Source: Planctomycetales bacterium
GTDB lineage: Bacteria; Planctomycetota; JAKEIC01
Assembly (NCBI GenBank): GCA_022614695.1
Contig: JAKEIC010000295.1
Location: 1-56,160, forward strand
Direction of reading: 5' to 3'
DNA: 56,160 nt
Shown here: positions 1 to 56,160 of the stretch, piece after piece
Layout: every line of letters begins with the position of its first letter
How positions within the stretch are numbered: the first letter of the stretch is position 1
Program-made: the position numbers and the translations under genes
The notes under the pieces: model-generated
The model's input: only the letters and a program-made list of their open reading frames with translations
What the model was told of the DNA's origin: nothing
The model's database searches: none

Positions 1-429
1 GACCTCGCGCGTGCCCTCCTCGATCCGCCGGTAGTTGCGGCCCGCCCCGGCGGCGTCGCGGACGAGGGGCATCTTGTCGAGGGGCGGGCGCGTCGCGAAG
101 CTGAACCCGGCGAACCCCTCGCCGCCGAACCCGAACGTCTTCTCCCCGTGCCGCCCCTTCACTCCGAGGAACTTCACCCGGAGGACGTCGGGCGGCGCGA
201 CCGCGACCGCGAGGCGCACCTCCACCTCGCCCCCGTCCCAGCGCCGATCGAAGAGGACGTCCGCGGAGAACGACGTGCGCTTGAGCGCCTCCGTCGCGTC
301 CCGCAGGAGCCCCGCCGTCCCCGCGGCCTCGGCTCCGCGCAGCGGGGAGTCCTCCCCCGCGAGCGCGACGGCCACGGCCGCCGCGGCGGCGAAGGGAAGG
401 AGACCGGCGACGAGCCGGGACGTTCTCAT
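1..429 (-). CDS. RseB/MucB-like periplasmic protein, N-terminal part (runs off the window)
   Basis: This is the third gene of the sigma/anti-sigma operon. Its ATG overlaps the anti-sigma stop codon as ATGA, so the two are translationally coupled. The 143 visible codons are open to the window edge. They start with a signal peptide (MRTSRLVAGLLPFAAAAAV, then ALAG) followed by a helix of the type LLRDATEALKRTSFSADVLF and alternating beta strands, as in the MucB/RseB and LolA-like fold. In known systems RseB binds the periplasmic part of the anti-sigma factor and tunes its proteolysis. The position after an anti-sigma factor supports that role here, but the sequence match is only general and the C-terminal half is missing. 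It could instead be another LolA-fold lipid carrier. Confidence 0.6.
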   Translation of the reverse strand, partial: MRTSRLVAGLLPFAAAAAVAVALAGEDSPLRGAEAAGTAGLLRDATEALKRTSFSADVLFDRRWDGGEVEVRLAVAVAPPDVLRVKFLGVKGRHGEKTFGFGGEGFAGFSFATRPPLDKMPLVRDAAGAGRNYRRIEEGTREV

Positions 430-938
430 CGGTCTTGAGGGGCTCGAGGGGCCCCGTTCTCCGCGGCCCGGGCCGCGAAGGCGGCCGCGAGCGAGCCGCC
501 GGGGAGGCCGGCCGCCGCGTCTTCGCCGGCCGCCGCCAGCACGCCGTCCCAATCGGGACCCTCGGCGACCTCCAGCCGGGCCTCGCCCCGGAGCGGCGGC
601 GGCGCGTCCGCGCGGCCGGACCCGAGGCCCCCGAGGGCAAGGACCAGGAGGATCGCCGCGGCCGCGGCCGCCGGGACCGTGATCCAGAGGAGCGGGGACG
701 CCCCCTCGGCGACGTCGGCGAGGCGTGCCGGGAGCCGCCGCGCGCCGACCGAGGGCGGTGTGAGATCGCCGGGGGCGCGCGCGGGCAGCGCCCCGCGAAG
801 GAGCGCCGCCGTCGAGCGGGCGGCCTCGGCGGCCGCCGAACACCCGGCGCAGCCCGCGACGTGGGCCGCCACCCCGGGCAGGGCCGCGAGGTCTCCGCCC
901 GCCGCCGCGATCTCGATCCGGACCGTCCTGCAGTTCAT
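426..938 (-). CDS. Membrane-anchored anti-sigma factor (zinc-finger type)
   Basis: The N-terminus starts MNCRTVRIEIAAAGGDLAAL and carries HVAGCAGC, the HxxxCxxC signature of zinc-associated anti-sigma domains. One hydrophobic span (LLWITVPAAAAAAILLVLAL) lies in the middle, with an Ala/Gly-rich periplasmic tail of about 70 residues. The expected role is to hold the adjacent ECF sigma factor at the inner face of the cytoplasmic membrane. I chose the ATG at 938 because a GGAGG lies 11 bases upstream and the M-x-C start matches the family. An in-frame ATG at 956, inside the sigma gene, would add six residues. The gene follows the sigma stop directly and overlaps the next gene by 4 bases. Confidence 0.8.
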   Translation of the reverse strand: MNCRTVRIEIAAAGGDLAALPGVAAHVAGCAGCSAAAEAARSTAALLRGALPARAPGDLTPPSVGARRLPARLADVAEGASPLLWITVPAAAAAAILLVLALGGLGSGRADAPPPLRGEARLEVAEGPDWDGVLAAAGEDAAAGLPGGSLAAAFAARAAENGAPRAPQDR

Positions 939-942
939 CGTC

Positions 943-1599
943 TCACGATCCTCCATGCCTCTTCCGTATCTCCGCCAGGGGCCCCTCGAGCCTCTCGTGC
1001 GCCCGCGCGAGCCTCGACTTCACCGTCCCGATCGAGCACCGGAGCGCGGCCGCGATCTCGTCGTAGGCGAGGCCCCCCGCGTACCGGAGCGCGACCACCG
1101 TCCGGAGCTTCGGGGAGAGCCTCTCGACCTCCGCCCGGACGGCGCGGTTCCGCTCCTCGGCCTGCGCCTCCTCGTCGGGACCCGGGGCCGTCGAGACCCT
1201 CTCGATCGCCGCCGGGGGATCCCGGGGATCGCCCGCCTTCCCGGACCGCACCTGGCGCCGCCGCCACCGGTCTATCGCGAGGTTCACCGAGACCCGCGCG
1301 ATCCACCCGCGGACCGTCACGCCGGGCGGGGTCCCGCGTCCCCCCGTGAGGAGGAGGAGGAAGACGTCCTGGAGGACGTCCGCGGCCTCCGCCTCGTCGC
1401 CGAGGACACGCGCCGCGACCCCGAACACGAGGTCCTTGTACCGCCCGAACAGCTCGGCGAGGGCCTCCTTGTCCCCCGAAATCGCCCGTCGGGCCAGCGG
1501 GAGGTCGGGGTCTTGTGGGGGGCCCCCCTCCGTATCTCTTGACGCGGCAAGGGGGGCGGATTGTTCCCTGGGCGGGGCTCGGAGGGAGGAGGGGGCCAT
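943..1599 (-). CDS. ECF-family RNA polymerase sigma factor
   Basis: The protein has the two-domain ECF layout. Region 2 is visible as LFGRYKDLVFGVAARVLGD followed by AEAADVLQDVFLLLL. Region 4 is visible as LSPKLRTVVALRYAGGLAYD followed by the helix-turn-helix IGTVKSRLARAHERL. Regions 1.1 and 3 are absent. It is the first gene of a three-gene operon with its anti-sigma factor. An in-frame ATG exists at 1623, but its first bases form a perfect TATAAT. If that is the -10 box, transcription starts after it, so I placed the start at ATG 1599. About 25 residues precede region 2 (PLAASRDTEGGPPQDPDLPL) and look unstructured. Confidence 0.88.
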   Translation of the reverse strand: MAPSSLRAPPREQSAPLAASRDTEGGPPQDPDLPLARRAISGDKEALAELFGRYKDLVFGVAARVLGDEAEAADVLQDVFLLLLTGGRGTPPGVTVRGWIARVSVNLAIDRWRRRQVRSGKAGDPRDPPAAIERVSTAPGPDEEAQAEERNRAVRAEVERLSPKLRTVVALRYAGGLAYDEIAAALRCSIGTVKSRLARAHERLEGPLAEIRKRHGGS

Positions 1600-1621
1600 G
1601 GGGGGGGCCGGGCGGGGGCGC

Positions 1622-1627
1622 ATTATA
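1622..1627 (-). promoter_or_regulatory. -10 hexamer TATAAT before the ECF sigma gene
   Basis: A perfect TATAAT, rare by chance in DNA this GC-rich, lies 22 bases upstream of ATG 1599 and overlaps an alternative ATG at 1623. No good -35 match is seen at 17 bases, so the promoter may depend on an activator or an alternative sigma factor. Confidence 0.5.
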
Positions 1628-1638
1628 GGACGCCCGGG

Positions 1639-3705
1639 TCAGCGCTCCCCGGAGAGCGGGTCTCGCCCGAGCATGCCCCGGCACTCCGAGAGGACTCGGT
1701 GGACGGCCGCCAGCTCGGGGTCGTCGGGCGGGGCGTAGCGGACGTACTCCTGAAAGGCCTCGGCCGCGCCCTTCCAGTTCCCTCTCTCCCGCCGGACCAT
1801 CCCGAGGTTGCGGAGGGCCGTCAGGTATCCCGGCCGGAGGCGGACCGCTTCGGCGTAGTCCGCTTCGCCGCCCGGGAGGTCGCCCTGGGCCTCTCGCGCG
1901 GCGCCGCGGGCATTGCAGGCCTCGGGGTAGGCCCTCCGGCACCGGAGCGCGGCGTCGTAGTCCTCGATCGCGCGAGCGAAGTCCTTGTCGCCGTGGCGGA
2001 GGAGCCCCCGGTTCGTCCAGGCCTCGGGCAGCCCGGGGTCGAGCCGGATCGCCTCGTCGAGGTCATCGAGCGCCCCCGCCCGATCCCCGAGGGCCTCGCG
2101 AGCGTTGGAACGGTTCACGAGAGCTCGCGGCCACCCGGGTCGCAGCTTGAGCGCACGATCGTGGTCCTCGAAGGCGGCCCGATGATCGCCCAGCGCTTGC
2201 CAGGCGGATCCGCGCTCGTCCAGGGTATCGGCCTCGTCCCAGGGTTCGGGCTTGGTTCCGAGTGCGGAGGTGAGGTCCTCGATAGCCCCCCGCGCGTCGC
2301 CGGCGACGCTCCGGGACCTCCCCCGGGAGTGGAGGGCGAGGTACAGGCCGGGCTCGAGGCGGAGGGCCTCGTCGAGCAGTGCGCGAGACTCCGAAAGCCG
2401 TCCCTCCCGCCGCAGGAGCTCGGAGCGTCCGAGGAGCACGAACGGCGACCCCGGATCCAGCGCCGAGATCGCCTCGATGTCAGCCTCGGCGGCCGGGTAG
2501 TTCTGCTGATCGATTCTCGCGATCGCGCGGTCGGCGAGGATCCGAGTGTCCGTGGGGTCGAGCTCGAGTGCGCGCGTGTACTCCGTCTCGGCGAGGGCCG
2601 GGTCGCCGATCCGGGAGGCGCAGGCCGCCCTCATCCGATGGAGGAGGACGTGCCGGAATCCCTCCGCGAACAGTCCCTCGCTTTCCCGGATGACCACGCC
2701 CGGATCGGGGATTTGGTCGTTGTACGCGAGGTAGGCCCGCAGGAACCCCGCCTCCCAGCCCTCGATCCCCGCGAGCGCCTCGCGGGCGGCGGCCCAGTCG
2801 CCGCCAATCTCGTGCAGCGCCCCTTGAGCGATGCGACCCTCCCGACCGCCCTCCCTCACGAGCTGTTCGAGGTCCGGGCGGGCCTGCTCGACGTCCTGGG
2901 GGCCGGTGAACCGGAAGAGGGCCTCGAGGGCTCGGTAGAGCCGCGCCTTCGATCGGCCGGGCTCCTCGGCGAGGACGCGGTCCCACTCGGCCCGAGCCGC
3001 CGCCCCGTCGCGCAGGATCCAGAGGACGCACCCGCGGCGGACCCGCCACTCCCGCTCGTCGGGCGCGAGCTCCAGGGCCTGCCGCAGGAGCTCGGCCGCG
3101 CCCCGCGGGTCGGCGGAGCGCGTGGCCCAGCCGCGGGCCGCGAGACCGGCGGCCCGGTCGGCGGTCGAGGTCGGGGCCGGCGCCGGCGCGGGCGGCAGCT
3201 TCCGGGCACGGACGAGCACGCCCGCTCCGACCCCGACGGCTGCCAGGATCGCGCTCGCCGCCAGCCACGCCGCGTTCGAGCGCCTCCTGCGCGCGAGAGG
3301 CCTCTCCCCCCGCAGCACCCGATCTAGGTCGTCCCGGACCGCCGAGGCGTCGCGGGGCCGGGCGGCCGCGGCCTTGCCGAGGCAGGCTCGTACGAGGGTC
3401 TCCAGGCCCCCCGGAAGGTCGGGCCGCTCTCGCCTCAGGGCCGGCGGCTCCGTGAGCAGCGCCTTTCCCACGACGGCCGCCGGGGAGTCGCCCTCGAACG
3501 GCGGCCTTCCGGCGAGCATCTGCCAGAGCACGCACCCGAGCGCCCACACGTCCGTGGCCGGGGAGAGGGACGAGAGGTCGCCGCGCGCCTGCTCGGGGCT
3601 CATGTAGGCGGGAGTCCCGAGCGCGACGCCGGTGCGGGTGAGGCGGGACCCGGTGGCGGTGGCCTTGGCGAGGCCGAAGTCGGTGAGGAATGCGCGGACT
3701 GTCAT
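1639..3705 (-). CDS. N-lobe-less Ser/Thr kinase-like protein with TPR repeats
   Basis: The 688-residue protein begins almost directly at the kinase activation segment: DFG at residues 9-11, GTPAYMSPEQ at 30-39, then the helix-F Asp (ATDVW) and a complete C-lobe to about residue 135. The P-loop, the VAIK lysine, the helix-C glutamate and the HRD catalytic loop are all absent. The upstream 70 bases lead straight into a divergent gene, so there is no room for them. A membrane span follows (about 146-166), then roughly 500 residues of TPR-like helices (for example EAWTNRGLLRHGDKDFARAI). Catalysis is therefore unlikely. A scaffold, or a receptor that binds another kinase, is my inference. The gene at 20973 has the same architecture. 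Confidence 0.8.
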   Translation of the reverse strand: MTVRAFLTDFGLAKATATGSRLTRTGVALGTPAYMSPEQARGDLSSLSPATDVWALGCVLWQMLAGRPPFEGDSPAAVVGKALLTEPPALRRERPDLPGGLETLVRACLGKAAAARPRDASAVRDDLDRVLRGERPLARRRRSNAAWLAASAILAAVGVGAGVLVRARKLPPAPAPAPTSTADRAAGLAARGWATRSADPRGAAELLRQALELAPDEREWRVRRGCVLWILRDGAAARAEWDRVLAEEPGRSKARLYRALEALFRFTGPQDVEQARPDLEQLVREGGREGRIAQGALHEIGGDWAAAREALAGIEGWEAGFLRAYLAYNDQIPDPGVVIRESEGLFAEGFRHVLLHRMRAACASRIGDPALAETEYTRALELDPTDTRILADRAIARIDQQNYPAAEADIEAISALDPGSPFVLLGRSELLRREGRLSESRALLDEALRLEPGLYLALHSRGRSRSVAGDARGAIEDLTSALGTKPEPWDEADTLDERGSAWQALGDHRAAFEDHDRALKLRPGWPRALVNRSNAREALGDRAGALDDLDEAIRLDPGLPEAWTNRGLLRHGDKDFARAIEDYDAALRCRRAYPEACNARGAAREAQGDLPGGEADYAEAVRLRPGYLTALRNLGMVRRERGNWKGAAEAFQEYVRYAPPDDPELAAVHRVLSECRGMLGRDPLSGER

Positions 3706-3733
3706 GTCCCCGGTCCCCAGGGGCCGGCGCGCC

Positions 3734-3739
3734 AGTGTA
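3734..3739 (-). promoter_or_regulatory. Candidate -10 (TACACT) for the half-kinase gene
   Basis: TACACT lies 28 bases before the ATG at 3705 in the short divergent spacer. No -35 match was found. Confidence 0.3.
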
Positions 3740-3760
3740 AGAGGCTCCGGAGGGCACGGA

Positions 3761-3766
3761 TAGAAT
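3761..3766 (+). promoter_or_regulatory. -10 hexamer TAGAAT of the HEAT-repeat lipoprotein gene
   Basis: TAGAAT ends 11 bases before the GTG start at 3778. A start point 6-8 bases after the box would leave a leader of only a few bases. The same arrangement recurs across the window. Confidence 0.5.
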
Positions 3767-3777
3767 CCCCCCTCGCC

Positions 3778-4845
3778 GTGTCCTCGCGCGTGGCCGTCCT
3801 CGCGACTCTCCTCCTCGCGGGGGCGTGCGGGGGGCGAGGCGGAAACGCTCAGGCGGGGGACCCCGCGCCCGCCGCGCCGGAAGATTCTCTCCCGCCATCC
3901 ATCGCGGCGTCCTGGGGAGAGCTGCGCCGCCTCTCGCGGACGATCCTTGAGGGGCCGATCCCGCCGGATGCTCTCCGCCGCCTGGCGGAGCGCCTGGAAA
4001 ACCCCGATCTCCCGGCCGATGAGCGGGTTCGGCTGCTCGGACTCTTGGCGCCGGGGGTGAGCCGGTCGGTCCGATTCTCCGCCGATACAGAGCTCCGGAG
4101 GGTCACAGCGACCCTGAAGGAACCGGCGGAGAAGGACCCGGCCGTCGCCCCGGCCCTCGCACGGGCGCTGCTCGCGGAGCCCATGGCCGGGGTCCGCAGC
4201 CGGCTGGCCGCGGTCCTAGCCGAGATCCGGCCGGCATTCCCCGCGGCGGGGGACGCGGCCGCGCGGGAGATCCTCCTCGCGGCGGCTGCGGACAAGTCCT
4301 CCACCGCATCGCTTCGTCGGGATGCGGTCCGGGCGCTAGGCCCGGCCGGCACGGAGGCGGACGAGCGAGCCCTCGCGGACCTCCTGGGCGACTCGGACGC
4401 GCTGCTGCGGGTCGAGGCCCTGAGATCCCTGGCAGGGCGCGCCGGCCTCGTCGGGACCGCCCGATCCGCGCTCGAGCGAGCCGCCGAGGGGGATCCCGAG
4501 GCTCAGGTCCGCGCCTCCGCCCTCACGTCGCTCGCGGGCTCGGTCCCGGACGGAAAGGCGCGCGCGCTGCTCCTCGAGAGGCTCTCGGCAGACAAGGACG
4601 CCTCGGTGAAGCACGCCGCCGCGTCCGCCCTCTGGGAGGTCCCGTTCGACTCGGACGCGATCCGGGGGCTGGCTGACGTACGCGCCGCGGAGGCAGACCC
4701 GACCGTCCGCGCCGCCGTGGTGGAACTGCTCGGGTTCCAGACGCTCCCGGCAGCCCGCGACGCCCTCCGCGAGGCGGCGCGCTCGGACCCGGAGGAGTCC
4801 GTCCGGGCCCGGGCGAAGGAACTCGCGGAGGCGCCGCGCCGTTAG
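3778..4845 (+). CDS. HEAT-repeat lipoprotein
   Basis: A 355-residue exported protein. The N-terminus has a signal sequence ending in a lipobox, LLLAGAC, so Cys17 is the likely lipidated residue. The rest is a run of helical repeats of about 30 residues (for example DPTVRAAVVELLGFQTLPAA and DASVKHAAASALWEV), with the R/A-L pattern of HEAT repeats. Such proteins usually act as binding scaffolds, and no catalytic motif is visible. It starts with GTG, has no Shine-Dalgarno and is divergent from the half kinase. A second HEAT protein lies at 53600. The exact function is unknown. Confidence 0.75.
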   Translation: MSSRVAVLATLLLAGACGGRGGNAQAGDPAPAAPEDSLPPSIAASWGELRRLSRTILEGPIPPDALRRLAERLENPDLPADERVRLLGLLAPGVSRSVRFSADTELRRVTATLKEPAEKDPAVAPALARALLAEPMAGVRSRLAAVLAEIRPAFPAAGDAAAREILLAAAADKSSTASLRRDAVRALGPAGTEADERALADLLGDSDALLRVEALRSLAGRAGLVGTARSALERAAEGDPEAQVRASALTSLAGSVPDGKARALLLERLSADKDASVKHAAASALWEVPFDSDAIRGLADVRAAEADPTVRAAVVELLGFQTLPAARDALREAARSDPEESVRARAKELAEAPRR

Positions 4846-4914
4846 GCTCTGTCTGGCAATCCCATGCCTACTGCGGCGCGCCATCCCCGTCGCCCGACTT
4901 CGTTACTCCTCCTC

Positions 4915-4938
4915 GGCGTACCTCTCCGTTGGTACGCC
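4915..4938. repeat. Perfect 8-bp inverted repeat in the 255-bp spacer
   Basis: GGCGTACC, 8 bases, then GGTACGCC. It lies 70 bases after the HEAT gene, in a spacer (4846-5100) that is visibly less GC-skewed than its surroundings and has no gene I can support. It has no T-run, so it is not a typical intrinsic terminator. It could be a dispersed palindromic element or the remnant of an insertion. Confidence 0.5.
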
Positions 4939-5023
4939 TTCGTCGTCGCGCCTCACCTCAGGATTCCTCAATCCCGGATCGCGGCCCGCCGAGATCCCCC
5001 CGGTGCGGCCGATCCGCGCGTGT

Positions 5024-5029
5024 TACAAT
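5024..5029 (+). promoter_or_regulatory. Candidate -10 (TACAAT) for the ExeA-like operon
   Basis: TACAAT lies 71 bases before the chosen ATG at 5101. A 9-base tandem repeat sits between them. Confidence 0.35.
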
Positions 5030-5058
5030 GCCCCCAAGTTCTCCGCCTCCTATGACCC

Positions 5059-5085
5059 ATGGGGTCCATGGGGTCCGTGGGGACG
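5059..5085 (+). repeat. Short tandem repeat, 9-base unit (ATGGGGTCC), about 3 copies
   Basis: Two perfect units of ATGGGGTCC and a degenerate third. They add three in-frame upstream start codons (ATG, ATG, GTG) ahead of the ExeA-like gene. On the opposite strand the unit reads GGACCCCAT, close to the repeat unit at 47235-47261. Confidence 0.7.
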
Positions 5086-5100
5086 GGAGAACCTGGGCCC

Positions 5101-5925
5101 ATGCACGAATCCTACTGGGGCTTCCGTGAGCGGCCTTTCCAGAACACCCCGGACCCCCGGTTCCTCTACTACTCCCCGGCCCACGAAGAGGCCCTCGTCC
5201 GCCTCCTCTACTCGATCAGCGAGGGCAAGGGCCTCGCGGTCCTCACGGGGGACGTGGGGACGGGCAAGACCCTCCTCTGCCGCGTCTTCCGGAAGGAGCT
5301 CACGGACCGGGGCTACGGGGTGGCCTACCTCGTGAACCCGGACCTCTCGCCCGAGGACCTGCTGCGCGCGATCCTCGTCGAGCTGGACGCGGCGGCGCCG
5401 GCCGGCGCGAGCAAGGGCGACCTCTGGCGGGCGCTCCACGACCACGTCGGGGCACGCGACGGCGCGGGGCGCGAGGCGGTCGTGATCCTGGACGAGGCGC
5501 AAGCGATCTCGGACCCGCGCACCCTCGAGGAGATCCGGCTCCTCCTGAACCTCGTCCGCGACGACCGGTTCCTCGTGCCCGTCGTCCTCGTCGGGCAGCC
5601 GGAGCTCACGCCGAGGATCCAGAGATTCCCGGCGCTCCGGCAGCGGGTCGGGGTGGCGTGCCAGCTGCGGCCGCTCACGCGGGACGAGACGACCGACTAC
5701 CTCGCCCACCGACTCGAGGTGGCCGGCGGATCGGCGGACCTCTTCGACCCGGGAGCCGTGGACCTCCTCCACGCGGCCTCCCGCGGGACTCCCCGGGAAG
5801 TGAACACGATCGCGGATCTCGCCCTGCTCGTGGGCTGCGGCGAGGGAGCGGCCCGGATCACGGCGGAGGTGATGCAGAGGGCCGTGGGCGAAATGGCGAC
5901 GGCGGGAGCGCCCGGGAGGGCGTGA
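5101..5925 (+). CDS. ExeA/GspA-type AAA ATPase
   Basis: The 274-residue protein opens with MHESYWGFRERPFQNTPDPR, the characteristic start of ExeA-family proteins, which is why I chose ATG 5101 over ATG 5059. The Walker A motif is GDVGTGKT, the Walker B is VVILDEAQAI, and a sensor region (FLVPVVLVGQPEL) and an arginine-rich C-lid (QRVGVACQLRPLTRDE) follow. Known relatives (ExeA/GspA) use ATP to place the type II secretin through peptidoglycan, but the family also occurs with unrelated partners such as TniB-like proteins. No peptidoglycan-binding or membrane segment is present. The stop overlaps the next start, so it works with the Pro-rich protein that follows. Confidence 0.85.
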   Translation: MHESYWGFRERPFQNTPDPRFLYYSPAHEEALVRLLYSISEGKGLAVLTGDVGTGKTLLCRVFRKELTDRGYGVAYLVNPDLSPEDLLRAILVELDAAAPAGASKGDLWRALHDHVGARDGAGREAVVILDEAQAISDPRTLEEIRLLLNLVRDDRFLVPVVLVGQPELTPRIQRFPALRQRVGVACQLRPLTRDETTDYLAHRLEVAGGSADLFDPGAVDLLHAASRGTPREVNTIADLALLVGCGEGAARITAEVMQRAVGEMATAGAPGRA

Positions 5926-7493
5926 TGGGCGACGCCGACGCGCGCGCACGGGTCGAAGCGGCCGCGGCGAGGCTCGTTTCCGCGGCGCCGGCACGCGAGG
6001 GCGAGAGGAGGCCCCGCGGGAGACCTGGGGAAGCGCTCCAGGCCGCGCTCGCGGCGGTGCCCGTCCGGACGCCCCCGCCCCGGCGAGGCCCCCGGACCTC
6101 GGCTCCCGTCGAGACGGCCCCGGAGACTGCCCTCGGCGCGCCGCCGATCCTCCCCCTCACCTGGTCGCCGCCAACCGCCGGGGGCGCCGCGCAGGAGGCG
6201 AGCCGCCCGGCTCCGGCCCCTCGGCCGCTCTCGCGGCCCGCCCCGGGCCGCGGCCGGGGGGGAGCGCCCCGGAAGATCCTCTCCCTCTCGGAGCTGGGCG
6301 GGTTCCGGGCCGAGGACTACCTGGGGACCCTCTTCCCCCGCGACGCGTGGGACGAGGCTTCCGAGCCGCCGCCGCCCGCGCGGCCGATCGAGTCACCGGC
6401 GTTCGCCCCGCCTCCCGCGGAGGGGCTCCCCGAGCCCCGGCCGAGGCCGCTCTCGACTCGCGCACAGGCGCCTCCCGCCCCTCCGCCGCAGCCGCCCCCA
6501 GCCCCGGCCCCGCCTCCGGAGCACGTGACGAAGATCCACGCCGCCCTTTCGACCCTCCTCGACGCGGACGGGGAGAAGGACACCGTGGCCTTCGCGGCGC
6601 GGCCGGCGGCGCGGCCGGCGCCCCCCCCGCCGCCCCCGCCGGCCCCCGTCGCGGCCCCTGCGGCGGCCAAGAACCCGGCCACCCCCGCCGCCAAGCCGCA
6701 GGAACGGCCCACGAGCGCCACGCTCCTGGTCAAACCGGCGCCCGCCCCGGCGCGACCCCCATCGCCGCCGCCCGCGCCCGCGACGGCCCCGCCGCGGCCG
6801 GGCCCGTCGCGGCCGGAACCCCCGCCGAGGCCCCGGGGGGGGACCACGATCCAGATCCCCGAGGAGGAGATCCCGAAGAAGCCCCCCGCCGGCAAGCCGG
6901 TGCCCGCCGCGGCGGCTCTCCCGAAGGGCGCCGAGGACGACACCAACGAGTTCGAGAGGCTCCTCGAGGCCCGGCTCCGGTCGGGCAAACCGGGGGTCAC
7001 GGCCGTCGTGTCTAGGGCGATGACCGGTCCGATGACCGGGCCGGCGACGCCCGCCCCGGCCCCAAAGCGGCCGCCCTCCTCCGCTCCCACCGCGCCGGAA
7101 GCGCCGAAGCTCTTCTCGCCCGAGGCCCCCGCCTCCCCCGGCGGAGCCCCCCCCGACGCCGGGCTCCCCGAGTTCGTCTCGAAGATCCTCGAGTCGCTCG
7201 ACTCGATGATCGAGGACCCGGAGCTCCTCCCCGAGACGCGGTCCGTCCGGAAGGCGGACAAGCGCCCGACCGAGGCCATCGTCGCCTCGGAGGTCGAGGG
7301 CGCCGGCCGCAACGAACGCGAGACGGGCGCCTTCGAGGAGGCGACCGGCAAGAAGAAGGGCGAGACCGACGTCCGCGCGAAGAAGGAGACGGGCGAGTTC
7401 GAGGAGGGGAAGAAGAAGCCCTCCTCGGAGACCGACCGGCGCAAGATCAGCGCGGAGGAGCTGGACGCGCTGAACAAGCTGTTCGAGGAGTAA
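5925..7493 (+). CDS. Pro/Ala-rich low-complexity protein coupled to the ExeA-like ATPase
   Basis: A 522-residue protein with no recognised domain and no membrane span. Most of residues 30-400 is disordered Pro/Ala-rich sequence (runs such as APPPPPPPAPVAAPAAAK), with short ordered islands (ILSLSELGGFRAEDYLGTLF; FVSKILESLDSMIEDPELL). The last 90 residues are charged and carry repeated TGxFEE motifs (RETGAFEEATGKKK, KETGEFEEGKKK). The C-terminal ISAEELDALNKLFEE resembles the N-terminal CheY-binding peptide of FliM (LSQDEIDALL), which may be coincidence. The ATG overlaps the ExeA stop codon and has GGGAGGG upstream. GspB partners of GspA are also Pro-rich but carry a membrane anchor that is missing here. 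Confidence 0.6.
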   Translation: MGDADARARVEAAAARLVSAAPAREGERRPRGRPGEALQAALAAVPVRTPPPRRGPRTSAPVETAPETALGAPPILPLTWSPPTAGGAAQEASRPAPAPRPLSRPAPGRGRGGAPRKILSLSELGGFRAEDYLGTLFPRDAWDEASEPPPPARPIESPAFAPPPAEGLPEPRPRPLSTRAQAPPAPPPQPPPAPAPPPEHVTKIHAALSTLLDADGEKDTVAFAARPAARPAPPPPPPPAPVAAPAAAKNPATPAAKPQERPTSATLLVKPAPAPARPPSPPPAPATAPPRPGPSRPEPPPRPRGGTTIQIPEEEIPKKPPAGKPVPAAAALPKGAEDDTNEFERLLEARLRSGKPGVTAVVSRAMTGPMTGPATPAPAPKRPPSSAPTAPEAPKLFSPEAPASPGGAPPDAGLPEFVSKILESLDSMIEDPELLPETRSVRKADKRPTEAIVASEVEGAGRNERETGAFEEATGKKKGETDVRAKKETGEFEEGKKKPSSETDRRKISAEELDALNKLFEE

Positions 7494-7514
7494 GCCCTCG
7501 CGGGCCGCCCCGCA

Positions 7515-7542
7515 TTGACTCCCCGCCCCGGCCCGCTATCAT
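7515..7542 (+). promoter_or_regulatory. Promoter of the rplM-rpsI operon
   Basis: TTGACT, a 16-base spacer, then TATCAT, ending 12 bases before the rplM ATG. The predicted leader is about 5 bases and no Shine-Dalgarno is present, so rplM is probably translated from a near-leaderless message. Confidence 0.7.
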
Positions 7543-7554
7543 CCCCGCCCTCCG

Positions 7555-8001
7555 ATGATCACGGCCACGCTCGACCACACCTGGGTCGCGAAGAAGAACG
7601 AGGTCCCCCACCGCTGGTGGATCGTGGACGCCAAGGGGAAGGTGCTGGGCCGGCTCGCGACGCGCGTGGCGATGGTCCTCCAGGGTAAGCACAGGCCCAC
7701 GTACACCGACAACGTGGACACGGGGGACTGCGTCGTCGTCGTGAACGCCGGGGGCGTCGAGCTCACGCGCAAGAAGCCCGAGAAGAAGATCTACCGCTAC
7801 CACACCTACTGGATCGGCGGCCTGAAGGAGATCCCGTTCAAGGACCTCATGGCCCGCCACCCGGAGAAGGTGGTCCGGCTCGCGATCAAGAGGATGCTCC
7901 CGAAGTCGAAGCTCGGTCGCCAGATGATCAAGAAGCTCAAGATCTATCCGGGGGCGGAGCACCCGCACTCGGCCCAGAGGCCGGAGCCCCTGGCGGTCTA
8001 G
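7555..8001 (+). CDS. rplM: 50S ribosomal protein L13 (uL13)
   Basis: At 148 residues it has the usual length. Family hallmarks are plain: RWWIVDAKGKVLGRLATRVA near the N-terminus, GDCVVVVNAGGVELT, the YRYHTYWIGGLKEIPF segment and the C-terminal RMLPKSKLGRQMIKKLKIYP. L13 binds 23S rRNA early in large-subunit assembly. The gene heads the conserved rplM-rpsI pair, with only 8 bases between them. Confidence 0.97.
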   Translation: MITATLDHTWVAKKNEVPHRWWIVDAKGKVLGRLATRVAMVLQGKHRPTYTDNVDTGDCVVVVNAGGVELTRKKPEKKIYRYHTYWIGGLKEIPFKDLMARHPEKVVRLAIKRMLPKSKLGRQMIKKLKIYPGAEHPHSAQRPEPLAV

Positions 8002-8009
8002 GAGGGATC

Positions 8010-8597
8010 GTGGCGGAAGAGAAGAAGGCGGCGGAGGCGACCCCGGCGGCCCCGGCCGAGAGCCCCGCCCCGCCCGCGCCCGAGGCAGCCCCTGCGGCGG
8101 CGGCTCCGGCGGCAGAGGCGCCGGCCGAGGCGGCCCCGGCCGTCGCGCCCGCCCCGCCCGCGCCCGCCCCGGCCCCCGGCCCCGCCCCGTTCCCCGCCGT
8201 CGCGGTGAAGTACGGCTACATCTGGGGGACGGGCCGGCGCAAGACCGCCGTCGCCCGCGTGCGGATCCGGCCGGGGGACGGCGCGATCACCGTGAACGGC
8301 CGGCCTATGGACCAGTACTTCGTGAACATCCGCGAGCGCGAGATCGCGACCTCGGCGCTCCGGGCGACGGAGGCGCTGGGCCGCTACGACGTCTTCGTGA
8401 ACGCTGCCGGCGGGGGACCGATCGGTCAGGCGTACGCGACCGCTCTCGGGACCGCCCGGGCGCTCAAGCTCGCCGACACGGCGTTCGAGCCGAAGCTCCG
8501 CGAGAACGGCCTCCTCACCCGAGACTCGCGGATGAAGGAGCGGAAGAAGTACGGCCGGCGCGGGGCGCGGCGGTCCTTCCAGTTCAGCAAGCGGTGA
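8010..8597 (+). CDS. rpsI: 30S ribosomal protein S9 (uS9) with long Ala/Pro-rich N-terminal extension
   Basis: Residues 68-195 are canonical S9: YIWGTGRRKTAVARVRI, the GGGPIGQAYA segment and the C-terminal tail RGARRSFQFSKR that reaches the P-site tRNA. The first 67 residues are an extension made almost only of Ala, Pro and Glu, preceded by MAEEKKAAEATP. Typical S9 is about 130 residues, so this one is 60-65 longer. The GTG start is fixed by GGAGGG immediately after the rplM stop. The extension must project from the N-terminal, solvent-exposed side of S9; its purpose is unknown. Confidence 0.96.
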   Translation: MAEEKKAAEATPAAPAESPAPPAPEAAPAAAAPAAEAPAEAAPAVAPAPPAPAPAPGPAPFPAVAVKYGYIWGTGRRKTAVARVRIRPGDGAITVNGRPMDQYFVNIREREIATSALRATEALGRYDVFVNAAGGGPIGQAYATALGTARALKLADTAFEPKLRENGLLTRDSRMKERKKYGRRGARRSFQFSKR

Positions 8598-8833
8598 TCC
8601 TCCCGGGGCGCGAGGACGGATTCGCGCTGTTCGTGGGCGAGAGGGCCCGCGCGCTCGAGATCGTCTCGGCGCTCCGCGGGGGCGGGATCGCGGGCGAGAT
8701 ATCGGGAACCGTCGCCGCGTTCGACGCGCCGGCGGGGTTCACGCGCTCGCCCGGCGCGGTCGAGGTGCGCGTTCCGCCCGAGGACGCGGAGCAGGCGCTC
8801 GCGGTCCTCCAGGCGGCGGGGCTGGCGGAGTAG
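8594..8833 (+). CDS. Small DUF2007-like protein
   Basis: A 79-residue protein starting with GTG that overlaps the rpsI stop codon (GTGA), so it is co-translated with S9. The sequence alternates a helix (ERARALEIVSALRGGGIAGE), strands and a C-terminal VEVRVPPEDAEQALAVLQAAG. This is the ferredoxin-like pattern of DUF2007, sometimes called a putative signal-transducing protein. No function is established. The family match is by pattern only. Confidence 0.6.
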   Translation: MILPGREDGFALFVGERARALEIVSALRGGGIAGEISGTVAAFDAPAGFTRSPGAVEVRVPPEDAEQALAVLQAAGLAE

Positions 8834-8873
8834 GCTGCGACGCAGAAGTGCCCCTCGGTCCCGCGGCAGGAGC

Positions 8874-8879
8874 TATCCT
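8874..8879 (+). promoter_or_regulatory. -10 hexamer TATCCT before the membrane protein gene
   Basis: TATCCT ends 8 bases before the GTG at 8888. No -35 match is seen. Confidence 0.4.
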
Positions 8880-8887
8880 GCGGGGTT

Positions 8888-9514
8888 GTGGGGCCGACGG
8901 CAGACCCAGGCGAAGAGCCCGGGAGGGAGAGTGGCTGGGAGCTGACGGTGGTCACGGCGAATCTGGTGGGCGGCACGGTGGCGCTAGGGACGAGCGGACT
9001 CGCTCTTTCCTCGCTTCTCGTGAATGGACTCGAGTGGCCGTGCGGCCTCATCATGTGCAATCTCGGCGTGGCGGCTCCCATGACCTCCCCGGTGTGCGAG
9101 CATCCAGGGACACTCGTCTTCGTCCTCCTCCTGATTCCCGTGGGGATTGCCATGATCCTGTCTGGGTGGCGACTGAGGATCTCTGCCGGGAGTTCGGATT
9201 CCGGCGCGCCCAGGATCAGAGCGGCCTTCGTGGCCTCCCTCGCCGCGGCGCTGCCGGGCTGCGCGTACCTGTTTGGCGTGCGCGAGATGTCTCCCGGGAC
9301 GCTTCCGTTCGTGCTCGAAGAGGCCCTCGGGTTCGGAACCTACCCTCATTCGGTGTCCGGTGATGGCACCCTGATGGCCCAGGGGTGGCAACCACCGTGG
9401 TGGGTCTACGAGATCCCGCTATGCGCTCCGTTGCCGGTCGTGTTGGTGAACGGGCTGCTGCTTCTTCGCGCCAATCCCGTCCGGAGGGGCGGACGCTCCG
9501 GCAGCTGTCCGTGA
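8888..9514 (+). CDS. Hypothetical multi-pass membrane protein
   Basis: A 208-residue protein I do not recognise. Four hydrophobic stretches can be seen: residues about 20-45 (TVVTANLVGGTVALGTSGLA), 74-95 (TLVFVLLLIPVGIAMIL), 108-130 (IRAAFVASLAAALPGCAYLF) and 180-200 (PLPVVLVNGLLLLR). Two short loops contain Cys residues (WPCGLIMCN and SPVCEHPG) that could form a disulfide or metal site. Codon use is somewhat less GC-rich at third positions than in neighbours. It is a monocistronic gene convergent with the one at 9600. Confidence 0.6.
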   Translation: MGPTADPGEEPGRESGWELTVVTANLVGGTVALGTSGLALSSLLVNGLEWPCGLIMCNLGVAAPMTSPVCEHPGTLVFVLLLIPVGIAMILSGWRLRISAGSSDSGAPRIRAAFVASLAAALPGCAYLFGVREMSPGTLPFVLEEALGFGTYPHSVSGDGTLMAQGWQPPWWVYEIPLCAPLPVVLVNGLLLLRANPVRRGGRSGSCP

Positions 9515-9599
9515 GGCCCGACGGGCAGGCACGGCGGCCCCGCCGCTGGCCCGGACGTCATCGGGGAAGTGCTGCCAGGTCCGGCTCGACGAAGGCGGC

Positions 9600-9965
9600 C
9601 TACGCCTCCGGGGACGTGATTCGGGAGCGGGAGTAGAAGCACCGGAGGAGGGTCCGGTGGCCGAGGTGCGGCTGCTGGGCGAGGAACTCCGCCGAGTCCG
9701 CGCCCGGCCCCTGCTCCCGGATCGTGACCGCGACGATCCGCAGCCAGGCGTGTGTGATCGTCTCGTGGTAGCCCATGAGGGGACCTTCGGGGACGCGGTT
9801 CGCCGCGTTGTAGGCCCGGAGGTGCTCCCGGAACCGTGCGACGGCCTCGTCGAACGGAAGGCGGCAGAGGTAGCACCAGGCGACCCGGACGTGGGTCGTG
9901 TGCCGCCACTCCGTGAAGGGCAGCGTCCGGGCCTCGAACGCGGCGATCAGCGAGTCGTCGTCCAC
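9600..9965 (-). CDS. Conserved hypothetical protein with paired His motifs
   Basis: A 121-residue protein resembling a widespread uncharacterised bacterial family whose members share 'FEARTLP', a WRHTTHVRVAWCYL segment and, further on, YHETITHAWLRIV. The conserved His residues (HTTH and YHET) in two helices suggest a metal or substrate site, but no function is established. It starts with GTG and has no clear Shine-Dalgarno. It lies alone between a convergent and a divergent gene. Confidence 0.6.
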   Translation of the reverse strand: MDDDSLIAAFEARTLPFTEWRHTTHVRVAWCYLCRLPFDEAVARFREHLRAYNAANRVPEGPLMGYHETITHAWLRIVAVTIREQGPGADSAEFLAQQPHLGHRTLLRCFYSRSRITSPEA

Positions 9966-10035
9966 GCTCGCGGGGGATGGGGGCCCCCCCCGTGAGAGGA
10001 ACGACCTCCGGGCGCCGGGAGTTTGTCCTCGCCGC

Positions 10036-10041
10036 TAGAAT
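10036..10041 (+). promoter_or_regulatory. -10 hexamer TAGAAT before the amidohydrolase gene
   Basis: TAGAAT ends 9 bases before ATG 10051, again predicting a near-leaderless transcript. Confidence 0.5.
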
Positions 10042-10050
10042 CTCCCCCCC

Positions 10051-11304
10051 ATGCTCCTCACGTCCCGCTGGGCCATCCCGCTGCCAGGGTTCCTGTGGCG
10101 GGGGGCGCACGTCGCCTGGTCCGGGCCGCGGTTCCGGGCGGCCCGCCACGGGCCGGTCCCCGGGAGCGAGACCGAGGCGCCTCGCGACCTCGGAGACGTG
10201 CTCCTGCTCCCCGGGCTCGTGAACGCGCACGCGCACCTCGAACTCACGTCGTTCCGCGGGGCCGTGCCCTACGGCGAGGGCTTCAGCGACTGGATCTGGC
10301 GGCTCACGATGCGGAAGCGCGAGACGACGGAGGCGGAGTGGAGGGCGTCGGCGCGAGAGGCCGTGGAGCAGAGTGTGGCGGCGGGGACCGCGGCGATCGG
10401 GGACGTCCTCTCGGTGGACGCGCTCGCGGGGCCCCTCTGCGGCTCGGGCCTGCGCGGGGTCCTCGTCCTCGAGACCCTGGGCGCCTCGCCGGATCGCGCC
10501 ACGGCCGCGGCCGGGCTCCTCCCCGCCCGCCTCGCGGCGGGTGACGCGACCCCGGGGAGCCTCGCGATCGGCCTCTCGCCCCACTCGCCCTACGCGGCGG
10601 GGCCGGAGCTGCTCGCGGCGGCGCGGGACCTCGCGGCGCGGGAGGGCCGGCGCCTCGCGATCCACGTGGGGGAGACGGAGGACGAGGTGCGTTTCTGCGT
10701 CTCGGGCGACGGACCCGTCGCGGAGAGGATGCGCCGGTTCGGCGTCGAGCCGGCCACGATCCCCCCGCCCCGCCAGCATCCGGTCCTCTACCTCCGAGCC
10801 CTCGGCCTCCTCGGACCCCGGACCCTCTGTATCCACGGGAACTTCCTGGACGAGGAGGAGCTGGACGCGATCGCGCGGAGCGGCGCGGCGGTCGCCTACT
10901 GCCCCCGGAGTCACGCCTTCTTCGGCCATCCGCCCCACCCGGTGAAGGAGCTACGGGCCCGCGGCATCCCCGTCGCGCTCGGGACGGACAGCCTCGCGAG
11001 CAACGAGACGCTCTCGATCTTGGATGAGATGCGTTTCCTCGCGCGGTCGAGGTCCGACCTCGGCCCGAAGGAGATCCTCGAGATGGCCACGCGCGACGGC
11101 GCGAGGGCCCTCGGCATCGGCGCGGGGATCCTGGACCCGGGCGCCCCGGCCGACTTGACGGCCGTCGCCCTCCCCGCCTCCGGCGGCGGCGACCCGCTCG
11201 AGCGCCTCCTCGCCGGGGAGGGCGAGGTGGTCCTCACCGTCGCCGGCGGCCGCGTGCTGCACGACCCGAGGGGAGTGGCCGTCGGCGCCGCACCCGCGGG
11301 GTAA
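10051..11304 (+). CDS. Amidohydrolase-family deaminase (aminofutalosine / SAH / chlorohydrolase group)
   Basis: The 417-residue protein has the metal-dependent TIM-barrel amidohydrolase motifs in order: NAHAHLELTSF near residue 60, HVGETEDE near 210, CIHGNFLDEEELDAIARSG near 260 and GTDSLASNE near 310. It ends with the usual GILDPGAPADLTAV and a final beta-sandwich part. The HAHLE-type first motif and the GTDS aspartate place it with deaminases acting on nucleoside-like substrates (aminofutalosine, methylthioadenosine, SAH). Aminofutalosine deaminase in the menaquinone pathway is a reasonable guess, but no menaquinone neighbours are present. It is probably monocistronic, with its own -10 box. 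Confidence 0.8.
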   Translation: MLLTSRWAIPLPGFLWRGAHVAWSGPRFRAARHGPVPGSETEAPRDLGDVLLLPGLVNAHAHLELTSFRGAVPYGEGFSDWIWRLTMRKRETTEAEWRASAREAVEQSVAAGTAAIGDVLSVDALAGPLCGSGLRGVLVLETLGASPDRATAAAGLLPARLAAGDATPGSLAIGLSPHSPYAAGPELLAAARDLAAREGRRLAIHVGETEDEVRFCVSGDGPVAERMRRFGVEPATIPPPRQHPVLYLRALGLLGPRTLCIHGNFLDEEELDAIARSGAAVAYCPRSHAFFGHPPHPVKELRARGIPVALGTDSLASNETLSILDEMRFLARSRSDLGPKEILEMATRDGARALGIGAGILDPGAPADLTAVALPASGGGDPLERLLAGEGEVVLTVAGGRVLHDPRGVAVGAAPAG

Positions 11305-11307
11305 AAT
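11302..11307 (+). promoter_or_regulatory. Candidate -10 (TAAAAT) before the 11326 gene
   Basis: TAAAAT overlaps the stop codon of the preceding amidohydrolase and ends 18 bases before GTG 11326. Confidence 0.4.
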
Positions 11308-11325
11308 CGCTCCCGGGGTGACCGA

Positions 11326-12819
11326 GTGAGGCTGCGCGCGCTCCCGGCCGCGGCGTTCCTGGTCCTCGCGTTCCTCCTCGCGGCGGCCCTTCTCCGGTCG
11401 CCGACGGCCCTCGAGGCGCCGGCGGGGAGCGCACTCGGCGCCCCGTCGCCCCCCGCCGCCGCGCCGCTCGCCGACCCCGGCCCGCCCGCCGCCCCGCTCG
11501 GGATCGCGCGGATCGTCACGGAGGAGCACCCGGACTTCGCGCGGGAGCTGGCGGAGGTGATCGCGGGGGAGCTCGCGCCCGGCGTGGTCCGCCGCGGAGA
11601 GCCGCTCGACGATCAGGCCCGGGAGCAAGGGCTGTCGCTCGGGAGGCCCCCCCTGGAGAGGGTCCCGGGGATTGTCGTGAACGACCTCGGGGAACCCGTT
11701 CGCTTCGCGCGGGTGAGCGCTCGAGAGCAGTCCTTGGGCGAGTGGGCTGCCGGTGACTTCCGCCTCAAGACGGACGAGCGTGGGGTATTCGCCCTACCCG
11801 CCCCGCCTGGGGAGGGTTGGAAGCTCAAGCCCAGCGCCCCCGGTTACTCGGAGCACTTCTCGAAGCCCCTGCTCTGGCGTTCGGGCGACCCGCCCCCGCG
11901 TTTGGTCCTGGAACGGCCGGGAATCATCCGAGGGCGGATCGCCTTCGAGGAGTTCCGGGATGGGGGCGACGAGCGACCCGTCTCCTACTGCTTGGAGAGG
12001 AAGGGTTGGGACTGGCCGCTCTGTCAGTCCCATAGGAACTCCAACCGAGCGTTTCGGTTCCTAGTCCCTGCCGGTCCATACGTCCTGACGATCGGGGCCC
12101 GCGGGGCGGCCCGGGGAGGTCCGTTGGAGGTTCGTCTCGATCCGGGGGAAGACAGGGACCTGGGGACGATCGTCCTGGGCGCCGGAGGCACGCTCCGGGT
12201 CACCGTCCGGGGACCCGACGGCGGGCCGCCGGGCCCGGTCACGGTCGTGGCCGTTCCGATAGCGTCGAACCACATGACGGCCTGGTCGGAGATGCGCCCG
12301 CGCCTGGGGCACGAGGAGGACTCCGCGACCTTCGAGTTCCAAGTTCCGCCCGAGGAGGAGTTCGAGATCCGGGTCCTCCCGCACCGATACCCCTCTTCCG
12401 TGCATCCCGTGGGTGCGGTGAGGAGGTCGGAGGTCAAGCTTGTGGAATTGCGCTCGCCCCGAGGGGGTGACTTACCGCTACGGGTCTTGGACCCTGACGG
12501 GCGGCCCGTAGACAGCTGCGGGGTACAGTTGAGGGACGACGACGACTTCCACGGACCGCACGGGCTGGCCGTCTACTCTGGGTCGTCCGGGTTGATGATG
12601 TTCGGACGTCAAACTTGGGTGACGGACGCGCAGGGGCGAATCCTCCTGAAGGCTCGGCGCACGGGACGCTGGGAGCTGAGTGGGACACGCGAGGGGAAGC
12701 GATTCCAGCACGGGTTCGATCTGGGCGACGGCCCTCTGACCTGGGTCCGCCTCGGCCAGGTCGAGGTCCGCGAGGGCGAGAACCCCGAGGTCGTGCTCAC
12801 CTGGCCCGAGGGGCGGTGA
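11326..12819 (+). CDS. Membrane-anchored protein with carboxypeptidase-regulatory-like beta domains
   Basis: A 497-residue exported protein. It has an N-terminal signal/anchor (LPAAAFLVLAFLLAAALL), a Pro/Ala linker, then several beta-sandwich units of the CarboxypepD_reg type: GIVVNDLGEPVRFARVSARE, GTLRVTVRGPDGGPPGPVTV and LPLRVLDPDGRPVDSCGVQL. Each has the G-x-V-x-D-x-x-G-x-P-V pattern. No enzyme domain is visible. Codons between about 11640 and 12720 use more A/T at third positions than neighbours, which hints at a different history or relaxed selection. Function unknown; extracellular or periplasmic binding is likely. Confidence 0.65.
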   Translation: MRLRALPAAAFLVLAFLLAAALLRSPTALEAPAGSALGAPSPPAAAPLADPGPPAAPLGIARIVTEEHPDFARELAEVIAGELAPGVVRRGEPLDDQAREQGLSLGRPPLERVPGIVVNDLGEPVRFARVSAREQSLGEWAAGDFRLKTDERGVFALPAPPGEGWKLKPSAPGYSEHFSKPLLWRSGDPPPRLVLERPGIIRGRIAFEEFRDGGDERPVSYCLERKGWDWPLCQSHRNSNRAFRFLVPAGPYVLTIGARGAARGGPLEVRLDPGEDRDLGTIVLGAGGTLRVTVRGPDGGPPGPVTVVAVPIASNHMTAWSEMRPRLGHEEDSATFEFQVPPEEEFEIRVLPHRYPSSVHPVGAVRRSEVKLVELRSPRGGDLPLRVLDPDGRPVDSCGVQLRDDDDFHGPHGLAVYSGSSGLMMFGRQTWVTDAQGRILLKARRTGRWELSGTREGKRFQHGFDLGDGPLTWVRLGQVEVREGENPEVVLTWPEGR

Positions 12820-12855
12820 GTCCGGGCCCTCCTCGGGCGGATGGGGAGGGCTCGC

Positions 12856-13257
12856 TCAGCTCCGCCGGGGCGGCCGCCGGCTGTGGCCTCGCTCGCCGCC
12901 CGAGAGGGGTAGCGGCATGGGACGGAGTTCCCGCCGCAGGGGGTCGAGGGAGAGGCCGAGGGCCTCGAGCGTGAGCGTACCGAGGAGGTTCGAGTCGCCT
13001 GAGTCCCCGAAGAGGACGTCGGCCCCGCCGCTGCGACGCTTGTATCGGAAGTGCGCCGTCCCCTTCTTCCGAACGATCTTCTCGCCGTTCGCAAGCCGGA
13101 ACTCCTGCTCGGCGAACGGGACGATTCCCAGCCGGTTCAGGACGGCCTGCGGTAGGACCGAGAAGTAGGCGCCCGAATCCACGAGGCACTCGACCGACTC
13201 GGTCTTCCTCGGCCTCGCGGGGTTCCCGACGAAGACCGTGAGAAACGTGAGACCCAC
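12856..13257 (-). CDS. Retropepsin-like aspartyl protease
   Basis: A 133-residue protein with the single-domain aspartyl protease hallmarks: CLVDSGAYFSVLP (the DSGA active-site motif near residue 27) and a later hydrophobic strand plus GTLTLEALGLSLD, matching the LLG flap-distal motif. Such bacterial retropepsins act as dimers and cleave proteins of mostly unknown identity. The GTG start has TAGAAT only 6 bases upstream, suggesting a leaderless message. It is convergent with the 11326 gene and divergent from serS. Confidence 0.8.
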   Translation of the reverse strand: MGLTFLTVFVGNPARPRKTESVECLVDSGAYFSVLPQAVLNRLGIVPFAEQEFRLANGEKIVRKKGTAHFRYKRRSGGADVLFGDSGDSNLLGTLTLEALGLSLDPLRRELRPMPLPLSGGERGHSRRPPRRS

Positions 13258-13263
13258 GACGGC

Positions 13264-13269
13264 ATTCTA
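13264..13269 (-). promoter_or_regulatory. -10 hexamer TAGAAT of the retropepsin gene
   Basis: TAGAAT ends 6 bases before GTG 13257, so the first transcribed base would be at or next to the start codon. Confidence 0.5.
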
Positions 13270-13305
13270 CGCCTCGCGGGTGAACCTGGCACCATCGTCC
13301 CCGGT

Positions 13306-13334
13306 TTGACTTCCCGGCGGACCGTCCCGAGAAT
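13306..13334 (+). promoter_or_regulatory. Promoter of serS
   Basis: TTGACT, a 17-base spacer, then GAGAAT, ending 11 bases before ATG 13346. Confidence 0.65.
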
Positions 13335-13345
13335 CCGCCGCCCCG

Positions 13346-14614
13346 ATGCTCGACCTCAAGTTCGTCCTCGAGAACCTCGACCGCGTGCGCGCGGGGGTGG
13401 CGGCGAAGAACGTCCGCGTGGACCTCGCCCCGATCGCGCCCCTCGCCGAGAAGCGGAAGGTGGCGACGAGCGAGGGCGACAAGCTGCGGGCCGACCGGAA
13501 CGCGATCTCCGAGGAGGTCGGGAAGCGGAAGAAGGCGAGGGAGGACGCGGCCGACCTCATGGCCCAGTCCACGGCGCTCGGGGAGAAGATCGCGGCGCTC
13601 GAGAAGGAGGTCGCCGCGGCCGAGGAGAGGATCCGCGAGATCCTCCTCTACGTCCCGAACCTCGCCGACCCCGACGTCCCGGTCGCGGCCGACGAGTCGG
13701 GGAACAGGATCGTCGCGACCTGGGGCGAGAAGCCGAAGATCGAGAAGCCCCGGGCCCACTGGGAGATCGCCGAGATACTCCGGCTCCTCGACCTCGAGCG
13801 CGGGGCGAAGGTCTCGGGGGCGGACTTCCCCCTCTACATCGGGCTCGGCGCGCGGCTCGAGCGGGCGCTCCTCCAGTTCATGCTCGACCTCCAGACTCGC
13901 GAGCACGGCTACACGGAGGTCTATCCCCCGTTCGTCGCCAACCGCGCCGCCATGGTCGGCTCGGGCCAGCTCCCGAAGTTCGCCGACCAGATGTACAAGA
14001 TCGAGGGCGACGACCTCTTCCTGATCCCCACCGCCGAGATCCCCCTCACGAACATGCACGCGGGGGAGATCCTGCCGGCGGCGGAACTCCCCAAGCGCTA
14101 CACGGCCTTCACGGCGTGCTGGCGCCGCGAAGCCGGCGCGGCGGGACGGGAGACGCGGGGCATCACGAGGGTCCACCAGTTCAACAAGGTGGAACTCATG
14201 ACCTACAGCGCCCCCGAGGACTCGCCGAAGGAGCTGGAGAAGATCCGCCACGACGCCGAGGAGGTCCTGCGCCGGCTCGCGCTCCACTACCAGGTGAAGC
14301 TCCTCTGCACGGGCGACCTCGGGTTCTCGTCGGCGAAGACCTACGACCTCGAGGTCTGGGCTCCCGGCGCGGGGAAGTACCTCGAGGTCTCGTCCTGCTC
14401 GAACTTCCGGGACTACCAGGCCCGGCGGGCGAACCTGCGCGTGAAGGGGGCCGACAAGAAGGTGCGCTTCGTCCACACGCTCAACGGCTCGGGCGTCGCG
14501 ACCCCGCGGCTCCTGATCGCGCTCCTCGAGCAGAACCAGAGGCCCGACGGGTCGGTCGGGATCCCCGAGGCGCTGCGTCCCTACCTCGACGGCCGTGCGG
14601 AGATCCGGGCCTGA
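13346..14614 (+). CDS. serS: Seryl-tRNA synthetase
   Basis: At 422 residues it has the standard length. Residues 1-110 form the long antiparallel coiled-coil arm that grips the tRNA-Ser variable arm (EVGKRKKAREDAADLM, IAALEKEVAAAEERIREILL). The class II catalytic core follows: motif 1 around YPPFVANRAAMVGSGQLPKF, motif 2 with ACWRREAGAAGRETRGITRV and HQFNKVEL, and motif 3 with NGSGVATPRLLIALLEQNQ. It charges tRNA-Ser in the cytoplasm. It has its own TTGACT/GAGAAT promoter and no Shine-Dalgarno. Confidence 0.97.
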   Translation: MLDLKFVLENLDRVRAGVAAKNVRVDLAPIAPLAEKRKVATSEGDKLRADRNAISEEVGKRKKAREDAADLMAQSTALGEKIAALEKEVAAAEERIREILLYVPNLADPDVPVAADESGNRIVATWGEKPKIEKPRAHWEIAEILRLLDLERGAKVSGADFPLYIGLGARLERALLQFMLDLQTREHGYTEVYPPFVANRAAMVGSGQLPKFADQMYKIEGDDLFLIPTAEIPLTNMHAGEILPAAELPKRYTAFTACWRREAGAAGRETRGITRVHQFNKVELMTYSAPEDSPKELEKIRHDAEEVLRRLALHYQVKLLCTGDLGFSSAKTYDLEVWAPGAGKYLEVSSCSNFRDYQARRANLRVKGADKKVRFVHTLNGSGVATPRLLIALLEQNQRPDGSVGIPEALRPYLDGRAEIRA

Positions 14615-14646
14615 CGGACGATCGGCCCGCGAAGGCGCGGACCTGG

Positions 14647-15120
14647 ATGCGGCTGCGGCTCGCGCCGCCGCCGGACGCGCCCCCGGGGCCGACGATCCCC
14701 TGCCGGAACGTCTCCGCCCCCGATGCCCCGGCCCTCGGCCGCCTCCTCCACGCCGCCTACCGGGGCACCGTGGACGACGAGGGAGAGACCGAGGAGGACG
14801 CCTTCCTCGAGGCCTGCGCGACGATCGGGGGTCGCTACGGCGCCTTCCTCCGGACCGCCTCGTTCCTGCACGAGGACTCGGGCGCGCCCCGCTCGGCGAC
14901 CCTCGTCTCCTTCTTCGAGCCGATCCGCCGTCCGCTCCTCGCCTTCTCGATCACCGACCCGGGCTGGCAGAACCGGGGCCTCGCCACCGCGCTCCTCCGG
15001 CGCACGATCGGGGCGCTGCACGCGGCCGGCCACGAGGAGCTGGCGCTGGCCGTGACCCTCGCCAACGCCCCGGCGATGCACCTCTACGGGAAGCTCGGGT
15101 TCGAGCGGTTCGAGCCATAG
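14647..15120 (+). CDS. GNAT-family N-acetyltransferase
   Basis: A 157-residue protein following serS by 32 bases. The GNAT core is visible: AFSITDPGWQNRGLATALLR is motif A with the Q-x-x-G-x-A pyrophosphate loop for acetyl-CoA, and the C-terminal LANAPAMHLYGKLGFERFEP is motif B. The first half has the typical helix-strand pattern (APALGRLLHAAYRGTVDDEG). The substrate cannot be told from sequence. ATG 14647 is the first canonical start after the serS stop. Confidence 0.8.
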   Translation: MRLRLAPPPDAPPGPTIPCRNVSAPDAPALGRLLHAAYRGTVDDEGETEEDAFLEACATIGGRYGAFLRTASFLHEDSGAPRSATLVSFFEPIRRPLLAFSITDPGWQNRGLATALLRRTIGALHAAGHEELALAVTLANAPAMHLYGKLGFERFEP

Positions 15121-15157
15121 ACGTACCCCTCTCCGGCCGGTTCCCGATCTCGGTGTC

Positions 15158-15187
15158 TTGACCAACGGACAAGGCTTCCGTTAGACT
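15158..15187 (+). promoter_or_regulatory. Promoter with embedded operator of the AbrB/PIN toxin-antitoxin operon
   Basis: TTGACC, an 18-base spacer, then TAGACT. Between the two boxes lies a perfect inverted repeat, AACGGA (15164-15169), 7 bases, TCCGTT (15177-15182), which overlaps the -10. ACCAACG recurs at 15201. This is the expected place for an autoregulatory AbrB operator. Confidence 0.6.
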
Positions 15188-15233
15188 GAGTCACGTTCGG
15201 ACCAACGAAGTGGCCGACCTGGCCGGAGCCGTC

Positions 15234-15554
15234 ATGGCACAGTTCGTGAGGACATCGAGCAAGTGCGCGGTCGTCATCCCGAAGGCGGTCCGAATGGAGG
15301 CGGGGCTCGCTCCAGGTCAAGAGGTCGCGGTCTGGGCGGAGGGGACGAGGATCATCGTCCAGCCCCTTCCCCGGGACCCGATCACGTACCTCCGCGGAGC
15401 GCTCTCGGGTGCGTCGCCGTCTCTCACGGGAATCCTGCTCGACGAGCGGGGGAGGGACCGTGACCGGGAAGAAACGCGTGCTGGACTCGTTCGCGATTCT
15501 GGCCCTCCTGCAGAACGAGCCGGGCGCCGCGCGCGTCGCCGCCGCGCTCGCTGA
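15234..15554 (+). CDS. AbrB/MazE-type antitoxin, unusually long C-terminus
   Basis: The N-terminal swapped-hairpin DNA-binding domain is clear: FVRTSSKCAVVIPKAVRMEA, then GLAPGQEVAVWAEGTRIIVQ. An Arg/Glu-rich tail (LLDERGRDRDREETR) follows, where VapB-type antitoxins normally stop. Here the frame stays open for another 95 bases inside the toxin gene, adding an Arg-rich tail that may be fortuitous. I chose ATG 15234, with GGAG 5 bases ahead; a GTG at 15210 is possible. It should neutralise the PIN toxin and repress the operon through the inverted repeat in the promoter. Confidence 0.75.
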   Translation: MAQFVRTSSKCAVVIPKAVRMEAGLAPGQEVAVWAEGTRIIVQPLPRDPITYLRGALSGASPSLTGILLDERGRDRDREETRAGLVRDSGPPAERAGRRARRRRAR

Positions 15555-15867
15555 GTCCCGGTCCGGCGGAGCCAGGGCCGCCATGTCCGAGATCAACGCT
15601 GGAGAGGTCTACTACTGCCTTCGGAGAGCGGCAAGCAAGGCCCGAGCGGACGAGCTCTGGGCCGCCTTCCTCGCCCTCGACCTGGAGCTCGTCCCCGCGG
15701 ACTTGGACCTCGTCCTCGCCGCGGCGCGCGTGAAGGGGGAGAGGAAGCTCGCGTACGCCGACTGCTTCGCGGTCGCGACGGCCCAGCGCCTGGGCGCTTC
15801 CGTCCTCACGGGGGACCCTGGGTTCCGCGCCGTCACGGACCTCGTGAATGTCGAGTGGGTCCGGTAG
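15460..15867 (+). CDS. PIN-domain ribonuclease toxin (VapC-like)
   Basis: A 135-residue PIN-domain protein. The acidic residues expected to bind Mg/Mn are visible: the first Asp in RVLDSFAILALLQNEPGA, a Glu in SEINAGEVYYCLRRA, and the Asp pair in KLAYADCFAVATAQRLGASVLTGDPGF. VapC-type toxins cut specific tRNAs or rRNA. The GTG start is fixed by GGAGGG ending 3 bases upstream and by the family start just before VLDSFA. It overlaps the antitoxin reading frame by 95 bases and ends 7 bases from the convergent kinase gene. Confidence 0.85.
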   Translation: MTGKKRVLDSFAILALLQNEPGAARVAAALAESRSGGARAAMSEINAGEVYYCLRRAASKARADELWAAFLALDLELVPADLDLVLAAARVKGERKLAYADCFAVATAQRLGASVLTGDPGFRAVTDLVNVEWVR

Positions 15868-15874
15868 GCCCTGC

Positions 15875-18280
15875 CTAGCTCTCCGCCTCCCGCTCGATCG
15901 GCGCCCAGCGCGGGTCGGCGCGCAGGGAGGCGAGGTGCGGGTCCTGCGCGAGGAGGTCGGCGTCGCGGAGGCCGGCGCCCACCGCGCGCGCGAGCCAGTC
16001 GAAGGCCTCGTCGCGGCGGCCCGCGAGCGCGGCGAGGCACGCGAGGTTGTAGGCGGCCCGCCAGCCCCGGGGCTCGAGCGCGAGCGCGGCCCGGAAGTCC
16101 TCGGCGGCCCTCTCCGCGAGACCGGCGAAGTACCGGGTCTTCCCCCGCTCGTGGAGGGCCGGGGCGAACCCGGGGACCTTCTCCAGCGAGGCGGTGAGCT
16201 GCGCGTCGGCCTCGGCGTGCCGGCCCTCCCGGGACAGGAGCCGCGCGCGCTGCAGGAGCGCCGCCGGGTCGCCGGGGCGGATCGCGAGCGCATGGTGGAG
16301 GGCCCGGTAGCCGTCGCGCGCGTTCCCCTCGTCGGCGCAGCGCGCCGCGTGGATCACGTAGCGGCGGGCGACGAGGTCGCCGATCCGCTCCTCGACGCGG
16401 GCGAGGGACTCGGCGTCGGCGCCCCCGGCGCCGCTCCGCCGGACCGACTCGAGGTACTCGAGCGCCTTCCGCGGGCTGCGCGAGAGCGCGAGGCGGCGCG
16501 CCCGCCGGAACACGGCCGGGACGGCCAGGATGCCCGGGAGCGTGGCGGTGTCCGTCGCCGGGGCCGGCGAGCCTGCGGCGGCGGCGACGACGACGGCGGC
16601 TGCCGCCGCCACTTCCCCCTCGCTCGCGAAGACGCGCACGTACTGGTCCACCCCGACGGCGGCGAAGTCGTGCCTCACCTTCTCGTCCGGGACGAGGAAC
16701 CCGAGGGAGCCTCCCGCCGCGGCCGCCTCCTCGAAGGCGTCCATCACCCAGAGGAAGTTCTCGTTGGCGAAGCGGCGGAGCCGGGGGTAGTGGAGGACCA
16801 CGTGCGGCCGTCCGCTCGCGAGGCAGGCGCGCACGGCCCGCAGCGCCCGCGGCCCGTGCTCGGGCCCCTCGTGCTCGAGGCGCGCGCGGTCCGAGCGGAG
16901 CAGGGCGACGCGCGGGCGGTCCTCGAGTGCCAGCTCCCCCTCGAGGACGAGCGGGCCCCCGCAGGCGCCGCAGACCGCGGGAGCGGGCGGGACCGGCCCG
17001 TCCCGGCCGCAGCGGGGACAGCGGGCGGCCGGAGGGGCTCCGGCCGCCGCCGCGCGCGATCCTCGGGCCCCGTACCCCGGCCCTGCCTCGCGCTCGAGAA
17101 GCTCCCCGAGCGGCGGCGCGTACTCCCCGCGCTCGAGGAGCGCCCGGCGCCGGTCGAGCGCCCTCTCCACGACCGCGTCGGAGACGCCCGGCCTCTCGAG
17201 CGCCCGCGTGAACTCCGCCGCGCGCGACGGCGCCCGCGAGAGCGCCGGTTCCGATCCCCCGAGCACCTGGGCGAGGTCCCAGAGGACCGCCTCGCACGAC
17301 TGGTATCGCCGCTCGGGGTCCTTCGTGAGCATCGCCAGCACGACGTCGTCGAGAGCGGGCGGGACCCCGAGCCGGAGCGACGAGGGCCGCGGCGGCGGGT
17401 CGTGGAGGTGCTTGTACATGATCGTGAACGGGGTCTCGGCCTCGAAGGGCCGCCCGCCGGTGAGCAGGAAGAAGAACGTCGCCCCGAGCGAGTAGACGTC
17501 GCTGCGGGCGTCCACGGGGCGCCCGTCGCACTGCTCCGGGCTCATGAAGGCGGGGGTCCCCACGATCTGGCCCGTGACCGTGAGGTGAGAGCTGGCGAGC
17601 GTGCGTTTCGCGAGTCCGAAGTCGGCCACGCGCACCCGGCCGGCGGGCGTGACCAGCACATTCCCGGGCTTCACGTCCCTGTGGACGACGCAGTTCATGT
17701 GGGCCGCGTGGAGCCCCTGCGCGGCCTGGCCGATCATCCGCCCCGCGACCTCGGGCGCGAGGGGCCCCGCCGAGTCCACGAGGGCCTGGAGGCTCACGCC
17801 CTCGACGTAGGGCATCACGAGGTAGACACACTCCTCGGCCTCGCCCGCGTCGAGGACCGGGACGAGGTTCGGGTGGCGCAGCTCCCGCGCGAGCCGCGCC
17901 TCGCGCGCGAAGCGCTTCGCGAGGTCGGCTCCCGCCCCGAAGAGCCGCGGGAGGACCTTCACGGCGTAGTCGGCGCCGTGCCCGGCGCCGACGGATGGGC
18001 CTTGGCGCGAGGCGGCGTAGACCTCCCCCATCCCGCCCCGGCCGAGAAGGCGCCCGAGCCGGTAGCCCCCGACGTCGCGCCCCGTAAGCCGCCCGGGCTC
18101 GTCGGCCAGCCGCACCGAGCCGATCGGGAGCCGCGCGCCGGAGGGCAGCGCGAAGAGCCGCGCCCAGGCCGCCTCCTGCTCGAGCGTCACCCGCGGCCAG
18201 GCCGCGCCGCAGGCGCACCGGACCACGGCCGCGTCCGTGGCCGGCAGCTCCCGCTCGCAGGCGAGGCAGGCGAGCGCCAC
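15875..18280 (-). CDS. Ser/Thr protein kinase with zinc ribbon, STAS-like domain and TPRs
   Basis: An 801-residue cytoplasmic protein with no membrane span. A Cys-rich N-terminus (C5, C8, C22, C24) is followed by a complete Hanks kinase: GRGGMGEVY at about 80, the VAIK-type lysine at 108, HRDVKPGN at 200, DFGLAK at 220 and GTPAFMSPEQ. Next come a zinc ribbon (CPRCG at 422, CGACGG at 438), a region of about 100 residues with the STAS pattern (PHVVLHYPRLRRFANENFLW, GGSLGFLVPDEKVRHDFAAV) and C-terminal TPRs. Kinase fused to an anti-anti-sigma-like module suggests partner-switching signalling; that is inference. The GTG start has TAGGAT 6 bases upstream. Confidence 0.88.
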   Translation of the reverse strand: MALACLACERELPATDAAVVRCACGAAWPRVTLEQEAAWARLFALPSGARLPIGSVRLADEPGRLTGRDVGGYRLGRLLGRGGMGEVYAASRQGPSVGAGHGADYAVKVLPRLFGAGADLAKRFAREARLARELRHPNLVPVLDAGEAEECVYLVMPYVEGVSLQALVDSAGPLAPEVAGRMIGQAAQGLHAAHMNCVVHRDVKPGNVLVTPAGRVRVADFGLAKRTLASSHLTVTGQIVGTPAFMSPEQCDGRPVDARSDVYSLGATFFFLLTGGRPFEAETPFTIMYKHLHDPPPRPSSLRLGVPPALDDVVLAMLTKDPERRYQSCEAVLWDLAQVLGGSEPALSRAPSRAAEFTRALERPGVSDAVVERALDRRRALLERGEYAPPLGELLEREAGPGYGARGSRAAAAGAPPAARCPRCGRDGPVPPAPAVCGACGGPLVLEGELALEDRPRVALLRSDRARLEHEGPEHGPRALRAVRACLASGRPHVVLHYPRLRRFANENFLWVMDAFEEAAAAGGSLGFLVPDEKVRHDFAAVGVDQYVRVFASEGEVAAAAAVVVAAAAGSPAPATDTATLPGILAVPAVFRRARRLALSRSPRKALEYLESVRRSGAGGADAESLARVEERIGDLVARRYVIHAARCADEGNARDGYRALHHALAIRPGDPAALLQRARLLSREGRHAEADAQLTASLEKVPGFAPALHERGKTRYFAGLAERAAEDFRAALALEPRGWRAAYNLACLAALAGRRDEAFDWLARAVGAGLRDADLLAQDPHLASLRADPRWAPIEREAES

Positions 18281-18286
18281 GGGGCG

Positions 18287-18292
18287 ATCCTA
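18287..18292 (-). promoter_or_regulatory. -10 hexamer TAGGAT of the STAS-kinase gene
   Basis: TAGGAT ends 6 bases before GTG 18280. The gene may therefore have its own leaderless promoter besides any read-through from xerC. Confidence 0.5.
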
Positions 18293-18312
18293 TGCCCCTG
18301 GCGGCCCCGGAT

Positions 18313-18338
18313 CTACGCCCCGGAACTACGCCCCGGAA
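18313..18338. repeat. 13-bp perfect tandem duplication at the end of the recombinase gene
   Basis: CTACGCCCCGGAA occurs twice in tandem, at 18313-18325 and 18326-18338. The second copy contains the xerC stop codon (TAG on the minus strand) and the first carries a spare copy of it. Confidence 0.85.
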
Positions 18339-19384
18339 CCGCCCCCCCGAGGGTGCGCGGCGGCGTGGATGGCCCGCAGCCGTTCGGCCGAGACGTGGGT
18401 GTAGATCTGGGTCGTCTGGATGCTCGCGTGGCCGAGGAGCTCCTGGACCACGCGCAGATCGGCGCCGCGGTCGAGCATGTGGGTGGCGAAGGAGTGGCGG
18501 AAGGTGTGGGGGCTCGCGGCGCCCGGGAGGCCCACGGCGCGCAGCGCCCGGACGACGATCCTCCGGACGCTCCGGGCCGAGAGCGCTCCTCCCCGCCGGT
18601 TCCGGAAGAGGGCAGCCGTGGCCGGGGCGGGCGTCTCCGCGAGCCAGGCCGCGAGCGCCTCGGCGGCGGGCCGGCCCACGGGCACGAGGCGGTCCTTCCC
18701 GCCCTTCCCGTGGACCCGGCAGACGTTCGTCTCGAGGTCCAGGTCCCCGACGCGCGCCGCCGTGGCCTCGCCCACGCGCATCCCGGTCGAGTAGAGAACC
18801 TCGAGGATCGCGCGGTCCCGGGCCGGGAGCCCCTCCCGGGCCCCGTCCAGGAGCCTCCTCACGTCGGGCTCGGCGAGGACGCGGGGCAGCGGCCGGCGGC
18901 CGGCCGGCGCTCGCAGCCCCTCGAACGGGTTCTCGTCCGCCGCGCCCGCGTCGCGCCGGTCCTCGTAGAACGTCCGCAGCGCCGCGTACCGGCGGGCCAC
19001 GGTCGCCCGCGAGAGCCCCCGCTCCCCGAGGGAGAGCGCGTAGGCGCGGGCGTCGAGCGCGCGGGCCGCCTCGATCCCGACCCCCCGGCCCCGAAGGAAC
19101 GCGCCCCAGTCGGCGAGGTCCGCCGCGTAGGCCCGGACGGTGTGCGGGGAGGACGAGCCGGCCCGCAGCCGCGTCAGGAACGCCGCGACGGCGGGCTCAG
19201 GCCTCTGCGGGGACCACCTTGTGGACGACGCAGGCGCCGACCTCGGCTCCGAAGATGAACTCCCGGAGCCGGGAGAGGACGGCGAGGAGGTCGTTCCAGG
19301 TGAGGTTCCCGTGCCCGTCCCGAACCGTCCGGAGGAGGGACGCGAGAAGGGCGGCCTCGCTGCCGGGGGTGAAGACGAAGACAT
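18326..19384 (-). CDS. XerC/D-like tyrosine recombinase (start uncertain)
   Basis: The part from about 19180 down is a full XerC-type recombinase. The SAM-like core-binding domain is AAFLTRLRAGSSSPHTVRAY; the catalytic residues appear in STGMRVGEA (Arg), GKGGKDRLVP (Lys), SPHTFRHSFATH (His-x-x-Arg), LLGHASIQTTQIYTHV (His and the Tyr nucleophile). It should resolve chromosome dimers or act on another site. The only canonical in-frame start is ATG 19384, which adds about 60 Ser/Pro-rich residues lying inside the 76-codon gene at 19197-19427. No ATG, GTG or TTG exists near the family's usual start. Either the overlap is real or a non-canonical start is used. Confidence 0.85.
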   Translation of the reverse strand: MSSSSPPAARPPFSRPSSGRFGTGTGTSPGTTSSPSSPGSGSSSSEPRSAPASSTRWSPQRPEPAVAAFLTRLRAGSSSPHTVRAYAADLADWGAFLRGRGVGIEAARALDARAYALSLGERGLSRATVARRYAALRTFYEDRRDAGAADENPFEGLRAPAGRRPLPRVLAEPDVRRLLDGAREGLPARDRAILEVLYSTGMRVGEATAARVGDLDLETNVCRVHGKGGKDRLVPVGRPAAEALAAWLAETPAPATAALFRNRRGGALSARSVRRIVVRALRAVGLPGAASPHTFRHSFATHMLDRGADLRVVQELLGHASIQTTQIYTHVSAERLRAIHAAAHPRGGGSGA

Positions 19385-19427
19385 AGCGCTCGGGCTCCTT
19401 CACTAGGACCAGGGCCTTGTGAGACAT
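19197..19427 (-). CDS. Small hypothetical protein (76 aa)
   Basis: I do not recognise this protein. It begins MSHKALVLVKEPERYVFVFT and continues with two amphipathic helices (EAALLASLLRTVRD, NDLLAVLSRLREFIF) and a final strand (EVGACVVHKVVPAEA). Its codons have the strong G/C third-position bias of real genes here. The ATG is 8 bases after the DedA-PAP2 stop, so it is in the same operon, and its 3' end meets the recombinase coding region. It may be a small regulator or partner of either neighbour. Confidence 0.65.
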   Translation of the reverse strand: MSHKALVLVKEPERYVFVFTPGSEAALLASLLRTVRDGHGNLTWNDLLAVLSRLREFIFGAEVGACVVHKVVPAEA

Positions 19428-19435
19428 CCGAGGAG

Positions 19436-20887
19436 CTATCGGCCGGGGGGGGGCGGCGCTTGAGGAATCGGGGGGGGAGGCGCCCCCGACATCCGCTCGG
19501 CGAGCCGCCGGCGGGCCCCGAGCACCGCGAGGGCGACGAGGGCGCCCAGGAGATACCCGGCCCCGACGTCCCCGGGGTAGTGGAGCCCGACGTAGATGCG
19601 CGAGTAGCCGACGACGAGGGCGAAGGCGGCGACCCCGGCCCCGACCAGGGGATGCCGGGCGAGCGCGGCCGTCGCGACGGCCCCCGAGGTGGCCGCGTGG
19701 GACGACGGGAAGGACCAGTCGTCCCGGGTGGGCGTCTCCACCCCCGGCGGGACGCGCGCCTCGGGGAGGAACGCGGGCCGCTCGCGGCGGACGAGCGGCT
19801 TCAGGACCCCGGCGTTCCCCGCGAAGGCGATCATCCAGGCGAGCGCGGCCACGCCGACGGTGGCGCGCGCGCGCGTCCCGCCGACGGCGAGGGAGAGCAT
19901 CCCGAGGGCGGCCCAGATCCCGAGAATCACGGGATCGCTGTCCAGGCCGCCGAAGACCCGGTCGAGGACCGGGCTCCCCCCGTTCGGGTTCAGGGCCCCG
20001 AAGAGCCGGCGGTCGAGCCCCGGGGGCGGCGGGCCGGCGCGGGCCTCGGCCCAGGCGGCGACGCGCCGGAGAGGCTCCGCCTCGCCGTCCGGCGGCCGGG
20101 CCGGGTCGTATCCCGTGGCGGCGGCGCGGAACCCGTCCCCTCCGTCCTTTGAGAGCCGCTCGAACGCCTCGGCCCGCAGCCCCGAGTCGTCGCTCGCGAG
20201 CTCCGCCGCGAGCCCCTTCCAGCGCGCGGCCTCGGGCGCGCCTCCCATTCCGCCGATCGCGGCGATCCCGGCCACGAAGAGCAGCCCGAGCGCGAGGGTC
20301 GCGAGCCCGAGGTGGCGGTCGAGGAGAACCCTCGCGCGCGGCCCGAGCCACCGGCAGACCCAGGCCACGAGGTAGAACCGCGCCCCGCGCGAGAGGATCG
20401 AGGCGACGATCAGCGTGTCGAGCCCGACCCAGTCGTGGAAGATCCCGGCCGCGATCGTGAAGACCTTGTAGGGGATCGGCGTGAAGCCCGCGAGGACCAC
20501 CGCGAGAAACGCGTTCTCCCCGTAGAGGACGGCCACCTGGTAGTAGGCGTCGAGCCCGGCCAGCGCGACGATCACGCTCTTCCCGAGCGGCGCCGCGAGG
20601 AGACCGATCCCGTAGCCCGCGACCCCGCCCGCCACGGAGCCCGCCGTGCAGATCGCGGCGAACCGCCAGGCCCGGTCGGGCCGCCCGACCGCGAGGGCGA
20701 TCAGGAGGAGGTCCGGCGGGATCGGGAAGAAGGACGACTCGGCGAACGCGAGCGCGAGGAGCGCCCACGCCCCCGCCGGATGGTCGCCCCACCGGAGGAC
20801 CCAGTCCTTCAGGCGGTGGAGGGGCCGTAGAAGCCTGTCCGAGAGAGCGCGCAGCGGACCCGGGCCCGGCGAGTCCGGCTCGGACAC
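19436..20887 (-). CDS. DedA-family membrane protein fused to PAP2 phosphatase
   Basis: A 483-residue fusion. Residues 1-210 are a DedA/VTT domain: FAESSFFPIPPDLLLIALAV, the second re-entrant segment LAGFTPIPYKVFTIAAGIF and the basic SRGARFYLVAW. A linker of about 100 residues leads to a PAP2 phosphatase with all three motifs: KPLVRRERPAF, PSSHAATSG and SRIYVGLHYPGDVGAG. Some DedA proteins flip undecaprenyl phosphate, and PAP2 enzymes dephosphorylate undecaprenyl pyrophosphate or other lipid phosphates. The fusion suggests coupled dephosphorylation and flipping of a carrier lipid in the inner membrane, which is inference. It heads the minus-strand operon. Confidence 0.9.
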   Translation of the reverse strand: MSEPDSPGPGPLRALSDRLLRPLHRLKDWVLRWGDHPAGAWALLALAFAESSFFPIPPDLLLIALAVGRPDRAWRFAAICTAGSVAGGVAGYGIGLLAAPLGKSVIVALAGLDAYYQVAVLYGENAFLAVVLAGFTPIPYKVFTIAAGIFHDWVGLDTLIVASILSRGARFYLVAWVCRWLGPRARVLLDRHLGLATLALGLLFVAGIAAIGGMGGAPEAARWKGLAAELASDDSGLRAEAFERLSKDGGDGFRAAATGYDPARPPDGEAEPLRRVAAWAEARAGPPPPGLDRRLFGALNPNGGSPVLDRVFGGLDSDPVILGIWAALGMLSLAVGGTRARATVGVAALAWMIAFAGNAGVLKPLVRRERPAFLPEARVPPGVETPTRDDWSFPSSHAATSGAVATAALARHPLVGAGVAAFALVVGYSRIYVGLHYPGDVGAGYLLGALVALAVLGARRRLAERMSGAPPPPIPQAPPPPGR

Positions 20888-20893
20888 GCCGGG

Positions 20894-20922
20894 ACTCTAC
20901 GGGGGGCGCGCGACGCCGACAA
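20894..20922 (-). promoter_or_regulatory. Promoter of the DedA-PAP2 operon
   Basis: TTGTCG, a 17-base spacer, then TAGAGT, ending 6 bases before GTG 20887. No Shine-Dalgarno is present, so a leaderless transcript is predicted. Confidence 0.6.
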
Positions 20923-20959
20923 GCCGGAGCGGTGCGACCGCCCGGCTCCCGACCGCGGA

Positions 20960-20965
20960 TAGGAT
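20960..20965 (+). promoter_or_regulatory. -10 hexamer TAGGAT of the second half-kinase gene
   Basis: TAGGAT ends 7 bases before ATG 20973. The box overlaps an upstream in-frame ATG (20964), which therefore cannot be the start if this promoter is used. Confidence 0.5.
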
Positions 20966-20972
20966 GACGCCC

Positions 20973-22823
20973 ATGTCGGGGCCCAAGCTCGACACGTTCC
21001 TCGCCGACTTCGGCCTCGCGAAGGCCGTCGCGACGGGATCGAAGCTCACCCGCACCGGGGAGGCGCTCGGCACCCCCGCCTACATGTCCCCCGAGCAGGC
21101 GCGCGGAGAGGTCTCCTCGCTCACGCCCGCGACGGACGTCTGGAGCCTGGGCGTCGTCCTGTACGAGACGCTCGCGGGGCGCCGGCCGTTCGAGAGCGAG
21201 ACGGACGCGGCGGTGGTGGGCAGGATCCTCCTCGAGGAGCCGGCGCGGCTCCGGAGGATCCGTGGCGACCTGCCCGAGGCGGTCGAACGCGTGGCCCGAG
21301 TCTGCCTCTCGAAGCGAGGGCGGCATCGGTACCGCAACGCCGTCCTGCTCCGGGACGACCTCGACCGGGCCCTGCGAGGGGTGCGGATCCAGGCGCGGGC
21401 GCCCGGCTCCCGGCAGCCCGCGGTGCTGGTGGCCGGCCTCGTCGCGGCCGCGGCGGCCGCGCTCGTCGGCCTGAGGCCCCGGGCGACCGAGAGCCCGCCG
21501 GCTGCGAGGGCCATGGCTCCGACGAGGGGCGAGGGCCTCGCGCATCAGGCCCTGGCGGCGCGGCACGACGACCCCCGGAGAGCCGCGCAACGGCTCGCGG
21601 AGGCCTTGCGCGAGGACCCGACGCGGGAGGACTGGAGGCTGCAGCGCGGCTTGCTGCTCTGGGCCGTCGGCGAGAACGCGGCTGCTCGGAGCGAGTGGGA
21701 GGGCGTCGTCGCGGGCTCCGCGGAGAGTCTCACAGCCCGGACCTACCTGGCCCTGGAAGCCTGGTCCCGGAGCGAGCAAGGCAAGCTCCGATGGGATCAG
21801 GCAGCGCCCATCTTCGCTGAACTCAAGGACCTTCCGGACTGGCACGGCCGCATCGCGCGGGCCGCGCTGGCTGGAAGCCGCGGCGACTGGCGCACCGCGC
21901 GGGAGGAACTCCGGGACGAGCCGCGCTGGGAGGGCTCGCTGGTGAGGGCCCTGATCGAGTCGTCGGATCCGGCCGGGGATCCGCGGGAGCGCATCCGCGC
22001 CTGCAGCAGGACCCTCGAAGGAGGCCTCCCCCTCGCGTGGGCCCACGCCAAGCGCGCCAAGGCCCACGCGGACATCGGGGAGGAGGCGGAGGCCCTTCGC
22101 GACTACGACAAAGTCCTGAGCCTCGTGCCCGGTGATCCGAAGACGCTGTGCAACCGGAGCGTCCGCTGGCTGAAGCTCGGGGATCGGCAGCGCGCCCTCG
22201 CCGACGCCGAGGCCGCGCTGCGCGGCCTCCCCGGCGAGCCCGAGGTCCTCAGACTCCGGGGACAGGTCTTTCACGAGCTCGATCGTCTCGACGAGGCGGT
22301 CGCCGACTACACCGCGGCGTTGCGAGTCCGTCCCGCCGACACCGTGGCCCTCTGCAATCGCGCGAGCGCCCGGTCCGGACAGGGCGACCTGGCGGGTGCG
22401 CTCCAGGACGCAGACGCCGCGGTCCGCCTGGACCCGTCCCTGGCGGATGCCTGGGGCACGCGGGGCGCCATCCGACTCGCTCTGGGGGAAACGCCGGAGG
22501 CTCTCGAGGATCTGGACACGGCGATCCGGCTGCGGCCCGACTCGGCCCGGTTCCTCAGCAACCGCGGCGGGGCGCACGTAAGACTGGGGAACTACCCAGC
22601 CGCGGCGCAGGACTTGCGGAGCGCCGTCCTCATCGAGCCCGGTTTCCCGGACGCGCACTACAACCTCGGGGTCGCCCTCGTCGCCCTCGGCCAGAGGGCC
22701 GCCGCACGGGTCGAGTTCGCCCGGTGCATCGAGATCGATCCCCGGAACCGGAACGTGGCCAACGCCCGCGTGTGGATCTCGGAGCTCGAGACGAGCGAGG
22801 CGGATCCCGCGGGCGGGAAGTAG
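20973..22823 (+). CDS. N-lobe-less Ser/Thr kinase-like protein with TPR repeats (second copy)
   Basis: A 616-residue paralogue of the 1639 gene. It opens MSGPKLDTFLADFGLAKAVA, so DFG is at residues 12-14. GTPAYMSPEQ, ATDVWSLG and the rest of the C-lobe follow to about residue 135. The P-loop, the catalytic lysine and HRD are missing. Only 85 bases separate it from the divergent DedA gene, so no N-lobe is encoded upstream. A membrane span (VLVAGLVAAAAAALVGL) and about 450 residues of TPRs complete it (LRDYDKVLSLVPGDPKTLC, EDLDTAIRLRPDSARFL). Loss of the same half in two copies argues against a chance truncation. Its role is unknown. Confidence 0.8.
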   Translation: MSGPKLDTFLADFGLAKAVATGSKLTRTGEALGTPAYMSPEQARGEVSSLTPATDVWSLGVVLYETLAGRRPFESETDAAVVGRILLEEPARLRRIRGDLPEAVERVARVCLSKRGRHRYRNAVLLRDDLDRALRGVRIQARAPGSRQPAVLVAGLVAAAAAALVGLRPRATESPPAARAMAPTRGEGLAHQALAARHDDPRRAAQRLAEALREDPTREDWRLQRGLLLWAVGENAAARSEWEGVVAGSAESLTARTYLALEAWSRSEQGKLRWDQAAPIFAELKDLPDWHGRIARAALAGSRGDWRTAREELRDEPRWEGSLVRALIESSDPAGDPRERIRACSRTLEGGLPLAWAHAKRAKAHADIGEEAEALRDYDKVLSLVPGDPKTLCNRSVRWLKLGDRQRALADAEAALRGLPGEPEVLRLRGQVFHELDRLDEAVADYTAALRVRPADTVALCNRASARSGQGDLAGALQDADAAVRLDPSLADAWGTRGAIRLALGETPEALEDLDTAIRLRPDSARFLSNRGGAHVRLGNYPAAAQDLRSAVLIEPGFPDAHYNLGVALVALGQRAAARVEFARCIEIDPRNRNVANARVWISELETSEADPAGGK

Positions 22824-22838
22824 GCCGTCCGACGCCGG

Positions 22839-22867
22839 TTGACTTCGCTCCGGGCCGGCGGGACACT
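22839..22867 (+). promoter_or_regulatory. Promoter of the kinase-FGE gene
   Basis: TTGACT, a 17-base spacer, then GACACT, ending 8 bases before GTG 22876. Confidence 0.55.
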
Positions 22868-22875
22868 CGCCCGCC

Positions 22876-25566
22876 GTGCCGATTCCGCCGAAGAAGCCCG
22901 ACCCGAACGCGACCGTGAACGAGCCGGCGCCCGAGCGCACGCTCGACGACTCGGCCGCCCGGCGGCGCGCGGCGCAGTACCTGGGAGAGGAGTCCGAGGG
23001 CACGGTCCTCCCCGACGTGCCCGAGGTCGAGGCGACGCGGGCGCGAGGGACCCTGGGCGGCCCGGACCGCGGGCCGGGCGCGGCGGGGAAGCCGGTCCTC
23101 CGGAAGCTCGGCGCCTACGCCCTCCACCGCGAGGCGGGCCGCGGGGCGATGGGGGTCGTCTACGAGGCGACCGATACGAGCGAGGCGGGGAGCGGACGGC
23201 GCGTGGCCGTGAAGGTCCTCCCGCCGCAGATGGCCGACAGCAAGGATGCCCGCGAGCGTTTCGTCCGCGAGGGGAGCGCGATGGCGAAGCTCCGCCACCC
23301 GAACATCCTCCCCGTCTACGGCATGGGCGAGCAGGAGGGGATCCTCTACTACGCGATGGCGTTCGTCTCGGGCCGCTCGCTCAAGGACATCCTCGACTCG
23401 GAGGCGCTCCCGTTCACCGACGCCGCGCGCTACGTGAAGGCCGCCGCCGAGGCCCTCCACTACGCCCACGAGCAGGGCGTGATCCACCGCGACGTGAAGC
23501 CCGCGAACATCATGCTGGACCAGGACGGGACGGTGCTCCTCGCCGACTTCGGCATCGCCAAGAGCGAGGACCAGGCGACGCTCACCGCCTCGGGGACCGT
23601 CATGGGGACCCCCATGTACATGTCCCCCGAGCAGGCGCTCGGGCAGACGTCGTCGCTCGACGGCCGCTCCGACGTCTACTCGCTCGGCGCGACCCTCTAC
23701 GAGGCGATCACGCGGGCCAAGCCCTACGTCGGCGAGGACGTGCGGACCATCCTCCGCCACGTGGTCGAGACCGAGCCGGTCCTCCCGCGCCGGATCAACA
23801 AGAAGGTGCCCCGGGGGCTCGAGGCGGTCGCCCTCCAGGCGATGGAGAAGCAGAAGCACCGCCGCTACGGGGACGCAGGGCTCATGGCGGAGGACCTGGG
23901 GCGCTTCCTCGGGGGGGAGCCGGTGCGGGCGAAGACCCGAGGCCCGATCGGCCGGGCCCTGCGCTGGGCGGGACGCCATAAGGCCGCCGCGGCGCTCCTC
24001 TTCGTGCTCGTGTTCGGGAGCGCGGGAGGCGCGGGGGCCGTCGCCTGGACGACCCTCGAGCGGCAGCGCCAGGTGCGCGCGGCGCTCGACCAGGCCGCCG
24101 CGGCGCTGGCGGCGGGGAGGCTCGACGAGGCGGACACCTCCACCGGCGTCGCCGAGTCCCTCTCCCCGGGGAACCCGGAGGCGGCGGCCGGCCGCGAGGC
24201 GGCGCGCGCGAAGCGATCCGAGATGGCCGAGATCCGGAAGCGCGACGACGAGAGGAGAGCCGCCGAGCTGGCGCGCTCCGAGGCCGAGGCGAGGACGCGC
24301 GAGGGGACCCAGGCGCTCGCACCGGCCGAGACGGCCCTGCGCGGGCCGGCCGCGCTTGCCCCGGACTCCGTCCCCGCCCTCCTCGCCGCGATCGAGGCGG
24401 CGGCCGAGAAGGCCCGCACGGCCGCCCAGCGCGACCCCGCCTTCGCGGGAGCGCACGCGCTGCGGCTCCGGGCCGCCCTCGCCCGCGCCCGCCTCGAGGT
24501 CCGCCGCGAGCGCTACGACGACGCGCGCGGGACCCTGGCGCTCGCCCGGGACGCGGCGGGCTCCGGCGGGGGAGGCGCCGAGGAGGTGGCGTCGCTCGAG
24601 CGGGTGGTCGAGGGGACGGGCTCGCTCGCCCTCGAGACCGACCCGGCCGGCGCCGAGGCGGTCCTGCTGCGCGCCGCGCCCGACACCGGGGTCTTCCAGC
24701 CCGAGGCGAAGCTCGGGAAGACCCCGCTCCCGGCCCGTCCCACCGCCATGGGCTCGTATCTCCTCGTGCTGAGACGCGAGGGCCACGCCGAGGCGCGTCT
24801 CCCGTTCGTCGTGGAGCGCAACGAGGAGGAGCGCCTCTCCGTCCCTCTCGTCCCCCTCGCCGAGGTCCCCGACGGCATGGTCCACGTCCCGGCCGGCGAG
24901 TCGGTCCTCGGGGACTCGCTCCGGGTGGCGCCGCGACGCGAGCGCTTCCCGGCCCTCCTCGCCGACCGGACCGAGGTGACGCGCGAGGGCTACGCGGCCT
25001 TCCTCCGGACCCTCCCGCTCGAGGAGGCGAAGAAGCGCTCCCCCCGCAAGCGCGACGGCACCCTCCTCTGGACCCTCGAGACGCTCGAGAAGGTGCGAGC
25101 CGAGGACGGGGTGGACGTGCCGGTCGTGTTCGTCTCCTGGGAGGACGCCCAGGCTTATGCCGGCTGGCGCGGCGCCCGGATCCCCACGGGCCCCGAGTGG
25201 GAGAGGCTCGCGCGCGGCGCGGACGGCCGGGAGTTCCCCTGGGGCCGACGCTTCGACGCCGCCCGGGCGAACTTCTCCGAGAGCGCCCAGAAGCCGCGCA
25301 TCCGTCCGGCGTCCGCGCTCCCCGAGGGCGAGAGCCCGTTCGGGCTGCTGAACCTGGCGGGGAACGCGGCCGAGTTCACTGCCACGGTCGCCCGCGAGCG
25401 GGGAGAGAACATGCCGGCCATCGTCGAGGCCCGCGGCGGCGGGGCGGGGAGCAACGCCCACGACCTGCTGGCGGCCGTCCCGATGCGCGTGCTGGAGACC
25501 TACACGTTCCCGGACGTCGGGATCCGGTGCGTGAAGGACCTTCCGGCGCGCTACCAGCCGAAGTGA
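22876..25566 (+). CDS. Ser/Thr protein kinase with PEGA-like and FGE/sulfatase-modifying-like domains
   Basis: An 896-residue membrane kinase. After about 75 disordered residues comes a complete kinase: GRGAMGVVY at 88, lysine 113, HRDVKPAN at 204, DFGIAK at 224 and GTPMYMSPEQ. A single membrane span lies at about 370-391. Outside it are a helical segment (ALDQAAAALAAGRLDEADTS), a PEGA-like beta unit (GSLALETDPAGAEAVLLRAA) and a C-terminal FGE-like domain (MVHVPAGESVLG, LLADRTEVTREGYAAFL, IPTGPEWERLARGADGREFP, LLNLAGNAAEF, GIRCVKD). In such fusions the FGE-like part is usually a binding module rather than an oxidase. It starts with GTG and overlaps the lipoate ligase gene. Confidence 0.9.
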   Translation: MPIPPKKPDPNATVNEPAPERTLDDSAARRRAAQYLGEESEGTVLPDVPEVEATRARGTLGGPDRGPGAAGKPVLRKLGAYALHREAGRGAMGVVYEATDTSEAGSGRRVAVKVLPPQMADSKDARERFVREGSAMAKLRHPNILPVYGMGEQEGILYYAMAFVSGRSLKDILDSEALPFTDAARYVKAAAEALHYAHEQGVIHRDVKPANIMLDQDGTVLLADFGIAKSEDQATLTASGTVMGTPMYMSPEQALGQTSSLDGRSDVYSLGATLYEAITRAKPYVGEDVRTILRHVVETEPVLPRRINKKVPRGLEAVALQAMEKQKHRRYGDAGLMAEDLGRFLGGEPVRAKTRGPIGRALRWAGRHKAAAALLFVLVFGSAGGAGAVAWTTLERQRQVRAALDQAAAALAAGRLDEADTSTGVAESLSPGNPEAAAGREAARAKRSEMAEIRKRDDERRAAELARSEAEARTREGTQALAPAETALRGPAALAPDSVPALLAAIEAAAEKARTAAQRDPAFAGAHALRLRAALARARLEVRRERYDDARGTLALARDAAGSGGGGAEEVASLERVVEGTGSLALETDPAGAEAVLLRAAPDTGVFQPEAKLGKTPLPARPTAMGSYLLVLRREGHAEARLPFVVERNEEERLSVPLVPLAEVPDGMVHVPAGESVLGDSLRVAPRRERFPALLADRTEVTREGYAAFLRTLPLEEAKKRSPRKRDGTLLWTLETLEKVRAEDGVDVPVVFVSWEDAQAYAGWRGARIPTGPEWERLARGADGREFPWGRRFDAARANFSESAQKPRIRPASALPEGESPFGLLNLAGNAAEFTATVARERGENMPAIVEARGGGAGSNAHDLLAAVPMRVLETYTFPDVGIRCVKDLPARYQPK

Positions 25567-26294
25567 GCCTCCGAGTCCTCCTCTCCCCCGCCGCCGGCCC
25601 CGCTTGGAACCTGGCGCTCGACGAGGCGCTCTGGCGGCTCGCCGACGGGAGGCCGGTCCTGCGGGTCTACGCCTGGGACCCCTCCGCCCTCTCGCTCGGC
25701 TACTTCCAGCCGTGGCGGGAGACCCTCGCCGCGATCCCGCTCCCGCCGGGGACCCCCGTGGTCCGACGGGCGACCGGCGGGGGCGCGATCTACCACCACG
25801 CGGGCGAGGCCACCTACTCGGTCGTCGCCCGGATCGGGCGCGGCGGGCTCCCCCGCGGCGTGCGCGCGTCCTACGCCGTCCTCCACGGCGCCGTGGCCCG
25901 GGCGCTCGCGCCGTTCGGCGTCGCGGCCGCCGAGCGGGGGACCCCGGGCGACGGCGACGCGGCCCTCTGCTTCGCGCGCGCGGAGCCCGTGGACCTCGTG
26001 GCCGCGGGCCGCAAGATCTGCGGGAGCGCGCAGCGCCGTCGAGGGGAGGCGCTCCTCCAGCAGGGGACGATTCTCCTCGAGCCGAACCCCCTGGTCCCCG
26101 AGGCGATCTCGGCGCGCGAGGCGGCGGGCCGCCCGGTCTCCCGCGACTCACTCGCCGAGGCGCTCTCGGCCGAGATGGCGGCCCTCCTGGGCGGACCGGT
26201 CCGCCGCGCCGATCCCACCGAGGCCGAGCGGGCGCTCGCCGACCGCCTCGTCCGTGAGCGCTACGGCGTGGACTCGTGGATCCGGAGGCGATGA
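25563..26294 (+). CDS. Lipoate-protein ligase A family protein
   Basis: A 243-residue protein starting with GTG that overlaps the kinase stop (GTGA). The BPL/LplA fold is clear: WNLALDEALWRLAD near the start, VVRRATGGGAIYHHAGEATY (the RRxxGGGxxxH lipoyl-AMP loop) and GRKICGSAQRRRGEALLQQG, which holds the catalytic lysine. It should activate lipoate or octanoate with ATP and attach it to E2 or GcvH proteins. At this length it lacks the C-terminal accessory domain of E. coli LplA, as in many single-domain ligases or octanoyltransferases of the LipM type. No lipoyl-acceptor genes are nearby. Confidence 0.87.
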   Translation: MSLRVLLSPAAGPAWNLALDEALWRLADGRPVLRVYAWDPSALSLGYFQPWRETLAAIPLPPGTPVVRRATGGGAIYHHAGEATYSVVARIGRGGLPRGVRASYAVLHGAVARALAPFGVAAAERGTPGDGDAALCFARAEPVDLVAAGRKICGSAQRRRGEALLQQGTILLEPNPLVPEAISAREAAGRPVSRDSLAEALSAEMAALLGGPVRRADPTEAERALADRLVRERYGVDSWIRRR

Positions 26295-26362
26295 GGGCGA
26301 ACATGCGCGCATTTCGCCGCGCCGCACCTCGCGCCTGGCTTTCGCCTCGCCCGCTCGCGCCG

Positions 26363-26368
26363 TAGCAT
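26363..26368 (+). promoter_or_regulatory. -10 hexamer TAGCAT before the YtcJ-type amidohydrolase gene
   Basis: TAGCAT ends 10 bases before GTG 26379 in an 84-base spacer that is slightly AT-richer than its flanks. Confidence 0.45.
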
Positions 26369-26378
26369 TCCGCGTCTC

Positions 26379-27995
26379 GTGTCGAATCGCACGACCCTGC
26401 CCTCTCGGACGAGGCGCACGATCCTCCTCGTCTCCACGGTCCATACCCTCGACCCGAGGAGGCCGCAGGGCGAGGCGCTGCTCCTCGAGGACGGCCGGGT
26501 CTCGGCCGTCGGCAACCGCGACGAGGCCGAGGCGTGGCGCCGCCGCGACGACCGGGTGCTCGACTGCGGGGATGCGGTGGCCGTCCCGGGCCTCACGGAC
26601 GCGCACCTGCACCTCGTCGGCTACGCCCTCGACCGGGAGCGGGTGGACCTGCGCGGGATCCGCGACCCCTCCGAGGGCGCCGCACGCGTGGCCCGCGCAG
26701 CCCGCGACCTCCCCCCCGACGCGTGGGTCGTCGGGCGCGGGTGGGACAAGAACCGCTTCGAGTCGCCCCGGTGGCCGCGCGCGGCGGACCTCGCCGGCGC
26801 GGCGGGCGGAAGGCCCACGGTGCTCTCCTCGGTGGACGGGCACGCGGTCTGGGCGAACGCCGAGGCCCTCGCCGCCGGCGGCGTCGGCCCGCAGACCCCG
26901 GACCCCGCCGGGGGCCGGTGGGTCCGCGACGCGCAGGGCCGCCCCGACGGCGTCGCCCTCGAGGCCGCCGCCGATCGGCTGCGGGCCGCGGTCCCCCTCC
27001 CGCCTCTCCCGAGCCTCGGGGCCGCGGTCCGCCGGGCCTGCGAGTCGCTCGCCGCCCTCGGCCTGACCGAGGTCCACACGCCGGACGGCTCGCGGGACCT
27101 GCGCCCCGCCCTCGCCGCGGTCGCCGCCGACGGACCGCTCCCGATCCGCGTCGTCGTCCACGTGGCGCGGGACGAGCTCGACGCCGCCGAGACCCTCGGG
27201 GCGGCCGCCGGGCTCGGGGACGGCCGGCTGCGTCTCGGCGGGCTCAAGATCTACGCCGACGGCGCTCTCGGGCCCCAGACCGCGGCGCTGCTCGACCCGT
27301 ATGAGGGGAACCCGGGGAACCGCGGCGTCGAGGTGGTCGCGCCCGCGGAACTCCGCGAGCTGGTGGCCCGCGCGGCCGAGGCCGGGCTCCCGCCGGTGGT
27401 CCACGCCATCGGGGACCGGGCCGTCCGGTCCGCCCTGGACGCGGTCGAGGCGCTGGGGACGGCGCGACGGGCGCGCCTCCGCTCGCCGGCCCGGATCGAG
27501 CACGCGCAGCTCGTGCACCCGGACGACCTCCCGCGCTTCGCGGCTCTCGGCGTCGTCGCCTCGATGCAGCCGCTCCAGATCCCGCTCGACGTCCCCGTGG
27601 CGGAGCGCCACTGGGGGGCCGCCCGCTGCGCGCGCGCCTACCCGTTCCGGAGCCTCGCGCGGGCCGGGGCGACCCTCGCGTTCGGATCGGACGCGCCCGT
27701 CGTCCCGCCCGACCCCGGGCTCGGGCTCCGCGCGGCGGTCGCGCGGCTCCCGGACGGAGGCGACCGGCCCTGGCACCCGGCGGAGTCGCTCGCCGCCGTC
27801 GAGGCGCTCGCGGCCTACACCCGCGGAGGCGCCGCGGCCGCGGGGGAGCCCGACCGGGGCGTCCTCCGCCCGGGGGCCCGGGCCGACGTGACGCTCCTCT
27901 CGCCCGACCCGCTCGCCGTCGCCCCGGGCGACCTCGGCACCGTCCGCGCCGTCCTCACCCTCGTGGCCGGCGAGATCGCGGCAGGGGCGCTCTGA
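26379..27995 (+). CDS. YtcJ-type metal-dependent amidohydrolase
   Basis: The 538-residue protein has the YtcJ-like amidohydrolase layout. The first metal motif is GLTDAHLHLVGYA near residue 75. The inserted segment WVVGRGWDKNRFE and PTVLSSVDGHAVWANAEALA is typical of this subfamily. GLKIYADGALGPQTAALLDP carries the metal-bridging lysine region, HAIGDRAVRSALDAVE and RIEHAQLVHPDD follow, and FGSDAPVVPPDP supplies the last Asp. Members hydrolyse or deformylate amide-like substrates, but the specific substrate is unknown. It starts with GTG and is followed after one base by the TPR/propeller gene. Confidence 0.85.
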   Translation: MSNRTTLPSRTRRTILLVSTVHTLDPRRPQGEALLLEDGRVSAVGNRDEAEAWRRRDDRVLDCGDAVAVPGLTDAHLHLVGYALDRERVDLRGIRDPSEGAARVARAARDLPPDAWVVGRGWDKNRFESPRWPRAADLAGAAGGRPTVLSSVDGHAVWANAEALAAGGVGPQTPDPAGGRWVRDAQGRPDGVALEAAADRLRAAVPLPPLPSLGAAVRRACESLAALGLTEVHTPDGSRDLRPALAAVAADGPLPIRVVVHVARDELDAAETLGAAAGLGDGRLRLGGLKIYADGALGPQTAALLDPYEGNPGNRGVEVVAPAELRELVARAAEAGLPPVVHAIGDRAVRSALDAVEALGTARRARLRSPARIEHAQLVHPDDLPRFAALGVVASMQPLQIPLDVPVAERHWGAARCARAYPFRSLARAGATLAFGSDAPVVPPDPGLGLRAAVARLPDGGDRPWHPAESLAAVEALAAYTRGGAAAAGEPDRGVLRPGARADVTLLSPDPLAVAPGDLGTVRAVLTLVAGEIAAGAL

Positions 27996-27996
27996 C

Positions 27997-30288
27997 ATGC
28001 CCGACGACGAACTGAGGCAGCTCGCCCAGCGGCTCGAGTCGGTCCTCGCCTCGGCCGAGGACCCGAACACCCGCGTCCGACTCGCGGAAACCTACGTGCG
28101 CCTCGGGGAGAGCCGCGAGGCGGGGCTCCAGTGGAAGACGATCGCCCGCTACCGCCTCCGCCACTTCCAGATCGCGCAGGCGGTCGAGGCGCTCGCCCAG
28201 GCGGCCCAGCTCCTGCCGAACGACATCCCGGCGCGGGAGCAGCTCTACCAGGTGCTGCTGCTCACGGAGCAGAGCGAGAAGGCCGCCGAGGCCGGGCTCG
28301 CCCTCGCCGAGCTCCACAAGAAGAGCCGGGCCCACGACAAGGCCGAGGAGGTCCTGCTCCGGTGCCTCCGGCTCTCCGGGGAGAAGCCCGAGATCCGCCG
28401 CGCGCTCGCCGAGGCCCAGCTCGCCATGGGCCAGGGCGACAAGGCCAAGGCCCACTTCCGGTTCCTCGCGGAGAACCACCCCGACGAGCGGGAACGCAAG
28501 CGGTTCTCCGGGCTCGCCGACGGGATCGTCGCCCGACCGACGCCCTCGGCGGAGGCGACGATCGTCCTGCCGCGCGCCCGGCCCAGCCGGGCCGCCTGGT
28601 TCGCGCCGGCCATCGGAGCGGCCGCGGTCCTCTCGGGCCTCGTGGGTCTCCGGGGCCACTGGACGCGCGCGGGCGCGAACGCCCGGCTCCGGGCCGCGGC
28701 GGCCGACCTCGAGGGCGGCGGCATCCGCGGCGCGATCGAGACGCTGGGCGGGGCGGGCGGCGCCGAGGGGGGCGAGCTCGACCGGCTGAAGGGCCAGGTC
28801 GAGGCGCTGGCGGGCCGGGTCCGCGGGGTCTCCGAGCGCGAGAAGCTCGAGCGGGCGCGGGAGGCCGGGCCGGAGGGCCGCGCGGACCTCCAGGCGCTCT
28901 GGGAGGCGGAGGACCCGGCCGTCCGCCGCGAGGCGACGGCGCTCCTCGAGGAGTTCGAGCGAGCCGACCGGGCCCGGGCGAGCCTGCGGGAGAAGCTCCG
29001 GACCGCCTCGGCCGCCCGCGACTGGCCCGCGGCCTTCGCCGCGCTCGGCGAGCTCCGGTCCCGCGGGGGCACCCAGGGTCTCGACGGGATCGCCCTGGAA
29101 GTCGAGGTCGAGGCCGACCCGCCCGACTCGGAGCTGCGACTCGGCGGCAAGGTCCTCGGCCCCCCGCCCCGGACCGTCGCGTTCACGCTCGGGGGGGAGA
29201 CCCGGCTCGAGGCGGCCCGCCCGGGCCACGACCCGGCCGCCGCGGACCTGGCGGCCTCCGCCGGCCGGAGGCTCCGGCTGCGGCTCCCGCGGCGGGTCGT
29301 CGCGCGCGTGGCCCTCGGGGGGCCGGCGGACGCGGGGCCCGCGGTCACCGCCGACCACCTCGCGTTCGGGAGCCGGGGGGCCCGCGTCGTGCTCGTCTCC
29401 CGGAGGGACCGGACGGTGGCGCGCGCGTGGCGCCTCGGGATCTCCGAGGACGTGGAGGGCGCTCCCGTCCCGCTCGGGGCCCGCCTCCTCGTGGCCCTCG
29501 GGAGCGGGCGGGTCCGGATCCTGGGGCCGGGGGACGAGATCGCGGACGCCTCCGGGTTCCCCGCGGGCTCCGCCGCGGCCGGGGGTGCGGTGCCTATCGA
29601 GGGCGGCGGTGTCGCGCTCCCGACGCTCGCCGGCGGGCGCGGACAGGTCCTGGCTCTCGACTCCGCCGGGAACGCTCTCTGGCGCGCGCCGGTCGAGGGG
29701 GGATCGGGTCACCGCCCCAGCCTCTCTTCCGCGGACGGGGGCCGTCTCCTCCTGGCCGTCTCCGGGAAGGCGGTGACGGCGTTCGCGGCGGCGGGAGGCG
29801 GCGGGCGCTGGACCGCCGGGCTCGACGCGCCGGGCGAGGGCCCCGCGTGGCCCGTCGGGAGCTGGGCGTTCGTGACCGTGCCGGGCGGAGTGCGGGCCCT
29901 CGACCTGCGGACGGGAGGCACCCCGTTCGCCTGGCCGGGCGGCCGCCGCTCGGGGACGCCCTGCGAGGCGGGCGGCCTGGTCGCCTGGGGGCGTCCCGAC
30001 GGCTCCGTGGACCTCCTCGAGCCCGCGACGGGCCGCCTCTCGAGGATGATCGCCCTCGGGGCGGGTCCGGTCGTCGGTTGCTGCACCGACGCCGGGACCC
30101 TCTACGTGACGACGTCCGGCGGGGTGCTCGCCGCGGTCGCCCTGCCTTCCGCTGCCGGCGAGCCCCGCCCGCTCTGGACGGCGGACCTCGGCGCCGCGGC
30201 CACGTCCCCGCCGGTCGTGACGGACGACGCGGTCTGGGTCGGGACCGAGGCCGGCGAGGCCGTTGCGGTCGCGAGGGAGGGCCCGTGA
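27997..30288 (+). CDS. TPR protein with membrane span, coiled coil and PQQ-like beta-propeller
   Basis: A 763-residue protein. Residues 1-170 are TPR-like helices (VRLAETYVRLGESREAGLQW, KAEEVLLRCLRLSGEKPEIR). One membrane span follows (WFAPAIGAAAVLSGLVGL, about 200-218), then a charged helical region to about 360. The C-terminal 400 residues are repeated beta blades of the PQQ/WD type: GQVLALDSAGNALWRAPVEG, GVRALDLRTGGTPFAWPGG, GSVDLLEPATGRLSRMIALG, GVLAAVALPSA. A sensor with an extracytoplasmic ligand-binding propeller is plausible. Its stop overlaps the start of the next kinase gene (GTGA), so the two proteins probably form one signalling pair. Confidence 0.75.
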   Translation: MPDDELRQLAQRLESVLASAEDPNTRVRLAETYVRLGESREAGLQWKTIARYRLRHFQIAQAVEALAQAAQLLPNDIPAREQLYQVLLLTEQSEKAAEAGLALAELHKKSRAHDKAEEVLLRCLRLSGEKPEIRRALAEAQLAMGQGDKAKAHFRFLAENHPDERERKRFSGLADGIVARPTPSAEATIVLPRARPSRAAWFAPAIGAAAVLSGLVGLRGHWTRAGANARLRAAAADLEGGGIRGAIETLGGAGGAEGGELDRLKGQVEALAGRVRGVSEREKLERAREAGPEGRADLQALWEAEDPAVRREATALLEEFERADRARASLREKLRTASAARDWPAAFAALGELRSRGGTQGLDGIALEVEVEADPPDSELRLGGKVLGPPPRTVAFTLGGETRLEAARPGHDPAAADLAASAGRRLRLRLPRRVVARVALGGPADAGPAVTADHLAFGSRGARVVLVSRRDRTVARAWRLGISEDVEGAPVPLGARLLVALGSGRVRILGPGDEIADASGFPAGSAAAGGAVPIEGGGVALPTLAGGRGQVLALDSAGNALWRAPVEGGSGHRPSLSSADGGRLLLAVSGKAVTAFAAAGGGGRWTAGLDAPGEGPAWPVGSWAFVTVPGGVRALDLRTGGTPFAWPGGRRSGTPCEAGGLVAWGRPDGSVDLLEPATGRLSRMIALGAGPVVGCCTDAGTLYVTTSGGVLAAVALPSAAGEPRPLWTADLGAAATSPPVVTDDAVWVGTEAGEAVAVAREGP

Positions 30289-32621
30289 GCCCCTTCCGCT
30301 TCCGCTGCCAGTCCTGCGAGGCGACGCACCGGGCCGAGACCCTGGCCGGGGAGAAGGACCTGAAGTGCCCGTCCTGCGGGTTTGCGCTGCTGGTGCTCGA
30401 GGAGGACAGCACGGTGACGGCCGCGGTCAGGGCTCGCACGCCGCCGGAGGGCCGCCCCGCGGCGCCCGTCCGGCCGCTGGCCGCGCCGGCCCCCGAGGAG
30501 GCGACCCTGGTGCGGCCCGCCTCCGGGGACCCAGGGGCCGAAGACCTCGACGCCGAGAGCACGGTGGTCCGGCCCATGCCGGCCCTCGGCGGGGAGCCGG
30601 CCGCCACGGCGGGGCCGGCGCCTTCGCCGGCCCCTTCCTCGACCGGCTCGCAGGCGATCCCCGGGCTCCTCAAGAGGGACTCGCTCCTCGGGACCATCCT
30701 CGGCGGCTGCGAGATCCAGGACATGCTCGGCAAGGGCGCCATGGGGGTCGTCTACCGGGGCTTCCACCGGGCGCTCAAGCGTCCCGTGGCGATCAAGGTG
30801 CTCCCCGAGGCCTTCGCGGCCGACCCGGCCCGCGTGAAGCAGATCCTCGCCGAGGCGCAGGCGGCCGCCCGGCTCGAGCACCAGAACATCGTCCAGGTCT
30901 ACGACGCGGGCCAGACGGGGAAGACGATCTACATCGTGATGCAGTTGATCGAGGGGGAGAGCCTCGGATCGGTCCTGCGGCGCCGGCGCGTGCTCCCGGT
31001 GCCGGAGGCCGTCCGGCTCGCCTCCGACGCGGCCCGCGCGCTCCGCCAGGCCCACGAGCACAAGATCGTCCACCAGGACGTGAAGCCCGACAACCTCCTC
31101 ATCCCGCGCGCGGGGGGAGGCGCGAAGCTCGCCGACTTCGGGCTCGCCGCGGACCTCCGTCGTGCGATGGGGCCCGAGCAGGTCGTGGGGACCCCGGCCT
31201 ACATCTCCCCCGAGCAGGTGATGCGGCTCCCGGTCACGGCGCGGACCGACGTCTACTCGCTCGGGGCGACTCTCTACCACCTGGTGACCGGGACCCTCCC
31301 GTTCGAGAGCCGGGACATCAAGGACCTGCTGATGGCGCACGTGAACGACCCGCTCGAGCCCCCGCACGTGCGGAACCCGTCGGTCACGCCGGAGCTGTCG
31401 GCCGTCGTCACCCGGATGATGGAGAAGGACCCCGAGCGCCGGTACCCGACCATGGCGGCCGTCCTCGAGGCGCTCGGCCCGTTCGCGGGGAGCAGCGGGA
31501 CGACCCGGGTGGAGCGCCGGGAGCGCCGCCCGCTCCGCGCGCCGCTCCCGGTGGGACGTTACCTCGGGGCGGCCCTCGCGGCGGCCGTCGGGATCGGGCC
31601 TCACCTCCTCCAGCCGCCCCCCCTCGAGCTCGAGAGGGCCACGCGGGCGCTGGCGGAGCAGGACCCCGCGCGCCGTGGCGAGCAGGAGGCGACCGCGTTC
31701 GCCACCGGACATCCCGATTCCCCCGAGGCTCTCGCGAAGTGGGAGCGGGTGCGCCGGTCGTTCCCCGACACCCCGGCCGCGTCCAGGGCCGCGCGGGAGG
31801 CGGAGCGGATCCGCGGGGCGCTCGGGGACGCGCGGGCGAAGGTCGTGCGGGAGGCGCGGGCCCGCGCCGGCGGTCTCCTCAAGACGGGCGACGCGGCCGC
31901 GGCCGCCGGGGTCCTCCTCGAGGCGGCCCGGCTCCTCGCGGGGCAGCCGGAGGAGCGCCAGGCGATGCAGGAGATCGAGGGCCCCATCCGCCAGGCGCTC
32001 GCCGAGCGCGGGCTCGTCCTGGTGCTCGGGGGGGAGTTCCGGCGCGGGAACGCCACCGTGGCCGTGCCGGACCTGCTCGTGGACCGGACCGAGGTCACCC
32101 GCAAGGACTTCTCGGCCTTCCTGGCCGACCGCTCCGACGCGGCCCCGCCCGCCGTCGGCTTCGAGGGCCGTTCGCCGGACCGCGGGACCGGGGAACTCCC
32201 GGTCACGGGGGTCTCGCGCGACGAGGCGGCCGCCTTCGCGTCCTGGGCCCGGGCCCGCCTCCCGACCGAGGCGGAGTGGGAGTGGATCGCGGGAGCCGCG
32301 GACGGGCGTGCGTATCCCGGCGGGGCGGCGCCGGACCGCGCCGAGTCGAACGTCCGCGGACCCGGCGCGGCCGCCTCCCCCCCCGGGCTCCGCGCCGCCG
32401 GAGGCGGGGCCGCGCCGCGAGGGCCCCCGGCCCCGGTGGACCTCTGCGGCAACGCGTGGGAGTGGGTCGAGTCCGAAGCCGCCGTGGCCAAGGGCGGCTC
32501 CTTCGCCACCCACCCGCTCGCCGCCCGGATATCGGCTCGCGCCGAGGTGCCCCGCGGGACCCGCGACTCCGAGATCGGGTTCCGGTGCGTGCGGGACGTG
32601 GCGGCGCCGAAGACGCCCTAG
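30285..32621 (+). CDS. Ser/Thr protein kinase (HQD variant) with zinc ribbon and FGE-like domain
   Basis: A 778-residue protein. An N-terminal zinc ribbon (C8, C11, C28, C31) and a Pro/Ala linker precede the kinase: GKGAMGVVY at about 149, VAIK lysine 171, DFGLAAD at 284 and GTPAYISPEQ. The catalytic loop reads HQDVKPDN instead of HRD, making it a non-RD kinase that may not need activation-loop phosphorylation. A short hydrophobic stretch (YLGAALAAAVGIGPHLL) follows. The C-terminus is FGE-like: LVLGGEFRRGNATVAVPDLL, VDRTEVTRKDF, LPTEAEWEWIAGAADGRAYP, DLCGNAWEWVESE, GFRCVRD. The GTG start overlaps the stop of the TPR/propeller gene. Confidence 0.9.
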   Translation: MSPFRFRCQSCEATHRAETLAGEKDLKCPSCGFALLVLEEDSTVTAAVRARTPPEGRPAAPVRPLAAPAPEEATLVRPASGDPGAEDLDAESTVVRPMPALGGEPAATAGPAPSPAPSSTGSQAIPGLLKRDSLLGTILGGCEIQDMLGKGAMGVVYRGFHRALKRPVAIKVLPEAFAADPARVKQILAEAQAAARLEHQNIVQVYDAGQTGKTIYIVMQLIEGESLGSVLRRRRVLPVPEAVRLASDAARALRQAHEHKIVHQDVKPDNLLIPRAGGGAKLADFGLAADLRRAMGPEQVVGTPAYISPEQVMRLPVTARTDVYSLGATLYHLVTGTLPFESRDIKDLLMAHVNDPLEPPHVRNPSVTPELSAVVTRMMEKDPERRYPTMAAVLEALGPFAGSSGTTRVERRERRPLRAPLPVGRYLGAALAAAVGIGPHLLQPPPLELERATRALAEQDPARRGEQEATAFATGHPDSPEALAKWERVRRSFPDTPAASRAAREAERIRGALGDARAKVVREARARAGGLLKTGDAAAAAGVLLEAARLLAGQPEERQAMQEIEGPIRQALAERGLVLVLGGEFRRGNATVAVPDLLVDRTEVTRKDFSAFLADRSDAAPPAVGFEGRSPDRGTGELPVTGVSRDEAAAFASWARARLPTEAEWEWIAGAADGRAYPGGAAPDRAESNVRGPGAAASPPGLRAAGGGAAPRGPPAPVDLCGNAWEWVESEAAVAKGGSFATHPLAARISARAEVPRGTRDSEIGFRCVRDVAAPKTP

Positions 32622-32628
32622 GCCGGGG

Positions 32629-32982
32629 CTAGATCGCCGCGTCGCGGCGCGTCGAGACGTGCTCGCGGATGGACCGGAGGTCGTCCGCCGAGAGCTCGAC
32701 GAACTTGAGCCCCATCTCGATCCGGCGGCCGGCCAGCTCCTGGAGCCGCACGACGCGCCCCCGCGTGTGGACGATCTTCTCGCCGAGCGCGATCCGCAGG
32801 TCAATCAGCGCGGAGAGTGGATAGGCCTTCGAGACCTCGAGCAGGATGCCGCCCTCGGACAGGTTCCGTGTCCGTCCGATCCCCTCGCCCTCGGCGCCGG
32901 GGGGCCCGTCCTCCGCCTCGTAGGAGACGAGGTTGAGAGAGACGACCCGCGTGTGGGTCCGTTTCTCGGCGCCGGAGTCCAT
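32629..32982 (-). CDS. PilZ-domain protein
   Basis: A 117-residue single-domain protein. The two c-di-GMP-binding motifs are present: the RxxxR-type KRTHTRV near residue 7 and the (D/N)xSxxG motif in TRNLSEGGILLEV near residue 40. The strands that follow (LIDLRIALGEKIVHTRGRVV, GLKFVELSADD) fit the PilZ barrel. It may regulate motility, exopolysaccharide or another output. It is convergent with the kinase operon, and the upstream -10-like TAGGAT lies between it and the split tRNA remnant. Confidence 0.85.
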   Translation of the reverse strand: MDSGAEKRTHTRVVSLNLVSYEAEDGPPGAEGEGIGRTRNLSEGGILLEVSKAYPLSALIDLRIALGEKIVHTRGRVVRLQELAGRRIEMGLKFVELSADDLRSIREHVSTRRDAAI

Positions 32983-32997
32983 CGGGGGCCGCGGGGA

Positions 32998-33003
32998 ATC
33001 CTA
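32998..33003 (-). promoter_or_regulatory. Candidate -10 (TAGGAT) for the PilZ gene
   Basis: TAGGAT ends 15 bases before ATG 32982. Confidence 0.35.
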
Positions 33004-33030
33004 TGCCAAGGGGAGCCAGGGGACAAGTGA

Positions 33031-33090
33031 TGGGCGGGGCAGGAGTCGAACCCGCACGGGCGTATCGCCCGCAGGATTTTAAATCCCGCG
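33031..33090 (-). pseudogene. Displaced 3' half of host tRNA-Leu(UAA)
   Basis: Reading the minus strand, the anticodon arm (TTTAAAA loop), a well-paired variable arm, a T-arm with TTCGACT loop and the 3' acceptor strand CCCGCCC followed by discriminator A are all intact. The bases 5' of the anticodon arm do not form an acceptor or D-arm: only 3 of 7 acceptor positions pair. The missing 5' half (GGGCGGG acceptor and D-arm) is found at 46612-46638, and joining the two gives a perfect tRNA-Leu. This is the host 3' half left behind after integration. Confidence 0.85.
33072..33090. repeat. attL: 19-bp core direct repeat in the tRNA-Leu anticodon arm
   Basis: CAGGATTTTAAATCCCGCG, identical to 46595-46613. 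The match starts and stops sharply at both ends, which defines the crossover region to within these 19 bases. Confidence 0.9.
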
Positions 33091-33144
33091 ACACGTCGCC
33101 GAACCCTCCGACCCTGCGAGACTTGGGAGGAGCCTCGCCGCCGT

Positions 33145-33161
33145 GCTACGTCCGGCGCTAC
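33145..33161 (+). repeat. Candidate integrase arm-site (left)
   Basis: GCTACGTCCGGCGCTAC lies 55 bases inside attL. A 15-of-17 match in the same orientation lies inside attR at 46438. The unit holds two GCTAC half-sites. Confidence 0.5.
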
Positions 33162-33182
33162 ACAGAAACCGGGAAACGGGGG

Positions 33183-34358
33183 TCACGCGCCCTCCGCGGC
33201 ACGCCGCTCGGGCTCGCCGGACGGGGCCTCGCCCCATCGCTCCGCGAGCGCGTCCATGACGCAGCGCTCCGTCCCGGCCGGCAGGGCGCGGGAGTACCGG
33301 AGGCTCATGGAGAGCGTCTTGTGCCCGAGCACGGACGCGATGGCAGCGGGGCTCGCCCCCGAGGCGGCCAGGTGCGCCCCGACGTGGTGCCGCAGGTCGT
33401 GGAGCCGGAGCCCATCGAACTTGAGCCGATCCGCCGCGCGCCGGAAGCCGGCCGAGAGCGTGTCCGGCTTGAGCCCCGGGAGCACCGGGTCCTCCCCGCC
33501 GACGCGCGCGGGGCCCCTGGCGGCCGAGAGCCGTCCGAGGATGGCGAGCGCCCCGGGCGTCGCCGGGATCGCGCGGGGGCGGCCGTTCTTGGAGCGCCGG
33601 ACGAGGATCTCCCGGCGGGCGAGCGACACGTCGGCCCAGCGGAGGGCGAGGATCTCCCCGCGGCGCGCGCCGGTCTCGGCGAGGAGCCCCACCGCGGCCG
33701 AGACGGGGCCCTCGGGGATGGCAGCGACGATGCGGGCCAGGTCCTCGCGCGTGAGGAACGGGACGGCCCGGGCGGGCTCGGATGGCCGCTTGACGGCGCG
33801 CGCGGGGTTGTCCCGCATGTACCCGCGCTCAAGCGCGGCCTTGAAGCACGTCGAGAGCGCCGCGGCGTAGCGGTTGAGTGTGGGGACCGACGCGCCCCTG
33901 GCGTCCCGGACGTGGGCGAGGAAGTCGGCCACGTCGCCGGGGCCGACCTCGGACAGCGGCTTCCCGCCGAGGAACTTCGCGGCGACCCGCAGCCGCGGGA
34001 CCTCGCTCGCCACCGTGGCGGGGCCGTGCCGGTTCCCGAGCGTGGGCTCGTACACCTTGAGGAAGTCGGCGAGGCTCACGGGCTCGACTGGCTTCACCCC
34101 GAGGACGCTCTCGGTGGCGATGGCGAGCCGCCGCGACGCGAGGAGGGAGACGGCCAGGGAGCGGGACGCCCCAGCGCACTCCCACCGCTCCCGCCCGGCC
34201 CCGTCCGTGTATCGGACGTACCAGTTCCCCGGGCGGCCGTCCTTCCGCCGCCGGCGGATGATGGAGCCCCACTCCCTGCGCCGGGAGTGCTTCCCAACCT
34301 CCTTGACGCTCGGCGTGGCTACAACGCTGGTGGCCGAGAACCCTGTCACCTGGTCCAT
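33183..34358 (-). CDS. int: Tyrosine recombinase (element integrase)
   Basis: A 391-residue phage-type integrase. An N-terminal arm-binding part (WGSIIRRRRKDGRPGNWYVR) is followed by a SAM-like core-binding domain (VADFLAHVRDARGASVPTLN) and the catalytic domain. Catalytic residues are visible in LLAETGARRGEILALRW (Arg), LRLHDLRHHVGAHLAASG (His-x-x-Arg) and LGHKTLSMSLRYSR (His and the Tyr nucleophile). It should drive integration at the 19-bp tRNA-Leu core. It lies immediately inside attL and points toward it. The HTH gene ends 3 bases upstream, so the two are co-transcribed. Confidence 0.93.
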   Translation of the reverse strand: MDQVTGFSATSVVATPSVKEVGKHSRRREWGSIIRRRRKDGRPGNWYVRYTDGAGRERWECAGASRSLAVSLLASRRLAIATESVLGVKPVEPVSLADFLKVYEPTLGNRHGPATVASEVPRLRVAAKFLGGKPLSEVGPGDVADFLAHVRDARGASVPTLNRYAAALSTCFKAALERGYMRDNPARAVKRPSEPARAVPFLTREDLARIVAAIPEGPVSAAVGLLAETGARRGEILALRWADVSLARREILVRRSKNGRPRAIPATPGALAILGRLSAARGPARVGGEDPVLPGLKPDTLSAGFRRAADRLKFDGLRLHDLRHHVGAHLAASGASPAAIASVLGHKTLSMSLRYSRALPAGTERCVMDALAERWGEAPSGEPERRAAEGA

Positions 34359-34361
34359 GAG

Positions 34362-34625
34362 CTACCCCCTCTCGGCGGGCGGCCAAGCGCCCGCGAGCCA
34401 CAAGTCCACGATGCGGCGGTAGAGCCCCCGGGGTTCCGTGCCCAGCTCCCATTCAGCGAGCGTGACACGGTTCGCCCCAATCTCATCGGCAGCAGCCGCC
34501 TGCGAAAGCCTGCGCCTAGCCCGCTCGCGGATGAGACGGCCCGCGAGTCCGAGCGGACGCCCCCCCGCCCGATCCTTGTGCGGCCGGGCGATCGGGCCTC
34601 CTAGCCTCGGAGCGGTGGGAGACAT
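34362..34625 (-). CDS. XRE/Cro-like HTH regulator
   Basis: An 87-residue protein. After a basic N-terminal stretch comes a five-helix DNA-binding domain: LAGRLIRERARRRLSQAAAA, DEIGANRVTLAEWELGTEPR, GLYRRIVDLWL. The Q-A-A-A-A-D-E-I-G motif fits an XRE-type helix-turn-helix. ATG 34625 is preceded by a strong promoter 7 bases away and lies within an inverted repeat, which suggests autorepression. Being just upstream of the integrase, it may control excision and integration. Confidence 0.75.
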   Translation of the reverse strand: MSPTAPRLGGPIARPHKDRAGGRPLGLAGRLIRERARRRLSQAAAADEIGANRVTLAEWELGTEPRGLYRRIVDLWLAGAWPPAERG

Positions 34626-34642
34626 GTCGTTTATACTACATG
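34623..34642. promoter_or_regulatory. Inverted repeat (operator candidate) over the HTH promoter
   Basis: CATGT (34623-34627), 10 bases, ACATG (34638-34642). It spans the start codon and the -10 box of the HTH gene, the expected place for autorepression. Confidence 0.4.
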
Positions 34643-34661
34643 AGTCACTGAGCCGCGTCAA
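34633..34661 (-). promoter_or_regulatory. Promoter of the HTH-integrase operon
   Basis: TTGACG (34656-34661), a 17-base spacer, TAGTAT (34633-34638), then 7 bases to ATG 34625. No Shine-Dalgarno; a leaderless start is predicted. Confidence 0.65.
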
Positions 34662-34828
34662 GAAGGGGGTATCCCGAAGATGGGCGCAGGAAGCACGAGG
34701 ACCCAGGGAGTCGCCCCAGGGCATGCCCAGGGCGTTCCCCCTTCCTGGTGAGAGGGGGCCGCCGGAGCCATCGGGAATGAGGGGCCAATAGTCGCGGAAC
34801 CTGGACGGGGAATTGGGGAAGTCTCAGC

Positions 34829-34856
34829 TTGACTCTCGGGGCGACCAGTCGAGAAT
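34829..34856 (+). promoter_or_regulatory. Promoter of the 34866 gene
   Basis: TTGACT, a 16-base spacer, GAGAAT, then 9 bases to GTG 34866. It is divergent from the integrase operon. Confidence 0.55.
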
Positions 34857-34865
34857 CGGGGTGTT

Positions 34866-35366
34866 GTGTCGGTCAGCTCTCTCCTGACAAGGGCGCGGGT
34901 TGGCCGCGCACCGATGACCCACCGCCCGCCCCCTACGCCACTCCGGATGCTGGTCGTACCTGGAGGCGGAACCCGGTACACGATTCCGGACGCCCGTGCG
35001 CCAAGTGTTCCGATTCAGCAGGTCCAGGCGACCATCATGAGTGCGCGCATCGCTCTCGCTTCCAAGGCCGAGGGGATGTCTCCCACGGACCTTGCGAAGT
35101 GCGTGATTCAGGTGCTCAAGGCGCCAGCCAGGATCTACGTGGGCAACTCGGGAGGATGGTACTACTTCCTCAACTCCAGGAAGCTGACCGCCCAGGTGCC
35201 GCGGGTCCACCTCGCGAAGGTGCCAAGCTCTGTCTTCTGCGCACGAGTGCGACCCGACGCGGTGCCTCCAGGGCTAGTCGTGAGCGTCTGCTCGTTTGAG
35301 GCAAGCGACCCGATGGACCCCGATTCTCCACTGGATCGGCGGACCCGCCAAACTCTGATACTATAG
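34866..35366 (+). CDS. Hypothetical element protein with aromatic core motif
   Basis: A 166-residue protein of unknown family. The first 55 residues look disordered. The rest is compact: MSPTDLAKCVIQVLKAPARI, YVGNSGGWYYFLNSRKLTA, VHLAKVPSSVFCARVRPDAV. The GGWYYFLN strand and the SVFCARVRP strand resemble small phage nuclease or toxin-like folds, but I cannot assign one. GTG 34866 is supported by the promoter 9 bases upstream; an ATG at 35037 would give a 109-residue protein. The stop is followed after 8 bases by the DUF2283-like gene, so they form an operon. Confidence 0.55.
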   Translation: MSVSSLLTRARVGRAPMTHRPPPTPLRMLVVPGGGTRYTIPDARAPSVPIQQVQATIMSARIALASKAEGMSPTDLAKCVIQVLKAPARIYVGNSGGWYYFLNSRKLTAQVPRVHLAKVPSSVFCARVRPDAVPPGLVVSVCSFEASDPMDPDSPLDRRTRQTLIL

Positions 35367-35374
35367 GGGTGAGC

Positions 35375-35830
35375 ATGCGACTCGAAGATGCCTTCGAGGA
35401 ACTCGAACGCGACGCCAAGGGCGTCGGTGAGCCCCCGTTCGCGTGGTTCAACCCCGATGGGGACACGCTCGAAGTCTACTTCGAGGCCGGGCCGAGGCTC
35501 GCCGAGCGCGTGGACGACCTCATCTCGGTCTTCGTGTCCGCCGAGGATGAGAGCCGGGTCGTAGGGCTCGCCATCAAGAATATCACCAAGCACTTCGGGG
35601 CCAGCGGCATCAAGGGCGCCTTCCTCGCGCCCGGGAAAGCCAAGCTGGCAGCGCTCATTGCGGGTGCGCACTTCGCGCTGGGGTATCGGTTGGAGCGAAC
35701 CATGGGGGCACGGCCCGTTGAGCATCTCACCCGATACCGTGACCTGATCCGCCGAGTCGGCGACCGAGAGATAGACGTCCCGAAGGAGATGTTCGCGGGC
35801 CACGGCGCGCCACAGGGGTCGGCCCAGTAG
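35375..35830 (+). CDS. DUF2283-like protein
   Basis: A 151-residue protein. The N-terminal part has the DUF2283 pattern: FAWFNPDGDTLEVYFEAGPR, RVDDLISVFVSAEDESRVVG, LAIKNITKHFG. The C-terminal half is helical and basic (LTRYRDLIRRVGDREIDVPK). The function of DUF2283 proteins is not established; they are often near toxin-antitoxin genes. The ATG has AGGGG about 5 bases upstream; a GTG at 35369 is an alternative. It is in an operon with the preceding gene. Confidence 0.6.
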   Translation: MRLEDAFEELERDAKGVGEPPFAWFNPDGDTLEVYFEAGPRLAERVDDLISVFVSAEDESRVVGLAIKNITKHFGASGIKGAFLAPGKAKLAALIAGAHFALGYRLERTMGARPVEHLTRYRDLIRRVGDREIDVPKEMFAGHGAPQGSAQ

Positions 35831-35883
35831 GCCCCCTGCGCGCTGATCGGCGGCCACTGAACGTCGCGCCGGGTGTCTCTCGC

Positions 35884-36014
35884 GTGGCCCGCCCTTCCGG
35901 GCCGGCAGGGAGCATTGATCTGGACGCGCCGACGTAGTAGTCTCACGTCGCGGCCGGAAGGCCGCATCACCGGGGCCGAAGCCCCGGCAGCACGCATCCG
36001 GGCCCGACGGCCCG
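35884..36014 (+). other. Array of four GC stem-loops ending at a ribosome binding site
   Basis: Four perfect hairpins in 131 bases: GGCCCG/CGGGCC (35884-35901), GCGGCC-GGAA-GGCCGC (35950-35965), CCGGGGC-CGAA-GCCCCGG (35970-35987) and CGGGCC-CGAC-GGCCCG (35999-36014). The last one ends at the GAGGAGG that serves GTG 36027. They could act as an RNA leader controlling the 36027 gene, or as transcription pause or stop signals. This accounts for the gene-free stretch 35831-36026. Confidence 0.6.
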
Positions 36015-36026
36015 AGGAGGTTGGCC

Positions 36027-36662
36027 GTGAAGCCGAACCGCAAGCGATCCTGGTACGGGACGAGGGGCAACCTGCCCCTGCCGGTGCCCGGGGGCCAGAA
36101 CACCTCAGCGCCAGGCGCGCGAAGTCTGGTGGGCGTCGGCACTCCTCCCACAGCCACGCCGCCTGAGCCGGCGACGCTCTTGGAGACCCTCCCCGCGGAG
36201 TTGGCCGCGGAGCGGACAAGCGTGCTCGCCGCTCGTCAGGACGAAGTTTCGCATCTCGTCGCCCAACTCGACTTGCACGCCCGGCGGCTCGGCGAGCGCT
36301 TCGGTGTGCACGGCGAGCCGCTCCCGCTTGAGCGGCGGCCCGAGTCGCCGAACCTGGGGCTCGAAGTCCTTCGCGCGATGCTCGTCGCGGAGAAGACGTT
36401 TCGCCTCACGCGGCACAGCGAGCGATGGGGGATCTTCTACCTGGAGGGTCTGACGATCCTGAGTGCTGCGCGCCAGCCCGACGGGGGCGGAGTCGTGCGT
36501 CCGCTGCCGGAGTGCTCCATCGAGGTGAAACGGCGCTTCCTCCAGGTCTCCCGTGACTTCTTCGCTGCGTACCTGGGGCGCGTCCGGGAGACGGTCGCCG
36601 GGATCGAGACCGACCTCGGCCTGGGGATGGGGGTGCTAGAGGCGCTTCAGCGACTGGCCTAG
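36027..36662 (+). CDS. Hypothetical element protein
   Basis: A 211-residue protein with no recognised domain. A disordered Pro-rich N-terminus (residues 1-45) is followed by helices: TLLETLPAELAAERTSVLAA, RQDEVSHLVAQLDLHARRLG, GLEVLRAMLVAEKTFRLTRH, VKRRFLQVSRDFFAAYLGRV. The GTG start is set by GAGGAGG 6 bases upstream; a TTG at 36021 overlaps that site. It could be a DNA-binding or structural helper of the element. Confidence 0.5.
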   Translation: MKPNRKRSWYGTRGNLPLPVPGGQNTSAPGARSLVGVGTPPTATPPEPATLLETLPAELAAERTSVLAARQDEVSHLVAQLDLHARRLGERFGVHGEPLPLERRPESPNLGLEVLRAMLVAEKTFRLTRHSERWGIFYLEGLTILSAARQPDGGGVVRPLPECSIEVKRRFLQVSRDFFAAYLGRVRETVAGIETDLGLGMGVLEALQRLA

Positions 36663-36739
36663 AGGTGCGCACCCAGGGATGGGCGTCGTCCGGCCGGTCG
36701 GCAAGTCTCGTGAAGGGCCATGGGCCCAGAGGAGTCCAC

Positions 36740-36988
36740 GTGTGGTACTGCAAGAGTTGTAGGTGCTACGTCCACGACAACGAGGCGGTCACTTCCAACG
36801 ACGCGAAGGCGCTCTGCGGACTTGGCGGAGCGGGCCTCGGAGCAAGGGGCGGCGTCTGGGGCGCTCTCGCGGGTGCCCTGCTCGGCGCGCTCGCCGGTGC
36901 CGTGATTGACGCCTACGTGCGCCCCAAGTGCCCTGTCTGTGCGACGGTGCTCCGCGCGGTCGCCGACGACTTGCTCGGGGCGGGATAG
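36740..36988 (+). CDS. Small zinc-binding protein with glycine-rich membrane segment
   Basis: An 82-residue protein. Two CxxC pairs (WYCKSCRCYVH near the start and PKCPVCATVL near the end) probably bind one zinc. Between them is a Gly/Ala-rich hydrophobic run with GxxxG spacing (ARGGVWGALAGALLGALAGA), like a glycine-zipper membrane hairpin. GAGGAG lies 6 bases before GTG 36740. The layout suggests a zinc ribbon split by an inserted transmembrane hairpin. Function unknown. Confidence 0.5.
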   Translation: MWYCKSCRCYVHDNEAVTSNDAKALCGLGGAGLGARGGVWGALAGALLGALAGAVIDAYVRPKCPVCATVLRAVADDLLGAG

Positions 36989-37063
36989 CCGGACCACACT
37001 CCTGTCGCGGAGGCTCCGCCCACGGCGCCATCCTTGGGGCGGAGGGGGCGTGTCTCTCGCCCA

Positions 37064-37636
37064 TCACACCCACCGGGACATCGCCTCGTGCACGACCATG
37101 CACTCCAGTTCCAACAGGTCCTCCACCCGGGCCGTGAGCTGCGCCCGTCTCTTCCGGTAGCGTGCCTTCGCGAGTCGGCTCTCGATCCGCGCCTGAGCCG
37201 AGCGGATGCTGGCCAACTCCGCGCCGAGGTCACGGTGCCGTCGGCGGCAGCGGTACGTGAGGCGGGAGCACGCCCGACAGGCGAAGTAGCGCCCCGAGAA
37301 GTAGATCAACCCGCAGCGCCGGCCGCAGCCCTGTGCGGGGCAGCGGAACCACGGCCTCGCCCCCCCATACCCGCACGCGGTCCACTCGATCGTCACGGCG
37401 TAGGAGACCTCCTCCTGGTCCACGACGTAGGCGAACCCGAGCGTCTGGCAACCTCGGCCGGAGCCCCGTACGGGCCGCGTACCGATGCGCGCCAGGACTT
37501 CCTTTTCTCGCTTCCACTCCCAGACTTGATCGCCGACGAGCCCGCCGCCTCGGTACACGCCGAGGATGTCCAGCCGGTAGGACTCGCCGACGAGCCCCGT
37601 CCACCGCCGCGGGGGGCCGCTCCCCCAACCGCCCAT
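37064..37636 (-). CDS. Conserved mobile-element protein with two CxxC zinc sites
   Basis: A 190-residue protein that starts MGGWGSGPPRRWTGLVGESY, the typical opening of a family common in prophages and integrative elements. Further on is the characteristic WFRCPAQGCGRRCGLIYFSG and FACRACSRLTYRCRRRHRD, two CxxC-type knuckles forming a zinc ribbon, then a basic helical tail. Function is unknown; a nucleic-acid-binding role is likely. GGAGGA lies just upstream, and the ATG overlaps the preceding stop (TGATG). Confidence 0.7.
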   Translation of the reverse strand: MGGWGSGPPRRWTGLVGESYRLDILGVYRGGGLVGDQVWEWKREKEVLARIGTRPVRGSGRGCQTLGFAYVVDQEEVSYAVTIEWTACGYGGARPWFRCPAQGCGRRCGLIYFSGRYFACRACSRLTYRCRRRHRDLGAELASIRSAQARIESRLAKARYRKRRAQLTARVEDLLELECMVVHEAMSRWV

Positions 37637-37902
37637 CACTCCTCCAGGCTGGCCAGCAACTGCTCGGTCCTGGTGGGCGGCCGGGGCGGGACCCCGCCTA
37701 CCTGTCGGAGCGCGAGGTCCTGATCCACGGCCGTCGCGGGGACAATCCCCGCGCGGCTCAGGACGGCCTCGCACGCTCGAAGTCGGACTCGCTCATCCTT
37801 CGCGTCGAGGAGGCCCACGAGCGCGGAGGCGGCCTTCCCGATGGCGGCTCGCAGCGCCGCCCTCGCCTCGCTCAGTTCCTTCGCCTGGTCTTCTCGGTTC
37901 AT
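37636..37902 (-). CDS. Small helical element protein
   Basis: An 88-residue protein, entirely helical in appearance: MNREDQAKELSEARAALRAA, SALVGLLDAKDERVRLRACE, AVLSRAGIVPATAVDQDLAL. The middle resembles one or two HEAT-like hairpins of the kind seen in some phage small proteins. GGGAGGG lies 4 bases before the ATG. It is translationally coupled to the zinc protein downstream. Family and function are not recognised. Confidence 0.5.
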   Translation of the reverse strand: MNREDQAKELSEARAALRAAIGKAASALVGLLDAKDERVRLRACEAVLSRAGIVPATAVDQDLALRQVGGVPPRPPTRTEQLLASLEE

Positions 37903-37922
37903 GCGCCCTCCCTGTTTTCGGC

Positions 37923-37950
37923 CGCTCGGATTTCCGTAATCATCCGAGCG
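37923..37950. repeat. 9-bp perfect inverted repeat between element genes
   Basis: CGCTCGGAT, 10 bases, ATCCGAGCG, in the 66-base spacer between the excisionase-like gene and the 88-residue protein gene. It could be a terminator-like hairpin or an operator; there is no long T-run. Confidence 0.6.
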
Positions 37951-37968
37951 AGCACTCCTCCCTAGCTC

Positions 37969-38334
37969 TCACCGCCTCCGCTTCGGCTGACGCCCCAACC
38001 CGGGGACCACGCCGCACGCGCGCCGCTGGGGCTCCTCGGGCATCTCCCGGGCGATCCAATCGAGCAGGACTACCCGGGTCACGAGCCACGCCCGCCCGAG
38101 TCGTCGGCAGCCTGGGACCTCCTGCCGGCGCGCGAGCCGTCGGAACTCGGCAAGCGTTGTCCCGAGTGCCTGCGCGGCCTCCTCGGCCGTCCACGTGAGC
38201 CGCCCCGGGAGCCCCTGAGCCGCGGCAGGAGCCTCGGGGGCGGGCGAGCGGGCCTCGGCGCGGGGCGTGGAACCTTGGGCGGGGGCCTCGGGGCCTGTGG
38301 GGGCGGGGAGCGGATCGGGCTCGCCCGGGTGCAT
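37969..38334 (-). CDS. Excisionase/MerR-like HTH protein
   Basis: A 121-residue protein. After a Pro/Ala-rich N-terminus comes a small winged-helix DNA-binding domain: LTWTAEEAAQALGTTLAEFR, RLARRQEVPGCRRLGRAWLV, TRVVLLDWIAREM. This is the helix-turn-helix pattern of excisionases and 'HTH_17' proteins. GGAGG, located inside the end of the primase gene, serves its ATG, and the two genes are 1 base apart. It may control directionality of recombination or transcription of the replication module. Confidence 0.65.
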   Translation of the reverse strand: MHPGEPDPLPAPTGPEAPAQGSTPRAEARSPAPEAPAAAQGLPGRLTWTAEEAAQALGTTLAEFRRLARRQEVPGCRRLGRAWLVTRVVLLDWIAREMPEEPQRRACGVVPGLGRQPKRRR

Positions 38335-38335
38335 C

Positions 38336-40528
38336 TCAACCCTCCTGCCCGGGCTCGCGATCCGGAGGCGTCGGAGGGGGGGAGGGGGTGTCTATCCCCC
38401 CGCGCAACGGTGCAACCGTGCAACGGTCCTCGCCGAGGAGGGCCTCGGGTGACGGGAGGAGAGGCTCGTCCTCGGGGAGCGGGTCGCCGAGGACGTACCG
38501 GGCTGGCCGGCCCTTTCGTTCCTCCTCGTTCCGGAGGAACCCCCGGTCCTCGGCGCGCGATGCCCGGCGGGAGGCGGCGGACTTGTCGAGGTGGAGGGCT
38601 GCCGCGAGCTTGGCGACGGAGACAGGGCCGGGCCCAAGCGCGCAGACCTTCTCGACGGCCTCCCGCACCTCCGGCGAGACGGTGCGCTCGGCGGCGTCGG
38701 CCAGGAGGGCTGCGACCAGCTCGCGGACAGCGGCGTAGTCCGCTAGAGTCGCCACGACTCGTCCGGCGGGGTCTCTCTCCCGCGTCGCGCGGTGCAAGAG
38801 GGCGTGAGCCTCGACGAGACGGAGAACCGCCCCGAAGTCGCGGCGCAGCCTGACGGCGACGGGCGGGATCAGCTTCGCGAGCGCCTCCGCGTAGGGGACG
38901 ACGACCTTGGCGTGCTCCGCGGCCTGCCACTCCTGCAACGCGATCCACGGGGCCGGGTCGGGACTGTCGGCCGCGCCCTTGGCGCAAGCGAGGAGCACGG
39001 CTTTCGTTTGCTCCTGCGTGTCGGTGACAGGCACCGAGAGGAGCCTCGTCTCGTTCTCCGGATGGAGCCTGACGGCCGTCGTGGTCACGAGGAGCCCGGT
39101 CGGACCCTCCCGCTCGATCAGGCGGGGACGCAGCCCGTCCTTGGTCTTCTCGACTGTCTCGTACCGGAGCCTTCCCTCGGAGAGCAAGGAGCGGACGAGG
39201 TAGCTCGCAAACTCGGACTTCAAGCCGACGGCCTCGTACACGACGAGCATCCGGTGCGAGAGCGGCTCCTCGGAGTAGGCGAGCGCCCGCTCGGACATGG
39301 CAGAGAGCGCGTAGTAGGCCGACAATGGGAAGAACACGAGGACGCGCTCGACGACGAAGGACTTCCCAGCGGACGACGGTCCCTTCACGACGACGGAGAC
39401 GGGACGCGCGAGGAGCCGGCTCGTCACCGACAGGTAGAGGAGCTTCGCGGCCCGAGACTCGCCGACGACGCCAGCCTGCTCGACGGCCGTAGCGAACTTG
39501 TCGAGGATGTCCCGCTCCCGCGCGAGGTCCCCGCATCGCCCCAGGGCTATCGCAGCTCGGCCGCGGGCCTCCGACGACTCCTCCTCGGTCCACGGCCGGG
39601 CCGCCGCGAGAGCGGCCTCCCACCGCTCGCGGAATCGAGCGGGGTCGGAGAGGTAGAGCGCGCTCGGGTCCTTCGTCGCCGCCGGGAGTCGGACGAGCCG
39701 AACCCGGTCCCGGATCTTCGAGCGAGCCACCCAGGCGAGGACCGCCTCGCCGCCCGTGTCGGGCTCGACGAGGACGTAGATCGTCGCGATTCCGTCGAGA
39801 AGGGGCGCCCACTCCTCGCGCCAGGTCGTCGCCCCGGGGAGTCCGAGCGCTGGGAAACCGTGGAGCCAAAGGGTCTGCGAGTCGGACTCGCCCTCGACGA
39901 GCGTGACGGCTCCGGCCTTCCGGACGTCGTCGAGCCGCCAGAGCCCGTACAGGATCGGCTTCGAGCCCTTCCGCCACCGGAACTTGTCCTTCGCGTCGAG
40001 CGCGATCCGGAACCGGACCGCGGCCTCGCCTCCGTCCTGGGATCGGTAGGGGATGCGAACGGCCGGGCGGCCGCGCAGGGACAGGTCCGAGAGCCCGATC
40101 TCCCGCAAGAAGTCGAGCGGAAGGCGCTTCGCCTCACCATAGGCGCCGAGAGTGCAGCCGGGGTGTTGCGCCGTTGCGCCGTTGATCGGGGGGATAGAGG
40201 ACCCCCCCTCCCCCTCGGCGTGGGGCTTCCCGTTGGAACCTGAGCCTCCGAGATAGGTCTCCTCGATCCACCGTGCGGCATCGGCACGGCGCCCGAGGGC
40301 GCGGACGCGACACGTCACGTCGAGGAGGCCGAGGGAGAGCCCGCAGGCGAAGCACTTCACTCCGCCCCGTTGGGCGTTGACCTGCATCGAGGGGTGAGCA
40401 TCGCCGTTCTTGTGCTTCCCCGCGTCCAGACACCGGACCTTGCCCTCGGGGTTCGGCTCGCCGAGGAGGTCGCGTAGGACGCGAGCCCGCCCATCAGGAC
40501 CCAGCCGCTCGATGATGGTCGGACTCAC
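38336..40528 (-). CDS. Primase-helicase of the element (CHC2-like zinc, Toprim, P-loop ATPase)
   Basis: A 730-residue replication protein. A zinc-binding region (C33, H39/H45, CFACG with C59 and C62) is followed by a Toprim core (VTLVEGESDSQTLWLHGFPA with Glu212, and VLVEPDTGGEAVLAW with the Asp). An ATPase domain has Walker A GPSSAGKS at 383-390 and a following acidic strand (MLVVYEAVG). The C-terminus has a winged-helix pattern (VSVAKLAAALHLDKSAASRR). It probably primes and unwinds element DNA. The GTG start overlaps the stop of the preceding HTH gene. Confidence 0.85.
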   Translation of the reverse strand: MSPTIIERLGPDGRARVLRDLLGEPNPEGKVRCLDAGKHKNGDAHPSMQVNAQRGGVKCFACGLSLGLLDVTCRVRALGRRADAARWIEETYLGGSGSNGKPHAEGEGGSSIPPINGATAQHPGCTLGAYGEAKRLPLDFLREIGLSDLSLRGRPAVRIPYRSQDGGEAAVRFRIALDAKDKFRWRKGSKPILYGLWRLDDVRKAGAVTLVEGESDSQTLWLHGFPALGLPGATTWREEWAPLLDGIATIYVLVEPDTGGEAVLAWVARSKIRDRVRLVRLPAATKDPSALYLSDPARFRERWEAALAAARPWTEEESSEARGRAAIALGRCGDLARERDILDKFATAVEQAGVVGESRAAKLLYLSVTSRLLARPVSVVVKGPSSAGKSFVVERVLVFFPLSAYYALSAMSERALAYSEEPLSHRMLVVYEAVGLKSEFASYLVRSLLSEGRLRYETVEKTKDGLRPRLIEREGPTGLLVTTTAVRLHPENETRLLSVPVTDTQEQTKAVLLACAKGAADSPDPAPWIALQEWQAAEHAKVVVPYAEALAKLIPPVAVRLRRDFGAVLRLVEAHALLHRATRERDPAGRVVATLADYAAVRELVAALLADAAERTVSPEVREAVEKVCALGPGPVSVAKLAAALHLDKSAASRRASRAEDRGFLRNEEERKGRPARYVLGDPLPEDEPLLPSPEALLGEDRCTVAPLRGGIDTPSPPPTPPDREPGQEG

Positions 40529-40839
40529 GAGCTCCCCCCGAGGCGGCCATCCTCTGCCCGGTGCGAGCACTCGGCGCAGTACCACGGCCCCCGCGGCCCG
40601 TCGTAGCCCGCCGCCTCCGACGGCCGGATCCGCTGCCCACAACGGCCGGCGCACGGTCTTGGCCGGTCGGGGTCGCCGGGCGGTTCAAGGGCAAGGACAA
40701 GATCCTCTTCTGCGACTAGCAACCGTCGGCCAACCCTGACGCCGGCAAGTCTGCGGGTGTGGATCCACCGCGCAACCGTTCGTGCGGAAATCCGCAACCG
40801 ACGCCCGCACTCCTCTGTCGTCAAGTACGCTGGAGCCAT
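40525..40839 (-). CDS. Excisionase-like HTH protein with C-terminal zinc ribbon
   Basis: A 104-residue protein. The N-terminal half is a clear excisionase/AlpA-type domain: YLTTEECGRRLRISARTVAR, WIHTRRLAGVRVGRRLLVAE. The C-terminal half has Cys pairs (CAGRCGQRIRP and WYCAECSHR) for a zinc ribbon. It is the first gene of the operon with the primase-helicase, and its upstream region contains two 17-bp direct repeats that it may bind. It could be a replication initiator accessory or a transcription regulator. Confidence 0.7.
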   Translation of the reverse strand: MAPAYLTTEECGRRLRISARTVARWIHTRRLAGVRVGRRLLVAEEDLVLALEPPGDPDRPRPCAGRCGQRIRPSEAAGYDGPRGPWYCAECSHRAEDGRLGGSS

Positions 40840-40890
40840 CGCCCGTGAGAGTCGCGGACGAGCGCGCGCTCACGCGAGTTTCGCGGGGAG

Positions 40891-40927
40891 ATGCGGGAGG
40901 TTACGGGCGAATGCGGGAGGTTACGGG
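40891..40927. repeat. Two 17-bp direct repeats (iteron-like) upstream of the replication operon
   Basis: ATGCGGGAGGTTACGGG occurs at 40891-40907 and 40911-40927, a 20-base period or about two helical turns. The repeats lie 52 bases upstream of the excisionase-like/primase operon. A -10-like TAGGAT on the minus strand is at 40928-40933. Confidence 0.8.
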
Positions 40928-40930
40928 ATC

Positions 40931-42460
40931 CTATCGAGCAGGCTGCGTGGGCCGGGAGGGTGGAGCCCCCCCCAGAGCTTCCCAGCGCGCGCTACCTTCC
41001 TGGGCGGGCGTCTGCTTCGGCCGCTCCGCCTCGCGGACTCGCTTGAAGTCGTCTATGACCCACTCCACGCGAGCGGCGCAGAGGAACGGCTGGCCCTTCT
41101 TGCTGTGCTCACGCACGCATGCCGCTACCGGCTCGAAGGGATCGTCGGCGGGAGGGGACTTCGAGAGACGCCGGAGCTTCTCCTCAAGTTTCCGAGCACC
41201 CATGAAGTCGGGGCCAAGGACGGAGTTCAGGCGGTCGGCCGCCTCCCGATTCGACAGACGTGGGCCACCGTGTTCCGGGATCGTCTGTCCCGGTTGCGGA
41301 GTAGGTAACTCTGAGACTGCCAGCGGCTCACCTGCGGCAGGTGAAAAGGTCACGGCCACCTTCTCCCCACCCGCGCCCGCGGTGTCTGAGATGACGACCT
41401 CGAATGTCCAGGTTCCATCCGTATTCCTCGTCCCGTCTCCGGTTACCCAAGCACTCTGGCCATGCGTGCCGGTGAGGCCCGGGACGGGCTGGACTGCGTA
41501 GGAGCGAAGGGTGCAAACCTTCACCGATTGCGAGCCTTCGGGCACGGTGACCAAGCGCGAGTCCGAGAGGGGAGGGATCGTCCCGTCGTGTGGGTCTCCC
41601 GCGGGCCTTCCGGAAGTCCGGTCGTCTCTCGGCGCGGAGACGGCCTTGGCCCCGGCCTGGACGAAGAGGACCGAGACCCGGACTCCACCGGCGGGAGCGA
41701 AGTCGGAGATCCTGAGCGTCATGCTCCACGTCCCGTCACCGTTGCGCACCGGGTCGTCGTAGCTGACACCGTAGATGCCGCCGTGTGACCCGCCTGATGC
41801 CGTCGCCATCACCGTGGGGGGATCGGGGTAGATCCCGCCCGAGGTCACGGTTACGGAGCGCGAGCCGGCGGGAACCGTCACTACTTGCGCATCGGACTCC
41901 GCGACCCGAGGGGGCGGGCCGAGCAACTCACGGATCTCGGGAGGTATCTTCGCCTCGCGTCTCCCTGCCTCGCCCGGGGCCGGCCCTGTTCGAGGACCAC
42001 CAGGACCCGTGGCGCCAGCAGCCGACGCGACTACCACGCCCAGCGCCGCGCTGATCGCCTCGGCCAATTCCCGGAGGTGTGTGATTCGCTCTCCCGCCCT
42101 TCTGGCCTGCTCCTCATGCTTGCGGTGTGCCCCCGCGCCCTCCTGGCGAGCGCGCTGCTCGGCTGTCGCCTTCTCAATCTCGTACTCCCTGAGCCAGTAC
42201 CGAACGCGCCCAAGTTCACGGGCCACCTCAGTTCGCTCAGTCGGGGACAGCACCTCCTCGCGGCGGTCTTCAAGCTCTCGCAGACGGCGGACTATCGCCT
42301 TGGTGCTCGGCGCCTGGGTAGCTGGGCCCGGACTGCTGTACCCATCCGGGACCAGGATCGCGTCCAGGTCCGCTTCGCGCTGCGCGTCCTCCAGAGCCTT
42401 CGCACGATGCGCGTCGAGTGCCGGTTGACCGTCGCTCGGAAGCTCGGTAGGGTCGGGCAT
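40931..42460 (-). CDS. Two-repeat beta-domain protein of the element
   Basis: A 509-residue protein of unknown family. Residues 1-150 are charged helices, partly coiled coil (AIVRRLRELEDRREEVLSPT, EKATAEQRARQEGAGAHRKH), with one weakly hydrophobic stretch (AISAALGVVVASAAGATG). Two homologous beta domains follow: VVTVPAGSRSVTVTSGGIYP ... NGDGTWSMTLRISDFAPAGG and LVTVPEGSQSVKVCTLRSYA ... NTDGTWTFEVVISDTAGAGG, each with a GTW-type strand. The C-terminus is helical. Neither an enzyme nor a phage structural protein is recognisable. ATG 42460 has GAGGG upstream and a leader hairpin just before it. Confidence 0.55.
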   Translation of the reverse strand: MPDPTELPSDGQPALDAHRAKALEDAQREADLDAILVPDGYSSPGPATQAPSTKAIVRRLRELEDRREEVLSPTERTEVARELGRVRYWLREYEIEKATAEQRARQEGAGAHRKHEEQARRAGERITHLRELAEAISAALGVVVASAAGATGPGGPRTGPAPGEAGRREAKIPPEIRELLGPPPRVAESDAQVVTVPAGSRSVTVTSGGIYPDPPTVMATASGGSHGGIYGVSYDDPVRNGDGTWSMTLRISDFAPAGGVRVSVLFVQAGAKAVSAPRDDRTSGRPAGDPHDGTIPPLSDSRLVTVPEGSQSVKVCTLRSYAVQPVPGLTGTHGQSAWVTGDGTRNTDGTWTFEVVISDTAGAGGEKVAVTFSPAAGEPLAVSELPTPQPGQTIPEHGGPRLSNREAADRLNSVLGPDFMGARKLEEKLRRLSKSPPADDPFEPVAACVREHSKKGQPFLCAARVEWVIDDFKRVREAERPKQTPAQEGSARWEALGGAPPSRPTQPAR

Positions 42461-42472
42461 GTCGTTTCCCTC

Positions 42473-42511
42473 GCGCCCGCGGGATAACCTCGCCAAAGGT
42501 CCCGCGGGCGC
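42473..42511. repeat. 11-bp perfect inverted repeat in the divergent control region
   Basis: GCGCCCGCGGG, 17 bases, CCCGCGGGCGC. On the minus strand the hairpin ends right before the ribosome binding site of the 42460 gene. On the plus strand it is followed by CTTTCTTTT and could act as a terminator. Confidence 0.7.
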
Positions 42512-42591
42512 CTTTCTTTTCCACATCCCAGGGACTCAGGTCAAGGGAAACAACTCGGATCGCCACGCGCCTGGAGGGGCCGGAGGCAACC

Positions 42592-42628
42592 CCCCCGTCC
42601 CCCCCACGCCAATCGTGGTGGACGGGGG
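42592..42628. repeat. Strong two-part hairpin in the divergent control region
   Basis: CCCCCGTCC pairs with GGACGGGGG (9 bp), and inside it CCACG pairs with CGTGG around a 5-base loop. It belongs to a 503-base gene-free stretch (42461-42963) that also holds the inverted repeat at 42473 and the large structure at 42824. I see no coding region in that stretch. Confidence 0.65.
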
Positions 42629-42823
42629 CGTGCGTGCGCCGGGCTGGGGCACGTCGTCGGCCTGAGCCGAGAGCTGCGCGTGCCTGGGCGCCAGGATGCG
42701 GAAGGGCGGAGGGCGAGTCAAGGGAATCCGGTCCATCACCCCTCGGTAAGACCCGCTGGGCCAAGCAGGGCTCGGGAGTAGCTGGCTCCGGTTGTAGGCG
42801 GCGGGGGTCCGGGGTAACGTAGC

Positions 42824-42957
42824 CCTCGGCCTGGGAGGGCTTGGTACCGGGGAGGAGCTTCGCTCCACCCGGCCAACGGTTCGGAGCGTCCGCGCTGACG
42901 CTGGGCTTCGGCCCGGCGTCGGCGGTTGCGGGCGCTCCGAGCCCTCCCAGGCCGGGG
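42824..42957 (+). ncRNA. Candidate structured RNA: three-way junction upstream of the methyltransferase gene
   Basis: Pairing read directly from sequence: P1, an 18-bp closing stem (42824-42841 with 42940-42957, one G-T pair). P2, TTGG/CCAA plus CCGGG/CCCGG with a GGAG/CTCC hairpin (42841-42876). P3-P4, an 11-bp stem (42882-42892 with 42929-42939) running into a 14-bp stem (42893-42906 with 42911-42924) capped by a C(TTCG)G tetraloop, with a 4-base GTTG bulge. Almost every base is paired. The structure ends 6 bases before ATG 42964 and takes up the only purine-rich ribosome-binding candidate. It may be a cis-regulatory leader, a separate RNA, or a DNA-level origin structure. Confidence 0.6.
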
Positions 42958-42963
42958 TTTCCA

Positions 42964-44703
42964 ATGCCGTCGGCGTCGGGCTCTTATCCGAGACGCGCAG
43001 CGCGGAGCCGGCTGCGCAGGCGGTCCGTTTCCGCGTCTGCCGCGAGCCGACCGGCCGAGGCGGAGAACGTCCTCTACTACGGCGACAACCTAGACATCAT
43101 CCGCCGTTATGTGAAGGACGAGACGGTGGACCTCGTGTACCTCGATCCGCCCTTCAACTCGAACCAGGACTACAACGTCCTCTTCGCCGAGCAACCTGGG
43201 AAGCGGTCGGCCGCTCAGATCCGCGCCTTCGAGGACACCTGGACCTGGGATGTAGGGGCTGAGGCGGCGTACGTCGAGGTCGTCGAGGGTGGGGGAAAGG
43301 TGGCGGACGCCCTCCGAGCGTTCCGCACCTTCCTCGGCGAGAGCGACATGATGGCGTACCTCGCGATGATGGCTCCTCGGCTCGTTGAGTTGCGCCATGT
43401 TCTCAAGCCGACGGGCTCGATCTACCTCCACTGCGACCCGACGGCCAGCCACTACCTCAAGATGCTCTTGGACGGCATCTTCGATCCCCGCCGATTCAGG
43501 AGCGAGATCGTCTGGAAGCGAAGCAGCGCGCACAGCGACACGAAGCAGGGGCGCCGTCAGCACGGGAGGATCCATGACATCCTGTTCTTCTACACGAGGG
43601 GTGATTCCTGGGGGTGGACTCCCGTGTACACGCCCTACGACCCGGAGTACGTGGAGCAGTTCTACCGCCACGTCGAGGAGGGGACCGGAAGGCGGTACCG
43701 GCTCGGGGACCTCACGGGGCCAGGGGGGGCTGCGAAGGGAAACCCGCGGTACGAGGTCATGGGCGTCACTCGCTACTGGAGGTACACCGAGCAGAAGATG
43801 CGCGAGTTGATTCGCCTGGGGCGGGTCGTGCAGACCCGGCCGGGCACAGTCCCTCAATACAAGCGATACCTCGACGAGATGCCCGGCGTCCCCTTGCAGG
43901 ACGTGTGGACCGACTTGAAGCCGATCGGAGCGCAAGCCGCGGAGCGCCTGGGCTACCCCACCCAGAAGCCCGAGTCGCTCCTGGAGAGGATCGTTCGGGC
44001 GGGTAGCGAGGAAGGCGCCACCGTGCTCGATCCCTTCTGTGGCTGCGGGACAGCCATCGCGGTCGCGCAGCGCCTCGGCCGCCGCTGGGTTGGGGTAGAC
44101 ATCACCCACCTTGCCGTCGGGCTCATCAAGCACCGACTCCAGGACGCGCATGGGCTCGTAGCGGGGAAGGACTACCAGGTGGTCGGCGAGCCCGCGGATC
44201 TCGCTGGCGCGGCGAGGCTCGCCGGGGAGGATCCGTACCAGTTTCAGTGTTGGTCCCTCGGGCTCGTCGGCGCAAGGTCGGCAGACATAAAGAAGGGAGC
44301 GGACCGGGGAGTGGACGGCCGACTCTACTTCCACGACGAGAAAGGCAGCGCCAAGACGAAGGAGATCGTCTTCTCGGTGAAGGGGGGGCACACGGGGGCC
44401 GGGGACGTGAGGGACCTTCGCGGGGTCGTCGAGAGAGAAGGGGCCGCGATCGGAGTCCTCATCTCGCTCCAGGAGCCGACGGCACCGATGCGCGCAGAGG
44501 CCGCGAAGGCCGGATTCTACGAGTCGCCGACGTACCGGAAGAAGTACCCGAGGCTGCAACCTCTCTCGATCGCGAACCTCCTCGACGGAAGGAGGATCGA
44601 GTATCCCCCGTCCCGATACGTGGACGTGCCGATGCACAAGCCGGCGCCGCGAGCGACCATGGCGGAGACACGCCCGCTCCCGTTCGGGAAGGAGGAGGAG
44701 TGA
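42964..44703 (+). CDS. Site-specific DNA methyltransferase fused to Mrr-like nuclease domain
   Basis: A 579-residue fusion. The beta-type amino-methyltransferase part has ENVLYYGDNLDIIRRYV, the catalytic DPPF (61-64) in LVYLDPPFNSNQDYNVLF, a target-recognition middle and the AdoMet-binding ATVLDPFCGCGTAIAVAQRL. The last 150 residues match the Mrr/PD-(D/E)XK type: KGADRGVDGRLYFHDE, IVFSVKGGHTGAGDVRDLRG, GAAIGVLISLQEPTAPMRAE. A single protein may thus modify and cut DNA. ATG 42964 is the only canonical start after the hairpin and gives about 33 extra basic residues before the family's usual start. Confidence 0.88.
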   Translation: MPSASGSYPRRAARSRLRRRSVSASAASRPAEAENVLYYGDNLDIIRRYVKDETVDLVYLDPPFNSNQDYNVLFAEQPGKRSAAQIRAFEDTWTWDVGAEAAYVEVVEGGGKVADALRAFRTFLGESDMMAYLAMMAPRLVELRHVLKPTGSIYLHCDPTASHYLKMLLDGIFDPRRFRSEIVWKRSSAHSDTKQGRRQHGRIHDILFFYTRGDSWGWTPVYTPYDPEYVEQFYRHVEEGTGRRYRLGDLTGPGGAAKGNPRYEVMGVTRYWRYTEQKMRELIRLGRVVQTRPGTVPQYKRYLDEMPGVPLQDVWTDLKPIGAQAAERLGYPTQKPESLLERIVRAGSEEGATVLDPFCGCGTAIAVAQRLGRRWVGVDITHLAVGLIKHRLQDAHGLVAGKDYQVVGEPADLAGAARLAGEDPYQFQCWSLGLVGARSADIKKGADRGVDGRLYFHDEKGSAKTKEIVFSVKGGHTGAGDVRDLRGVVEREGAAIGVLISLQEPTAPMRAEAAKAGFYESPTYRKKYPRLQPLSIANLLDGRRIEYPPSRYVDVPMHKPAPRATMAETRPLPFGKEEE

Positions 44704-44795
44704 GCCGCGAAGGGAAGACGTCCGATGTGTAGCGTGGAGGGCCGCCTCTCCGACACGGCCCATGAGATTCTCCCGAAAGGTGCCTAGCTGGCGCT

Positions 44796-45003
44796 CCCCC
44801 TATGCTAGAACACGCTCCGCCCGCGCGGAAGCGCGGGACGAGACAATGCTAGACCTGAGTCGCACGCCGGGCTCCGTGGGCGGCCGAAAGGCCGGGCGGG
44901 GCGGCCATGTCATCTCCTCCGGGCCCCCGCGTCTAGCGGGACAACCCGGCTCGGCCGTTCCCGTTCTTCCGACCCGCGTCCCGGCGGGCGGCTCTTTTAC
45001 TCG
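44796..45003 (+). other. Highly structured non-coding stretch between methyltransferase and LRAT genes
   Basis: The gene-free stretch 44704-45117 contains a cluster of perfect hairpins: CCCGCGC-GGAA-GCGCGGG (44820-44837), CGGCC-GAAA-GGCCG (44881-44894), and CCCGC-GTCTA-GCGGG (44926-44940) nested in CCGGG/CCCGG (44919-44949). A further GC stem precedes CTCTTTT near 44990. ATGCTAGA is repeated at 44802 and 44846, flanking the first hairpin. It may be a small RNA gene of about 200 bases ending in a weak terminator. The open frame across it has no coding character. Confidence 0.4.
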
Positions 45004-45117
45004 TTCCACCGAGTCGGCCCTCCGGGCCCTGATCCGCCAGTAGCGGGCGCGGAGAAGACAGGAGCCGCCGCAGACGTCTGGCTGAGGAACCCGCCTTCCT
45101 GTACCCTCAGGCGAGCC

Positions 45118-45678
45118 ATGACGGCCGGTCCGGAGTCGCCCACCTCCTCAAGCACCAAGGACCCGCTGCCCGAGACCGCGGTGGTCGCCCCCGGGGACAT
45201 GATCGCCGTGCCGGCATGGGTTCCAGGCGTGGAGCATGTCGGCACCTACGTTCCCGACGGGCCCGAAGGGGAGAACGTGGTGCACAACACGAAGCACGGC
45301 CCGAGGCGCGTAATATGGGAGACCTGGGAGCGGTTCTCTGGAGGGGGCCCCGTGCGCATCGTCCGGGCCGCCCCACCGCAGGAGCGCCCGGCGATCATGG
45401 CACGCGCCCTTACCCAAGTCGGCCAGCCCTACCGGCTGTTCCGCAACAACTGCGAGCACACGGCCTGGTACGCCCAGACCGGTGTTCGCCAGAGCCCCCA
45501 ACTCCAGCGCGCCGGGCAAGCGGTCGCCGCGTTCGCTCTGGCCGTCGTGGAGTCGCTCGCGAGAGGTGTCGCCGAGGCAGCGAAGCCGCACCCCTGCTTC
45601 GCAGTGACCGGGAGAGGGCTGCCGTGCAAGCGCATCGCCGGGCCCTTCGAGTCGCACTGCTGGCAGCACCGCCGGTAG
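45118..45678 (+). CDS. LRAT-domain protein (NlpC/P60-superfamily acyltransferase-like)
   Basis: A 186-residue protein. The LRAT fold is visible: APGDMIAVPAWVPGVEHVGT with the conserved His, VVHNTKHGPRRVIWETWERF, and RLFRNNCEHTAWYAQTG, whose NCEH motif provides the nucleophilic Cys. LRAT-like enzymes move acyl groups or cleave lipid or peptide bonds; in mobile elements they may act on the envelope. A hydrophobic helix (GQAVAAFALAVVESLARGVA) could attach to membrane, and the C-terminal Cys/His (CFAVTGRGLPCKRIAGP, HCWQH) may bind metal. No Shine-Dalgarno is obvious. Confidence 0.7.
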   Translation: MTAGPESPTSSSTKDPLPETAVVAPGDMIAVPAWVPGVEHVGTYVPDGPEGENVVHNTKHGPRRVIWETWERFSGGGPVRIVRAAPPQERPAIMARALTQVGQPYRLFRNNCEHTAWYAQTGVRQSPQLQRAGQAVAAFALAVVESLARGVAEAAKPHPCFAVTGRGLPCKRIAGPFESHCWQHRR

Positions 45679-45869
45679 CGGTCGAGGATCGCTGCGATCG
45701 AGTACGGGAGGCGCGCGCGCGAATGCGTGGAGCGTGTCTCGCGCCGACAGACCTGACGGGTCCGAGCACCAGCGTCCCACCGCGAGCCGTCCCAGTCTCT
45801 CCGTTCTACCGTCGCGCGAGGAGCTTCCGTCGCCCCTTAGCCACGGCCTGCGATGAAGAGAGGCCACCT

Positions 45870-45900
45870 GGGGCTCCCCTTGAGGAATGCAAGGAGCCCC
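45870..45900. repeat. Hairpin in the 279-base spacer before the HTH gene near attR
   Basis: GGGGCT pairs with AGCCCC and CCTT with AAGG, with a 2-base bulge. It is followed by less GC-rich DNA (45905-45950) that probably holds the promoter of the 45958 gene. Nothing else is recognisable in 45679-45957. Confidence 0.5.
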
Positions 45901-45957
45901 CTGGAAACTACGGGAAATCCATCGTTTTCAGCCATGATCCTGATAAGCTTCTTGCAC

Positions 45958-46344
45958 ATGCCACGCGCCACCGAGAGCGTCGCGCGCCCTCGCCGGGAGC
46001 GGGCCTTCCCCCTGTTCCTCGCGGGCCGCACCGATGCCGAGGTCGCGGCCGACGTCGGGGTGAACCCTGCGACCGCCTGGCGGTGGCGGAAGCGCCCTGA
46101 GGTCCAGAGCGAACTACATAGACGCTGGCTGGACGCGGCAGAGTTCGCCGTGCTGGGCGACCCCTCCGGGCGCTTCCGCTTCCCGCGGACGCCGCTCAGG
46201 TACGCGCGCAGGTTGCTGGCGCTGGCCGTGGACACACTCTCCGGGACGAGAGATCCGTGGCGGCGGCAGTCCGCGAGACTCGCCGCGATGGATCTCGTGG
46301 GCTGGGGCCTCATCCGAGAGAGAGTGAGCGCGCATAGACAGTAG
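45958..46344 (+). CDS. HTH protein near attR (homeodomain-like, terminase-small-like)
   Basis: A 128-residue protein. Residues 10-55 form a homeodomain-like helix-turn-helix: RRERAFPLFLAGRTDAEVAA, DVGVNPATAWRWRKRPEVQS. This pattern is shared by phage small-terminase and transposase N-terminal domains. The rest is helical (RFPRTPLRYARRLLALAVDT). It could recognise element DNA ends. ATG 45958 was chosen because the HTH begins soon after it; upstream in-frame ATGs exist at 45853 and 45934. A -10-like GATAAG lies 11 bases before it. Confidence 0.55.
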   Translation: MPRATESVARPRRERAFPLFLAGRTDAEVAADVGVNPATAWRWRKRPEVQSELHRRWLDAAEFAVLGDPSGRFRFPRTPLRYARRLLALAVDTLSGTRDPWRRQSARLAAMDLVGWGLIRERVSAHRQ

Positions 46345-46437
46345 GGGATTTCGAGCCGCGGGCGGGTGTTGCCCGATCGAGGCTCGCCGGATCGCGCCTG
46401 ACTCGCCACCGGAGCGTGGTAGGGGGGCGCTGCCCGC

Positions 46438-46454
46438 GCTACGTCCGTTGCTAC
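46438..46454 (+). repeat. Candidate integrase arm-site (right)
   Basis: GCTACGTCCGTTGCTAC, 15 of 17 identical to 33145-33161 and in the same orientation, 141 bases inside attR. The last 208 bases of the element (46345-46552) hold no other recognisable feature. Confidence 0.5.
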
Positions 46455-46552
46455 GTTCGCGTGTAGCTACAAGCGATCCTGTCGGATTCCGTTCGCTCCC
46501 GTGCGCGCGCGTCCTCCGCGCCGCAACACTCGGCCTCGCAATCGGTTCGCTG

Positions 46553-46638
46553 CGGGCGGGAGGGGATTCGAACCCCCACGACCCCTGCGGGCCACAGGAT
46601 TTTAAATCCCGCGCGTCTGCCGGTTCCGCCACCCGCCC
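46553..46638 (-). tRNA. tRNA-Leu(UAA), reconstituted by the element
   Basis: On the minus strand: acceptor GGGCGGG with CCCGCCC, D-arm GCG/CGC, anticodon arm CGGGA-TTTAAAA-TCCTG with anticodon TAA, a long variable arm and T-arm GGGGG-TTCGAAT-CCCCT. All stems pair. The 5' half up to the anticodon arm is host-derived; the 3' half comes from the element. The discriminator base is G, whereas the displaced host 3' half has the A expected for tRNA-Leu. CCA is not encoded. Confidence 0.93.
46595..46613. repeat. attR: 19-bp core direct repeat
   Basis: CAGGATTTTAAATCCCGCG, identical to attL at 33072-33090, within the anticodon arm of the tRNA-Leu gene. Confidence 0.9.
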
Positions 46639-46657
46639 AGCCGCGCCGCCCGGCGCG

Positions 46658-46750
46658 CTACTTCCGGTTCTGGAATCGGAGCCTCTTCCGGAGCTTCCGG
46701 TGCTTGTGCTTGTTCATCTTCTTCCGGCGCTTCTTGATCAGGCTTCCCAT
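46658..46750 (-). CDS. bS22-like / AURKAIP1-COX24-domain small ribosomal protein (30 aa)
   Basis: A 30-codon gene. The product reads MGSLIKKRRKKMNKHKHRKL and ends RFQNRK; about half of its residues are Lys or Arg. This matches the short bacterial ribosomal proteins of the bS22 type, related to mitochondrial mS38 (AURKAIP1/COX24 domain). They start MGS-hydrophobic-IKKRRKK and sit at the base of the small-subunit platform. AAAGGAGGT, a perfect anti-16S match, ends 3 bases before the ATG. The gene lies between tRNA-Leu and tRNA-Gly. Confidence 0.8.
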   Translation of the reverse strand: MGSLIKKRRKKMNKHKHRKLRKRLRFQNRK

Positions 46751-46777
46751 GGACCTCCTTTCGCTGTGTGGACCGGG

Positions 46778-46848
46778 AGCGGGTGATGGGAATCGAACCC
46801 ACGTACCCAGCTTGGAAGGCTGGGACTCTACCATTGAGCTACACCCGC
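46778..46848 (-). tRNA. tRNA-Gly(UCC)
   Basis: On the minus strand: acceptor GCGGGTG pairs with CACCCGC. The D-arm contains GCTCAATGGTAGAG, the anticodon arm is CCAGC-CTTCCAA-GCTGG (anticodon TCC) and the T-arm holds GGTTCGATTCC. The discriminator is T, usual for glycine. CCA is not encoded. Confidence 0.95.
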
Positions 46849-46860
46849 GGCGGGGGGGAG

Positions 46861-46866
46861 TATAAC
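46861..46866 (+). promoter_or_regulatory. -10 hexamer TATAAC of the 46878 gene
   Basis: TATAAC ends 11 bases before the TTG start at 46878, immediately beyond the tRNA-Gly 5' end. The tRNA and this gene diverge from here. Confidence 0.45.
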
Positions 46867-46877
46867 CTGTCCGCCCC

Positions 46878-49553
46878 TTGCGCCGGATCCTGGCCGTGGC
46901 CGTCGCGATCCTCTCGGGCGCGCCCGCCCCGGCCCTGGCCGGCGAGAGCGAGAAGCTCCCCCTCTCCTACCGCCTCTCGGCCCGGCTCGCGCCGGACCTC
47001 CGGTCCGCCGAGGGGACCGTCGAGATCTCCTGGACCGTTCCCCCCGGCCCGCCGCGCGACGCGATCCCCCTGGTCCTCTACGCGAACCTCTACGCGGCCG
47101 AGAACCCGGCGCTCGACGACATCACCTACCCGTGGTGCTTCCCCCGCGGCTTCGACGCCGGGGGCGTGCGGCTCGGGGAGGTGCGCACCGGCGCGGGAGA
47201 GCCGTGCGGGATCGAGGACGCGTCCGGGGGCGCGTGGCCCCCATGGCCCCCATGGCCCCCATGGCCCATGGGCACCCTCGTCCTCGTGCGGCTGCCGCGA
47301 CCCGCCCCGCCCGGCGCCGTCCTCCACGTCCTCGTCCCGTTCCGGACCACGTTCCCGCGGCGCTACGGCTCGTTCGGCCTGCACGGGGGGATCCTCACGG
47401 CGAACGGGGGCCTCTGCCCCCACGTCGCGGGGATCGCCCCGGACGGGACCCCGATCGGGGCGCTCCCGCCCGAGGGCTCGTGGCGGGTGGAGATCCGCGT
47501 CCCGCCCGACACGGAGGTCCTCCTGAACGGGGCGCACACGCCGCCGCTCTGGCCCGACCTCCGCGCCGACCTCCGCGCGCGCTGGCTCACCCTCGCCGCC
47601 GGCCCCCGCTTCCACCGCCACGAGGCGGCGGAGGGGGGGCTCCGCGTCGTCTACTGGCGCCGCAGCCGCTGGGACGCGGCCGGGGAGACGGTCGCGAAGG
47701 AGACCCTCGTCTCGCTCGCCACGGCCGAACGGCTCCGGGGCCGGCCGTTTCCCATGGGCCCCGCCCGCGCGGTGACCCTCGTCGAGGCGCCGCTCCGCGA
47801 CGTTTTCACCCGCGCGGGAGACGGCTGCGCGCTCGTCTCGGACCGGGCGCTGCTCGTCTTCTCACTCCTCGAGAAGTACCACCTGAAGGAGATCGCCACG
47901 GCGGCGCTCGCCCGGGCCCTCGCCCCCGAGGTCGCCGCGCGCGAGGCGCCGCGGGACCTCCCGTGGGCGATCGAGGCCGCCGCCTGGGAGCTGCGCCGCG
48001 CCGTCCTCGCCGAGCGGGCAGCCGAGTTCCAGGAGGTGAGCGACGTGGTCCAGTTCTTCTCGTTCCTCCCCATCGTGGACCAGGAGCGCGTCGCCCCGCG
48101 GTTCGCCTTCGCCGACGTCTACTTCGACACGCCGCACCGCGCCGATCGGCTCCGCGAGGACGTCGCCGTCTTCGCGAGCCGGGCGCCGGACGGGAGGGTC
48201 GTGGCGGAGAAGCTCCGCGACTCGCTGGGGCCCCGGGCCGACGCGCTCCTCCGGCGCCACGCCGGGCTCGGGGGAGGCGATCCCCCCGGCCCGCTCCGGG
48301 CCGAGGCCGGCCCCGCCTTCGCCCGCAAGCTCGACACGTGGCTTGCGGGGCTCGCGCCCCGCAATTACCGCCTCGGCGCCGTCCGGGAGACCCCGCTCGG
48401 CGAGGGGCGGGTCCGCGTGGAGGCCGAGGTGCGACGGGAAGGGGGCGAAGGCGTCGTCGAGGACGTGGAGATCGGGGTCACGCTCTCGGAGGGCGACCCG
48501 GTCCTCGGCCGCGTCGAGGTCGGGGGCGAGGGCGCGACCGACGCCTACGTCTACCCCTCCGGCGCGTCGCGGATCGAGGTGGACCCGCGCGGCCGGCTCG
48601 TCGAGACGAGCCGCGCCGACAACACGTGGCCCCCGCGCCTCCAGCTCCTCTGGGACAACTTCGAGAGCCACGCCTCCTACGATCCGAACCGGGGTCGGGT
48701 CGAGGTCTTCCAGGCCTTCTCCGTGGTCCGCTCGGGGGACTACCGCGACCGGCTGACGGCGGTCGGCTTCACCGAGCAGGAGGGCCGCGGGTTCCGGATC
48801 GGCCTCCACCACTCCGAGGGCTGGAAGCACGACGTGACCGAGTACCCGTTCACGGCAGGGCTCCGGTTCGCCTACGAGGAGCTCGCCGAGAACTTCGCGA
48901 GCACGCGGAGCGGACGGCGCAACGACGAGGGCGAGGTGGCGAGCCTCGAGGGCGTCCTCCGCTGGGACACCCGCGTGGACCGGTTCAACCCGCACTCGGG
49001 CGTCGCCGGGTCCGCCCGCCTCGAGTGGTCGGACGGCTGGCTCGGGACCGACTTCCGGTTCCTGCGGGCGGAGGCCGGGGCGACGTTCCTGCTCGCCTTC
49101 TGGCGCGAGCACGTCGGCGCGCTCGAGGTGCGGCTCGGCGCCTCGGACGGGGATGTGCCGACCCAGAGGCTCTTCGCCGCGGGCGGGGAGGAGGCGATCC
49201 GGGGGCTGCGGGCCGGGGACCTCCTCGGCGAGCACATCCTCCTCATGCGGATCGAGTACCGCCACCTGCTGGCGACCGCCGTGGACGAGGCGGTCGAGAT
49301 CCCGCTGCTCGGGCTCGGGTACCTCCGCCGGATCCAGGGCGCGGCCTTCGTCGAGTGGGCGAGCGTGGCCGACGACTTCGACGACCTGGACGAGGTCGAG
49401 GGGATCGTGATGGGCTGGGGGTACGGCCTCCGCCTCTTCTTCGACGCGTTCGGGGCGCGCTACACGATGATCCGGCTCGACCTCGCGTGGCGGCTCGACG
49501 ACCGGGACTCGCGGGACCCGCTCGTCTACCTGGGGGCGTCGCACTCGTTCTGA
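46878..49553 (+). CDS. Degenerate M1-peptidase-like domain fused to an Omp85-type barrel
   Basis: An 891-residue exported protein with a signal peptide (MRRILAVAVAILSG ... ALAGES) and a TTG start. Residues 25-450 look like the N-terminal beta domain and catalytic scaffold of M1 aminopeptidases (SYRLSARLAPDLRSAEGTVE, IPLVLYANLYAAENPALDD). However, no HExxH zinc motif is present where expected (EKYHLKEIATAALARALAPE). The last 300 residues form a bacterial surface antigen barrel: FRIGLHHSEGWKHDVTEYPF, GGEEAIRGLRAGDLLGEHIL, RIEYRHLLATAVDEA, ending in the outer-membrane-type VYLGASHSF. It probably sits in the outer membrane with a periplasmic, inactive peptidase-like domain that binds substrate. 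Confidence 0.72.
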   Translation: MRRILAVAVAILSGAPAPALAGESEKLPLSYRLSARLAPDLRSAEGTVEISWTVPPGPPRDAIPLVLYANLYAAENPALDDITYPWCFPRGFDAGGVRLGEVRTGAGEPCGIEDASGGAWPPWPPWPPWPMGTLVLVRLPRPAPPGAVLHVLVPFRTTFPRRYGSFGLHGGILTANGGLCPHVAGIAPDGTPIGALPPEGSWRVEIRVPPDTEVLLNGAHTPPLWPDLRADLRARWLTLAAGPRFHRHEAAEGGLRVVYWRRSRWDAAGETVAKETLVSLATAERLRGRPFPMGPARAVTLVEAPLRDVFTRAGDGCALVSDRALLVFSLLEKYHLKEIATAALARALAPEVAAREAPRDLPWAIEAAAWELRRAVLAERAAEFQEVSDVVQFFSFLPIVDQERVAPRFAFADVYFDTPHRADRLREDVAVFASRAPDGRVVAEKLRDSLGPRADALLRRHAGLGGGDPPGPLRAEAGPAFARKLDTWLAGLAPRNYRLGAVRETPLGEGRVRVEAEVRREGGEGVVEDVEIGVTLSEGDPVLGRVEVGGEGATDAYVYPSGASRIEVDPRGRLVETSRADNTWPPRLQLLWDNFESHASYDPNRGRVEVFQAFSVVRSGDYRDRLTAVGFTEQEGRGFRIGLHHSEGWKHDVTEYPFTAGLRFAYEELAENFASTRSGRRNDEGEVASLEGVLRWDTRVDRFNPHSGVAGSARLEWSDGWLGTDFRFLRAEAGATFLLAFWREHVGALEVRLGASDGDVPTQRLFAAGGEEAIRGLRAGDLLGEHILLMRIEYRHLLATAVDEAVEIPLLGLGYLRRIQGAAFVEWASVADDFDDLDEVEGIVMGWGYGLRLFFDAFGARYTMIRLDLAWRLDDRDSRDPLVYLGASHSF
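47235..47261 (+). repeat. Short tandem repeat, 9-base unit (TGGCCCCCA), 3 copies
   Basis: Three perfect copies inside the coding region, encoding Trp-Pro-Pro repeats (AWPPWPPWPPWPMGT). The complementary unit is close to the tandem repeat at 5059-5085. Copy-number change would add or remove three residues without a frameshift. Confidence 0.85.
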
Positions 49554-49557
49554 CCCG

Positions 49558-50778
49558 ATGTATCGCGCGCTTGCACTCGTCCTCCTCGCCACCGCTTGCC
49601 GTTTCGAGGTCCCCGCGAGCGGGGCGTGGACCCTCCTCGCCAACCCCGCCGAGGAGGCGGCCCCCGGCCAGTTCGTGCCCGTCCCGGGCCTGGTCCACGA
49701 CGAGAACCACGGCTTCACGGCCGGGCTCATGCCCGTCTGGGTCGTCGGTCGGGCGGGGGACACGCAGGCGATCGTGGCCCCCTCGCTCACCTACAGCGAC
49801 CTGAACGGGCTCCTCGGGACGGCAAGGGTCTACCGCTACCTCGGGGGGGAGTCGGGGCTCGTCGAGACGATCCTCGCCCAGAGCACGCAGGGGGCCTCGA
49901 ACTACCGCGCGCTCTGGCGCGAGCGGAGGCTCTCCCCGGGCCTCGAGGTGGCGGCAGAGGCGCGGTATCACCGGGACCGCGGCGGCCGCTTCTTCGGCTA
50001 CGGGCCCCGGTCCCACGAGTCGGACGAGACCTCCTATCTCCACATCGAGAGCTCGGCCTTCCTCTCGGTCCGGCAGGAGATCCTCCCCGGCCTCTCGCTC
50101 GCCGCGGTCCCGACACTGCGCTCGATCGAGGTCCGCGGCGGGACCCTCGACGACATCCCCTCGACCCGCGTGGCCTTCGCCGGGGACCCGGGCGTCGGCC
50201 GCTATTCCACCGCCGTGCACTGGCGCGCGGTGGGCGAGCTGGACCTCCGGGACCACCACGACGCGCCGACGCGGGGGATCCTCGTGCGCCTGGAGGGCGA
50301 GCGCGTCGCCGAGGGCTGGGGGGCGGACTTCTCCTCCTGGGGCTACGGCGTCGAGGCCCGCGGCTACCTGGAGGTCGTCCCGTGGTTCGGCTTCGCGGTG
50401 CGGGGGCTCCTCTCGGTCTCGGACGGCGGCCGCGACCAGCCCTTCTACGAACGGAGCCTCCTCGGGGGGGAGACCGACCTGCGCGGCTTTCCCGAGGGGC
50501 GGTTCGTCGCGGAGGGACGGGTGCTCGGCCAGGTGGAGGCGCGCCTGGGAGCCGTCGAGGTCCGGATCCTGGGGGGACAGGCCGGGCTGCAGCTCGTGCC
50601 CTTCCTGGATGTCGGCCGGGTGATGGACGGGCTCCGCGACCTGGACCGCACGGGATGGCAGCCCGTCGGCGGCATCGGATTCCGCCTCGAGCTGCCCCCG
50701 GCCACGCGCGGGCGGCTGGACCTCGGGTGGGGGCGGGAGGGGCTGGCGGTGTTCCTGACTCTCGGGTATCCGTTCTAG
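49558..50778 (+). CDS. BamA/TamA-family outer membrane protein (lipoprotein-like N-terminus)
   Basis: A 406-residue protein 4 bases after the previous gene, so in the same operon. The N-terminus MYRALALVLLATACRF has a lipobox-like LATAC. There are no POTRA domains; the rest is an Omp85-type barrel with alternating strands (VAAEARYHRDRGGRFFGYGP, FAVRGLLSVSDGGRDQPF), the conserved LLGGETDLRGFPEGRF loop and a C-terminal aromatic end (AVFLTLGYPF). Two barrel proteins in tandem suggest a shared export or surface-display role. The substrate is unknown. Confidence 0.8.
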   Translation: MYRALALVLLATACRFEVPASGAWTLLANPAEEAAPGQFVPVPGLVHDENHGFTAGLMPVWVVGRAGDTQAIVAPSLTYSDLNGLLGTARVYRYLGGESGLVETILAQSTQGASNYRALWRERRLSPGLEVAAEARYHRDRGGRFFGYGPRSHESDETSYLHIESSAFLSVRQEILPGLSLAAVPTLRSIEVRGGTLDDIPSTRVAFAGDPGVGRYSTAVHWRAVGELDLRDHHDAPTRGILVRLEGERVAEGWGADFSSWGYGVEARGYLEVVPWFGFAVRGLLSVSDGGRDQPFYERSLLGGETDLRGFPEGRFVAEGRVLGQVEARLGAVEVRILGGQAGLQLVPFLDVGRVMDGLRDLDRTGWQPVGGIGFRLELPPATRGRLDLGWGREGLAVFLTLGYPF

Positions 50779-50841
50779 CCCCCCTTCCCCGCGTCCCCCA
50801 GCCCCGCTATCCTGACGCGTGTCCCCCGGGGAGGGAACGCC

Positions 50842-51933
50842 ATGAACGGGCTTCTCCGGACCGGCCTCGCGTCCTGGCTCCTGCTCGCGGCCGGGCCCGC
50901 CCTCGCCGACGAGGTCCGGCTGCGGGACGGCACCGTCGTCGCGGGCGAGGTCCTGGCCGTCGAGGCGTCGGGCGTGCGCGTCCGCGTGGCCGGAGGCGGC
51001 GAGCGGGCGCTCCCGGCGGCGGACCTCGACCCCGAGTCGCACACCGCGCTCCTCGCCGCGCGCGCGGGGGAGAAGCCGGCCGACCGGCTGGCCCTCGCGC
51101 GGACGCTCCTCCGGGCCGGCCTCCACGGTCCGGCGCGGATCGAGGCCCGGAGCGCCGCCGAGGCCGACCCCTCGCTCGCCGTGGCCGGCGCCCAGGTCCT
51201 CTCCGAGGCGAACGAGGCGGAGGCTCGCGCGCTCCTCGGCCGCGGCCTCGCCCGGATCGCGGGCGGGGAGGCCGACGCGGGCCGGCGCCTCCTCCTCGAG
51301 GTCGTGAACCGGTTCCCGCTCTCGGCGGCGATGACCGGGGCGGCCGACGCGCTGCTGCGGGACCCCGCGCCTCCGCCTCCCGCCCCTCCCGCGGTCGCCG
51401 GCCCGCCGGCCCCCGCCGAGGAGCCGGCCGCGCTGCGCCCCCTCTCGGCGCTCCTCGCCAGGGCCGCGAAGCTCCGAGACGATGCCGCGAAGGTCCCCGT
51501 CGAGCGGGGCGACCGGCGGCAGAAGGCCCTCGGCGAGGCCGAGGAGGCGCTCCTCGAGGCCGCCCGGGCCGTCCCCGCGCTGCGGCGCGCCGCCGCCGCT
51601 CCGGCACCCGGGATCGAGAAGAAGGAGGCCGAGATCCGCGCCGCCCTCGTCTCGCTCTACACCGCCGCGTCCCGCCTGCTCGTCGAGTCGCGGGACGCCT
51701 CCGCCGCCCGCGTCTTCCTCTACCGCGGCCTGGCCCTCGCCCCCTCCGACCCGGAGCTGCTGGGGCTCCAGACTCTGATCACGCGGGCGACCTTCGACGA
51801 GGACCCGTGGCACATGACGATGGGGGAACTCTCCCGCCGCGTCGCGGCCGGGACCGCGACCGCCGAGATGGTGCGCATCTACCGGCGCCGGACGGGAACC
51901 GAGGACCCCGGAGCGCCGCCCTCGGGCCGATGA
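50842..51933 (+). CDS. Secreted alpha-helical repeat protein
   Basis: A 363-residue protein with a signal peptide (LASWLLLAAGPALA). A short beta unit follows (EVRLRDGTVVAGEVLAVEAS, GVRVRVAGGGERALPAADLD), of a kind common in planctomycete-like secreted proteins, then TPR-like helices (RLALARTLLRAGLHGPARIE, ARALLGRGLARIAGGEADAG) broken by a Pro-rich linker near residue 175. No catalytic motif is seen. GGGAGG lies 7 bases before the ATG and a -10-like TATCCT is 28 bases upstream. The stop overlaps the next start (ATGA). Confidence 0.6.
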   Translation: MNGLLRTGLASWLLLAAGPALADEVRLRDGTVVAGEVLAVEASGVRVRVAGGGERALPAADLDPESHTALLAARAGEKPADRLALARTLLRAGLHGPARIEARSAAEADPSLAVAGAQVLSEANEAEARALLGRGLARIAGGEADAGRRLLLEVVNRFPLSAAMTGAADALLRDPAPPPPAPPAVAGPPAPAEEPAALRPLSALLARAAKLRDDAAKVPVERGDRRQKALGEAEEALLEAARAVPALRRAAAAPAPGIEKKEAEIRAALVSLYTAASRLLVESRDASAARVFLYRGLALAPSDPELLGLQTLITRATFDEDPWHMTMGELSRRVAAGTATAEMVRIYRRRTGTEDPGAPPSGR

Positions 51934-53603
51934 AGGTCACCTTCCACCACATCACCGGCAGCAAGAAGGGCCGGAGCGAGAGCTTCGCCGGCGCGAAGGT
52001 GAAGATCGGCCGGGACCCCGGCAACGACCTCACCTTCGACGCCTTCCAGGACCGGGACGCCTCCGGCCACCACGCGGAGGTCCTCTTCGAGAACGGCCAG
52101 TTCCTCGTACAGGACGTGGGCAGCACGAACGGCACCTACGTGAACGGGGAGCGGATCTCGCGGAAGTCCCTCCAGGAGGGGGACGTCATCTCCTTCGGCC
52201 GCGCCGGGCCCAAGGTGCGGTTCGGCGTCAACCCGACGAGCGGCTCGCTCCCGGCCCCGCCCGCCGGCCACGAGGTCGGCCCGAAGACCATGAAGCTGAT
52301 CCTGCAGGGCGCGATCGCGAAGGCCCGCGACGAGAAGCACCTGGTCGGCGGGACGGCGGCCTTCATCCGCGAGGTGGTACGGCAGTCGGTCTCGGAGAGC
52401 ACGGCGCGGGTGCGGCTCCTCGTCGCCGCCTCCATCGCGGTCTTCGTCCTGCTCTTCGGGTTCGCCGGGTGGCTCGGCTGGAGGCTCTGGAGCAAGTCGG
52501 GGGAGCTCGACGAGCGCGAGCGGCTCCTCACGAGCCGGATGGCCGACATTGACGAGACGCTCAAGGCGCGGGCGAGAAAGCAGCAAGAGAGCTTCGACCA
52601 GCTCGAGCGGGAGGCCGACCTGCGCTGGAAGGCGAAGATCGCCGAGCTCGAGAAGCAGATCAACGACGCGAAGCTCGGGCAGGGCGCCCGCGACGTGCAG
52701 ATCAAGGAGCTGGAGGAGGTCTTGAAGCGCGTGCAGGGCGCCGGCGCGACGTTCAAGGCGATGGCCGCCAGGTCCGCCCCCGCCGTGTACCTCGTTTTCA
52801 CCCAGGTCCCCCTCCGCCGCAAGTCCAACGCCCCCCCGGACCTCGTCGCCGACCCGCCCCGCCCGATGCAGTTCTTCGGCACCGGGTTCTGCGTCTCCGA
52901 GGACGGCTGGGTCGTCACGAACAAGCACGTCGTGAAGCCCTGGCTCTTCCCGAGCGAGGAGAAGGCGATCCTCGACGAGAAGTACCTCGAGCCGGACACC
53001 GACCCCGTGACCGGGGAGCCGAAGGTGACGTACGCCCTCTGGCAGACCGGGGCCAAGGTGAGCGACGGGAGCGCGCTCAGCTTCGCGACCGCCTACCACA
53101 ACGTCCTCTACCGCAACCTGGCTCTCGAGAAGTGCGCGCCCGACGAGATGGGCGAGGTCACCGAGGACGTCGAGCGCGCCGATGGCTCCGTCCGGCGCGT
53201 GAAGTTCTTCGCGCACCAGCCGAACTCGCTGAACGACGTGGCGCTCCTCAAGATCACCGAGCAGCCCGGGGTGAAGCTCCCCTTCCTCGAGCTGGCCTCC
53301 GACGATGACCTCGAGCGCCTGCGCAAGGGCGGCGCGCTCGACGACGTCCTCGTGCTCGGGTTCCCCCGCGGCACGCAGGTCCTCGAGGAGGGGAAGGCGA
53401 CGCTCTCCCCGACCACCGGCCACATCCGGAAGTTCGAGAGGACGATCCACATAGACGCCTCGATAGGCCCGGGGAACTCGGGGGGGCCGGTGCTGAACCT
53501 CGAGGGCAAGGTGATCGGCATCGCGACCCGCATCATGCGCGGCGCCGAGACCCACGGCATGTGCATCCCGGCCTCCGAGGCGCGGAAGCTGCTCCCGAAG
53601 TGA
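51930..53603 (+). CDS. FHA-domain membrane protein with trypsin/HtrA-like serine protease domain
   Basis: A 557-residue protein. Residues 1-100 are an FHA phosphothreonine-binding domain: VKIGRDPGNDLTFDAFQDRD, ASGHHAEVLF, VQDVGSTNGTYVNGERIS. A membrane span (LLVAASIAVFVLLFGFAGWL, about 168-190) and a coiled coil (DQLEREADLRWKAKIAELEK) follow. The protease domain has the full triad: VVTNKHVV (His), NDVALLKI (Asp) and ASIGPGNSGGPVLNLEGKV (Ser). No PDZ domain is present. A cytoplasmic FHA linked to a periplasmic protease suggests control by Ser/Thr kinases such as those in this window; that link is inference. It overlaps both neighbouring genes by 4 bases. Confidence 0.88.
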   Translation: MKVTFHHITGSKKGRSESFAGAKVKIGRDPGNDLTFDAFQDRDASGHHAEVLFENGQFLVQDVGSTNGTYVNGERISRKSLQEGDVISFGRAGPKVRFGVNPTSGSLPAPPAGHEVGPKTMKLILQGAIAKARDEKHLVGGTAAFIREVVRQSVSESTARVRLLVAASIAVFVLLFGFAGWLGWRLWSKSGELDERERLLTSRMADIDETLKARARKQQESFDQLEREADLRWKAKIAELEKQINDAKLGQGARDVQIKELEEVLKRVQGAGATFKAMAARSAPAVYLVFTQVPLRRKSNAPPDLVADPPRPMQFFGTGFCVSEDGWVVTNKHVVKPWLFPSEEKAILDEKYLEPDTDPVTGEPKVTYALWQTGAKVSDGSALSFATAYHNVLYRNLALEKCAPDEMGEVTEDVERADGSVRRVKFFAHQPNSLNDVALLKITEQPGVKLPFLELASDDDLERLRKGGALDDVLVLGFPRGTQVLEEGKATLSPTTGHIRKFERTIHIDASIGPGNSGGPVLNLEGKVIGIATRIMRGAETHGMCIPASEARKLLPK

Positions 53604-55087
53604 TCCGGCTCCTCATCGGCATCCTCATCCTCCTCGTGGTCCTCCTCTCCCTCCCCGCCCCGCCCGCGGCGGCCCAGTCGGCCGAGGACTCCGCGGCGGC
53701 CGGCGAGGACCTGACGTTCTGGCAGGAGTTCGCGAACGTCGCGACGTTCCCGTTCCGCATGATCGGGGCGGCGATCTACTACCCGCTCCGGCTGCTCTTC
53801 TACGACGTGTGGGTGGCGCTCTGGAGCCTCGTCGCGGGATCGGAGGACCCGGCCGTGCCGGCGCTGCGGGAGGGGACCCTCGCGGAGAGGGTCGAGGCGG
53901 CCCGCTCCCTCCTGGACCCGGGCTCGGCGCGGGCCCTCGTGCCGCTCCTCTCCGACCCCGACCCCGAGCTGCGCGCGGCCGCGGCCGAGTCGCTCGGGAG
54001 GCTCGGCGCGCGCGACCTCGGCGGGGAGCTGCTCGCGCTTCTCGAGGGCGCGCCCCCCGAGACCGCGGCCGCGGCGGCCGAGGCGCTGGGACGCGTCGGG
54101 GCGGTGGAGTCGCTCCCGCGCCTGCTGGCGCTCGTGCGGGCCGGGTTCCCGCCGGAGAGAGCGGGCGCGGCCGCCGTGGCGCTGGGCCACCTGCGCGAGG
54201 CCGACGGGGTCTGGGCGCTCGCCGCGGCGCTCCGCCACGACTCGCCCCTCGTGCGGCGCCAGGCCGCGTGGGCGCTCGGGGAGATCGGCCGCGCCGAGGC
54301 GGCGCCGTTCCTCGCGCCGCTCCTCTCGGACGCGGACCCGGCCGCGCGGGCCTCGGCGGCGGCGGCCATGGGGAAGATCCCCGCGGGACGCGACCTGTCG
54401 GTCCCGCTCCTGCGACGGCTCCTGGAGGAGGTCCCCGCGCCGCGGACGGGCGGCGAGGCGCTCGTGGCCAGGGCCGCGGCGACCTCGCTCGGAAGGCTCC
54501 GGTCGGCCGACGCGGCGCCCGCGCTCCGGGCGCTGCTCGCCGCCCCCCGGGCCGGCGCGCCCTGGGAGGCGCCGCTCCGGTCCGCGGCGGCGCTGGCGCT
54601 CGCCCGCTCGGGAGCCGACGCGCGCGACGCGATCCTCCCGCCCCTCGCCGACCCGGACGCCCGGGTCTCGCGGACGGCGGGCGTCGCCCTCGGGATCGCG
54701 GGCGCCGTCGAGGAACTCGGGCGGGCGCTCGGGGACGAGTCGGCGGCGGTCCGGGAGTCGGCGGCGATCGGGCTCGGGCGAGCGACGACGGCGGGCGGCG
54801 ACGAGGCGGGGCGCCTCCTCCGCGAGCGCGCCGCGACCGACGCCGACTCGGTCGTCCGCTACGCGACCGCCAAGGCCCTCCTCGCGCGCCGGGACCGGGC
54901 GGGGCTCTCCGTGCTGGTCCGCGAGGTCACGCGCGGCGGCCTCGAGTCCCGCGAGGCGGCGATCCGGGAGCTGGCGCGCCTCTCCGGCGAGGACCACGGC
55001 GTGGATGGAGCCGCGTGGGAGCGGTGGCTCCGCGAGAAGGGCGGGGCGCTGGATCTCGCCCGCTTCGCCCCCGCGGAGGCCCCGTGA
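53600..55087 (+). CDS. Exported HEAT-repeat protein
   Basis: A 495-residue protein starting with GTG that overlaps the protease stop. It has an N-terminal signal/anchor (LLIGILILLVVLLSLPAPPA), a juxtamembrane aromatic region (FPFRMIGAAIYYPLRLLFYD), then about a dozen HEAT/PBS-type repeats of 30 residues (PDPELRAAAAESLGRLGARD, DPAARASAAAAMGKIP, DESAAVRESAAIGLGRA). It probably serves as a periplasmic protein-binding scaffold for the FHA-protease, given the tight coupling. The role is inferred. Confidence 0.75.
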   Translation: MIRLLIGILILLVVLLSLPAPPAAAQSAEDSAAAGEDLTFWQEFANVATFPFRMIGAAIYYPLRLLFYDVWVALWSLVAGSEDPAVPALREGTLAERVEAARSLLDPGSARALVPLLSDPDPELRAAAAESLGRLGARDLGGELLALLEGAPPETAAAAAEALGRVGAVESLPRLLALVRAGFPPERAGAAAVALGHLREADGVWALAAALRHDSPLVRRQAAWALGEIGRAEAAPFLAPLLSDADPAARASAAAAMGKIPAGRDLSVPLLRRLLEEVPAPRTGGEALVARAAATSLGRLRSADAAPALRALLAAPRAGAPWEAPLRSAAALALARSGADARDAILPPLADPDARVSRTAGVALGIAGAVEELGRALGDESAAVRESAAIGLGRATTAGGDEAGRLLRERAATDADSVVRYATAKALLARRDRAGLSVLVREVTRGGLESREAAIRELARLSGEDHGVDGAAWERWLREKGGALDLARFAPAEAP

Positions 55088-56064
55088 AGTACCCCGCCAC
55101 GCGTCTGCGACGGCTCCGGAGGACCCCGGCGCTCCGGCGGCTCTTCCGGGAGACGCGCCTCGCGCCCGAGATGCTCGTCCAGCCCCTTTTCGTGAAGGAG
55201 GGGCTCGACCGGCCCGTCGAGATCGCCTCGATGCCGGGCCAGCGGCAGCACTCGCTCCGGAGCGTCGTCGAGGCGGCGGCGAAGGCGCGAGAGGCGGGCG
55301 TGGGCGGAGCGATCCTCTTCGGGGTTCCCGCCCGGAAGGACCCCCGGGGCGACGGGGCGGCCGACCCGGCCGGAGTGGTCCCGGCGGCCCTCCGGGCCTT
55401 GAAGGCGGCCGTCCCAGACCTGGTCCTGATCGCCGACGTCTGCCTCTGCGAGTACACCACCCACGGCCACTGCGGGATCGTCGTCGGGGAGGGCCCCCAC
55501 GCCGAGATCGCGAACGACGAGACCCTGCCGCAGCTCGCGCGCGCCGCCGTCGCCTACGCCGAGGCCGGCGCCGACCTGGTCGCCCCCTCCGACATGATGG
55601 ACGGCCGCGTCGGCGCGATCCGGGCCGCCCTCGACGCCGCGGGCCGGAAGGAGACGCCGATCCTCTCCTACGCCGCGAAGTACGCCTCGGCCTTCTACGG
55701 CCCGTTCCGGGACGCCGCCGAGTCGCCGCCCAGTTTCGGAGACAGGAAGAGCCACCAGATGGACCCGGCCAACGCGGACGAGGCGCTCCGCGAGGTCGCG
55801 CAGGACCTCGAGGAGGGCGCCGACGCCGTGATGGTGAAGCCCGCGGGGCCGAACCTCGACGTGATCCGCCGCGTGAAGGACCGGTTCCAGGTCCCCGTCG
55901 CCGCCTACCAGGTCTCGGGCGAGTACGCGGCCGTGAAGGCCGCCGCGGCGCGGGGCTGGCTCGACGAGAGGACGGCGGCGCTGGAGCTGCTCACCGCGAT
56001 CGCCCGCGCCGGCGCGGACGTGGTCCTCACCTACTGGGCGACCGAAGCGGCGGGGTGGCTCTAA
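55084..56064 (+). CDS. hemB: Porphobilinogen synthase (5-aminolevulinate dehydratase)
   Basis: A 326-residue enzyme that condenses two 5-aminolevulinate molecules to porphobilinogen in heme synthesis. The active-site Schiff-base lysines are in LSYAAKYASAFYGP (K199) and AVMVKPAGPNLD (K252). The catalytic zinc site is present in DVCLCEYTTHGHCG (C120, C122, C130), so this is a zinc-dependent type. The GTG start overlaps the HEAT gene stop (GTGA), an unusual partner for hemB that may simply reflect compaction. Confidence 0.97.
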   Translation: MKYPATRLRRLRRTPALRRLFRETRLAPEMLVQPLFVKEGLDRPVEIASMPGQRQHSLRSVVEAAAKAREAGVGGAILFGVPARKDPRGDGAADPAGVVPAALRALKAAVPDLVLIADVCLCEYTTHGHCGIVVGEGPHAEIANDETLPQLARAAVAYAEAGADLVAPSDMMDGRVGAIRAALDAAGRKETPILSYAAKYASAFYGPFRDAAESPPSFGDRKSHQMDPANADEALREVAQDLEEGADAVMVKPAGPNLDVIRRVKDRFQVPVAAYQVSGEYAAVKAAAARGWLDERTAALELLTAIARAGADVVLTYWATEAAGWL

Positions 56065-56126
56065 TCCTACTCCGATAAAGTTCCACGGCTGATCTGCCGA
56101 TCTTCCTCCACGAGAGGGAGGTCGGC

Positions 56127-56160
56127 ATGACGACCGAAGAGATCGTGGCCCTGGGGGGCA
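56127..56160 (+). CDS. Start of a probable acetylornithine aminotransferase (cut by window end)
   Basis: Only 11 codons are visible: MTTEEIVALGG. The ATG has GGGAGG 6 bases upstream. The opening resembles ArgD-type aminotransferases, which often start M-x-x-EEI-x-x-LG, but this is too short to be sure. Confidence 0.35.
   Translation, partial: MTTEEIVALGG

Follow-up and report, generated by a model that had tools for sequence, protein, structure and literature searches.

A mobile island of ∼13.5 kb (positions 33072–46613) lies inside the tRNA-Leu(UAA) gene of a Planctomycetota host, inserted at the anticodon arm. The stretch of DNA analysed (56,160 nucleotides; the window) corresponds to an entire contig of a metagenome-type assembly of 4.99 Mb that is 88% complete and comprises 369 contigs. 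We consider it probable that this is a tyrosine-integrase element that rebuilds a chimeric tRNA and has a satellite-like life, and that the G73 of the rebuilt tRNA lowers leucyl-tRNA(UAA), an effect tolerated by the host. The element as such is well supported and belongs to a known type of island; its unusual part is the defect or alteration in the rebuilt tRNA. Islands that enter tRNA genes are regarded as harmless, since the tRNA is restored. The present case points to a failure of restoration at the one base defining leucine identity, which a host very rich in G+C may tolerate, the codon being nearly unused. The alteration of tRNA identity by mobile DNA becomes testable, as does the codon usage permitting it.

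The borders are given by a perfect 19-bp direct repeat, as the initial annotation had claimed; exact copies of CGCGGGATTTAAAATCCTG are present on the minus strand at 33072–33090 and 46595–46613, with no third copy in the window. From the base composition of the window, chance copies of this AT-centred 19-mer are estimated at ∼1e-8, although a 19-bp repeat of any sequence is estimated not to be rare by chance in 56 kb at 74% G+C. The repeat is decisive because it occupies the same register in two tRNA-Leu halves. When the outer flanks are joined they form, as proposed, a tRNA-Leu(UAA) with every stem paired (one G.U pair each in the anticodon and T stems) and discriminator A73. The tRNA gene had also been described as split, and the insertion is indeed in the anticodon arm, but the label is wrong because integration rebuilds a tRNA: the gene is not left in pieces, and a whole tRNA-Leu(UAA) stands at the right end (Rfam tRNA, 53.5 bits). 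This copy is chimeric. Its 5′ half comes from the host and its 3′ half from the element; the latter brings its own variable arm (stem GGCCC/GGGTC), a normal T arm, the acceptor strand CCCGCCC, complementary to GGGCGGG of the host, and G73. The displaced native 3′ half, with A73, stays at the left end beside the integrase gene. A complete tRNA and a fragment in the same orientation thus stand at opposite ends with a tyrosine integrase gene between them, and judged from the sequence the insertion is an ordinary anticodon-loop integration by a tyrosine integrase. Here the integrase acted on attB, located within the anticodon arm of the only tRNA-Leu(UAA) detected in the host, and on an attP carrying the substitute 3′ half; the product of such an exchange is what is seen at the two ends.

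A tRNA scan of the window found no tRNA carried by the element beyond the rebuilt cloverleaf. ARAGORN also called a left-end tRNA at 33029–33111, and again in the joined attP; we reject it as a weak pseudo-cloverleaf that uses the left arm and is absent from the Rfam results. No donor of the substitute 3′ half was found in the phylum, since the best match (86% over 57 nt) ends before the discriminator.

Features of the element and its ends, in order of position in the window.
Feature	Position	Strand	Basis
attL, displaced native tRNA-Leu(UAA) 3′ half; A73 at 33031; holds core 33072–33090	33031..33090	-	
Putative integrase arm site, left arm (GCTACGTCC, GCTAC); sibling arms hold similar repeats	33145..33165	+	Sequence inspection
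Tyrosine integrase, 391 aa	33183..34358	-	Phage_integrase 5e-20; PHROG 1 4e-56
HTH regulator adjoining integrase; homologs (41–51%) beside sibling integrases	34362..34724	-	
ORF of unknown function, 166 aa, weak call	34866..35366	+	
ORF of unknown function, 153 aa	35369..35830	+	
ORF of unknown function, 213 aa	36021..36662	+	
Small protein, paired CxxC motifs around glycine-rich stretch	36665..36988	+	Sequence inspection
Cysteine-rich orphan, 189 aa	37064..37633	-	
Small-terminase-like protein, 88 aa	37636..37902	-	PHROG 2538, E 1e-4
Excisionase-like HTH_17 protein	37969..38334	-	Pfam
Primase-helicase, C-terminal winged HTH; likely start near 40528	38336..40654	-	Pfam, PHROGs
Conserved iteron block, 3′ copy	38369..38424	-	
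Conserved iteron block, 5′ copy, inverted relative to 3′ copy	40165..40220	+	
Excisionase-like HTH_17 protein with zinc-binding tail	40525..40839	-	Pfam
Orphan, 509 aa, coiled coil and predicted beta-sandwich repeats; one TTA codon (41306–41308)	40931..42460	-	
Structured non-coding RNA candidate	42770..43000	+	Folding, covariation
N6/N4 DNA methyltransferase fused to Mrr-like nuclease domain	42964..44703	+	Pfam
LRAT-like protein; homolog (37%) in sibling on C234	45118..45678	+	Pfam
HTH_23 protein, weakly TerS-like; homolog at right end of tRNA-Asp element	45853..46344	+	
Putative integrase arm sites, right arm (GCTACGTCC ... GCTACG ... GCTAC)	46438..46470	+	Sequence inspection
attR, rebuilt chimeric tRNA-Leu(UAA), host 5′ half and element 3′ half; G73 at 46553	46553..46638	-	
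att core, right end, 19 bp	46595..46613	-	

Related elements occupy other tRNA genes of the same genome. Integrases 33–46% related to that of the element adjoin tRNA halves that start in the anticodon arm, one a tRNA-Asp(GTC) half on contig C294, with the rebuilt tRNA on C22, and another a CAT tRNA (tRNA-Met) half on C234, with the rebuilt tRNA on C316. The siblings share the HTH gene adjoining the integrase. The element and C22 have the HTH_23 gene and terminal sequence in common at their right ends, and the right end of the element is 77% identical over 100 nt to that of a sibling. A tRNA-SeC locus with another of these related integrases (C237; L041 3027–3124 and 11567–11606) differs in carrying a 40-bp duplicate of the 5′ half rather than of the 3′ half. 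Beyond this genome, ten further tRNA-inserted elements were found around genes of the same primase family in several phyla, each with its tRNA rebuilt and a 3′ fragment present in the same anticodon-loop arrangement (L048 Asn, L049 Met, L171 Arg, L175 Pro, L185 Arg, L189 Lys, L199 Ile, L200 Ala, L203 Arg and L218 Ala). An apparent tRNA-Lys in L048 proved spurious.

In a metagenome-type assembly of so many contigs, two tRNA-Leu genes might have been joined artificially, but we regard an assembly chimera as highly unlikely here: each junction coincides exactly with an integrase-type crossover, an integrase gene and arm repeats are present, the siblings have an identical architecture, and the flanking gene order on the 5′ side agrees with that of G001, a genome of the same order and another family. 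In G001 the arrangement is tRNA-Gly(UCC), a small COX24-like ORF and an uninterrupted tRNA-Leu(UAA) with A73. The search among relatives for an empty tRNA-Leu site thus yielded an intact gene with a matching 5′ flank, whereas the 3′ flank of G001 is not syntenic and cannot be aligned, so that this synteny is supporting rather than decisive; tblastx against G001 returned high-G+C noise alone. The relatives searched yielded no same-species empty site. The siblings, the G001 gene order and the right-end likeness to a sibling are three independent lines of support for the integrative element and borders first proposed. The ORF between tRNA-Gly(UCC) and tRNA-Leu(UAA), conserved in G001, lies at 46658–46750 and is a Lys/Arg-rich reading frame of 30 codons.

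The discriminator sets the element apart from its relatives. It is unchanged in all 12 of the other integrations compared (the ten primase-linked elements and the Asp and Met siblings) and changed only in the window element. In the phylum sample, A73 is found in 52 of 52 distinct tRNA-Leu genes, seven of which were placed in register by eye (5′ T pairing with A73), and also in the host tRNA-Leu(UAG), (CAA) and (CAG); host tRNA-Ser has G73. In E. coli, leucine identity depends crucially on A73, and G73 serves tRNA-Ser as an antideterminant for LeuRS (PMC9976931); by analogy, poor leucylation is predicted for the rebuilt tRNA. The C2-G71 pair of E. coli tRNA-Leu is an antideterminant for SerRS (PMC9976931). 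The chimera has G2-C71 instead, like most tRNA-Leu(UAA) of the phylum, and may therefore be open to SerRS, although its Leu-type variable-arm spacing argues against such recognition. A more far-reaching reading is that the integrated element acts as a genetic switch on the code, with the sole tRNA-Leu(UAA) uncharged or charged with serine, so that the few UUA genes are silenced or recoded until excision restores A73. The acceptor of the chimera (G1-C72, G2-C71, G73) does resemble that of host tRNA-Ser, but we think such a switch improbable.

The host probably tolerates a weakened tRNA-Leu(UAA), because UUA codons are nearly absent. TTA accounts for 7 of 169,895 codons (0.04 per 1,000) in 421 predicted genes from 676 kb of host sequence, the genes having been called by codon-position G+C and not with a trained gene finder. 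Some of the seven are at doubtful starts; those in argG and mutS look genuine, and complete loss of the tRNA would thus be costly. The change to G73 could instead be harmless drift in a neutral island, either because the chimera is still charged with leucine or because another tRNA-Leu(UAA) lies in the unassembled 12%. The chimera is otherwise well formed, a few TTA codons are kept in real host genes, and the incomplete assembly lacks about six expected anticodons, all of which agree with drift. However, no second tRNA-Leu(UAA) was found in the 88%-complete assembly, in which every tRNA apart from the CAT tRNAs is single copy, and drift fits poorly with the universal A73 of the phylum and the host and with its retention in the other integrations. 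We therefore hold harmless drift to be possible but somewhat doubtful, and favour a G73 that would lower leucyl-tRNA(UAA) in the integrated state.

The gene content bears on how the element may live. Pfam and PHROGs matches uphold the identities first assigned to the cargo, including the primase-helicase, the methyltransferase-nuclease fusion and the LRAT-like protein. The accompanying statement that it matches no phage, ICE or satellite is too strong, since the primase family extends over many phyla, the fusion is a common phage protein (present in 56 viral contigs, at up to 71% identity), and the size and layout are satellite-like. The integrase had no relatives in viral contigs in a single-protein scan, and searches of Pfam, PHROGs, phage records and viral contigs gave no match to the cysteine-rich orphan. 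Predicted structures of the orphan proteins are of low confidence. Directly 5′ of the ORF at 36021, a series of GC hairpins of the form GGCCGGAAGGCC occupies 35880–36020.

This cargo is best read as that of a candidate phage satellite. The gene set of a PICI (integrase, regulator, excisionase-like HTH and primase) is present and phage structural genes are absent: no large terminase, portal, capsid or tail gene of a temperate prophage was found among the element proteins scanned against Pfam and PHROGs, nor did any of 10 element proteins scanned have a Pfam match to a relaxase or to type IV secretion. The element would then excise with an HTH_17 excisionase, replicate by its own primase-helicase from paired iteron blocks, and travel in the particles of a helper phage. 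The competing view, of a decayed prophage or a non-phage integrative element, draws on the fact that no helper phage or particle is known and that the two TerS-like matches are weak (E of 1e-4 and 2e-3, with a predicted fold of low confidence). Furthermore, the primase relatives in L049, L218 and L219 accompany terminase large-subunit genes, and L049 also has a likely capsid gene, which makes the loss of capsid genes conceivable. Against this, the element is compact with clean att ends, and similar elements of ∼6.5–11 kb from tRNA to fragment occur across phyla, most of them without a detected terminase of the L049 type. We give decay or a non-phage origin some credence, albeit short of finding either probable, and retain the phage satellite as the working interpretation.

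The primase-helicase is 53% identical to that of L049 (IMGVR_UViG_3300006845_000403), a viral contig of 15.6 kb that encodes the primase, an HNH protein, a terminase (TerL) and a likely capsid protein. In positions 1–11248 of this contig, tRNA-Met and its 3′ half are at the flanks, and it may be a capsid-forming satellite. Relatives of the primase-helicase were found at 55 genome loci in many phyla, often near integrases and tRNAs. Comparison of 60 primase loci revealed a conserved, inward-facing block at either end of the primase core, with the consensus GGGGGGAGGGGG-TCTATCCCC(T/C)CCGA-CTGCAACCGTGCAAC. It consists of a G-run, TATCCCC and 8-bp iterons (TGCAACNN), and at least one block is present in about half of the 60 loci, in many phyla. 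The 8-bp-spaced repeat occurs upstream of the primase 22 times in the expected orientation versus 4 in the opposite one, and downstream 30 times versus 9, with 4 occurrences in the rest of the sequence outside the primase gene. These paired inverted blocks are likely a replication origin, and we hypothesize that the winged HTH of the primase binds them as an origin with two sites. A triple-iteron pattern gave 37 matches in viral contigs, none linked to this primase, and was discarded; a composite iteron pattern gave zero matches. No direct match to an iteron-linked P4 origin was found in the literature. The primase family and the paired blocks point to small tRNA-inserted elements that share a replication module across phyla.

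Several known systems offer parallels. Islander catalogues 2,083 anticodon-centred islands, and the element resembles its anticodon-loop islands in having a tyrosine integrase, a rebuilt tRNA and a displaced 3′ fragment in the same orientation; it differs in the change from A73 to G73 and in that the rebuilt and displaced halves are identical over 19 bp only (PMC4383910). In its size, terminal integrase, regulator, excisionase-like HTH, primase, TerS-like gene and lack of structural genes it is like PICIs and related satellites, but its host belongs to the Planctomycetota and its replication gene is of another family (PMC6092414, PMC10803314). Phages with tRNA-dependent lysogeny share only ∼8–10 bp, do not rebuild the tRNA and carry a spare of their own; the element likewise integrates in a tRNA gene and probably leaves a tRNA that is not fully functional, but has a 19-bp core, a rebuilt cloverleaf and no spare tRNA (PMC10865867). 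A parallel for its target is bldA of Streptomyces, also the sole tRNA for a rare UUA codon in a high-G+C genome and not needed for growth. Whereas bldA is a developmental regulator, here a mobile element has replaced the 3′ half, and any regulation is hypothetical (PMC2000904).

Structured non-coding DNA had also been noted among the cargo, and this is supported at 42770–43000, where the sequence folds far more stably than shuffled sequences (z = −6.25). The segment matches no Rfam family, and an RNA model search recovered no further copies among 59 genomes beyond two in the host genome. The second copy, on C150 (L042 3985–4225), is 73% identical and has a similar fold (z = −5.1) with compensatory changes. 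One copy lies 5′ of the methyltransferase gene and the other 5′ of a lipoprotein gene.

Follow-up and report, generated by a model that had tools for sequence, protein, structure and literature searches.

Does the 134-nt stretch at positions 42824-42957, which lies just upstream of a DNA methyltransferase gene in a Planctomycetales bacterium, form a structure that has been kept by selection, and does it serve that gene or something else? The window, i.e., the whole stretch of 56,160 nt that was analysed, carries this site in a divergent gap between a leftward operon and the rightward methyltransferase gene. Folded as RNA, the stretch reaches a minimum free energy of -115.5 kcal/mol, compared with -72.4 +/- 4.3 kcal/mol for 200 dinucleotide shuffles (z -10.1), and it is the lowest-energy fold in the 56-kb window, the next best lying at about -98 (134-nt windows placed every 20 nt on both strands). 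The fold contains 57 base pairs in 134 nt and confirms the stable three-way junction that had been described in an earlier note on this DNA. The side hairpin and the TTCG tetraloop named there are found as well, but the closing stem measures 17 bp and not 18, the long arm 26 bp and not 25, and the bulge reads GGTT instead of GTTG. Four pairs are wobbles, all of them T-G on the plus strand, A-C pairs are absent, and the complementary strand folds more weakly (-97.7). Another short G+C-rich hairpin (ACCCCCCCGTCCCCC / GGTGGACGGGGGCGT) is located in the same gap at 42589-42631, upstream of the three-way junction.

A single-sequence covariance model, searched against 199 relatives, returned a single other match with an E value of at most 0.1, which belongs to the same genome (C150:14031-14152, minus strand, 61 bits, E 1.4e-7). 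This second copy, of which plain DNA comparison recovered just the 3' half, keeps all three elements of the fold (closing stem, side hairpin, and long arm), and its own fold has a z of -7.8. In the two-copy alignment, which was fitted to the structure and from which the pair counts are taken, 98.1% of the cells are standard pairs and 10 pairs are altered on both sides; with the partners slid by 1-3 columns, 37-49% are paired and 0-2 double changes are seen. Model fitting cannot explain the pairing in the closing stem or in the proximal half of the arm, since the alignment has no gaps there. The second copy therefore supplies the compensatory changes in a homologue that the earlier note had set as a check. 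Its proposal that the G-T pairs favour selection as RNA is in line with the polarity of the wobbles, which favours the plus strand as the folded one: wobble pairs outnumber A-C by 11:1 on the consensus pairs and by 8:1 after folding both strands and pooling the results (p about 0.04). Selection on 42824-42957 as a folded strand is supported by these comparisons of sequence. The letters of the bulge, terminal loops, linkers, and junction differ between the copies (n = 2 sequences), which does not fit a riboswitch-type aptamer, where unpaired nucleotides of loops or junction would be conserved. The family so far consists of these two copies from one draft genome, which is 88% complete.

The similarity between the copies continues past the closing stem. 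Over 38 nt it lies above all 5000 random pairings, beginning right after the stem with GTTTCC in one copy and GTTCCC in the other, and past about 43000 it is not significant (p 0.33). On the other side, the promoter-like pair listed in Table 1 has a counterpart at the matching place of the second copy, TTGACT-N17-TAGCTT, and in both copies the pair ends 2-3 nt before the stem. The pattern TTGnnn-N16..18-TAnnnT occurs eight times in the 112 kb of strand in the window, or 0.07 per kb; the hexamers are weak compared with the consensus (6/12 and 8/12), and a stricter consensus promoter scan listed the pair of neither copy. Such a pair just ahead of both stems makes a transcription start at the first stem pairs plausible, and the putative RNA would probably have its own promoter. 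No intrinsic terminator follows the tail, as there is no T-run after either copy and the scan contained no terminator-like site. Within the window, the complement of the tail was found at the tail's own site and in one chance match with one mismatch, neither of which is a target, and the matches with two mismatches to the tail motif elsewhere in the genome are protein-kinase coding sequence.

Table 1. Features of the window around the three-way junction and of the island that contains it.
Feature	Positions	Strand	Basis
Left 19-bp repeat in tRNA-Leu(UAA)-like sequence, presumed attachment site	33072..33090	-	Repeat comparison
Tyrosine integrase of the island of copy 1	33183..34358	-	Protein comparison
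Primase/helicase-like gene of the island of copy 1	38336..40654	-	Protein comparison
Promoter-like TTGTAG (42792-42797) - N17 - TAACGT (42815-42820)	42792..42820	+	Ends 3 nt before closing stem; suggestive
Three-way-junction structure, conserved core	42824..42957	+	Fold, second copy, pair conservation
Closing stem, 5' strand, 17 bp	42824..42840	+	17/17 pairs retained in copy 2, 3 via two-sided changes
Side hairpin	42841..42876	+	Present but shorter in copy 2
26-bp arm; GGTT bulge 42924-42927, c(TTCG)g tetraloop 42907-42910	42881..42940	+	6 double compensatory pairs across its two halves
Closing stem, 3' strand	42941..42957	+	Pairs with 42824-42840
Conserved 3' tail GTTYCCAAwG...CGGCGyCGG	42958..42995	+	Similarity to copy 2; conserved fold not found
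N6/N4 DNA methyltransferase with Mrr-type nuclease domain; conserved part from near 43066	42964..44703	+	Homologue comparison
Right 19-bp repeat in tRNA-Leu(UAA), presumed attachment site	46595..46613	-	Repeat comparison

Neither copy matches a family of Rfam 15 at its gathering score, the matches to the whole window being two tRNAs, and in permissive Rfam scans of the two copies the families that came up were eukaryotic or viral, at chance level. The genome holds no further DNA copies beyond the one on C150. No third member was found among the relatives, either with models searched on 199, 392, and 39 genomes or with copy 2 as DNA on 99; the large-scale model searches evaluated a small number of candidates in each genome and may have passed over distant homologues, and the genome's order is represented in the list of relatives by one other genome. 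Three candidates, L331, L119, and L456 in G025, were discarded as chance or coding matches. Phages and plasmids gave no match to the structure, the fold was absent among the matches listed for three DNA patterns searched in viral contigs, and viral contigs searched with both integrases contained no relatives.

Judged from its sequence, the region 33072-46613 is an integrative element of about 13.5 kb at tRNA-Leu(UAA). The tRNA-Leu(UAA)-like sequences at 33029-33111 and 46552-46638 have 19 identical bases in common, which lie on the anticodon arm, and the G+C content between them is about 0.69, compared with about 0.75 outside. In addition to the integrase and the primase/helicase-like gene, the element codes for a helix-turn-helix protein, two HTH_17 (excisionase-like) proteins, an LRAT-domain protein, and a terminase-small-subunit-like protein, and it looks like a phage satellite or something similar. 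The second copy is flanked on one side by a kelch lipoprotein gene. On its other side come genes of low G+C content, together with genes for a SymE-like toxin, a helix-turn-helix protein, and a tyrosine integrase that is 31% identical to the integrase of the first island. This second island, at about 14.3-22.1 kb of C150 (L169 14361 to L170 5652), also carries small genes without an assigned function. No tRNA, clear attachment repeats, or boundaries could be located for it, which places copy 2 either within or next to this island.

The methyltransferase gene itself has an unusual beginning. Of 133 homologues, 126 have a start codon no more than 12 residues from the conserved part of the protein, and the gene in the window has none there. 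The ATG at 42964 does follow the structure by 6 nt, as had been noted earlier, but it lies 34 codons upstream of the conserved protein and falls within the conserved tail, where copy 2 has AAG instead. From this ATG to the conserved part, the G+C contents of the three codon positions are 0.64/0.85/0.79, unlike the 0.66/0.45/0.86 of the coding part. It is probably not the conserved start of the methyltransferase, and the gene may use a far-upstream ATG or a rare start codon, or may be impaired.

One explanation of the structure is that of a cis-acting 5' leader, in which the structure and the tail would be part of a 5' UTR and would lower or time translation or transcription of the gene downstream. 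Both copies are on the strand of the downstream gene and at a similar distance from its coding sequence (about 108 nt from the conserved methyltransferase start and 111 nt from the kelch ATG), and both gaps are divergent, so either strand would lead into a gene. If translation begins at ATG 42964, the only nearby start would be crowded by the stem. However, the two downstream genes are unrelated: the kelch family has 97 matches in the genome, so the gene downstream of copy 2 is probably a host gene. The structure was also absent near about 135 methyltransferase homologues (80 genome loci and 56 viral loci), where the best model matches had E values of 0.05 or worse, and the variable terminal loops and linkers are unlike those of a ligand-binding leader. 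The idea of a cis-regulatory RNA dedicated to the methyltransferase-nuclease gene, raised in the earlier note, fails on these loci, as none of the 80 genome contigs and 56 viral contigs conserves the structure upstream of a related gene, and on the kelch gene behind copy 2. A leader of a more general kind is doubtful but, given the similar spacing at the two sites, is the strongest competing explanation; the methyltransferase is probably a bystander.

The structure could instead act as single-stranded DNA of the islands, as a replication or transfer origin or as a recombination site read as a hairpin, which is considered quite unlikely. Both sites lie in or beside integrase-coding islands, the basal stem and its flank are conserved, and G-T wobbles are tolerated in DNA hairpins too. 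An origin structure, which had also been suggested, fits the primase-like gene of the first island, but no primase, replication, or relaxase gene was found near copy 2 among the frames scanned. Integron attC sites are likewise long imperfect hairpins near an integrase gene, whereas here the boxes GTTRRRY / RYYYAAC are in neither copy, the structure is a three-way junction and not a single hairpin, and the integrases are ordinary tyrosine integrases of the phage type; the promoter-like pair ahead of both copies is a further argument against a DNA structure. An attachment site was rejected as well, since copy 1 lies 3.6 kb inside the end of its island and no direct repeat joins copy 2 with the opposite end of its own. 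Stems this stable and rich in G+C, lying between genes, would suit a transcription terminator or an insulator shielding divergent island operons, yet the T-run and terminator-like site are lacking, and such an element needs neither a conserved three-way junction nor a conserved 38-nt tail, which makes this function very improbable. Hardly credible is a dispersed palindromic repeat of the REP or MITE type without its own function: two diverged copies in one genome are what it would leave, but the compensatory changes reach deep into all helices, the homology extends asymmetrically past the stem, and two copies are all that were found in the genome.

The stand-alone RNA is the best fit among the three options of the earlier note. 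The fold retained by compensatory changes, the conserved tail, the integrase islands at both sites, and the unrelated downstream genes point to an island-borne RNA, and the chance that the locus is a gene for a new structured non-coding RNA carried by integrative islands is put at about even. An inferred promoter, facing away from the integrase-primase operon, would start transcription at the opening pairs of the closing stem or close to them and would yield a discrete transcript. This RNA would fold into a rigid and probably nuclease-resistant three-way junction with capped loops, displaying at its 3' side the conserved tail GGUUYCCAAwG..., which is likely single-stranded. As a guess, it may act in trans via its tail and the stem base and regulate the life cycle of the island. 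A wider proposal, offered with considerable reserve, is that it represents a new class of mobile-island RNA, present in different island types of one lineage and directed in trans at the host, helper phages, or competing elements. The RNA may, for example, serve as a decoy that binds a defence protein or an RNA-binding protein, and would in this way be a working part of island biology and not of one gene. Most RNAs encoded by the mobile islands of poorly sampled bacteria are uncharted, because conservation-based searches tend to miss horizontally acquired RNAs. With two diverged copies, two integrase neighbourhoods, and clear covariation, an RNA family can be defined here that has no match in the libraries searched.

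Among the small RNAs made by integrating elements are CI, from satellite phage P4, and the P4-like SeqA and Gifsy-1 IsrK RNAs (PMC4825925). In P4, processing of the replication-operon leader releases the CI RNA, which base-pairs with sites in the same transcript and controls the element's own operon (PMC4825925). The CI RNA is the nearest analogue in its way of working, being a structured RNA from an integrating element with integrase and primase-type genes. In contrast, the RNA proposed here would come from the strand opposite the primase operon, its loops are capped and tetraloop-like, and its tail has no target in the window; it has no sequence match to the CI RNA, and the features that define CI were not found. 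GOLLD, ROOL, and HEARO are also conserved structured RNAs tied to mobile DNA and found by comparative folding, but those exceed the present structure in size or are linked with a nuclease gene, and both copies described here are without an Rfam match. Packaging RNAs of the phi29 type are about 120-170 nt long, with a three-way junction and paired 5' and 3' ends. The structure resembles them in size range, junction, and paired ends; its capped tri- and tetraloops, however, would probably not interlock with one another in loop pairs as those of the pRNA do, and no packaging ATPase of the phi29 type was seen near either copy.

Some observations concern the neighbouring genes. Strong hairpins or REP-like repeats occur directly 5' of several methyltransferase-Mrr homologues in other bacteria and one viral contig (L046 2010-2075, L103 about 4795-4850, and L089 upstream of 3001), and the hairpins near the homologues L046, L103, L016, and L089 are unrelated to the fold of copy 1 and to one another. 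The kelch-repeat family of the genome is very large, with many members in open frames of more than 1000 residues. Relatives of the island primase/helicase were found in 25 of 199 related genomes (a count that includes its own) and also on a viral contig of 15.6 kb. Several lie near an integrase gene, which indicates a wider family of such elements in the phylum.
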